Shown here in pieces: positions 1 to 28,700 of a stretch of 28,700 nt of DNA. The position numbers were made by a program, and so were the translations under genes. Origin of the DNA: a virus; the IMG/VR virus record IMGVR_UViG_3300044949_000415, positions 1-28,700 of that record; one strand, 5' to 3'. Under the pieces are notes generated by a model that saw nothing but the letters and a program-made list of their open reading frames with translations, was not told the origin of the DNA and did no database searches. The stretch's first letter is position 1. Each line of letters starts with the position of its first letter.

Positions 1-263
1 GCACCGCAACGATCTACGTCACCAACGAGGACGCTGCGCTGTCCAATCGCATGGTGGAAGACGTGCTGCAGCGTCAGCAGGTTGGCTGCGGCTTCAAGCT
101 GTACACCGACAAGCAAGGCACCGAGGCTCTTAGCCGCAGCATTGCCATGGATGCCGTGCTGCTGACCGCCAGCCTGAACATCAATCCTGATGATGCTCAG
201 CAAGTGGAGATCACTTTCCGCCCGGCCGGTGCACCTACTTTTGACTTCAGCACTTCTGCTTGA
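1..263 (+). CDS. Major tail tube protein, C-terminal part (5' end outside window)
   Basis: Open from the window edge, reading in frame from base 3, to a tandem TGA TAG stop at 261-266. About 86 residues are visible. The segment is rich in beta-strand-like alternation (for example AVLLTASLNINP and VEITFRPAG), as expected of the tube fold of siphovirus tail subunits that polymerise around the tape measure. The main argument is position: it directly precedes a G/GT chaperone pair and the tape measure gene, which is where lambda carries gene V. A hairpin follows its stop, fitting a highly expressed structural gene that needs separation from the chaperones. A related-looking C-terminal segment occurs in the protein at 8558-9697. 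Assignment as tail tube is inference from order and fold style. Confidence 0.7.
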   Translation, partial: TATIYVTNEDAALSNRMVEDVLQRQQVGCGFKLYTDKQGTEALSRSIAMDAVLLTASLNINPDDAQQVEITFRPAGAPTFDFSTSA

Positions 264-272
264 TAGTTGAAC

Positions 273-294
273 GGCCCCGGCCTATGCTGGGGCC
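273..294 (+). terminator. Hairpin after tail tube gene
   Basis: A 9-bp stem (GGCCCCGGC with GCTGGGGCC, one G-U pair) closes a 4-base loop CTAT, starting 10 bases after the stop codon. No long T-run follows (next bases ACCCACATTTATT), so it may be a partial terminator or an mRNA processing/stability element that lowers expression of the downstream chaperone gene relative to the tube protein. Confidence 0.55.
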
Positions 295-309
295 ACCCAC
301 ATTTATTGC

Positions 310-660
310 ATGGCATCATCTGCACTGGCACGGCTGAAAAAAGCAGCCAATCTTCAGCCAATTAAGCGCGTTGTAACACTCAACGATGGATCTACGTTTG
401 AGTTTTACGCTACGGCGTTGACCATGGCAGAACGCGAGCGTGCACAGAAGATGCCAGGTGGCGATGACCCCAATGGTTTTGCGTTGAATCTGCTGGTAAC
501 CAAAGCAGCCGACGATGCCGGCCAGCGGTTGTTTCAGGCTGGCGAAATTGCTGAGCTGAAAAACGATGTGCTTGACAGTGATCTGCAAGCCATGATGCTT
601 GCCATCATCACCAATCCAGAGGAAGGCAAAGAACTGGACATGAAAAGCGGTAAAGGCTGA
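310..660 (+). CDS. Tail assembly chaperone (gpG-like)
   Basis: A 116-residue protein between the tail tube gene and the tape measure gene, the conserved place of the tail assembly chaperone in long-tailed phages. The sequence starts with a basic amphipathic stretch (ARLKKAANLQPIK) followed by a beta-like segment (RRVTL-type, DGSTFEFYATALT) and an acidic C-terminus. In lambda, gpG and the frameshift product gpGT coat the tape measure protein during tail assembly and are absent from the virion. Here too a second open frame overlaps the 3' end (from 644) and extends to 832, supporting the assignment. Start ATG at 310 lies 16 bases after the upstream hairpin; no strong Shine-Dalgarno is seen (ACATTTATTGC precedes it). 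Confidence 0.75.
   Translation: MASSALARLKKAANLQPIKRVVTLNDGSTFEFYATALTMAERERAQKMPGGDDPNGFALNLLVTKAADDAGQRLFQAGEIAELKNDVLDSDLQAMMLAIITNPEEGKELDMKSGKG
643..646 (+). other. Candidate +1 frameshift site (AAA-A) in the chaperone gene
   Basis: The chaperone frame reads ATG AAA AGC GGT here. The frame of the T-like extension is closed by TGA at 641-643 and opens at 644. A Lys-tRNA on AAA (643-645) can re-pair perfectly with AAA at 644-646 by moving one base forward, then read GCG at 647. The overlap ends at the chaperone stop (658-660), so the shift must happen within about 17 bases. No alternative -2 site with good re-pairing was found. This is an inference from sequence only. Confidence 0.5.
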
Positions 661-832
661 GCTGAAGAAAGACAACCTGCTGCTCCTGCAGCTTGGAGTT
701 GCCAAAGAACTTGGATATAGTCTGGCGCGATTAAACCAAGAGGTAACGCTTGAAGAGTTGCTGATATGGTCTAGTTATTTTGAGCTGCAAAACGAAGAGC
801 AGGATCGTAGAATGAAGCAAAGCCGTAGGTAA
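644..832 (+). CDS. T-like frameshift extension of the tail chaperone (gpGT-type product)
   Basis: An open frame of about 62 codons, +1 relative to the gpG-like gene, with no ATG, GTG or usable TTG near its beginning, so it is most simply translated by ribosomal frameshifting. The reading KELGYSLARLNQEVT followed by LEELLIWSSYFELQNEEQ matches the pattern of phage T-type proteins, in which a helix with an L.ELL.W..YYELE motif ends the chaperone. It ends at TAA 830-832, 3 bases before the tape measure start. With a slip at 643-646 the fused product would be about 173 residues. In lambda the fused protein binds both the tape measure (via G) and the tube subunit (via T). Confidence 0.65.
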   Translation, partial: KAVKAELKKDNLLLLQLGVAKELGYSLARLNQEVTLEELLIWSSYFELQNEEQDRRMKQSRR

Positions 833-835
833 GTC

Positions 836-3028
836 GTGTCGGTTGTCGCCAACGTTGCCATTAACGTCGACAGCCGCAACGCGGTTAGCAAACTGCGCGA
901 GGTTCAGTCGCAATCGCAGCAAACAGAGCGTGCAATAGGCGATCTTGGTGGTGCGATAGGTAAACTTGCGGCCGCGTTTTCTCTTATTCAAGCCGCTAAG
1001 TTTGTTTTTGTTAATGCGGCTGAAATTGAAACACAGACGCGCAGCCTTCAGGTTTTAACGGGCAGCGCAGAAAAGGCTGGGCAAATCGTCAAAGACCTGC
1101 AGCAACTTGGTGCTGTAACGCCATTTACCAGCTCTGAGTTGATTGATTCAGCCAAGCGTTTGCAGGCGTTTGGAATCGAAGCGAACAAGGTCGTTGAAAC
1201 AACGCGCAGGCTGGCGGATGTCAGCGGCGCAACCGGCGCTGAGCTGCAAGGATTGGTCACTGCTTACGGGCAAGTGCAAGCCAAGGGCAGGTTGCAAGGC
1301 GAAGAACTACTGCAGTTTCAAGAACGTGGTGTTGCCCTGCAGCAGGTATTGCGTGAGGAATATGGTTTAAGTGGTGAAGAGTTTCAAAAGGCACTTGAAA
1401 AAGGACGGATTAGTGCCCAAGCCGTTGAAGCTGCGATTATCAAACTGACCGATGCCGGTGGTAAATACGCCAATGGCGCCATCGCTCAAAGCGATACGCT
1501 AAACGGCAGGCTCAGCACATTGCAGGATTCAATCCAAGTATTAGCGCAAACTATTGGCAGAACTTTAGCGCCAGTTTTTCAATGGGCGCTAACTCAAGCA
1601 ACTGCCGTCGTTAGCGAGATACAACGAATATTGGACGAAGCTAATAACGTTGGCGGCGCTAGAAATCGCGAGGCTCAATTTGCGCGAAATGCTGATGCAG
1701 CGGTGCGAGCCATGAGGCTTAATCCGTTTACACAGCAAGGCATGATGGCTGACATGCGTCAGCGAAATATCGAACAGCAGCGAGCGGATTACAGACTGCG
1801 CCAACAACAAGCAAGGACGCCATCCGCACCAAGCATTACTACTATGCCGCCTTTATTGGGCGCCGCAGCCGGTGGCGGCAAAGGTCGCGGTGGTAAATCA
1901 GACGCAGAAAAGTCGGCCGAAAAAGCAGCGCGTGAAGCTGAAAAGCTACGGCAAGAGCTTGAACGGTCACTAGAAGTTGGCGATCAACTTGGCACGCAAT
2001 TTAGTCGTCAAGCAACGTTGCTGTTTGAGGGATCAGAAATTGAACGCAAGCGCCTGCAAATTCAATTTGATTTCCAAGACCGCGCCAAGCAAATTGCAGA
2101 GCTAAAAAATGCTGAGCAGCGTACCAACCTGAATCAGCTCAACGTCGAAATCCAGCGACTTGAGATCATTCAATTACAAACGGAAGAACTGAAAAAGCAA
2201 GCAGAAGAAGCTGAGAAGCTCTTTAAGCAAGCGATGGAAGGCGCAGAGTTTGGCGTAGCAGGCCAAGGCACCGTTGCATCTGGTTTGAGTGATGCAATAG
2301 CCAAACTCAAGGAAGACCTGAATCCAATCAAACTGCAAATTGACGCGATCGTCAACGGCGCCAATGCAATCGGCAGTGCTTTTGGCCAAGCATTCCAAGA
2401 TGTCGCAACAGGTGCTAAGTCAACGCAAGAAGCGCTAGCAGATGCGTTTGAGAGTATCGGCAAGGCATTTATCAGCATGGCCGCCGAGATCATCGCCAAG
2501 CAGATGACCCTAATTATTCTGCAAACCATCTTTAACGCGTTGAGCGGCGGCGGCGGCGCTTTAGGTACAGCAAACACCAACCTATCCGGCACCGGCGCAT
2601 TATCTACATCTATTCCAGGATTTGCTATAGGCGGTCGCGCCAACGGCGGCCCAGTCAGCGGCAACCAGCCCTACATCGTCGGCGAGCGTGGTCCCGAGTT
2701 GTTTGTGCCTGGTGTTAGCGGCAGTGTTGTATCCAATGCTGATACCCGCGCCGCATTAGCCCAGCAAGCCACAAACCGTCAAGGCAATGACACGCGGGCA
2801 ATGTTGAATCAGCAAACTGCCAACCGTCAGATGAATGCTGGCGGTAGCGCAATGCAGCAAAAACCGATCGAGGTGAAATACGAATCGACCGTGATTAATG
2901 GCGTTGAATACGTCACCACTGAGCAGCATCAGCGTGGCATTGCGTTGGCAGCAGAACGCGGCAGGGCACTTACACTGCAAACACTGCAAAACTCAGTAAA
3001 AACACGTAAGCGCGTAGGTATGGCATGA
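836..3028 (+). CDS. Tape measure protein
   Basis: A 730-residue protein that sets tail length and is ejected with the DNA. The N-terminal third (about 1-250) carries the typical tape-measure N-terminal domain with VLTGSAEKAGQIVKDLQQLG, LADVSGATGAELQGL and QVQAKGRLQGEELLQF. A Lys/Glu/Gln-rich helical segment (about 355-470) is probably coiled coil. A hydrophobic helical section with AAEIIAKQMTLIILQTIFNAL lies at about 540-570, and the hallmark GERGPELFVPG follows near residue 615. It starts at GTG 836, 3 bases after the T-like frame stop; the preceding GTAGGTAAG is a weak ribosome site, fitting translational coupling. Its short length predicts a fairly short siphovirus tail. The stop overlaps the next start (ATGA). 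Confidence 0.93.
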   Translation: MSVVANVAINVDSRNAVSKLREVQSQSQQTERAIGDLGGAIGKLAAAFSLIQAAKFVFVNAAEIETQTRSLQVLTGSAEKAGQIVKDLQQLGAVTPFTSSELIDSAKRLQAFGIEANKVVETTRRLADVSGATGAELQGLVTAYGQVQAKGRLQGEELLQFQERGVALQQVLREEYGLSGEEFQKALEKGRISAQAVEAAIIKLTDAGGKYANGAIAQSDTLNGRLSTLQDSIQVLAQTIGRTLAPVFQWALTQATAVVSEIQRILDEANNVGGARNREAQFARNADAAVRAMRLNPFTQQGMMADMRQRNIEQQRADYRLRQQQARTPSAPSITTMPPLLGAAAGGGKGRGGKSDAEKSAEKAAREAEKLRQELERSLEVGDQLGTQFSRQATLLFEGSEIERKRLQIQFDFQDRAKQIAELKNAEQRTNLNQLNVEIQRLEIIQLQTEELKKQAEEAEKLFKQAMEGAEFGVAGQGTVASGLSDAIAKLKEDLNPIKLQIDAIVNGANAIGSAFGQAFQDVATGAKSTQEALADAFESIGKAFISMAAEIIAKQMTLIILQTIFNALSGGGGALGTANTNLSGTGALSTSIPGFAIGGRANGGPVSGNQPYIVGERGPELFVPGVSGSVVSNADTRAALAQQATNRQGNDTRAMLNQQTANRQMNAGGSAMQQKPIEVKYESTVINGVEYVTTEQHQRGIALAAERGRALTLQTLQNSVKTRKRVGMA

Positions 3029-3504
3029 GCACATTTGCATTCGTCAACTATGCGCGCTTTCTGCAGGGCGATGGCACGCCAACCTCGCCGGTTTACGCCT
3101 ATCAAAACTTCTCCATCAATCAAACACGCACGTACAGCAGCGTGACCTATGCGTTTGCGCCATTCGGCTACACGCTGGGTGCCGGCAGCAAGGGCGGCGA
3201 CCGCAGCGAATCCAGTCTTGTTGCAGGATTGGATCCGATCAGCGTCAACATCTTTGCTGAGGCAGTTGAGTCGCGCTGGCTGCTGGACATCAAGACCGTC
3301 AGCCTTGACCCGGAAACCTTTGCTGATGATGCGTTAATTCGGTCTGAACTATGGCGCGTGGCGCAATACGAAATGGACACCGAGCGCGTAATCCTGAAGC
3401 TCTCTAGTCCGCTTGATGCCACCAAAGGCGACATCCCTAAGCGCCGCCTAACCACTGGCATTGTTGGCGCCTTGCCCAGTACCGGCAACGTGGTGATCAG
3501 TTAA
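3025..3504 (+). CDS. Minor tail protein, L-like N-terminal domain
   Basis: A 159-residue protein overlapping the tape measure stop by 4 bases. It has the lambda gpL-type signature near its end (ERVILKLSSPLDATKGDIPKR; family pattern F.L.SPLD..G..IP.R). In lambda, gpL is a tail-tip component with a C-terminal iron-sulfur domain. This protein stops right after the SPLD region and contains no cysteine at all, so any Fe-S domain is missing and only the structural N-terminal domain is kept. Neighbours (K-like and J-like genes immediately downstream, all with 1-4 nt overlaps) support a tail-tip role. Function is inferred from motif and order. Confidence 0.65.
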   Translation: MSTFAFVNYARFLQGDGTPTSPVYAYQNFSINQTRTYSSVTYAFAPFGYTLGAGSKGGDRSESSLVAGLDPISVNIFAEAVESRWLLDIKTVSLDPETFADDALIRSELWRVAQYEMDTERVILKLSSPLDATKGDIPKRRLTTGIVGALPSTGNVVIS

Positions 3505-3878
3505 TGGACTGGAAGCGTTGGATTGGGCTGCCACATGAGTTTGGCGCCGATCCTGATGATGGCGTCGCGGCTGACTGCCTGGTGATGGTGTGGCGCATTC
3601 TTGATGATGCCGGCATTTATCACCCGCCGATGGATACACAGTGGCTACAGCTTGCTGAGCAGAAGCGTTGGCCAGAACTGGAGCAGTTATGGCGTGATGG
3701 CACCGTTGAACTTGATGGCCCGCAACAGCACGCCGTAACGATGATCCGCAATGGCCCAGCAGGCCTTGGCGTCAGTATCGTTGTAGATGATGGGCTTTTG
3801 TTGGTGCATCACAGACGTGGCGTCCGATGGGTGCCGCTGTCGTATATGCCAAGTCTTCGCTTTTACACGTTTCGCTGA
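3504..3878 (+). CDS. K-like tail-tip protein of the NlpC/P60 type
   Basis: A 124-residue protein in the position of lambda gene K. The N-terminal part has the Cys motif of NlpC/P60 (C40) peptidases, VAADCLVMVWRIL, with candidate nucleophile Cys25. The C-terminal part has GLGVSIVVDDGLLLVHHRRG, corresponding to the family HVGI...H region: His102/His103 are present, but the usual first catalytic His appears to be Leu88. It may therefore be a weakened or purely structural member, or the alignment by eye may be off. Such tip peptidases trim peptidoglycan during entry. Start ATG overlaps the upstream TAA (TAATG) and its TGA overlaps the next ATG (TGATG), indicating coupled translation. Confidence 0.65.
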   Translation: MDWKRWIGLPHEFGADPDDGVAADCLVMVWRILDDAGIYHPPMDTQWLQLAEQKRWPELEQLWRDGTVELDGPQQHAVTMIRNGPAGLGVSIVVDDGLLLVHHRRGVRWVPLSYMPSLRFYTFR

Positions 3879-6800
3879 TGCTGCCTTCTGATCGCTACCT
3901 CGCAAGCCTGCTGGGTCTGACAGACGAGCAGTACCTGTACTTCAAGGCTGAAGTGGCGCGACATGCCAAGGAGCAGCCAGAGCCGGCGGTAATTGCAGGC
4001 GTTGAAACGATCATCGCCATCACGCTTAGCGTGATTGGCATTGGCTTTCAAGTTGCCGCCAGCTTCTTAAAACCAAGCGTTCCACAGCAGCAAGGCGGCC
4101 GTCCTGCGCAGTTGCAGGCACGCAACCGCAGCGATGCGCCGATCACCAACAACCAGCGATATACGCCGCGCTACGGCTTCGACAGCACGCAGGACATCAC
4201 CACACTGGGCAGCACCATCCCACTGGTGTATGCGCTGCGTGAGGCCATCAGCGGCACAACCTATGGCGGCGTGCGCGTAAGCACCCCGATGCTGTGGAGT
4301 CAGATCTACAGCCTCGGCGGCAGCCAGCTGCTGCGTGCCATCTTCATGATCGGCGAGGGTCCGATCGGCGGCATTGATGCCAAAAACTTTGCGGCTGGCG
4401 GCAACACGCTGGCTAGCTACGACTTTGGCAACAGCACAGCCAACAGCGCCGGCAGCAGACTCACTGTTTACGGTCGCGTGGGTAGTGGCCTAACCACACG
4501 CATTGCATCCGGTGATCGGATCTTCGGCCGTGCCGCTAACGCCGATGCGGGCAACGCGCAAAACGCAGGCGGATCTGATGTGTTCATGGTGCGCCGTGGC
4601 AGCAGTTGGGCAGCGGACTTCTGCAGCGCCACCAGGCCAAGCAACCAAACGATTTTCGGCGTCTACACGCTGATCGGCAACGATTTCGGGTTTAAGGTCA
4701 ACCCGGTGATCAGGCCAAAGGTACAAGCACAGTTGGTGCCTGAAGGCGAAGATGGCGATGCGCAGGTGAAGTGCAAGATCGACGATGTTGCGTGGGCGCA
4801 ACGTAAGAAGGCGCAGACCTACTTCAGCAGCCGTAGCGGACTGGTGAGCGGCAGCGTCGGCAGCGTCGGCAGCACGATCACATACAAGCTATATCCCAGC
4901 AGCGACAAGGACACGGAGTTCAGCCGCGATCTACGCACGCTGACCAACACAGCAGCATGGAGCGTCAGTAAAGAACAGATTACAAAAGAAGGCGCTGCTG
5001 GTTACAACAAACCAGCAAGTCAAGACAGCCGCGCAAAGTGGGTTTACGAATACGACGATGAATCAGTTTCAGATCTAAAAAGCCGACTGAGTGCAACTGT
5101 CAACAGCGTAACAATCGACTCCGAAGGCATTGGCACGTTAAACGCCACTTTTACTTTTGATACAACTGGACTTGGCGTTTACGACGACAGCGATAATATC
5201 GACACCGATATTGAAGTGCTAAAAGCAAGCAAGTTCCGCGTTACCTTCACCAACCCTGCCATCACGGACGACGACGACGAGGCGGTCTGCAAGTACACCG
5301 TCAAGATCAGGGTCCGCACAAAAGCAACTCAAAAAATTAAACGTGCAACATTGAGCAATGTCAGCCTCAGTACAACTACAGCAGTCGTAGATGGTGTCAC
5401 TGTTGTGACTAGCGTTAGCGCTAGCGGCGGCGGAGGTGACATTGATATTGATGCGGTAAACAATAATCAACCGCCAGTCTTCAGAATTCAAGACGGCACC
5501 AGCGTAACTGGCAATGGCACTATCACTGTCACCAAAAACCTAAAGTTTGACGCCACGCAAATTCATATCGAAAAGTGCGCAGATGTAGCCGGCACCGTTG
5601 CAGGCCGCCAGAAGACATGGGACGACGCGATCATCCCAGGCGAGCTTTACAAGGTCGGCTCAGCACTTGCAATCTGCACTAGCCGCACCGATGACGTGTT
5701 TGTCTCAGAAGCCGATATATCTAGCGGCAGCGGCACTGAAATCACTGCGGTGTTTACGACTGTGCGCACTGGATCAGTCACGCTCAATACGCAAGCCAAC
5801 ATTGAACGCGATGGCGATGACTACCTAGCGGGCAGTTACGAACTGCGCAATGTCGCCACAGCGCCCGATGGCCATATCTTGCGTTGTGCCATTGCAAGCG
5901 TCTCCACCACTCGCCCATGCCAAGCAGTTGAGTTTGGTATCCGCTCGCGCATTGGCATTCGTATCAACGGATTCTGCAATCTCAAGGATTCGATCAGCTT
6001 TACCCAAGCCGATGATCGTGCCTGCCTTAGCCGCAAAAACGACATCATCGAGCGCGGCTCCACGCTAAAGGTGGATGTGTTCCAAAGCAACACGATCACA
6101 ACTACAGAGGAGCGTTACAGCTTTTTCAAGATCGGCTACCGCGAGGCCGGCAACGGCGGTGCGTTCACAATCCTGAGCAACACTTACGGCATCCGTGGCG
6201 CCACTCAGCAAAACGTTTTCAACTATGTGCAGTTGAACATGCCATCGCTAAAGCAGTGGGAGTTCAACATTGAGCCGCTATCCGGTTTTGAGGTGCGCGC
6301 AGGCACTGGCATCAACACGCTCTACGTGCTTGATGCACGACTGAGCACCCGGCAGGTAGTGACTGATGGCTCGGTCACTGTTGCTTTCAATGGTGAATCA
6401 GTGCCGCGCACAGCCGAGCAGTTTGCTATTGCTGCAGTACGCGGTGAAGGCAAAGGCATCCCCGAGCTGGATCCAAGCAATTACGGCAGCGCAACAGATC
6501 GCAGTTACCTCGACACATGGGGCAAGCTTGCGGAAGCCTTCGTCTACGAAGAGGCCCAAAGCAGCGCCGGCAGTGGACCTGAACACGAGGTGGTGTACAT
6601 CAACGAGATCGTGCCGAATGCCACGGCACCGGTCTATGACGATCTCGCCCTAGTCGGCATCAACGTGATGAGTTCGGTTGAATGGCAGCAGTTCGGGCAG
6701 TTCAGTTGCTACGTGACAGGCGGTAAGACCTGTCGGCGACTGCGGAACAGCCTTGCGGTTGGCGCCACGCACCTGTTCCCGGATGTACTGCTGGATCTGA

Positions 6801-7771
6801 TGACCAATGCCACCTATGGCGCTGGCGATCTGATCACCGATGAGATGATCGACCTTGACGCCTTTGAGACGGCAGCGGATTGGTGCTACGACCGCAAATA
6901 CTTCTTTGATGGCGTGCAGGCCGATCGCGTCAACCTTCGTCAGTGGGCAGCAGACACTGCAGCCGCTCATCTGCTGGTGTTTGGCGAGAGCGACGGCAAG
7001 TTCTATTTGCGTCCGGCCCTGCAGTTCACGGCAGTGCCTATCAAGGGTTTGTTCACTGCTGGCAATATCGTCGAAGGCAGCTTCAAGCTGCAATACCTTG
7101 AGCCTGAGGAGCGCGAGCCAATCCAAGTCAGTGTGCGCTACCGCGAAGAGCGCGCCAGTACTGATCTAACCAATCCCGGCATTTTCCCAACTGAGCGCGA
7201 GGTGCTGGTGCGTGAGGCGATCGGCACCGCAACCGATCCAGTTGAGTCGCTCGATCTCAGCGATTACGTCACCAGCCGCGCGCACGCGATTGATGCCGCC
7301 AAGTTCATTGTCCGGATGCGCCGCATTCCAACGCACGCAATCAGCTTCCGCACAACACATGAAGGCGCACTAGCCAAGCTTGGGCCTAGCGACTACATCC
7401 GCGTGGCAATGGATGAGACGCAATATGACGAATTCAACAATGGCGTCGTCACCGCTGATGGCGCACTGGTCAGTACCAAGCCTCTGGCCGATGGCGCCTA
7501 CAACGTGATTGCCTGGGATGGCACAGAAGGCGCACCACCAGCCGATGCAACGCTGACCGTAAGCGGCGGCGGCACCGTAGCCACTCCGGTTGGAGTGGTG
7601 TTCACCGTCAAGTTGCCCAGCACGCAGGTGCGTACCTACCAGATCGAGCGGATTACGCCAGACGAAGAAGGCACGTTTAACATTGAAGCAGTTCACATGC
7701 CAACCAACGCCTCGGGTGTTCTGGAGCTGGCAAACGGCTTTGATACCGCCGGCAACTGGGTGATTGAGTGA
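3878..7771 (+). CDS. Central tail-tip / host-specificity protein (J-like)
   Basis: A 1297-residue protein, the largest in the window, of the lambda gpJ type that forms the tail tip and contacts the receptor. I chose ATG 3878 because it overlaps the TGA of the K-like gene; a longer reading from 3827 would intrude 52 bases into that gene. The N-terminus includes a hydrophobic, glycine-containing segment (VIAGVETIIAITLSVIGIGF, about 38-57) resembling the gpI-type domain, suggesting an I-J fusion. The middle carries beta-rich, possibly fibronectin/Ig-like regions. The C-terminal third has the J-type pattern DLMTNATYGAG, MIDLDAFETAADWCYDRKYF and DGKFYLRP. A small tandem repeat encodes GSVGSVGS near 4851-4872. 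It lies in an uninterrupted series of overlapping tail genes. Confidence 0.9.
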   Translation: MLPSDRYLASLLGLTDEQYLYFKAEVARHAKEQPEPAVIAGVETIIAITLSVIGIGFQVAASFLKPSVPQQQGGRPAQLQARNRSDAPITNNQRYTPRYGFDSTQDITTLGSTIPLVYALREAISGTTYGGVRVSTPMLWSQIYSLGGSQLLRAIFMIGEGPIGGIDAKNFAAGGNTLASYDFGNSTANSAGSRLTVYGRVGSGLTTRIASGDRIFGRAANADAGNAQNAGGSDVFMVRRGSSWAADFCSATRPSNQTIFGVYTLIGNDFGFKVNPVIRPKVQAQLVPEGEDGDAQVKCKIDDVAWAQRKKAQTYFSSRSGLVSGSVGSVGSTITYKLYPSSDKDTEFSRDLRTLTNTAAWSVSKEQITKEGAAGYNKPASQDSRAKWVYEYDDESVSDLKSRLSATVNSVTIDSEGIGTLNATFTFDTTGLGVYDDSDNIDTDIEVLKASKFRVTFTNPAITDDDDEAVCKYTVKIRVRTKATQKIKRATLSNVSLSTTTAVVDGVTVVTSVSASGGGGDIDIDAVNNNQPPVFRIQDGTSVTGNGTITVTKNLKFDATQIHIEKCADVAGTVAGRQKTWDDAIIPGELYKVGSALAICTSRTDDVFVSEADISSGSGTEITAVFTTVRTGSVTLNTQANIERDGDDYLAGSYELRNVATAPDGHILRCAIASVSTTRPCQAVEFGIRSRIGIRINGFCNLKDSISFTQADDRACLSRKNDIIERGSTLKVDVFQSNTITTTEERYSFFKIGYREAGNGGAFTILSNTYGIRGATQQNVFNYVQLNMPSLKQWEFNIEPLSGFEVRAGTGINTLYVLDARLSTRQVVTDGSVTVAFNGESVPRTAEQFAIAAVRGEGKGIPELDPSNYGSATDRSYLDTWGKLAEAFVYEEAQSSAGSGPEHEVVYINEIVPNATAPVYDDLALVGINVMSSVEWQQFGQFSCYVTGGKTCRRLRNSLAVGATHLFPDVLLDLMTNATYGAGDLITDEMIDLDAFETAADWCYDRKYFFDGVQADRVNLRQWAADTAAAHLLVFGESDGKFYLRPALQFTAVPIKGLFTAGNIVEGSFKLQYLEPEEREPIQVSVRYREERASTDLTNPGIFPTEREVLVREAIGTATDPVESLDLSDYVTSRAHAIDAAKFIVRMRRIPTHAISFRTTHEGALAKLGPSDYIRVAMDETQYDEFNNGVVTADGALVSTKPLADGAYNVIAWDGTEGAPPADATLTVSGGGTVATPVGVVFTVKLPSTQVRTYQIERITPDEEGTFNIEAVHMPTNASGVLELANGFDTAGNWVIE

Positions 7772-8175
7772 TGGCAGTCGCATTTCCAAGCATCACGCCA
7801 ACCAGCCGCAGCTTTACGGCACCGCGATGGCCGACAAGCGGCATCACGTCACAATCTGGCGTCACAACACGCAGGCTGTGGGGCAGCCGCCCATCGCAAG
7901 CGCAGCTCAGCCTTGGTTTTGACAACATCACCGACGACAATGCGGCCGCTATTGCGCAGGCATACAACTCAGCCAAAGGTGCCACAACTGATCTGACGCT
8001 GCCCGCGGCATTGTTCAATGGCGCATCCTCTACGCTGACAACATGGCTTGACGGCAGCGCAACCGGCGCAGGGCTGAAGTGGTTTTTCGCTGAAGAGCCG
8101 TTAAGCATTGAAAGCTCGGGCAGCCCTGGGCGCAGTAATGTGCGTGTGGCGCTGGTGGCTGAGCTTAGACTGTAG
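7771..8175 (+). CDS. Minor tail protein, possibly M-like
   Basis: A 134-residue protein whose ATG overlaps the J-like stop (TGATG); an in-frame GTG one codon earlier is possible. It is beta-rich, with the layout seen in lambda gpM-type tip proteins: an N-terminal strand with an Arg-rich hairpin (SGVTTRRLWGSRPSQAQLSL), a helix after DNITDDNAAAIAQAYNSA, and a C-terminal KWFFAEEPLSIES segment followed by a beta-strand (VRVALVAELRL). The M position between tape measure and L-like gene is empty here, so a relocated M is a reasonable but uncertain reading. It is certainly part of the tip gene block, judged by tight spacing on both sides. Confidence 0.5.
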   Translation: MAVAFPSITPTSRSFTAPRWPTSGITSQSGVTTRRLWGSRPSQAQLSLGFDNITDDNAAAIAQAYNSAKGATTDLTLPAALFNGASSTLTTWLDGSATGAGLKWFFAEEPLSIESSGSPGRSNVRVALVAELRL

Positions 8176-8177
8176 TT

Positions 8178-8555
8178 ATGGCATACACAGGCGCTAACGG
8201 CAGCTTCACCATTAACGGGTACACCGGAGTGGTGCGCAACGCGACGGTGGACATCTCGCGTGATGCACTTGAGACCACGAACCTTGGTAATTACAGTCGC
8301 ACATATACGCCTGGCCTGATTGGAGCAACAGGTAATGCGACGTTCATCTACGAAGTCGAAATCAAAAGCAATTTGATTGCAAATGTGCTGAACACCGCTA
8401 GCTCGCGTGAGACGCCGATTGCAGTGACATTAACTGTTGGCACAGGGCAAACACTGGCCGGAAGCGTGTTCATCACACAAGTCGGCACGTCCGTCTCTGT
8501 CGGCGACGTGACCAGCACCAATGTGGCATTCCAGTTCACTGGCGCGCCTAGCTAG
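8178..8555 (+). CDS. Tail-tube-fold protein downstream of the tip gene
   Basis: A 125-residue protein starting 3 bases after the previous stop. The sequence has the pattern of phage tail tube monomers: VRNATVDISRDALETTNLGN followed by a loop and LIGATGNATFIYE, then alternating strands ending in VTSTNVAFQFTGAPS. The DALETTNLG hairpin is the characteristic D..TT.LG segment that builds the inner tube ring. Because the major tube gene lies at the window start, this second tube-like gene after the J-like gene probably adds a ring to the tip or baseplate, or is a duplicate that has taken another role. Assigned by motif reading only. Confidence 0.6.
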   Translation: MAYTGANGSFTINGYTGVVRNATVDISRDALETTNLGNYSRTYTPGLIGATGNATFIYEVEIKSNLIANVLNTASSRETPIAVTLTVGTGQTLAGSVFITQVGTSVSVGDVTSTNVAFQFTGAPS

Positions 8556-8557
8556 CC

Positions 8558-9697
8558 ATGGCAGTTCTTGGTACTAACGGCAAAATCGTTTTAAGCCGCT
8601 CGGCGCCATCGCCAGTTGCGGTAAACGTTACTGCGCTGAACCAAGACAAAAACATCATTTCGTTGACAACGCCAGGATTCCGCAGTGGCGATCTTGTCGA
8701 GGTTGCGAGCACAAATAATTGGCCAAACGCAAATCTGTACAGCGATCCGCTGATTCCAAGCTACGCCAATATCTTTGACTATCAAGACTATGCCGAGATG
8801 GTCGGTTACGGCACGGCATACCCTGCCGGACTGTTGCGCCCATTTCGTTGGTTATCGACTGAAAATAACGATGTACTGACAACAGAAGACGGCAATGTGT
8901 TTGCCGTGCAGTCGGACGTAGATATCACTCCGTACCGCAATCGGCTGTACGTACACGTTGACCAGCTCAATCGACTGTCGTTTTATCGCACGCGAGCAGC
9001 AGCGCTGGCTGGCGCTAATGACGTGACGCGAGAAGACATTGATCAATCCGACTTTGCATTAGATCCTTCTGGTCAAATTGAATTGCGCCTTGTCAATGAA
9101 TGGAAGCTAGAGGCTTGCCTGCAAAGCTGGAGTCTGAACCTTAACGCCAGCGAGATTGACACAACCGGATTGGGTGATCAATTCTTTGATGGCGTTAAGT
9201 CGCTGGTGCAAGGTGGCGGTACGTTTGATTTCTTTATTGAGCGCGAGGAAAGCGACACTCGAAACACCGCAATCATCAGTCGCAGCGAATACGCCAATGC
9301 CTATGTGTTTTTTGGCGTTGAAGAAAACATTACTTACAACGATGCTGCAGTGAGTGGCAGCAGCGCCGGAACAACTGCCTACAACAACGCCGCAGTAACG
9401 CCGGCTCCTGCCGCCTTCACTCTTGATGCAACTGCATTAGCCACGCTTGGCACAAGCAACATGCTGCGCTTGCTGCTGAACACTAACGAGCAAGCGGAGG
9501 CGGAGGCTGAGTTTTGGATGATTGACGGAGATGCGCAAGACCGCACTAGCTATACCGGAATGCTGCTGCCTGGCGACCTGTACTACAAAGCGCAGATTAT
9601 GCTGACGAGTAGCGCTGTCAGTGTTCGCGCCACGGATGTGATTATTGGTTCGGCAAACTTTGTGACCGTGCGCGAGGTGCAGTTGCGCGAAGGCTAG
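8558..9697 (+). CDS. Large tail protein with C-terminal tube-like domain
   Basis: A 379-residue protein 2 bases after the preceding gene. Residues about 186-230 read QSWSLNLNASEIDTTGLGD then FFDGVKSLVQGGGTFDFFI, the same EIDTTGLGD hairpin found in tube proteins. The last 80 residues resemble the visible C-terminus of the tail tube gene at 1-263 in length and strand pattern (FWMIDGDAQ against FKLYTDKQG; both end in paired beta-strands). Residues 1-180 form a different, aromatic-rich N-terminal domain of unknown function (YDYQDYAEMVGYG-like stretches near 73-90). Likely a tail-tip or side component. Base composition is somewhat more AT-rich than the J-like gene. Specific role unknown. Confidence 0.6.
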   Translation: MAVLGTNGKIVLSRSAPSPVAVNVTALNQDKNIISLTTPGFRSGDLVEVASTNNWPNANLYSDPLIPSYANIFDYQDYAEMVGYGTAYPAGLLRPFRWLSTENNDVLTTEDGNVFAVQSDVDITPYRNRLYVHVDQLNRLSFYRTRAAALAGANDVTREDIDQSDFALDPSGQIELRLVNEWKLEACLQSWSLNLNASEIDTTGLGDQFFDGVKSLVQGGGTFDFFIEREESDTRNTAIISRSEYANAYVFFGVEENITYNDAAVSGSSAGTTAYNNAAVTPAPAAFTLDATALATLGTSNMLRLLLNTNEQAEAEAEFWMIDGDAQDRTSYTGMLLPGDLYYKAQIMLTSSAVSVRATDVIIGSANFVTVREVQLREG

Positions 9698-9723
9698 ACT
9701 GTTACCTATAAGGGATCGTTGCC

Positions 9724-11754
9724 ATGACCTATAAAATCACCCACAAAAACAGCACAGTTGCTGGGACACCACCTGTAGCGGGCGATATTGATGTGGGCGA
9801 AATTGCTATTAACGCAGCAGATGCTGAGCTTTACACCAAGGACACAGCTGGCAATATCCGCAAATTTCAAAACACCACGACTGGCACCGCTGCTGGCGTG
9901 CGATTTACTCAAGCCGGTACTGGTGCTGTGCAGCGCACCGTTGAATCAAAGCTGCAAGATGCGGTGAGCGTCAAAGACTTCGGAGCGGTTGGAAATGGAG
10001 TCTCTGATGATACGGCAGCCATCCAAGCCGCTATTGACAGTTTAACTACTACTGGCGGTGTTATTTTTTTTCCAAAAGGTACATACCTTGTCTCTAGAAG
10101 CATCGGAACCAATGATCGTTGGGGGATTAAGATTACAGGCAGTAACATTACGTTGATGGGACAAGGTGCTTGCTCTAAGCTGCGGCGCTTCAACACAAAC
10201 ATCAGCACTTATGCACTGTCGTATCCCATTGTATTTATTGGAACACCTGATAGTAATGTAGCGGCAGCAACTGAGAACGTAACTATTCGAGATCTACAGT
10301 TTATTGGTGAAAATACACAACATGCTGTTACTGGAAACGTAGTTCATGATTTTAGGAATGCTATAGAAGTCAAAAATACGAAAAATTTGACCATCGAAAA
10401 CAATGTATTTACTGCTATTGATTCAGCAGTTGTATACTACCAAAAACCAGTCGAGTATGATTACGTCAACAGTCAGACGTATAATACGACCAAGAACTAC
10501 AACACTAAGTTCATCAATAATAGTTGTATCGCATCCTCGCACGCTATTGTTGGGCGTGCTCTTATCCACGCTGTTGTTTGGTCGGGTGTGGACTTTTGCA
10601 AGGTATCTGGTAACTATTTTGAATGGTGCGATGATTGCGTTGCAGGTGAAGGAACATTTACTCTTCCTACTCAAATTGAATCCGATACTTGGACTTCAAC
10701 TATCGGAACTGTTAAGCGGTGTGGGCGTAGATGGGAATTTACCAATAATTGTGCATACAACTCATCGGAGCACGCAGTTTACGCAGCAGGTCTAGATGTG
10801 GACATTAGTAATAACTATTTCTACACAGATGCGCCGAGTATTTGTGCGTATGATGTTGTGAAACTACGTGCTCGCAACGTGCAAGTTGCATCTAATGTGT
10901 TTGCTAACTATGCCCTTGCGATTGCGGTTGATGTTCCTTCCTTTAGTGTCAACATTATAGGCAATACTATTTATACAAGGGAAACTATATCTGCGCTGAC
11001 TGGAGCAGCTGTAATAGCTGTGGATAGTAATGGACTGGAAAATTACTATCCACCTCGTGCCTGGTTTAATACTGCGGATACGATGAGGAACATTAGTGTC
11101 ACTGGAAACACAATACAATTTCCTCCAGATCCAGCTTCGTCTGGTTTATATCAGATTGCTTTTCGTATCTACACTAGTTCGTCTAGTTCCTTGTTTCCAT
11201 ATGAACAAGAAAACATTAAGTTTTGTGATAACGCAGTATCAGGTCATAAAATCGGCGCGTATGTTATTAATGAATTGGCCCGTAACATAAACATCAGCGA
11301 TAACAGTTTTAGTGGAAAATCATTCATTGAAACTAGTTTTAGTGGGTCAACTGTTATTCCAACTGATGCTGCATTGATGATTTATTCTACCAGCACCTTT
11401 GTTGGGTCTGAAATTAAATTCAACAATAATGAGGTTCGAGGTTCATCTTACCTCTTTACCACTAATTCTGGTTCTGGTTTAAATGTACTGACTCCTAGAA
11501 TGTCGACAGGAAATAAACTTACTTATATTAAAAACTTTAAAACTTCGGATATGAGCATTGGCGGACTTTGGTCATTTAGAAATAATGTGGGATTGTACTT
11601 CCTTGATCGAACCACTTGGTTCCCGGAGGGTCTTAATAACTCACTTAATAATGGCATCAGCTCGACTACAGCATTAAAGTCTATGACAGACTATGATGGA
11701 ACTAATGTAAGATTTTATCCTAATGATTCTGGCACTCCAATTATTTTAGGATAG
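9724..11754 (+). CDS. Tailspike with pectate-lyase-type beta-helix
   Basis: A 676-residue receptor-binding spike. A good ribosome site (TAAGGGA, 9709-9715) precedes the ATG by 8 bases. Residues 1-50 hold the N-terminal motif common in cyanophage fibres (DVGEIAINAADAELYTKD), which probably docks to the virion. Residues about 82-125 read SVKDFGAVGNGVSDDTAAIQ, the classical entrance to a pectate lyase 3-type right-handed beta-helix; Asn/Gly-rich coils (NNSCIASS, NNYFYTD, GNTIYT, DNSFSG) then recur to about residue 620. Such spikes bind, and often cut, surface polysaccharide. From about 10030 on, the DNA becomes much more AT-rich than its neighbours (19 G/C in bases 11521-11580 by hand count), suggesting the distal receptor part was acquired from elsewhere. 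Confidence 0.88.
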   Translation: MTYKITHKNSTVAGTPPVAGDIDVGEIAINAADAELYTKDTAGNIRKFQNTTTGTAAGVRFTQAGTGAVQRTVESKLQDAVSVKDFGAVGNGVSDDTAAIQAAIDSLTTTGGVIFFPKGTYLVSRSIGTNDRWGIKITGSNITLMGQGACSKLRRFNTNISTYALSYPIVFIGTPDSNVAAATENVTIRDLQFIGENTQHAVTGNVVHDFRNAIEVKNTKNLTIENNVFTAIDSAVVYYQKPVEYDYVNSQTYNTTKNYNTKFINNSCIASSHAIVGRALIHAVVWSGVDFCKVSGNYFEWCDDCVAGEGTFTLPTQIESDTWTSTIGTVKRCGRRWEFTNNCAYNSSEHAVYAAGLDVDISNNYFYTDAPSICAYDVVKLRARNVQVASNVFANYALAIAVDVPSFSVNIIGNTIYTRETISALTGAAVIAVDSNGLENYYPPRAWFNTADTMRNISVTGNTIQFPPDPASSGLYQIAFRIYTSSSSSLFPYEQENIKFCDNAVSGHKIGAYVINELARNINISDNSFSGKSFIETSFSGSTVIPTDAALMIYSTSTFVGSEIKFNNNEVRGSSYLFTTNSGSGLNVLTPRMSTGNKLTYIKNFKTSDMSIGGLWSFRNNVGLYFLDRTTWFPEGLNNSLNNGISSTTALKSMTDYDGTNVRFYPNDSGTPIILG

Positions 11755-11759
11755 TAAAC

Positions 11760-11786
11760 ACCTAGGATTACCATGCTGACCTAGGT
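11760..11786 (+). repeat. Inverted repeat after tailspike gene
   Basis: ACCTAGG (11760-11766) and CCTAGGT (11780-11786) can pair to a 7-bp stem with a 13-base loop, 5 bases after the tailspike stop. There is no strong T-tract directly after it (AAAGGTTTTATC). CCTAGG is itself palindromic, so a protein binding site is an alternative. A second, imperfect stem (GCGTG 11806-11810 with CACGC 11823-11827) follows in the same 124-base gap. No other feature was found between 11755 and 11878. Confidence 0.4.
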
Positions 11787-11878
11787 AAAGGTTTTATCAA
11801 AACTGGCGTGGTCCCGCGACGGCACGCTCACTAAGTGCTAACATTTAATCACAACAGATATAAGGATGGTGGGCGGTT

Positions 11879-13060
11879 ATGGCCAGCGTCAAAATCTCCG
11901 AATTAACTGCGCTCACTACTCCCGCCGCAGCCGATGAACTGGCGGTGGTTGATGTCAGCGCCAACAGCACCAAAAAGATCACGGTCGGAGAAGTAGTCGG
12001 CATTATCAACGGCGATGTAGAGGTCGCCAACGATGGCACTGCATCGATCAGCGAGCTGCCGGTCAGCAAACTGCAGGATGGTGCTGCCCGCCAGCTCATT
12101 CAGACCGATGCTGCCGGCACTGGCGTTGAGTGGACCAGTAACATTGATATCCCTGGCACTCTTGATGTTACTGGCGCCAGCACACTCGACTCGACACTGA
12201 GTGTTGCTGGCGTTGCGACATTCGCTGCCGGCAGCGCTGGATCTCCATCACTGACCTTCACCGGGGACGCAAATTCTGGGGTCTACTCGCCAGGAGCCGA
12301 TCAGGTCTCTGTAGCAACTGGCGGATCTGAGCGACTGCGAATTGATGCAGCTGGCCAGATCGAAGCAGTCACGCTGGGTAGTGCTGCAGCTCCAACCTAT
12401 AGCTGGATTGGCGACCCAAATTCTGGAGTGTTTAGCCCCGCCGCTGATACTTGGGCTGTATCCACAGGTGGCAGTGAGCGCATTCGTGTTGACTCCAGTG
12501 GCCGCTTGGGGCTGGGCACCACAAGCCCTGTTGGACTGCTTGATGTGCGCGGAGAAATCAAAGCAGGCAGCTTTGACTCTATTAATGGTACAACGTTATT
12601 AAGTGATTCATATGCCACTGGAGGAGCATCTTTCGGATCTCTTTGTATTGAAAGAGGCACGGGAGTATTTGCTTTAACTACCAATATCAAGCATGCAGAG
12701 AATGCGGCTGGCTATATATCTACTAATACAGTTGATTTTGGCAAATCTGCATTAAAACTTGGTTCGACCGGATTGTTTTATGCTACTGCTTCTGCTTCGG
12801 TGGTGCCGATAGGTAATTCGGTTTCTTTGACCGATAAATTTGTAATCACCAATGCAGGCAACGTGTTAATTGGCACGTCCTCGGACTCTGGTGGCGCACT
12901 CCTACAGGTAAACGGAGATCGAGTCAGGATTGCCACGGCAAAAACACCTGCATCGGCTACCGATACTGGCGTAGCTGGCGAGATATGCTGGGATGCTAAT
13001 TACGTCTATGTCTGCACTGCCACAAACACATGGAAGCGGACGGCTATTGCTACTTGGTAA
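11879..13060 (+). CDS. Tail fibre protein with internal 43-residue repeats
   Basis: A 393-residue protein with an SD-like TAAGGATGG (11861-11869) upstream of ATG 11879. The N-terminus (ASVKISELTALTTPAAADE then LAVVDVSANSTKKITVGEV) is the usual opening of cyanophage fibre proteins. Two repeats of about 43 residues (118-160 and 167-209) contain GDANSGVYSPGAD...GGSERLRID and GDPNSGVFSPAAD...GGSERIRVD, the second leading into SSGRLGLGTTSP, a phrase typical of phage fibre shafts. The C-terminus (GEICWDANYVYVCTATNTW) is a common fibre tip ending. It probably forms trimeric beta-rich shafts near the spike. There is no chaperone-type autocleavage domain at the C-terminus. Confidence 0.85.
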   Translation: MASVKISELTALTTPAAADELAVVDVSANSTKKITVGEVVGIINGDVEVANDGTASISELPVSKLQDGAARQLIQTDAAGTGVEWTSNIDIPGTLDVTGASTLDSTLSVAGVATFAAGSAGSPSLTFTGDANSGVYSPGADQVSVATGGSERLRIDAAGQIEAVTLGSAAAPTYSWIGDPNSGVFSPAADTWAVSTGGSERIRVDSSGRLGLGTTSPVGLLDVRGEIKAGSFDSINGTTLLSDSYATGGASFGSLCIERGTGVFALTTNIKHAENAAGYISTNTVDFGKSALKLGSTGLFYATASASVVPIGNSVSLTDKFVITNAGNVLIGTSSDSGGALLQVNGDRVRIATAKTPASATDTGVAGEICWDANYVYVCTATNTWKRTAIATW

Positions 13061-13084
13061 CGCCCTTTAGTCCTACTCACTGCG

Positions 13085-13111
13085 AGGGCTGGCGAACGTG
13101 TAACCAGCCCT
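13085..13111 (+). terminator. Hairpin 1 downstream of fibre gene
   Basis: AGGGCTGG (13085-13092) pairs with CCAGCCCT (13104-13111): 8 perfect base pairs, 11-base loop, 24 bases after the fibre stop. The stem is GC-rich but followed only by TTACAAGTTG, so it is a weak intrinsic terminator at best. It is the first of three successive hairpins in the 160-base gap. Confidence 0.5.
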
Positions 13112-13120
13112 TACAAGTTG

Positions 13121-13145
13121 AACTATCTGGAATTTCCGGATAGTT
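13121..13145 (+). repeat. Hairpin 2, near-perfect inverted repeat
   Basis: AACTATCTGG (13121-13130) pairs with CCGGATAGTT (13136-13145), 10 bp with one G-U pair and a 5-base AATTT loop. At DNA level it is a compact inverted repeat with one mismatch, so it could be an RNA hairpin or an operator. It lies 9 bases after hairpin 1. Confidence 0.45.
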
Positions 13146-13170
13146 GGGCTTGGTCTGCTCTTATAGTGGT

Positions 13171-13198
13171 GGGGCAGCGAGTTTGCGCCTCCTGCCCC
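13171..13198 (+). repeat. Hairpin 3 before small gene at 13221
   Basis: GGGGCAG (13171-13177) pairs with CTGCCCC (13192-13198) with a 14-base loop, ending 22 bases before the next ATG. It could structure the 5' leader of the downstream message. No T-tract follows. Confidence 0.4.
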
Positions 13199-13220
13199 TG
13201 GCCACGATCCCCTAGAGACC

Positions 13221-13544
13221 ATGACCAACGAAGATTACACGTTCCGGTCCACTGCAGTTGTGGACCCAAACCCAACCAGTTTCATCTTCCTGCGGGAAAA
13301 TACGGAAGAAGTTATCCGGCTAGACAAGGAAGGCTTTCACTACAACGGTCAGTTCATCGCTGATGCTGGTGAAGCGCATCGGCTGATGGTTGCGTTCCTG
13401 AAGCAGAACACCGCTCAGCCCGAGACAGATGGGCCGACGGATGAGGAGCTGTGGGAGTTATACGACCAACGAGCTGGAGAGCCGAACGATTGGCCATGGA
13501 TACGCGATTACGCTCGCGCGGTCCTCGCCCTCTGCAAAAAGTAG
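13221..13544 (+). CDS. Small phage protein of unknown function
   Basis: A 107-residue acidic soluble protein; no signal peptide or membrane segment. The middle (EVIRLDKEGFHYNGQFIADA followed by GEAHRLMVAFLKQN) reads as two beta-strands and a helix, and the C-terminus (DEELWELYDQ, DWPWIRDYARAVL) as two helices. I do not recognise a catalytic motif. It is the first of a series of small plus-strand genes between the fibre genes and the lysis genes, where phages usually carry accessory proteins. ATG 13221 lacks a clear Shine-Dalgarno (CCCTAGAGACC precedes). The stop TAG 13542-13544 sits inside a leader repeated before the next two genes. Confidence 0.7.
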   Translation: MTNEDYTFRSTAVVDPNPTSFIFLRENTEEVIRLDKEGFHYNGQFIADAGEAHRLMVAFLKQNTAQPETDGPTDEELWELYDQRAGEPNDWPWIRDYARAVLALCKK

Positions 13545-13671
13545 TCACCTCATTACTTCTATGTCTGGTCGACTTTGGAAACCAGTTCTCGTGGGGTTTT
13601 TCGCTAATCCTGTTTTGTGGTGGGCGCTGCACCACCTCGTGAGCCAGTAGTCATTACCACTTCTATGTCTG
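13540..13671 (+). repeat. Repeated leader AGTAGTCA...ACTTCTATGTCTG (two copies)
   Basis: Two near-copies of one leader frame the starts of consecutive small genes: 13540-13567 (AGTAGTCACC, then TCATTACTTCT, then ATGTCTG) and 13646-13671 (AGTAGTCATT, then ACCACTTCT, then ATGTCTG). In each, the upstream stop TAG lies in the first part and the next ATG in the last part. A third partial copy, CAGTAGTCACCTTCAC, begins at 13965 at the end of the following gene, without an ATGTCTG. This suggests duplication of a junction or a conserved translation-coupling element that does not use a Shine-Dalgarno. Confidence 0.55.
13561..13650 (+). CDS. 29-residue membrane micro-protein
   Basis: ATG 13561 to TAG 13648-13650 gives 29 residues: a short basic/tryptophan N-terminus (MSGRLWKP), a hydrophobic centre (VLVGFFANPVLWWALHHL, about residues 9-26) and a polar end. 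It would span or line a membrane once. Support for it being real: its start is embedded in the repeated leader that also precedes the next gene, and it exactly fills the space between neighbours. Its place upstream of lysis genes makes a holin-like or accessory membrane role conceivable, but no family is recognised. Longer in-frame readings from 13429 overlap the upstream gene and are less likely. Confidence 0.5.
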   Translation: MSGRLWKPVLVGFFANPVLWWALHHLVSQ

Positions 13672-13970
13672 AACTTTCACCCGCTGCAGATGCAGTCCTA
13701 GATGCCTACATGGATAACTGTGGCTGGCTAGATGGCCCTCTGCAAAGGGATTATCAATGCGTTGCTGCCGTTCTGCGAGCTGCTGTGAATCAGGTGGTGC
13801 CAGATCAACAAGAGCCGGCCAGCTCACCGCACATGGGCAATTTCATCACCAATGCACATTGGCGCCAATGCCAGGCTATCCGCACCCAACTCCTTGCAAT
13901 CGCTACCGAGCTTGAAGCCATTGACGAGGAAGATGCTCTTGTCATCACTGCCGAACTTAAAGCCCAGTAG
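13665..13970 (+). CDS. Small helical phage protein of unknown function
   Basis: 101 residues. ATG 13665 was chosen over an in-frame ATG at 13617 because it lies in the repeated leader and removes overlap with the 29-residue gene. The N-terminal half (SPAADAVLDAYMDNCGWLDG, then DYQCVAAVLRAAVNQVV) resembles a helical unit seen in many small picocyanobacterial proteins. The C-terminal half is helical and acidic (ELEAIDEEDALVITAELKAQ). Soluble, no known catalytic motif. The stop is followed by a third partial copy of the leader repeat and then a hairpin. Confidence 0.65.
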   Translation: MSELSPAADAVLDAYMDNCGWLDGPLQRDYQCVAAVLRAAVNQVVPDQQEPASSPHMGNFITNAHWRQCQAIRTQLLAIATELEAIDEEDALVITAELKAQ

Positions 13971-13987
13971 TCACCTTCACTAGGCGG

Positions 13988-14012
13988 GCAACCGGCCTTT
14001 TCAACTGGTTGC
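13988..14012 (+). terminator. Hairpin downstream of gene at 13665
   Basis: GCAACCGG (13988-13995) pairs with CTGGTTGC (14005-14012), 8 bp with one G-U pair and a 9-base loop containing TTTT. No T-tract follows the stem (AACCCTAC), so termination is uncertain. Confidence 0.4.
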
Positions 14013-14048
14013 AACCCTACTAACCTGCTACTGAACACGGTTTTTACC

Positions 14049-14354
14049 ATGGCCACCACCTTTGCGTGGGGTATCAACACCCTCGAGCGCGAAACCGACG
14101 ACGGATTTGTGTTTACCGCTCACTACACCGTCAACGCTGAAGACAGCACCTACTCGGCTGGTGCGTACGGCAGCATCGGCTTCCAGCGCCCCGACAACCT
14201 GATTCCGTACAACCAGCTCCAAGAGGACATCGTGATCGACTGGGTCAAGGAAGCCCTTGGCGGTGACGAAAAGGTTGCCGAGATCGAAGCTGCACTGCAA
14301 GCTCAAATCGACGAGCAGCGCAGCCCTAGCAAGGCTGCAGGTGTGCCATGGTAA
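14049..14354 (+). CDS. DUF7936-like phage protein
   Basis: 101 residues with the layout of a small family common in cyanophages: an N-terminal strand (TFAWGINTLERETDDGFVFTA), HYTVNAEDSTYSAGAYGSIGF with a beta-hairpin, then FIPY-like LIPYNQLQEDIVIDWVKEAL and a helical, charged C-terminus with E.....LQAQIDEQ. The family is known from T7-like and related phages, where it lies among structural or late genes; its function is not established. Here it is set apart by hairpins on both sides, suggesting its own level of expression. ATG 14049 has no clear Shine-Dalgarno (GGTTTTTACC precedes). Confidence 0.7.
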   Translation: MATTFAWGINTLERETDDGFVFTAHYTVNAEDSTYSAGAYGSIGFQRPDNLIPYNQLQEDIVIDWVKEALGGDEKVAEIEAALQAQIDEQRSPSKAAGVPW

Positions 14355-14365
14355 AAGGGTTGGCA

Positions 14366-14400
14366 GGTGGCCGGTCCTCACGCGGTGCCGGCCTCACCGC
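14366..14400 (+). repeat. GC-rich alternative hairpins after DUF7936-like gene
   Basis: Two mutually exclusive stems are visible: GGTG-GCCGG (14366-14374) with CCGGC-CACC (14388-14398, 2-base bulge), or GCGGTG (14382-14387) with CACCGC (14395-14400, 7-base loop). They start 11 bases after the stop. Mutually exclusive pairing is the form of an attenuator, but no supporting leader or T-run is present. Confidence 0.35.
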
Positions 14401-14419
14401 AGCCTGCCACTGCGGATCG

Positions 14420-14444
14420 CCTAAACGCCTCAAAAGGGTTTAGG
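14420..14444 (+). repeat. Hairpin CCTAAAC/GTTTAGG
   Basis: CCTAAAC (14420-14426) pairs with GTTTAGG (14438-14444), extended by CC/GG inside a 1-base bulge, with loop TCAAAA. It sits in the 122-base gap between the DUF7936-like gene and the membrane/coiled-coil gene. Confidence 0.4.
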
Positions 14445-14449
14445 GGTCA

Positions 14450-14470
14450 AGCTTAGCAGGTAGCTAAGCT
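14450..14470 (+). repeat. Perfect inverted repeat just upstream of gene at 14477
   Basis: AGCTTAGC (14450-14457) and GCTAAGCT (14463-14470) form a perfect 8-bp inverted repeat around AGGTA, ending 6 bases before ATG 14477. The loop contains the only AGG near that start, so the hairpin would place the ribosome site in a loop and could gate translation of the lysis-region gene. It could equally be a protein-binding palindrome. Confidence 0.45.
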
Positions 14471-14476
14471 AATTGC

Positions 14477-14725
14477 ATGATCGAGCTGATCGCTGCTATC
14501 GCCGGGGCGTCGATCTCCGTTGCTGCAATGGGCGCAATGGGCTTTAGCCGCCGCAATGATGAAGCGCGTGATGCGGTCATTCGGCTGACCAGCGCAGTGG
14601 AGCACATTGCCACGCAACTAGAAGTGCTGCACACCGATATCAAAGAAGACCGCAAGGAAACCTTTACGCGGCTAAATACGGTTGAACAAAGGGTATCTAA
14701 ACTAGAGGCACGGCCGCCTGCTTAG
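14477..14725 (+). CDS. Membrane-anchored coiled-coil protein (lysis region)
   Basis: 82 residues: a hydrophobic N-terminal segment (LIAAIAGASISVAAMGAMGF, about 3-23) followed by a charged helix with heptad-like spacing (VIRLTSAVEHIATQLEVLHT, then KEDRKETFTRLNTVEQRVSKLEAR, about 34-78). The architecture, one membrane helix plus coiled coil, is similar to small lysis-associated proteins (XhlA-like haemolysins or spanin-like proteins), and it lies directly upstream of another membrane protein and the endolysin. No lipobox is present. Function is inferred from topology and position. Confidence 0.6.
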   Translation: MIELIAAIAGASISVAAMGAMGFSRRNDEARDAVIRLTSAVEHIATQLEVLHTDIKEDRKETFTRLNTVEQRVSKLEARPPA

Positions 14726-14727
14726 CC

Positions 14728-14868
14728 ATGGAGTTTCTTTCGCATCCTGCCTTCTGGATTTGCGTCGCTGCTGCCAGTGAGTTGATTGCGCTGTCGCCTC
14801 TGCGCGATAACAGCATCATTCAACTGGTGTTTCATGCGCTGCGCGCGCTGAAAGGAAAAAAGCTCTGA
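14728..14868 (+). CDS. 46-residue membrane protein, possible holin component
   Basis: ATG 14728, 2 bases after the previous stop, to TGA 14866-14868. Residues about 4-25 (LSHPAFWICVAAASELIALS) are hydrophobic with a central SELIALSPLRDNSIIQ phrase, then a second amphipathic helix (LVFHALRAL) and a basic end (KGKKL). The size, polarity and position immediately before the endolysin fit a small holin or holin partner. The gene ends in an in-phase slippery heptamer (14856-14862) that would give a long second form by -1 frameshifting. Family not recognised with certainty. Confidence 0.65.
   Translation: MEFLSHPAFWICVAAASELIALSPLRDNSIIQLVFHALRALKGKKL
14856..14862 (+). other. In-phase A AAA AAG slippery heptamer (-1 frameshift candidate)
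   Basis: The reading frame is GGA AAA AAG CTC TGA. The heptamer A AAA AAG, the same as the well-known E. coli dnaX site, is placed with AAA and AAG as zero-frame codons 44 and 45, two codons before the stop. A slip of -1 opens a 79-codon frame that otherwise has no start codon. Possible stimulators: purine-rich AAAGGA directly upstream (14851-14856) and a small stem AGCTT/AAGCT with loop TGGC (14871-14884), 8 bases downstream. Confidence 0.6.
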
Positions 14869-15101
14869 TCAGCTTTGGCAAGCTCGGTTGGCAGCGTCGA
14901 CTAGAGCAAGCTATCCGTCAGTGGTGGTTTGAGCTGACGTTACCGGCCAAGCTGGATCAAGTTGAAGCGGAGTGGCACGCAGCGCAACCTGCGGAGCCAG
15001 AGCCGGTGATCACTCATCACGCGGTTGACGATAACCTGCAGACAGGCGAAAGCCGCAAACTTGGCGGCGCGATGGAGATCAAGTCACCATGGTCAAACTG
15101 A
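14862..15101 (+). CDS. -1 frame extension of the 46-residue membrane protein
   Basis: An open frame from the slippery site to TGA 15099-15101 that lacks any ATG, GTG or TTG in its first part; only a CTG at 14865 or ATC at 14868 could start it independently. It reads as protein: LISFGKLGWQRRLEQAIRQ then WWFELTLPAKLDQVEAEWHA, a tryptophan-rich amphipathic helical section, then a Pro/Glu linker (PAEPEP) and an acidic tail. It overlaps the endolysin start by 13 bases, a typical coupled junction. By frameshifting, the product would be 124 residues: the membrane segment plus a soluble tail. If real, the gene makes a short and a long form, which could work as effector and regulator of lysis. Confidence 0.55.
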   Translation, partial: ALISFGKLGWQRRLEQAIRQWWFELTLPAKLDQVEAEWHAAQPAEPEPVITHHAVDDNLQTGESRKLGGAMEIKSPWSN

Positions 15102-16147
15102 CCGACCTATTCAAGTACTACAAACACGGCACGCCACATCAAATGGCAGCCGTGTCTGAATTGGAAGCTGAGCTATTAAAGGTTGCGCCTGAAGTCTTTA
15201 ATAGGGATCAGCCGTGGTACAAGACCTGGCAGGCTGGCGGCAAGTTGCATAATTATGAGCCAGCCATAAAACTCATTAAAGAGTTCGAGGGCGTGCACCT
15301 CAGTGCATACCCGGACCCATTGCACGGATGGGACGTTGCAACCATTGGCTATGGAACCACGCGGTATCCAGACGGCCGCAAGGTGCAACGCGGTGACAAG
15401 ATCACCGTGATTGATGCCGATCAGTTGCTGGCGCTTGAGGTTGAGCGCATTGCCGCAAAACTGCGCAACAGCGTGCCGTTTTGGAATGAGATGACGGGCA
15501 ACAAGCAATGCGCGTTGATCTCCTTCGCTTACAACCTTGGCGCCGGCTTCTACGGCAGCACTGGTTTTGAGACCATCAGCAAATGCCTTGTCGGCAAGGA
15601 CTGGCAGGCAGTGCCAGCAGCAATGGAGCTATACCGCAACCCAGGCAGTGCTGTAGAGGCAGGTTTGCTGCGTCGTCGCCGCGCAGAAGGCAGACTATGG
15701 GCTGGTGAGCAGCAGCAGGATCCATCCAAGCTGTCACCCAATAGCGCATTTACAGCTCGCATTACGCCGCACGTGCAGCTTGGTGAGTTTGCGCTATTTC
15801 AAGAAGCACGGCGCTTTGACCATCAATACCAGCTCGACACGGCAGCAGAGCTAGCGGCATTCCTTGAGCGTGCACGTGTCAAGTTTGGCGGCAAGCCTGT
15901 GGTCATCACCAGCGGCTATCGCCCGCGTGCCATCAATGCAGCGGTAGGTGGCTCCAGTGGCAGTGAGCACCTATATGACGCACCCAACGTTGGTGCGGTT
16001 GATTTCTACATCCGTGAAGTCAACATCAACCACGTGCAAGAGTGGTGTGATCAGAACTGGCCGCACTCGCTCGGCTACGGCGCACCTAAAGGATTTGTGC
16101 ATTTAGGAATGCGTCGTGGCAAGCCAAAGGTACGATGGGATTATTGA
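15089..16147 (+). CDS. Two-domain endolysin: GH24 lysozyme plus M15 peptidase
   Basis: 352 residues. After a leader of about 58 residues, a T4-lysozyme-type (GH24) domain spans about 59-205 with the E-D-T triad: Glu67 in EFEG, Asp76 in AYPDP and Thr85 in ATIGYGTT, and the later AYNLGAG...GLLRRR motif. A linker leads to a C-terminal zinc peptidase of the M15 type (about 225-352): SGYRPRAINAAVGGSSGSEH, with ligand candidates His294, Asp305 (GAVDF) and His338 (GFVHLG). The enzyme would cut both the glycan strand and the peptide stem. No signal peptide, so export depends on a holin; the small membrane genes upstream are candidates. GGAG at 15073-15076 lies upstream of ATG 15089. Confidence 0.92.
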   Translation: MVKLTDLFKYYKHGTPHQMAAVSELEAELLKVAPEVFNRDQPWYKTWQAGGKLHNYEPAIKLIKEFEGVHLSAYPDPLHGWDVATIGYGTTRYPDGRKVQRGDKITVIDADQLLALEVERIAAKLRNSVPFWNEMTGNKQCALISFAYNLGAGFYGSTGFETISKCLVGKDWQAVPAAMELYRNPGSAVEAGLLRRRRAEGRLWAGEQQQDPSKLSPNSAFTARITPHVQLGEFALFQEARRFDHQYQLDTAAELAAFLERARVKFGGKPVVITSGYRPRAINAAVGGSSGSEHLYDAPNVGAVDFYIREVNINHVQEWCDQNWPHSLGYGAPKGFVHLGMRRGKPKVRWDY

Positions 16148-16156
16148 AGCCACTGC

Positions 16157-16474
16157 GTGGATCACTGCATTGATGGCGCAAACCTCATCCCAAAACGCAG
16201 TGCAAAACATAGATTCAGGCAGCAAATCTTTGAGGCATGGCAGCATCAATGTGCCTACTGCGGAGATGCAGCTGACACGTTAGATCACGTCAAGCCGCGC
16301 CATAAAGGTGGTGCTACTGTAACGACTAATCTTGTGCCAGCTTGTAGGCCATGCAATCGAAAGAAGGGCAGCGAAGAATGGCAACAGTGGTTCAATCAGC
16401 AGGATTCTTATCTGCTAGATCGTGAGCTTGCTGTGCTGCACTGGATTCAAGCATCTGATGATAGAACACCCTAG
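16157..16474 (+). CDS. HNH endonuclease
   Basis: 105 residues starting at GTG 16157, 9 bases after the endolysin stop. It has a compact zinc-supported HNH fold: Cys32-x2-Cys35 (CAYCG), the catalytic Asp43-His44 (TLDHVKPRHKGG), Asn58 (NLVPAC) and Cys63-x2-Cys66 (CRPCN). The flanking helices are basic. Small HNH proteins of this kind act as nicking or cutting enzymes; in phages they serve in DNA packaging or behave as free-standing homing genes. Its location at the very end of the late block, next to the convergent early operon, suits an inserted homing-type gene as well as a packaging helper. No terminase is in the window. Confidence 0.88.
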   Translation: MDHCIDGANLIPKRSAKHRFRQQIFEAWQHQCAYCGDAADTLDHVKPRHKGGATVTTNLVPACRPCNRKKGSEEWQQWFNQQDSYLLDRELAVLHWIQASDDRTP

Positions 16475-16497
16475 CCTGCCATTCTTGCTGGTGATCT

Positions 16498-17424
16498 TTA
16501 CACATTCCCGCTAGGCAGACCCTCCAAACGTTCCCGACTTTCTGTATTGTTGGCGCCAAGTGGGGTGCCTGCCAGCGGGTTGCCTATCAGCATACGAAGG
16601 CGGCTGATGCCACGCCTTTGTATTTCGCACATGCGCGCACGTGATAGGCCCATGCGCTTTTCTAGGTCATTCCATGGCACTGGATTGCGACTGTTGCGTG
16701 CATAGATGATTTCACGTGTGCGATCATCTAAATGTTCATCGCAATAGTCGCGCACCGTTTCAAGCTGCCAATCGTATTCAACGTCGTACTGTCTTTGATC
16801 GGCAATGATGTCAAGAATATTAGATGATTCATCTTGCGCAGGTTTATCAAGGCTTGTGACCCGATACGACTGTTGCAATGTGTCAGATATCACCTTAGGG
16901 GTCACATCAAGCACTGCGGCAAGCTCCGCCATGGTTGCTGTGCGTCCGTGCTCTTGCGCAAATGCCTGCGCTGTCTTGTTGAGCTTGATCAGCATTTCAT
17001 GCACGCCAAGCGGCAGCCTGATGATTGGGTCGTATTGAATCAATGCACGCCCGATGGATTGGCGAATCCACCAGTAGGCGTAGGTGCTGAACTTGTAGCC
17101 GCGGGTGTAGTCAAACAGCTCAACAGCGCGCGCAAGACCGATGTTGCCCTCCTGGATCAGATCCAGCATGTCAAGCGTTTGCGTGTTGCGCCTGCTGTAC
17201 TTGCGTGCAACATGCACTACAAGCTGCAGGTTGGATTGCATGAACTTTTGCCGCGCGCGCTCACCGCTGCGTAGTTCACGGCGTTCTTGTGTCGTTAAAG
17301 GTCTTTCAAGATCCTTTAATTCTCTCCACTTTGAAACTCGGCGGCCAAGTTGTATCTCTTGTTGCGGTGTGAGTAATGGATACCGCGCGATACTGTTTAA
17401 GTAGTCGCCAATAGCGTCAGACAT
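16498..17424 (-). CDS. Sigma-70 family factor (group 2, cyanobacterial type)
   Basis: 308 residues from ATG 17424, preferred over an upstream start because conserved region 1.2 (IGDYLNSIARYPLLTPQQE) begins just after it. Region 2 spans about 58-131 with NLQLVVHVARKYSRR, LDLIQEGNIGLARAVELFD and TYAYWWIRQSIGRAL (-10 recognition and melting). Region 3 is about 135-210 (IIRLPLGVHEMLIKLN, SLDKPAQDE). Region 4 is about 222-282, with the -35 helix GLSRARMCEIQRRGISRLR. It lacks the long region 1.1 of primary factors. It is the last gene of the minus-strand early operon and faces the late genes end to end. A phage-borne full sigma would redirect host RNA polymerase, plausibly to late promoters. Confidence 0.93.
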   Translation of the reverse strand: MSDAIGDYLNSIARYPLLTPQQEIQLGRRVSKWRELKDLERPLTTQERRELRSGERARQKFMQSNLQLVVHVARKYSRRNTQTLDMLDLIQEGNIGLARAVELFDYTRGYKFSTYAYWWIRQSIGRALIQYDPIIRLPLGVHEMLIKLNKTAQAFAQEHGRTATMAELAAVLDVTPKVISDTLQQSYRVTSLDKPAQDESSNILDIIADQRQYDVEYDWQLETVRDYCDEHLDDRTREIIYARNSRNPVPWNDLEKRMGLSRARMCEIQRRGISRLRMLIGNPLAGTPLGANNTESRERLEGLPSGNV

Positions 17425-17446
17425 GGAGAATCCGTTAGTACATACA

Positions 17447-17683
17447 ATGGAAGCACAATTCCACGGTGCTGCCAATGCTGCGCAGCTACGTGCGTTACAT
17501 GCTGCAGCAGATTGGGGCGGACTGCTGGAATATGCGCTGCTGCTAGCCGAGCAAGAAGCAAGCCAGCGGTCTCAAATCCACTGGCTTGCGCAAGAAGCGT
17601 CGGCAGCGTTGCGGACTGGTCTAGAGCAGTGGCACCTAGATGCCGCTGAGGAACTGCTTCGAGGCCGTCGTCGTGATGTCTGA
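17447..17683 (+). CDS. Small helical protein, antiparallel between sigma and dcd genes
   Basis: A 78-residue reading on the opposite strand to its neighbours: ATG 17447 (an in-frame ATG at 17423 would add 8 residues). It starts 22 bases from the divergent sigma start and overlaps the dCTP deaminase 3' end by 48 bases. The sequence is protein-like and helical (AADWGGLLEYALLLAEQEAS, HWLAQEASAALRTGLEQWHL, DAAEELLRGRRRD). The opposite-strand reading in this gap is low-complexity and less convincing. No family recognised. If real, its promoter would lie in the sigma gene and could influence it. Confidence 0.5.
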   Translation: MEAQFHGAANAAQLRALHAAADWGGLLEYALLLAEQEASQRSQIHWLAQEASAALRTGLEQWHLDAAEELLRGRRRDV

Positions 17684-18166
17684 GTTGTAATGGCCTGTGA
17701 CGCTGTAGCTGGTCACCGGCTGCTGGCTCATGCGGAAGAACACCATCTGCCCGATCTTTAAGCCAGGCCAAAGCGGCAGCGGCAGGATCTGGCGTGAGTT
17801 CTTCAGCTCCAAGGTGAGCACGCTGCCATGCCAGCCGGGATCGGCGTAACCGGCGTGCAGATTTTCGTAGCCTTCCCGTGCGCGGCTTGACTTGAGGAAA
17901 AACAGTCCGGCGATGTTCTCCGGCATGTTGAACACTTCAATCGTCTGCGCAAGGATGAACTGCCCAGGCTTCAGCTCGTAAGGATTCTCCGCTGTGCGTC
18001 CTGCAATGCTGAGCGGCCGCATGTTCAGGTTTTCGGCAGACTCGATCATGATCGTGTCACCAAGCCGTAGGTCAAGGCTGGCGGGATTGATCAATGCCTC
18101 GTCGCAGTTTGGCACCATGCCGTCGGTGCACAGCGCTTTGATCTCGTAGTCGCAGAGGATTGTCAT
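17636..18166 (-). CDS. dcd: dCTP deaminase
   Basis: 176 residues of the trimeric dUTPase/dCTP-deaminase fold: INPASLDLRLGD (25-37), the FLKSSRAREG motif (90-99), AGYADPGWHG (105-114) and LTLELKN with the catalytic Glu120, then GLKIGQMVFFRM. The Ser-Ser-Arg triplet and Glu fit deamination of dCTP to dUTP, which feeds dTTP synthesis. Within this operon it would raise the supply of thymidine precursors for phage DNA. A phage of a GC-rich host may gain by retuning the pools. A bifunctional (deaminase plus dUTPase) variant cannot be excluded by eye. Confidence 0.9.
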   Translation of the reverse strand: MTILCDYEIKALCTDGMVPNCDEALINPASLDLRLGDTIMIESAENLNMRPLSIAGRTAENPYELKPGQFILAQTIEVFNMPENIAGLFFLKSSRAREGYENLHAGYADPGWHGSVLTLELKNSRQILPLPLWPGLKIGQMVFFRMSQQPVTSYSVTGHYNSDITTTASKQFLSGI

Positions 18167-18190
18167 TGGTTGAATGGGTAGTTGGTCTGA

Positions 18191-18514
18191 TTATTCGGGC
18201 AGCGCCTCCAGTGCGCGGCGGATAGTGTCGGCAGCTCCTTCCTTGAGGTAGCCCCTGTCGAAACTGATGTGCAGCTCGTCAAGCGCTTCTTGTTTACTCG
18301 GCGGCTTGGGGCGTCTGGCGGCGCGGAGTTCGTCGTGCGCCCAATAGGTCTGCTTGCTTTTGACCCACTCACAGCACGCCTCCAGCTCAGCGTCTGCGCC
18401 CCATTGGGCGACTTCTAGAAGGATGGCAGACACATCGGCGCCCATGGTCTCGATATGTGCTTGCCACGCGTCCATTTGCCACTGCGGCGGGACAATGGGG
18501 TGCTCAGTTGTCAT
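18191..18514 (-). CDS. Small conserved phage protein with ELEACCEW motif (copy 1)
   Basis: 107 residues from ATG 18514, which overlaps the upstream gene by 11 bases; a longer reading to 18610 would overlap that gene almost entirely. Layout: an N-terminal IVPPQWQMDAW segment, helix, the signature ELEACCEWVKS (about 48-60), a conserved RAARRPKPPSKQEALDEL stretch, and the ending DTIRRALEALPE. The same layout recurs in the protein at 18760-19119, so the two are paralogues. Soluble; the vicinal Cys-Cys could bind metal or be structural. Function unknown; the style is frequent in picocyanobacterial phages. Confidence 0.7.
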   Translation of the reverse strand: MTTEHPIVPPQWQMDAWQAHIETMGADVSAILLEVAQWGADAELEACCEWVKSKQTYWAHDELRAARRPKPPSKQEALDELHISFDRGYLKEGAADTIRRALEALPE

Positions 18515-18710
18515 CAGTTTTCTCCAGGTTGGAAGCGGTTTGTTCAGCCCATGCCAGCAGGTCGCGAACACGCACCATTTGGCTACCTTCTTCTGGCCCT
18601 TCAGCAACACGCCAATGGCAATCGGCAGTGTCTTTGATTGCGTTGTAGATGACAGCGCGGATGAGTTGAGCAGAGGTTGCGTGGAATTCTTGAAGTTTGG
18701 AATTAGTCAT
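18504..18710 (-). CDS. Small protein of unknown function
   Basis: 68 residues, between the two ELEACCEW paralogues and overlapping copy 1 by 11 bases. The sequence is helical with mixed charge (SAQLIRAVIYNAIKDTADCH, VRVRDLLAWAEQTASNLEK) and has no membrane segment or catalytic motif that I recognise. A purine-rich AAAGCAG stretch precedes its ATG. It is part of the minus-strand early operon. Confidence 0.6.
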   Translation of the reverse strand: MTNSKLQEFHATSAQLIRAVIYNAIKDTADCHWRVAEGPEEGSQMVRVRDLLAWAEQTASNLEKTDDN

Positions 18711-18759
18711 CGAGCTGCTTTAGTGTGTGGCAAATTGTTAAACCTCGTGGTGATGTTGA

Positions 18760-19119
18760 CTAATCGGGCAGGGATTCAAGAGCACGGCGGATGATGTCCG
18801 TGTCGTCAGATCGGGGGGAAAACCCCTCGGATTCACAAGCATCGTTAATGTTTTTAAGGCATTCCAACGCCTGCTCCTTCAAACTTGGCGGCTTGGGGCG
18901 GCGTGCTTCGCTAAGTGCATTGATGTAGCTGAAGGGCGTCTCTTCCGCCATCCACTCACAGCACGCCTCCAGCTCCTGGTCTGCGCCGGCGCGAAAAGCC
19001 TCTTGGATTAGCCATACCTCGATTTCTCCTCTCTTGGCGCCATCAACAGCGTGCAAGATGGCTTTATCGCAGAGTTGCTGCACCAGCTCCGGCGGTGGGG
19101 TGATGGGATAGTCAGTCAT
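18760..19119 (-). CDS. Small conserved phage protein with ELEACCEW motif (copy 2)
   Basis: 119 residues. It shares with copy 1 (18191-18514) the N-terminal P.ITPPPELV-type opening, QELEACCEWMAEE, EARRPKPPSLKEQALECL and the ending DIIRRALESLPD. The distance between motif and ending is longer than in copy 1 (an insertion of about ten residues, DACESEGFSPRSDD). The start ATG 19119 overlaps the stop of the HTH gene upstream by 4 bases. Two divergent copies separated by one gene point to an old tandem duplication or separate acquisition. Function unknown. Confidence 0.7.
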   Translation of the reverse strand: MTDYPITPPPELVQQLCDKAILHAVDGAKRGEIEVWLIQEAFRAGADQELEACCEWMAEETPFSYINALSEARRPKPPSLKEQALECLKNINDACESEGFSPRSDDTDIIRRALESLPD

Positions 19120-19301
19120 TCAAGCCAGCTCCATGCAATGCGTTGGCAGATGCGCCATGCGTGTTTTTTGTCGATGCCGTAGCGTTCTGCTAGTTGTCTG
19201 TAGCTGTTGCCAGCAACATGCAACTGGCGCAGCTCGCGCACGTGATCTTCTGTAAGAAACGCGGCGTAGTTTGCCTCGCCGCGCTTAAACGGATCACTCA
19301 T
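19116..19301 (-). CDS. Small helix-turn-helix DNA-binding protein
   Basis: 61 residues, almost entirely one HTH unit: LTEDHVRELRQLHVAGNSYR then QLAERYGIDKKHAWRICQRI, which matches the pattern helix, turn (GNSYRQLAERYGI), recognition helix of the family found in HNH-associated and phage regulatory proteins. There is no effector domain. It overlaps the DUF3310 gene upstream by 8 bases. Could repress this operon or aid replication. Confidence 0.7.
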   Translation of the reverse strand: MSDPFKRGEANYAAFLTEDHVRELRQLHVAGNSYRQLAERYGIDKKHAWRICQRIAWSWLE

Positions 19302-19512
19302 CTACATGCAGCAGCAACCTGCGCATGTACCAATCAGCTTTGCCGTAATCCTGATCGGCATTGCCCTTGTGCTCAGCACGCCATAGGTATTTGATGACGT
19401 TGCCTTTGCAGTAAGCGCGAAAGCCATCATCGCCGAGTGCTGCCTTAATAGCTTGAATGCACTCAATGTCGCCGTGCTTGTAATGCGGCGGATGGTTGAC
19501 AAGATCACTCAT
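19294..19512 (-). CDS. DUF3310 protein
   Basis: 72 residues (or 73 from GTG at 19515). The reading VNHPPHYKHGDIECIQAIKA then GNVIKYLWRAEHKGNADQDYGKADWYM is the standard DUF3310 pattern (NHP.HY...G.E.I..I....., GN.IKY..R...K......KA.WY). This small domain is widespread in phages and is often close to replication or nucleotide genes, but no activity is established. The start is embedded in the 3' end of the preceding gene. Confidence 0.85.
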   Translation of the reverse strand: MSDLVNHPPHYKHGDIECIQAIKAALGDDGFRAYCKGNVIKYLWRAEHKGNADQDYGKADWYMRRLLLHVDE

Positions 19513-19660
19513 CACCCAATACCTCTGCCATATCGCGGCGAATCAGATCAGCAATGCGTTGCTGGTATAGCCCGGTGTAGGTGCAGCGTGTCCGGCCGCT
19601 TTGCTCGTACAACCACTGCAGGTAGTCATCACGGCGCTGCTCAGTTTTGTGGTTGATCAT
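19505..19660 (-). CDS. 51-residue protein of unknown function
   Basis: ATG 19660 to TGA 19505-19507. The reading MINHKTEQRRDDYLQWLYEQ, GRTRCTYTGLYQQRIADLIR ends in DMAEVLGDE, a basic-to-acidic helical protein. It is linked by short overlaps on both sides (8 bases with the DUF3310 start; 20 bases with the gene at 19641), which supports translation. No family recognised. Confidence 0.6.
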   Translation of the reverse strand: MINHKTEQRRDDYLQWLYEQSGRTRCTYTGLYQQRIADLIRRDMAEVLGDE

Positions 19661-19796
19661 CTTGCGTCAGCTCCAGGAGTTCGAGAATATGCGCGGCAAA
19701 TGCCACGTGTGTCATCACTGCATGGGTGCCGGGAGGGCGCCCGTAGGACGCCTCCCACCACTCCTTGAATGCAATGTCAAGTGTGGTTTGATTCAT
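19641..19796 (-). CDS. 51-residue protein of unknown function
   Basis: ATG 19796 overlaps the ssb stop (TGATG). It reads QTTLDIAFKEWWEASYGRPP then GTHAVMTHVAFAAHILELLE, ending DDQPQN. The WW..SYG.PPGTHA section looks like a small conserved protein of cyanophages, but I cannot name a family. AAGGAG in its own coding sequence is 15 bases after the start, so no extra start is indicated. A single short helix bundle is likely. Confidence 0.6.
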   Translation of the reverse strand: MNQTTLDIAFKEWWEASYGRPPGTHAVMTHVAFAAHILELLELTQDDQPQN

Positions 19797-20146
19797 CAGA
19801 ACACAGGCTCCTCGCTAGTGGTTGCTGCGCCGCGTGGCATGAATTCAAAGCGCTGGATGCTGAGCACATGCTTGCTGCGCTTAGCGCCGGTTTCCTTGTC
19901 GTTCCACTCTTGCCGGCGTACGGCACCGGTTACAAGGATGCTGTCGCCTTTTTTGAGCTTATCAACGATCAGCTCAGCAGACTTACCCCAGATCTCGCAG
20001 TCGATTGCGTTATTAATCCAGTTGCCATCTTTGTCTTTACCCTCCTGGATACCACCAGCGAAGTTGGCAACCATGGTGCCGGATTCAAAAGCGCGCAGTT
20101 GCGGGTCGGTGATGATGCGAACGATGCCGGTTGCGTAAAGGCTCAT
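19796..20146 (-). CDS. ssb: Single-stranded DNA-binding protein
   Basis: 116 residues with an OB-fold: ATGIVRIITDPQLRAFESG (about 5-23), ANFAGGIQEG, the core IDCEIWGKSAELIVDKLKKG (48-67) followed by DSILVTGAVRRQEWNDKETG and HVLSIQRFEFM. It coats single-stranded DNA in replication and recombination. It ends EEPVF, a reduced form of the bacterial DDDIPF partner-binding tip. It sits beside the Bet/RecT and exonuclease genes, making a full annealing-recombination set, and starts 1 base after the HTH gene stop. Confidence 0.92.
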   Translation of the reverse strand: MSLYATGIVRIITDPQLRAFESGTMVANFAGGIQEGKDKDGNWINNAIDCEIWGKSAELIVDKLKKGDSILVTGAVRRQEWNDKETGAKRSKHVLSIQRFEFMPRGAATTSEEPVF

Positions 20147-20147
20147 G

Positions 20148-20357
20148 TCAGTTCAGTGGTGTAATGCCATTGGCTTCTTCAAAAGCCAAGACTTGTGCAA
20201 GGGGATAGCGGACACGTGGCGTGCCTGCTGGTAGGCCAATGCGTGGTGCAGTGACGTAAGCAGGACCAATACCACGCGCACGTTGGTTTTTAACGGCTGC
20301 TGGCTTCAAGCCCCAACGTGCTGCCAGCTCATCAGTAGTGAGGAATGGTTCAGTCAT
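20148..20357 (-). CDS. Small winged-helix/AlpA-like DNA-binding protein
   Basis: 69 residues. FLTTDELAARWGLKPAAVKN followed by QRARGIGPAYV and a beta-wing region ending RVRYPLAQVLAFEE is the layout of the HTH_17/MerR-like excisionase and AlpA family: HTH, wing, then the YPL..V..F helix. Such proteins act as excisionases, transcription activators or replication adaptors. Its ATG lies inside the 3' end of the bet gene (8-base overlap). An excisionase would imply a lysogenic phage, but the domain alone does not decide this. Confidence 0.75.
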   Translation of the reverse strand: MTEPFLTTDELAARWGLKPAAVKNQRARGIGPAYVTAPRIGLPAGTPRVRYPLAQVLAFEEANGITPLN

Positions 20358-21102
20358 CAGCGAAGGGATCCTCCGATGGCGTGTCGGATAGCACCGCTTC
20401 GCGCTCTACAGCAAGGCGCAGCAACTCATCGTTTTGCTCATCGCTGAGATCAGGCTTGCGCTTATCCATGCGCGCTACGACCTCCTGCAGCTTGTCCAGC
20501 GTGTCGGCCTTGGCAATCGCAGCCTTACCGGCTTGAAACAGCTTGGCGTCGCCTGCAGGTGCAGGTGCAGCGGTAACGGTCACCGGCTCCACCTCAGCCT
20601 GCTGCATCTCATCGGTGCTGTAGACACCGGACATGTCGGCAGGGAACGCCTTACGCAGTGCCAATGCCTCAGAGCATTTGGCGATCATTGCGGCACCCAT
20701 CTTGGACCACAAGCCTTGGCCGGCGTTGTAGTCAGCAAAGCGTGCGACGCCAACAAATGGATGCTGGCTGCCCTTGCGATGGATAATGGTCTTAGCGGCA
20801 GCAGGTGGCTTGCTGCCAAGCCATACGTCAGCCCATACGCCGTCTTCACCGCACCAGTAGGTTTCGCTGCCGTCAAGCTGACCGGTGCGCTCGGCAATAG
20901 CACGCAAGCCGTCGATGCCGGCTTGGATGGTCATCTTGCCGCCACGCTTGATGGCGTAGATCTGCTTGCTGAATGGGTCCAGCCCGGTGCGCTGGCAGGC
21001 GTAGGCAAACAGGCGCAACTCGTCATTGCTGCAACCAGGCGCAATGGTGGTCGAGATCAGCTGCGTTTGCTCTGGTGTCCAGAGCGTGATGCTAGAAGTC
21101 AT
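20350..21102 (-). CDS. bet: Bet/RecT-family single-strand annealing protein
   Basis: 250 residues. The N-terminus (DELRLFAYACQRTGLDPFSK, then QIYAIKRGGKMTIQAGIDGL, RAIAERTGQLDG) and centre (WSKMGAAMIAKCSEALALRKAFP, GVYSTDEM) are the signature of the lambda Bet/RecT annealing family. It pairs complementary single strands during recombination-dependent replication and repair. The C-terminal 60 residues (AAPAPAGDAKLFQAGKAAIA, KADTLDKLQEVVARMDKRK) form a linker and a small helical domain. It overlaps the exonuclease gene by 11 bases, so annealing protein and exonuclease are produced together. Confidence 0.93.
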   Translation of the reverse strand: MTSSITLWTPEQTQLISTTIAPGCSNDELRLFAYACQRTGLDPFSKQIYAIKRGGKMTIQAGIDGLRAIAERTGQLDGSETYWCGEDGVWADVWLGSKPPAAAKTIIHRKGSQHPFVGVARFADYNAGQGLWSKMGAAMIAKCSEALALRKAFPADMSGVYSTDEMQQAEVEPVTVTAAPAPAGDAKLFQAGKAAIAKADTLDKLQEVVARMDKRKPDLSDEQNDELLRLAVEREAVLSDTPSEDPFADD

Positions 21103-21883
21103 CGGATGTGATAGTTGGGTTGGCAGTTAATGCCCATGAAGGCAGGCTGAGCGCTTGGCACGTGTCGCCGTAGCCCGGCCACTCCTTGGTGGCTTGGCAG
21201 TCGGCAATCACGCGCATGTCACGTTGCCGTAGCTCATCACCAGCAGCCATGGCCGCGGCGTCAAGCTCATAGACCGCAACCGCGTACGGCGCAGTTTTCT
21301 CAACGGCAATGAACACAAACCGCTCAGCACCGTGCAAGCCGGCTAGGTAGTGGCTCGCTTGCACATGGTAGCGGAAGGTAGCCACACTACGGGCAAAGCC
21401 GGCAGGGCTGGCGTCCGTGGTGGTCTTGAGGTCAATCACCGTGGCACCGGCGTACCAGTCAGGGCGGCACTTGCAGCGCAGCCCGGTGGAGGCGTCATCC
21501 CACCAGAAGGACTGCTCAGCCTTGCCATGGGCAAGCAGTGCTGCTGCTGCAGGATGCACGCGGACGCTGGCAGCCATGGATAGCGCCAATGCCATGTCGG
21601 ATTGCGTGACCGCTTCAATGCCATCAGCAGCCATGCGCTCTGCTTGCTCCTTGCCGGCCTTGGTATTGCGTGGACCGCAGACGCCATAGCGGCCCGCTAG
21701 CTCACTGGGCTCAAGCACTGCGCAATGCACCAGTGAGCCAAGCCGCATGGCAGCAGTCGGCTCGGGTGCGCTGCGCTTGGGGTCGAGGTAGCGGCTCCAG
21801 TAGTGGTAGGGCGACTTAGCCACTGCGTGCAGGTGACTGGCGCTGACGGCTGGGTCGGCGTGGTAGTCGGCATTGCTGGTCAT
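21092..21883 (-). CDS. RecE-like exonuclease (PD-(D/E)XK)
   Basis: 263 residues of the RecE/exodeoxyribonuclease VIII-like family. It opens YHADPAVSASHLHAVAKSPY, then RLGSLVHCAVLEP with His53; the catalytic core is KCRPDWYAGATVIDLKTT, with Asp142, Asp151 and Lys153 forming the D-(D)-x-K site, followed by RYHVQASHYLAGL. It would digest one strand of linear duplexes to load the Bet partner. Unlike E. coli RecE it consists only of the nuclease domain. ATG 21883 overlaps the preceding gene by 4 bases. Confidence 0.9.
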   Translation of the reverse strand: MTSNADYHADPAVSASHLHAVAKSPYHYWSRYLDPKRSAPEPTAAMRLGSLVHCAVLEPSELAGRYGVCGPRNTKAGKEQAERMAADGIEAVTQSDMALALSMAASVRVHPAAAALLAHGKAEQSFWWDDASTGLRCKCRPDWYAGATVIDLKTTTDASPAGFARSVATFRYHVQASHYLAGLHGAERFVFIAVEKTAPYAVAVYELDAAAMAAGDELRQRDMRVIADCQATKEWPGYGDTCQALSLPSWALTANPTITSDDF

Positions 21884-22080
21884 ACCGCTGCCCCACTACG
21901 CATCTGGCGGTGCATCCGGCTGGCGGTGCCGTAGGTGGCGACTAGCTCGGGGAACGCATCCAGCAGGCGGCGCTTGTTGCCGGGATCAGCCTTGAGGCCA
22001 GCAGCGGCTAGCGCTTGGAAGAATCCACCGCCGTGCTGGTAGGCGGTGGCAAATGTCCAGTAGATGTCTGCTTCTGTCAT
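21880..22080 (-). CDS. Small protein upstream of exonuclease
   Basis: 66 residues: an aromatic/Gly-rich beginning (DIYWTFATAYQHGGGFFQAL), then helix and a basic end (RLLDAFPELVATYGTASRMH). Soluble, no motif recognised. ATGA overlaps at both ends (with the 41-residue membrane gene and the exonuclease gene) show strict translational coupling, so it is likely a recombination-linked accessory. Confidence 0.65.
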   Translation of the reverse strand: MTEADIYWTFATAYQHGGGFFQALAAAGLKADPGNKRRLLDAFPELVATYGTASRMHRQMRSGAAV

Positions 22081-22202
22081 GGCTTGAGTTGCTCTTGGCA
22101 GGCGTGATGGCTATAGGCAGGCTGCTGGCGGCCGGTGTCATAGGCCATTGCCCAGACACCAAAGATGATTGCCAGCACGGCAAAGCGGTTCAGGTTGTTC
22201 AT
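22077..22202 (-). CDS. 41-residue membrane-anchored micro-protein
   Basis: ATG 22202 to TGA 22077-22079, with ATGA overlaps on both sides. It has one hydrophobic N-terminal segment (RFAVLAIIFGVWAMAY, about 6-21) and a short His/Cys-containing tail (AYSHHACQEQLKP). It follows a membrane-HTH protein in the same operon, so two small membrane proteins are made next to each other. No family recognised; an uncleaved signal anchor is the simplest view. Confidence 0.6.
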   Translation of the reverse strand: MNNLNRFAVLAIIFGVWAMAYDTGRQQPAYSHHACQEQLKP

Positions 22203-22393
22203 GCCATCAGCGCCTTACGGACGCGATAGGTGGACAGGTTGAGGCGATCGGCAATGCGCTTCTGGCTCAGGCCAGTGCGGCGCAGTACGCGGATGCGGCG
22301 GTCGTCTGAGGCGGTGAGCCAGTCGATCACGGCGACTACTACCAGCAGCGGCAGCAGCAGCTTCCAGATAACTAGCAGTGCGGTTGTAAGCAT
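22199..22393 (-). CDS. Membrane-anchored helix-turn-helix protein
   Basis: 64 residues in two parts: an N-terminal membrane helix (LLVIWKLLLPLLVVVAVIDW, about 6-25) and a C-terminal HTH (RRTGLSQKRIADRLNLSTYR, about 38-57, then VRKALMA). The HTH reads like a Trp-repressor/helix family unit that recognises DNA in many small regulators. The combination would tether a DNA-binding domain, and so perhaps phage DNA, to the membrane. No cofactor domain. The next gene (41 residues, also membrane) overlaps by ATGA. Confidence 0.7.
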   Translation of the reverse strand: MLTTALLVIWKLLLPLLVVVAVIDWLTASDDRRIRVLRRTGLSQKRIADRLNLSTYRVRKALMA

Positions 22394-22416
22394 GGTTGGG
22401 GTCGCAATGTGTGGTG

Positions 22417-22439
22417 GCCGGATTGGGAGCGGCTCCGGC
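22417..22439 (-). repeat. Inverted repeat between small genes
   Basis: GCCGGA (22417-22422) and TCCGGC (22434-22439) frame an 11-base loop in the 61-base gap between the 57-residue gene and the membrane-HTH gene. The gap is GC-rich, so chance pairing is possible and no T-run follows on the minus strand. Confidence 0.25.
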
Positions 22440-22454
22440 GGGCCGCGTGGGGGG

Positions 22455-22628
22455 TTAGCTTGCTAGGCGCTTGGCGCGAGCCGCCATTGCGCCAGCCATG
22501 ATGTATGTGTCGTATTCGCGCTGATAGCGGTGGTAATCGACCATGCTTGGCCACCGCAGTGAAGTGCCAAATTGCTCTTTGCGAAGCCGGGCGCAGCGGA
22601 GAATGTTGTGCCAGTCAGAAGCGTTCAT
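22455..22628 (-). CDS. 57-residue protein at the head of the early operon
   Basis: ATG 22628 is preferred over an in-frame ATG at 22700, because the latter would put the start upstream of the promoter candidate at 22673-22700. The protein is basic and aromatic (SDWHNILRCARLRKEQFGTS, then RWPSMVDYHRYQREYDTYIM, ending AGAMAARAKRLAS), probably helical. No family recognised. First gene of the minus-strand operon leading to exonuclease, Bet, SSB and the sigma factor. Confidence 0.55.
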   Translation of the reverse strand: MNASDWHNILRCARLRKEQFGTSLRWPSMVDYHRYQREYDTYIMAGAMAARAKRLAS

Positions 22629-22672
22629 GGTTCTCGGGGTGGGGTGCAGGACTGGTTGCCTGCTGTCCCCAT

Positions 22673-22700
22673 ATCCTACACCATCTGCCGCCGTGATCAA
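22673..22700 (-). promoter_or_regulatory. Candidate sigma-70 promoter for the early operon
   Basis: On the minus strand TTGATC (22700-22695) and TAGGAT (22678-22673) are spaced by 16 bases, each matching 4 of 6 consensus bases. It lies 44 bases upstream of ATG 22628. The -35 hexamer overlaps the direct repeat at 22691-22709, which supports regulation there. Confidence 0.4.
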
Positions 22701-22709
22701 CCGTGATCA
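22691..22709. promoter_or_regulatory. Tandem 9-bp repeats, operator candidate
   Basis: CCGTGATCA occurs at 22691-22699 and 22701-22709, exactly 10 bp apart (one helical turn). Each copy contains the palindrome TGATCA. The first overlaps the candidate -35 element; the second covers the stop codon of the RlpA-like gene. Same-face, one-turn spacing is typical of cooperative repressor or activator sites. Confidence 0.45.
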
Positions 22710-23021
22710 GTAACGGATCGACACAGTTGCTGTGCCATCTAGCGGCACGCCCAGTCGGTAGGCGGCGCCGGCGCTGAGATCCAGCGATCCGCAGTCGCAG
22801 CGGTCAGTGACTGGCACGGTGAGCAGTCGCCCGCGGTGCTGCACGGTGACGCGCGTGCCGCATGGCAGCCATGGATGGGCGGCTGACACGTCCCAGTGGC
22901 GGTAGGTGCCGCCGCAATACGTGGTGCGCCCGTGATACCAGCCGTCGTAGACGGTGGCAGTCACCTGCCGTGCTTGAGCAGGCGACAGCAGCAGGATTGC
23001 TGCAGTGATCAGTGCACGCAT
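22707..23021 (-). CDS. Secreted RlpA-like double-psi beta-barrel protein
   Basis: 104 residues. Signal peptide MRALITAAILLLSPAQA followed by the barrel: ATVYDGWYHGRTTYCGGTYR, HPWLPCGTRVTVQHRG, then LLTVPVTDRCDCGSLDLSAG and AAYRLGVPLDGTATVSI. The motifs LPCGTRV, V.DRC and DLS..A...LG are the RlpA/DPBB pattern; the conserved Asp is in TDRC. RlpA-type domains bind or cleave peptidoglycan (lytic transglycosylase) and four Cys here could form disulfides after export. Such a protein in an early region, far from the lysis genes, suggests envelope modification, for example against superinfection. Confidence 0.8.
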   Translation of the reverse strand: MRALITAAILLLSPAQARQVTATVYDGWYHGRTTYCGGTYRHWDVSAAHPWLPCGTRVTVQHRGRLLTVPVTDRCDCGSLDLSAGAAYRLGVPLDGTATVSIRY

Positions 23022-23132
23022 GATGCTTGAGGTGATTGGGTGGAGTGATAGCGGCCTCCGATACGGTTACAGCTGCAGCCACCGCGACTGCAGCACCGCG
23101 CGCGTCCTTACGGATAGCGCCGACCGCTGGGC

Positions 23133-23156
23133 AATAAAAAAGGCCCCGTAGGGCCT
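23133..23156 (-). terminator. Intrinsic terminator of the 64-residue gene
   Basis: On the minus strand AGGCCC (23156-23151), loop TACG, GGGCCT (23146-23141), then a T-run (TTTTTT-ATT from 23141 down). This is a classical rho-independent terminator, 6 bases beyond the stop codon of the gene at 23162-23356. Confidence 0.85.
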
Positions 23157-23161
23157 AACGC

Positions 23162-23356
23162 TCAGTCTTCGAGATCGCTTTCCAGATCCATGCAGGCAGA
23201 GATGAGGGCGTCGAGCAGCTCGTTGTCGCAGAGCTTGTCCCACTGGGCATCAGTGGTGCCTTCACGCAGTGCCTGCAGGGCAGCCACAACTGATTCGGCG
23301 GAGCCGATCACTGTGGCCATTTGGCCAAGCGCTTCGATGGCGGTGCGGGTATTCAT
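23162..23356 (-). CDS. 64-residue acidic protein in its own transcription unit
   Basis: ATG 23356 chosen because the in-frame upstream extension (to 23440) would cross the promoter at 23400-23427. The protein is helical with an acidic tail (IEALGQMATVIGSAESVVAA, LQALREGTTDAQWDKL, ELLDALISACMDLESDLED). It has no signal peptide, membrane segment or recognised motif. It has a dedicated strong promoter and a terminator, unlike its neighbours, so its level must be controlled separately. A small anti-host factor, an inhibitor or a DNA mimic are possibilities consistent with the acidic C-terminus. Confidence 0.7.
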   Translation of the reverse strand: MNTRTAIEALGQMATVIGSAESVVAALQALREGTTDAQWDKLCDNELLDALISACMDLESDLED

Positions 23357-23377
23357 TTTTCTAGGTGCGGTGGATGC

Positions 23378-23391
23378 CGGGATCGCTCCCG
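23378..23391 (-). promoter_or_regulatory. 5' leader hairpin of the 64-residue gene
   Basis: CGGGA (23378-23382) and TCCCG (23387-23391) around TCGC form a 5-bp stem 9 bases downstream of the -10 box on the transcribed side. It may be an operator or mRNA leader element. Confidence 0.3.
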
Positions 23392-23399
23392 ACTCCTTC

Positions 23400-23427
23400 A
23401 GTATAGGCCATGCACCGCCCTGGTCAA
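23400..23427 (-). promoter_or_regulatory. Strong sigma-70 promoter
   Basis: Minus strand: TTGACC (23427-23422), 16-base spacer, TATACT (23405-23400). Both boxes match 5 of 6 consensus bases. It overlaps the last codons of the VRR-NUC gene and reads into the 64-residue gene. Confidence 0.75.
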
Positions 23428-23777
23428 CCCTGTGCAACATCTCTTAACAATGTCTCCGCATCGCTGACCGAGCGCGCCACGCCGGCAATGCCACCAGCCG
23501 CCTGGACCGCATCCAACCACTGCTGCTGCTCAGGGCGCAGCCTGCCGGTCGCGGTCTTCACCTCTATGGATAGGAATACTGCCACGGTGCTGCCGACCAT
23601 ATCCTCAGTCACCGTGACGCGCTTCCAGCCGATCAGGTCAGCGCTGCCCTTGCACAGACCGAACTGCACCGGGCGGCCGTTGGCGTCCTTGAGCGTGCCG
23701 GTGTTATTGCGGAACAAGCGCGTGTCACCGTTGCTGCAGGCGATGCGGATGTGTTGCTGGATTTGCTGCTCGGTCAC
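23424..23777 (-). CDS. VRR-NUC nuclease
   Basis: 117 residues of the VRR-NUC family of PD-(D/E)XK nucleases. The core is FGLCKGSADLIGWKRVTV with Asp47, then FLSIEVKTATGRLRPEQQQW with Glu72 and Lys74, and the family's final AVQAAGGIAGVARS. Stand-alone phage versions are encoded next to replication helicases and are thought to process branched or displaced DNA. Here the start abuts the stop of the SF2 helicase gene (adjacent bases), so nuclease and helicase are made together. Confidence 0.9.
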   Translation of the reverse strand: MTEQQIQQHIRIACSNGDTRLFRNNTGTLKDANGRPVQFGLCKGSADLIGWKRVTVTEDMVGSTVAVFLSIEVKTATGRLRPEQQQWLDAVQAAGGIAGVARSVSDAETLLRDVAQG

Positions 23778-25133
23778 TCATCCGCCATAACGCTTCGCCA
23801 GTCTGGCCTGATAGACCCTCTCGGCCCATCCGCGCTTGTAGCCGCGTTGCTGCGCTAGCTGGCGTAGGGCTTCTAGGTCGCGAGCTGAGGACTGCTCGCG
23901 CCGCTTAGCCACTGCCATCTCCACCAACTCACCATCCACCTGTTGCAACTCGCGGCGTTCCTGTGGCGCAAACACATGGCCGCACTCGCGGCACACCTGC
24001 GCAGCACTGGCGCTGGTGGCAAAGCACTGCGGGCACACCTTGACCGATGGCGCCGCCTCGCGGTCGCGCTTGCGGATGCCATCCAGCGACCACTCCCGCG
24101 GCTCCAGATGGTGACCAAGCCGCAGAGTGTTGCCGACATGGTCGAGCACTACGGCGCGCTTGCCGGGTTGCGGCCGCAGGGAGCGACCGATCATCTGCAG
24201 ATGCAGCGCCACTGATGCCGTAGGCCGCAGCAGGATGCAGCCGCCGACGCTTGGCACGTCAACGCCTTCACCGATCAATGCGCAGGATGTCAGCACTTTG
24301 AGCTTGCCGGTGCCCAAGTCCTGCAGCAACTGCCGACGCTGCCCAGCATCCATGCTGCCGTCGATACTGGCCGCGGCGATGCCTGCTGACTGGAATAACG
24401 CAGCCACTGCCTCCGCGTGCGCCACGGAGCAGCAAAACGCAATCGCGGTCTGGCCTGGCAGGTGTTTGCGGTAGTGACCAAGGCAGTCGCCCATGATCGT
24501 GCCAACGCGTTGCTCAGCCTCCTTAGTGTCAAAGTCACCCATCCGTTTGCGCAACCCGGTGGAGTCAAAACCCGGCGGCGCCAGCACCTTGGCAGCGGCG
24601 AGGAATCCGGCATCTGTGAGCTGCTGCGCTGTTGGTCCTTGCACCATGGATTGGTAGTGCTCGCCTAGGCCTCGGCCATCCGAGCGGATCGGTGTTGCCG
24701 TCACACCCAGCAACTTGGCGGCTGCAAAGTGCTGAACCGTCTTGGCCCACGTGCCAGCCGTGGTGTGGTGCGCCTCATCGACCACTAGAAGCTGGAAGAA
24801 ATCACGCGGCAGCAGATGCAACCGGCGGGCAACGGTTTGTACGCTGGCGATCTGCACGGCATGGCTGAGATCCATGCTGCGGCCAGCACTGATGCGGCCA
24901 TGCGCTACGCCCATACTGCGCAAGCTGCGGCTTGCTTGGTCAAGCAGTTCAGCCCTGTGAACAAGGATTAAAACCCTGTTTCCCTTAATGCTTGCTTGTT
25001 GAGCGATGTAGCTGAAAATGTAAGTCTTACCGCCACCAGTGCTGAGCACGGCAAGAACCGATTTGCGGCCTAACTGATACTGGCCGCGTATTTCATTAAC
25101 TAACTGCTGTTGATAAGGGCGAAGTTGTATCAC
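23778..25133 (-). CDS. SF2 (DEAD/DEAH) helicase with zinc ribbon
   Basis: 451 residues. Helicase motifs in order: Walker A STGGGKT (31-37), VHRAELL (Ia), DEAH (119-122), VTATPIR (144-150), LTSCALIGEGVD (V) and QMIGRSLRP (VI, 313-321). A zinc ribbon follows (Cys367, Cys370, Cys381, Cys384 in CPQC and CREC), then a basic helical tail. The enzyme uses ATP to move on DNA, as expected of phage replication or recombination helicases. It overlaps the helicase-methyltransferase gene by 4 bases and is followed by the nuclease. Confidence 0.93.
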   Translation of the reverse strand: MIQLRPYQQQLVNEIRGQYQLGRKSVLAVLSTGGGKTYIFSYIAQQASIKGNRVLILVHRAELLDQASRSLRSMGVAHGRISAGRSMDLSHAVQIASVQTVARRLHLLPRDFFQLLVVDEAHHTTAGTWAKTVQHFAAAKLLGVTATPIRSDGRGLGEHYQSMVQGPTAQQLTDAGFLAAAKVLAPPGFDSTGLRKRMGDFDTKEAEQRVGTIMGDCLGHYRKHLPGQTAIAFCCSVAHAEAVAALFQSAGIAAASIDGSMDAGQRRQLLQDLGTGKLKVLTSCALIGEGVDVPSVGGCILLRPTASVALHLQMIGRSLRPQPGKRAVVLDHVGNTLRLGHHLEPREWSLDGIRKRDREAAPSVKVCPQCFATSASAAQVCRECGHVFAPQERRELQQVDGELVEMAVAKRREQSSARDLEALRQLAQQRGYKRGWAERVYQARLAKRYGG

Positions 25134-27388
25134 ACCAGCTCCCCCTGACGATTGCTGGCCACCTCAGTCAGGTTCTTGACCGCGCAGTTGAAATACGAAG
25201 GCTTCAGCTCAAACCCGACAAACTGGCGCCCGGCTTGGATGCTGCAGTAGCCCTCGCTGCCGATGCCGGCGAACGGCGACAGCACCACGTCGCCAGGGTT
25301 GCTCCATAGCTGCAGGCCGCGGCGGATCACCTCCAGTTGCAGCGGGCAGATGTGACGCTCATCCTCATTGGCGCGTGCGCTGCGATATTGCAGCGTGTCT
25401 GATGGATTGATATCCATCCATACGGGGCTGGCGTAGCGCTGCCAGATATTGATCGAGTCCTTGATTGGGTCGCCGCTTTTGGCTGGTGGGTTCTCACCAG
25501 CAAACTCCGTGAACGGGCCGGCCACCGGCTCTGGGTTGTCGCCCAGCTTGCGCACGGTCACGAGGTAGTCAGGGATGCCTTGGCGGCTGAGCGCTGAATC
25601 CTTGCGCACTTGCTTGTGCAGCAGACCGATCGCCTTTGTGCGCTGCATGGCGGTGACGGGATCCTTCCAGATGCACACCTCGCTATGAAACACAAAACCA
25701 GCAGCCTGGAAGATGCGCAGCATGTCACCGCGGAAGTCCTTCACACCGATGAAGCCATCGCGTTCTTTGCTGCTGGGCAGATTCATGCAATGGAAGCTGA
25801 TCAGCCTGCCAGGCATCATCACGCGGTGCAGCTCACTGGCAAGGAATCCAAAGTGATCGAAGAACTCCTGCTCAGTGCGGCTGTTGCCCATGTCACGGTC
25901 GCTGTTGGAGTAGGTGTAGAGCGACGCAAACGGTGGGCTGAAGATGCTGTAGTGGATGGAGTTGCTATCGAGCTGCTTAATGCTTTCCACGCAGTCGCCC
26001 ATATACATGTCCCATCCATCACCGGACTTGTGCTCAGTGATGTGCGGCGCCACTTGACGTTGGATCTTTTTGAGTTGTTCCATGGTTTGTTGCTTCATGA
26101 TTTCAACCATTGATTGAGCCATCTGGATGCTGTCCGCTTCCTTGCGGCGGATGTTGTCGATCACGCGGCCTTCTGCCACGTCGTAGATGATGTGAGCATT
26201 GACGGGTTGCTGTTGGCCGAAGCGCCAGCAGCGGCGGATGGCTTGATAGAACGCCTCGTAGCTGTGTGACAGACCAACAAATGCGACGTTGTGGCAGCCC
26301 TGGAAGTTCAAGCCAAAGCCAAAGATGCTGGGCTTGCTGACCAGCACGCGGATCTTGCCGTCTTGGAAGTCGATGGCGGCTTGCCGCTTGTGGTCATCGG
26401 AGTCTGAGCCCGACACCTCGACAGCGCCATCAATGGCAGCGGTGAGCGCCTTGCTCTCGTCGTTGAGATCACACCACACCAACCACTGCTCAGTGTTGCT
26501 GTTGGCCAAGGCGGCAGCGGCTGCAACGCGGAGGGCGAGCGATGCCTTGCGCACCTTGCGTTGGTCGTTAAGCGTGCGGGCCTCCATGGCAAACAGCGCC
26601 ATCTGGCCGTCGTCACCTGCAGTTGCCTCGCGTGGCGTCTCAACCGTGCAGTCTTGGATCTGCAGCGCCGGCAGGATGAAGCTGCCATCGTCGTAGCCAA
26701 GGTCTGACGGCTTGCGGATGGTCACCGCCCAGCTGCAGACCCACTCCCAGAACTTGTCCCGCGCGTGACCCTTGAGCCGCCACTTAGCAGTGTCGCCGCC
26801 GTCATGCACAAAGAACATGGCCAGCATCTCGGTGCGGGTCATCACACCGATGAACTCGGCATGGTTGCCCAGCTCCATGTGGTCGTTCGGCGCTGGCGTG
26901 GCGGAGCAGGCCAGCCGGTGTGGAGTGAGGCTGAACGACTCGATGATCTGATTGCGGATCTTGCCGGTGTATGCCTTGAGGATGCTGCTCTCATCGAGCA
27001 CCACGCCATCGAAGGCGGCTGGATCGAAGTGGCTCAGCTTCTCGTAGTTGGTGATCGTGATGCCGGGCTTGACCTCAGCTTGCGTGGCAGCGAACGAACA
27101 TGGGATGCCGAACTTGTTGCCCTCGCGCACGGTTTGATGTGCAACGGCGAGCGGTGCCAGCACCAGCACGTTGCCTTTGGTGTGCCGGCAGACCTGTGAT
27201 GCCCACTCAAGCTGCATGGCGGTTTTGCCCATGCCGCAGTCGGCCCAGATGCAGAACTTGCCAACGCGGCAAGCCATGGTCACGATGTCCCGCTGAAACG
27301 GGAACAGCGGCGCGGTGAACTGCTGCGGGTCAAAGCCGGCAACAGGTGCTGCAGTGGATTTGGAAGCTAGGAAGTCTTGGTAGGTCAT
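25130..27388 (-). CDS. Helicase - DNA methyltransferase fusion
   Basis: 752 residues with two enzymes in one chain. Residues about 25-420 are a SNF2/SF2-type helicase: Walker A CGMGKT (51-56), motif Ia APLAVAHQT, LDESS (131-135), CSATP (161-165) and AIRRCWRFGQ (383-391). A charged helical linker (about 420-455) leads to a methyltransferase (about 456-752) of the beta order: motif IV FSPPF (483-487) precedes the AdoMet motif I SPFAGIGSEG (704-713) followed by FVGFELKPSYF. SPPF points to N4-cytosine or N6-adenine methylation. No nuclease domain is in the chain. Likely role: methylation linked to DNA translocation, protecting or marking phage DNA. First gene of a divergently controlled operon. 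Confidence 0.92.
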   Translation of the reverse strand: MTYQDFLASKSTAAPVAGFDPQQFTAPLFPFQRDIVTMACRVGKFCIWADCGMGKTAMQLEWASQVCRHTKGNVLVLAPLAVAHQTVREGNKFGIPCSFAATQAEVKPGITITNYEKLSHFDPAAFDGVVLDESSILKAYTGKIRNQIIESFSLTPHRLACSATPAPNDHMELGNHAEFIGVMTRTEMLAMFFVHDGGDTAKWRLKGHARDKFWEWVCSWAVTIRKPSDLGYDDGSFILPALQIQDCTVETPREATAGDDGQMALFAMEARTLNDQRKVRKASLALRVAAAAALANSNTEQWLVWCDLNDESKALTAAIDGAVEVSGSDSDDHKRQAAIDFQDGKIRVLVSKPSIFGFGLNFQGCHNVAFVGLSHSYEAFYQAIRRCWRFGQQQPVNAHIIYDVAEGRVIDNIRRKEADSIQMAQSMVEIMKQQTMEQLKKIQRQVAPHITEHKSGDGWDMYMGDCVESIKQLDSNSIHYSIFSPPFASLYTYSNSDRDMGNSRTEQEFFDHFGFLASELHRVMMPGRLISFHCMNLPSSKERDGFIGVKDFRGDMLRIFQAAGFVFHSEVCIWKDPVTAMQRTKAIGLLHKQVRKDSALSRQGIPDYLVTVRKLGDNPEPVAGPFTEFAGENPPAKSGDPIKDSINIWQRYASPVWMDINPSDTLQYRSARANEDERHICPLQLEVIRRGLQLWSNPGDVVLSPFAGIGSEGYCSIQAGRQFVGFELKPSYFNCAVKNLTEVASNRQGELV

Positions 27389-27404
27389 GGCAGTGTGCAG
27401 CCAC

Positions 27405-27438
27405 TTGCAAGCGTAGCAGTCACGGATACACTAGGCAA
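27405..27438. promoter_or_regulatory. Overlapping divergent promoter candidates
   Basis: In the 67-base gap between divergent genes the plus strand has TTGCAA (27405-27410), 16 bases, TACACT (27427-27432). The minus strand has TTGCCT (27438-27433), 17 bases, TACGCT (27415-27410). The two overlap almost completely, so they would exclude each other. A direct repeat GCAAGC (27407-27412 and 27435-27440) flanks both and could be an operator. Box matches are modest. Confidence 0.4.
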
Positions 27439-27455
27439 GCATTCCGCCAGAGCCC

Positions 27456-27593
27456 GTGCGACTGACCCATCCAACCCATATACGCCTGACTCCAGACCTA
27501 TTGCGGCAACTGGATTCCTGGCGTGGTGATCGCATGAACCGCGCCACCGCCATCCGACTGCTGCTGGAGCAGGCGCTTAAGGAGTTCAAGTGA
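27456..27593 (+). CDS. Ribbon-helix-helix regulator
   Basis: 45 residues from GTG 27456 to TGA 27591-27593. HIRLTPDLLRQLDSWRGDRM then NRATAIRLLLEQALKEFK is a complete Arc/CopG-type unit: a beta-strand with alternating residues (HIRLT), helix A (PDLLRQLDSWRG) and helix B (RATAIRLLLEQAL). As a dimer it would insert the strands into the major groove. Its position at the divergent control region suggests it regulates that region and itself. The stop overlaps the primase GTG start (GTGA). Confidence 0.78.
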   Translation: MRLTHPTHIRLTPDLLRQLDSWRGDRMNRATAIRLLLEQALKEFK

Positions 27594-28700
27594 ACTTGCG
27601 CGATGAGCTGAGCCGCCTACCCGATGACTGGGGTTATGTCGCCGTGGATGGGCAAAAGCGCCCGTATCAGTCGGCGTGGCAAGACAACCCACTTAATAAG
27701 GATGCGCTGCTGGCCGAACTGAGCAGCGGTCGCGCACGTGCCATTGGCGTGTGCTGCGGCGTGCCGTCCGGTGGTCTGTTGTTTTTGGACCACGACGGCA
27801 AGTCAGCCAGCACGCTCTTGGCCGAGTGGGACCTGCCGCTGTCATCTTTACCGCGCAGCTGGGTGGTCAAGTCAGGCCGCGATGGCCGGATGCAAATCAT
27901 CTACCGCGTGCCTGAGCAGTACTGGGATGCGATCGTTACGCGCAAATACAAGACCGGCGTCATTGATGACGACGGCAAGGCCGAACAAGTGGAGTTGCGC
28001 TGGAACGGCTGCCAGTCTGTTGTAGCCGGTGCGCACCCACAAACCACCGGCTACTACTGGGTGCCAGGCCATGGGCCAGGTGACCGCGACATAGCAGAAG
28101 CGCCGCTTGGATTGATTGAGCGGATGCTCAAGCCGCAGCCGCAGCCGGTGCGCGCCGAGCTAGTCCAGCTGCCTGACCCGCAGGGCGATGCAGATCGCGC
28201 ACGGTCATATCTCGCCGCATTGGATGCCAGTCGCGCCGATGACTACGACGACTGGCTTGCGGTTGGCATGTCGCTTCACAGCGTCGGCGATGACAGCCTG
28301 CTCGATCAATGGGAGCAGTGGTCGGCGCAGTCCGCTAAGCACAAACCCAGCGACTGCCAACGCAAATGGCGGAGCTTTAAGAAATCCGGCATCACGCTCG
28401 GCACCCTTGGCGACATGGCCAAGAAAGACGGCTGGCGTAGCGCTAGCCCAGTGCGGCGCGAGGTTGGTGGCCGCACCGCTGACCCGGAGCCGCAGGCAGG
28501 TGGCCGCGCGCCAGTTATTGGCAGCTCGCAAAAGCTAGAGGCCGCTGAGCTGCTGGAGTACCTGCGTCGCAACGCCGGTGACATCAGGCTCAACATCTTT
28601 ACCCAGCAGATCGAGGTCGATAACCAAGTGATCGAAGGCGTCGACCGCTATTACCTCAAGTTGGCAGAGCAGGGCTACAAGGTCGGCAAGGAGCTTGCCA
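27590..28700 (+). CDS. Primase-polymerase with PriCT domain (runs off window)
   Basis: GTG 27590 overlaps the regulator stop; 370 codons without a stop reach the window end. Residues about 5-165 are an archaeo-eukaryotic primase-polymerase domain: VAVDGQKRPY, GVCCGVPSGG, the metal motif LFLDHDG (Asp67, Asp69), then QVELRWNGCQSVVAGAHPQT and GYYW. Residues about 203-282 are a PriCT-type helical domain (YDDWLAVGMSLHSVG, CQRKWRSFKKSGIT, GTLGDMAKKDGW). From about 310 a helicase/VirE-like part begins, its P-loop beyond the edge. This single protein would prime, and probably unwind, phage DNA. It is read divergently from the helicase-methyltransferase operon. Confidence 0.9.
   Translation, partial: MNLRDELSRLPDDWGYVAVDGQKRPYQSAWQDNPLNKDALLAELSSGRARAIGVCCGVPSGGLLFLDHDGKSASTLLAEWDLPLSSLPRSWVVKSGRDGRMQIIYRVPEQYWDAIVTRKYKTGVIDDDGKAEQVELRWNGCQSVVAGAHPQTTGYYWVPGHGPGDRDIAEAPLGLIERMLKPQPQPVRAELVQLPDPQGDADRARSYLAALDASRADDYDDWLAVGMSLHSVGDDSLLDQWEQWSAQSAKHKPSDCQRKWRSFKKSGITLGTLGDMAKKDGWRSASPVRREVGGRTADPEPQAGGRAPVIGSSQKLEAAELLEYLRRNAGDIRLNIFTQQIEVDNQVIEGVDRYYLKLAEQGYKVGKELA

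Follow-up and report, generated by a model that had tools for sequence, protein, structure and literature searches.

Domain shuffling of phage tailspikes is well documented, according to the available part of PMC10684548. In coliphages, conserved DNA motifs lie beside the receptor-binding domain of the tailspike, and the modules cross morphotypes (PMC10408124). The available part of that report covers six lytic phage genera and 20 proteins with a mean identity of 63%, and describes motif presence as uncorrelated with the number of recombination events (PMC10408124). The locus studied here differs from what is described there in its carriers, which are Synechococcus-type siphoviruses, podoviruses and an S-EIV1-like phage, in the near identity of a shared stretch of 46-49 bp, and in that synonymous sites were also tested against a neighbouring control. 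The receptor-binding domain of the Pam1 tailspike (7eea) is likewise a cyanophage right-handed beta-helix. It matches the fold predicted for the module described below with a Z score of 27.4 over 426 residues, at a sequence identity of 17%. The tail genes of the cyanosiphoviruses S-CBS3 and S-LBS1 are far from those of the window (the whole stretch of DNA analysed, positions 1 to 28,700 of the virus record IMGVR_UViG_3300044949_000415) apart from weak matches to the J-like tail protein, and S-CBS3 has no annotated tailspike gene. In an adhesin of other phages, several short conserved motifs within the gene reportedly serve as crossover points for the receptor part, whereas a single seam between linker and cap is found here. 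The tail fibre gene of S-LBS1 has a particularly low GC content (PMC6157547, available part). Seam-like motifs beside receptor domains are thus known from other phages, and the evidence at the present locus is unusually sharp. A literature search found no report of such a seam in cyanophages, which does not in itself prove its absence.

The gene considered here encodes a beta-helix tailspike of a siphovirus that probably infects Synechococcus; its receptor module was swapped, probably at a homologous-recombination seam shared among Synechococcus phages. A swap of the receptor domain had been proposed in the sequence-only reading of this DNA, and it is supported by separate searches, in which the two parts of the protein have different nearest relatives. 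The features are collected in the table below. The tailspike scores 72.8 bits against the pectate-lyase-like profile PF12708 (cut-off 27). Its first 55 residues are presumed, from their position, to dock on the virion. The linker is far more widespread: 63 of the best 80 relatives (of at least 423 found with residues 1-102) match only from residue 30 onward. The cap shows protein-level likeness to glucanases and C5-epimerases of known structure.

Coordinates of the tailspike gene, its parts and related features in the window
Feature	Coordinates	Strand	Basis
J-like tail protein, backbone marker	3827-7771	+	PHROG 27845 and 31; 77 loci returned with relatives
Tailspike gene, 676 aa	9724-11754	+	Intact in-frame ORF; PHROG tail spike 2234, E 2.5e-18; Pfam PF12708 at residues 81-240, E 4.4e-20
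Residues 1-55, backbone-specific N-terminal part, presumed virion docking	9724-9888	+	Conserved with same-backbone phages
Residues 56-84, linker (FTQAGTGAVQRTVESKLQD.VSVK), present in many phages	9889-9975	+	At least 423 relatives of residues 1-102
DNA island of 46-49 bp, exchange seam	9913-9961	+	Exact-match scan, 22-mer spelling, fourfold sites
Exchanged receptor module (cap and right-handed beta-helix)	9962-11754	+	Backbone not found in 15 loci with module relatives; AlphaFold2 model; beta-helix matches
Residues 85-104, beta-helix N-terminal cap	9976-10035	+	Protein conserved, DNA not: fourfold identity 27/83
AT-rich segment	10033-11802	+	Likelihood changepoints
EWCDD, residues 300-304, candidate active or sugar-binding site	10621-10635	+	W301 and D303 invariant in 12 aligned relatives; putative role
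SSEH, residues 347-350, candidate active or sugar-binding site	10762-10773	+	S348, E349 and H350 invariant in 12 aligned relatives; putative role
Interval probably holding the right-hand junction	11755-11793	+	DNA match resumes at 11793 in L121, 11774/11775 in L107/L108; 11879 in nine others
Next fibre gene (11879-13060): conserved N-terminal stretch, with a second variable part after it	11879-12200	+	13 siblings with blastn blocks ending at 12135-12210; exact match of 37 bp to L016
RecT-like single-strand annealing protein	20350-21102	-	PHROG 2780, E 4.6e-64
Exonuclease VIII-like protein	21092-21883	-	PHROG 412, E 2.8e-90

The two halves of the spike lead to different phages. The best 10 of at least 423 relatives of residues 1-102 are 80-92% identical, and all carry window-type tail genes, i.e., the backbone from the J-like gene to gene 8558. 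Residues 103-676 retrieved 15 loci at 41-70% identity, phages of other types included. The receptor part was absent from 26 window-type loci, four of which are cut inside the spike (L003, L101, L008, L106). Some contigs are counted twice among these 26, as several locus ids denote one contig (L002=L119, L003=L101, L005=L124, L007=L100, L011=L116, with further cases), and L006 and L097 resemble the L124 phage. Conversely, none of the tape measure, J-like, 7768, 8178 and 8558 proteins was found in the 15 receptor loci, of which L082, L088 and L096 have less than 500 bp before the match, so that upstream genes could not be seen in them. Five of these loci also show a match to part of residues 1-102.

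The same picture is obtained at the DNA level. In the nine closest siblings, the DNA left of the spike module is 91-94% identical to the window. The five siblings with a J-like protein at least 97% identical (L119, L101, L124, L100, L098) give blastn blocks of 7.7-10 kb at 91-94%, ending at 10034-10038. Of 18 siblings, 13 lose the left match at 10031-10038, and the other five lose it sooner (L009 at 10025, L008 and L010 at 9998, L103 at 9992, L116 at 9971). Right of the module, where PMC10408124 would place a downstream motif, similarity resumes in 15 siblings, most often at 11879 (nine siblings) and otherwise at 11774-11793 (three) or at 11876, 11880 or 11971 (one each). The endolysin gene is back at about 95-96% in the four closest siblings that reach it (L119, L116, L098, L121). 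No second contig with the exact junction of the window was found.

Many different modules follow the linker. Since tblastx clustering of the downstream regions joined almost everything, modules were clustered without the cap (E 1e-10, 40% coverage). From 75 spikes examined, those with at most 150 residues from the seam onward were left out, and the remaining 66 spikes with the linker fell into 48 receptor-module clusters; three contigs were entered twice (L119/L333, L108/L346, L146/L362). A looser clustering (E 1e-3) placed 20 window-type modules in 10 groups, one of which has eight members held together by weak partial matches, so not all of these modules are without kinship. One pair illustrates the exchange directly. 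L012, a siphovirus with window-type docking part, and L354, an S-EIV1-like phage whose capsid protein is 70% identical to an S-EIV1 protein, share one blastn match, which starts in the linker, reaches the stop codon and covers 1.85 kb at 81%; among the matches listed, the only further one found by tblastx lies elsewhere and has 32 residues at 47%. In L012 (2108-6308), the start of a fibre-type gene precedes the tailspike gene, reversed relative to the window. Taken together, the receptor part, which runs from about 9962 through the stop codon, differs in ancestry from the docking part and the rest of the tail. As expected of a modular protein, its N- and C-terminal parts have different nearest relatives, and the same C-terminal part sits on other anchors elsewhere.

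The joint itself was mapped at synonymous sites. The island is the only exact match of at least 18 bp between the whole window and L014, L015, L019 and L068. In the comparison with nine siblings, fourfold-site identity is 0.81-0.89 in gene 8558, 124/212 in the docking part, 74/86 in the island and 27/83 in the cap. The value for the docking part (0.58), compared with that of gene 8558, suggests that positions 9724-9888 may be exchanged too. The conserved spelling of the island is missing from two of the nine siblings, L004 (3/8 fourfold sites) and L008 (5/8), and swaps therefore occur without the island as well. The synonymous-site homology to close relatives ends at about 9962, which places the DNA joint there and means that the cap came with the module; residues 85-104 look conserved only because the protein is. 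The sequence-only reading had put the switch where the docking part ends and the beta-helix starts. The AT-rich onset does lie there, at about 10033, whereas the DNA joint is some 70 bp earlier, at the end of the island.

A search for the island peptide in any codons returned 56 contigs, near-copies of one phage included. They contain four spellings of the 22-mer at 9940-9961. Forty-six of the 56 are identical, and the rarer spellings each differ from the commonest by one base. For the seven codons of the 22-mer, the chance per independent draw is 3e-4 to 1e-3. In 99 pairs of contigs from different upstream and downstream groups, all of which involve L331, L352, L354 or L372, identity is 0.92 in the 24 bp left of the 22-mer and 0.76 in the 24 bp right of it. 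It is 0.32 at -60 to -30 and 0.42 at +60 to +120. Because these contigs were retrieved with the 22-mer or the peptide as query, the 22-mer cannot count as independent evidence in them, whereas its extension, the uniform spelling and the fourfold-site comparison can. Among 74 distinct protein-selected linkers from all phage kinds, island codons are shared only modestly more often than expected (e.g., 0.33 observed, 0.18 expected), which makes the island special to a subset of phages. Within that subset, the joint is a stretch of 46-49 bp whose synonymous sites barely vary, even though the phages are different on either side of it. The DNA at the anchor end is thus more conserved than its surroundings across unrelated phages. 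In isolate phage records, the island had no DNA match at E <= 1.

The turn to AT-rich DNA from about 10030, the basis of the original suspicion, was confirmed. GC drops from 0.52 to 0.39, the count of 19 G/C in the 60 positions 11521-11580 is correct, and the J-like gene, described as clearly above half, averages 33.7 of 60. Codons 1-102 have a GC of 0.516 and a GC3 of 0.461, and codons 103-676 have 0.393 and 0.324. When 8558-13060 was searched by likelihood for a single AT-rich segment, 10033-11802 was chosen with a log-likelihood gain of 36.1, compared with at most 13.7 in 60 block shuffles scanned in coarser steps. The left change falls at 10032 (2-log-unit range 9989-10228). None of 941 stretches of 1725 bp that do not overlap 10030-11754 has a GC below 0.501. 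Recoding the receptor protein with backbone codon usage gives an expected GC of 0.491 and GC3 of 0.601. Hence, the amino-acid make-up accounts for about 40-50% of the GC fall and does not account for GC3.

Composition alone is no proof of acquisition, let alone a recent one, because the module is AT-richer than the upstream DNA in 17 of 17 window-type spikes (mean -0.085), mostly with different modules. Two observations had been named in advance as speaking against a swap. The AT-rich state common to orthologues was found; the same nearest relatives for both parts were not. In 37 other seam contigs, nearly all podoviruses and still including near-copies of one another, the mean difference between module and upstream GC is -0.002, with the module lower in 24 (p 0.21). 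Modules below 600 bp, upstream regions below 1500 bp and six siphovirus-type seam contigs were left out of this comparison. There is some positive correlation between module GC and upstream GC (Spearman 0.46). In the receptor family, the module lies below the rest of the locus in 13 of 15 listed members, the list excluding the near-duplicates L084, L088, L094 and L095 and the partial L176. Relatives in GC-rich phages have a GC3 of up to 0.72-0.75. The pattern fits a module pool with a composition near that of podoviruses. The podovirus spike of L369 (7093-8793) is the opposite of the window, with a GC-rich module (0.562) and upstream DNA at 0.445.

Members of the receptor family sit on at least five different N-termini. 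In L083, the neighbouring genes encode portal, coat and head-closure proteins. Its coat protein shares 79% identity with a protein annotated as P22 coat, and the same coat family occurs in L091. A T7-like internal virion protein and fibre lie next to the spike in L093, and baseplate proteins in L092. An AlphaFold2 model of residues 85-676 (mean pLDDT 84) predicts a right-handed beta-helix, and the closest folds are AlgE epimerases and phage tailspikes (Z scores of 29.8 for AlgE6, 27.4 for Pam1, 25.7 for Sf6 and 24.7 for HK620). The module is probably sugar-recognising and polysaccharide-cleaving; judging from their conservation in the alignment, W301, D303, S348, E349 and H350 may act on the sugar. 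The receptor part alone had no match at E <= 0.1 among isolate phage proteins. In a search of genome contigs with a profile of the family alignment, the best 80 of at least 229 relatives were mainly matches to the cap, the longest covering residues 2-342 of 592 at 26%, so no prophage or bacterial donor was identified among them.

The window phage is a siphovirus that probably infects Synechococcus, as its helicase-methylase is 83% identical to that of S-CBS3. Among isolates, the J-like protein has only weak matches (25-29%), to S-CBS1, S-CBS3 and S-LBS1, that to S-CBS3 being 26% over a fifth of the protein. Gene 8558 has no isolate phage match at E 1e-5. The replication half (helicase-methylase, 25130-27388) and the tail half (3827-9697) may have different histories. 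Homologues of a dCTP deaminase (17636-18166) and a sigma factor (16498-17475) are also present. As for the carriers of the island, 54 of the 56 contigs match six references outside the spike gene, a count that cannot show other hosts because the references are five Synechococcus phages and the window only. The best reference is a Synechococcus podovirus for 46 contigs (DSL-LC07, S-SRP01 or S-CBP1; L370 and L381 match only at 38%), the window type for seven and S-EIV1 for one; two have no match. Among the protein-selected linker loci (best 80 of at least 423), a reference match outside the spike of at least 50% over 60 residues was seen in 9 of 9 with the seam and in 19 of 71 without it, eight of these 19 being window-type.

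The gene downstream of the spike is built in a similar way. The next fibre gene has about 85-110 conserved codons followed by a variable AT-rich part, and its last 60 codons are conserved in three siblings. L016 and the window share exact matches of 37 and 35 bp, and no other of at least 18 bp. These matches suggest a second, putative seam in the fibre gene.

Several other explanations can be weighed against a swap at the seam. The receptor part might have diverged in place under fast diversifying selection, without any exchange. Nearly all modules compared do start with a similar cap, and weak partial matches connect some window-type modules, yet a backbone at 91-94% DNA identity adjoins a part without detectable similarity, and relatives of the module are found on other N-termini and backbones. 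The likeness of L012 and L354 in the spike part only, together with L082-L096, already refutes this explanation, which is extremely improbable. It is also highly improbable that the linker peptide and codon bias alone force the identity of the island. The peptide is widely conserved, but many unrelated spellings would then be needed instead of four that lie one base from the commonest; 46 of 56 agree despite the low chance per draw, and the neighbouring cap is conserved in protein and not in DNA. Somewhat less remote, though quite unlikely, is an AT-richness that reflects only the amino-acid composition of a beta-helix. The module recoded with backbone codons is already below the backbone, and most listed family members are below the rest of their locus. 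The observed GC3 remains far below expectation, however, and relatives of the same family reach high GC3 in GC-rich phages.

A metagenome assembly chimera at the shared 46 bp would explain why the exact junction is known from a single contig. The gene is intact and in frame, though, the same architecture occurs with other modules in many contigs, and the backbone returns beyond the 1.7 kb module, so that two errors would be required; a chimera is very unlikely. Invertible tail-fibre systems switch at the border between a constant and a variable part, and the seam occupies just such a border. Little credence can nevertheless be given to a dedicated device, i.e., a diversity-generating retroelement or a site-specific recombinase. 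The window, a 28.7 kb fragment of the phage, holds no second copy of the seam, only one of all 12-mers of 9900-10040 recurring in it, and the seam RNA folds no better than shuffles (z 1.13). The same is true of the RNA at the 3' end, 11740-11830 (z -0.75). The most substantial alternative is illegitimate, non-homologous joining followed by selection for working proteins, with the island carried along or selected for another reason. L004 and L008 were swapped without the island spelling, no island is known at the right-hand junctions, and motifs and events are uncorrelated in the available part of PMC10408124. Against this stand the identical synonymous sites of the island between unrelated flanks on both sides, and we regard such joining as unlikely, albeit with a real minority chance.

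These data are best read as homologous recombination at the seam when Synechococcus cells are co-infected, and we infer the mechanism from the island and its carriers. Phages of different kinds would encounter each other in a shared cyanobacterial host, with the island as the site of recombination. Annealing recombination would probably help, as the window encodes homologues of RecT, with a presumed annealing activity, and of exonuclease VIII. The phage would thereby keep the fit of its virion and exchange the sugar-recognising, probably polysaccharide-cleaving part. The AT-richness of the module could then reflect both its amino-acid content and its origin in a common pool, whose composition lies near the 0.44 of the podovirus carriers. 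We lean slightly towards the wider proposal that the 46-bp coding seam is a common joint for Synechococcus siphoviruses, podoviruses and S-EIV1-like phages, through which at least about 48 modules circulate and whose uniformity is kept by recombination itself.

Receptor swapping is already well known; so precise a shared joint is noteworthy. The locus offers a natural case of receptor exchange in apparent cyanophages with closely mapped borders, and the seam DNA can serve as a probe for more Synechococcus-phage receptor modules in metagenomic data. Should the seam prove to be a genuine recombination joint, host range in these phages would evolve from a shared pool and not within lineages, and seam identity could mark which phages meet in the same cell.
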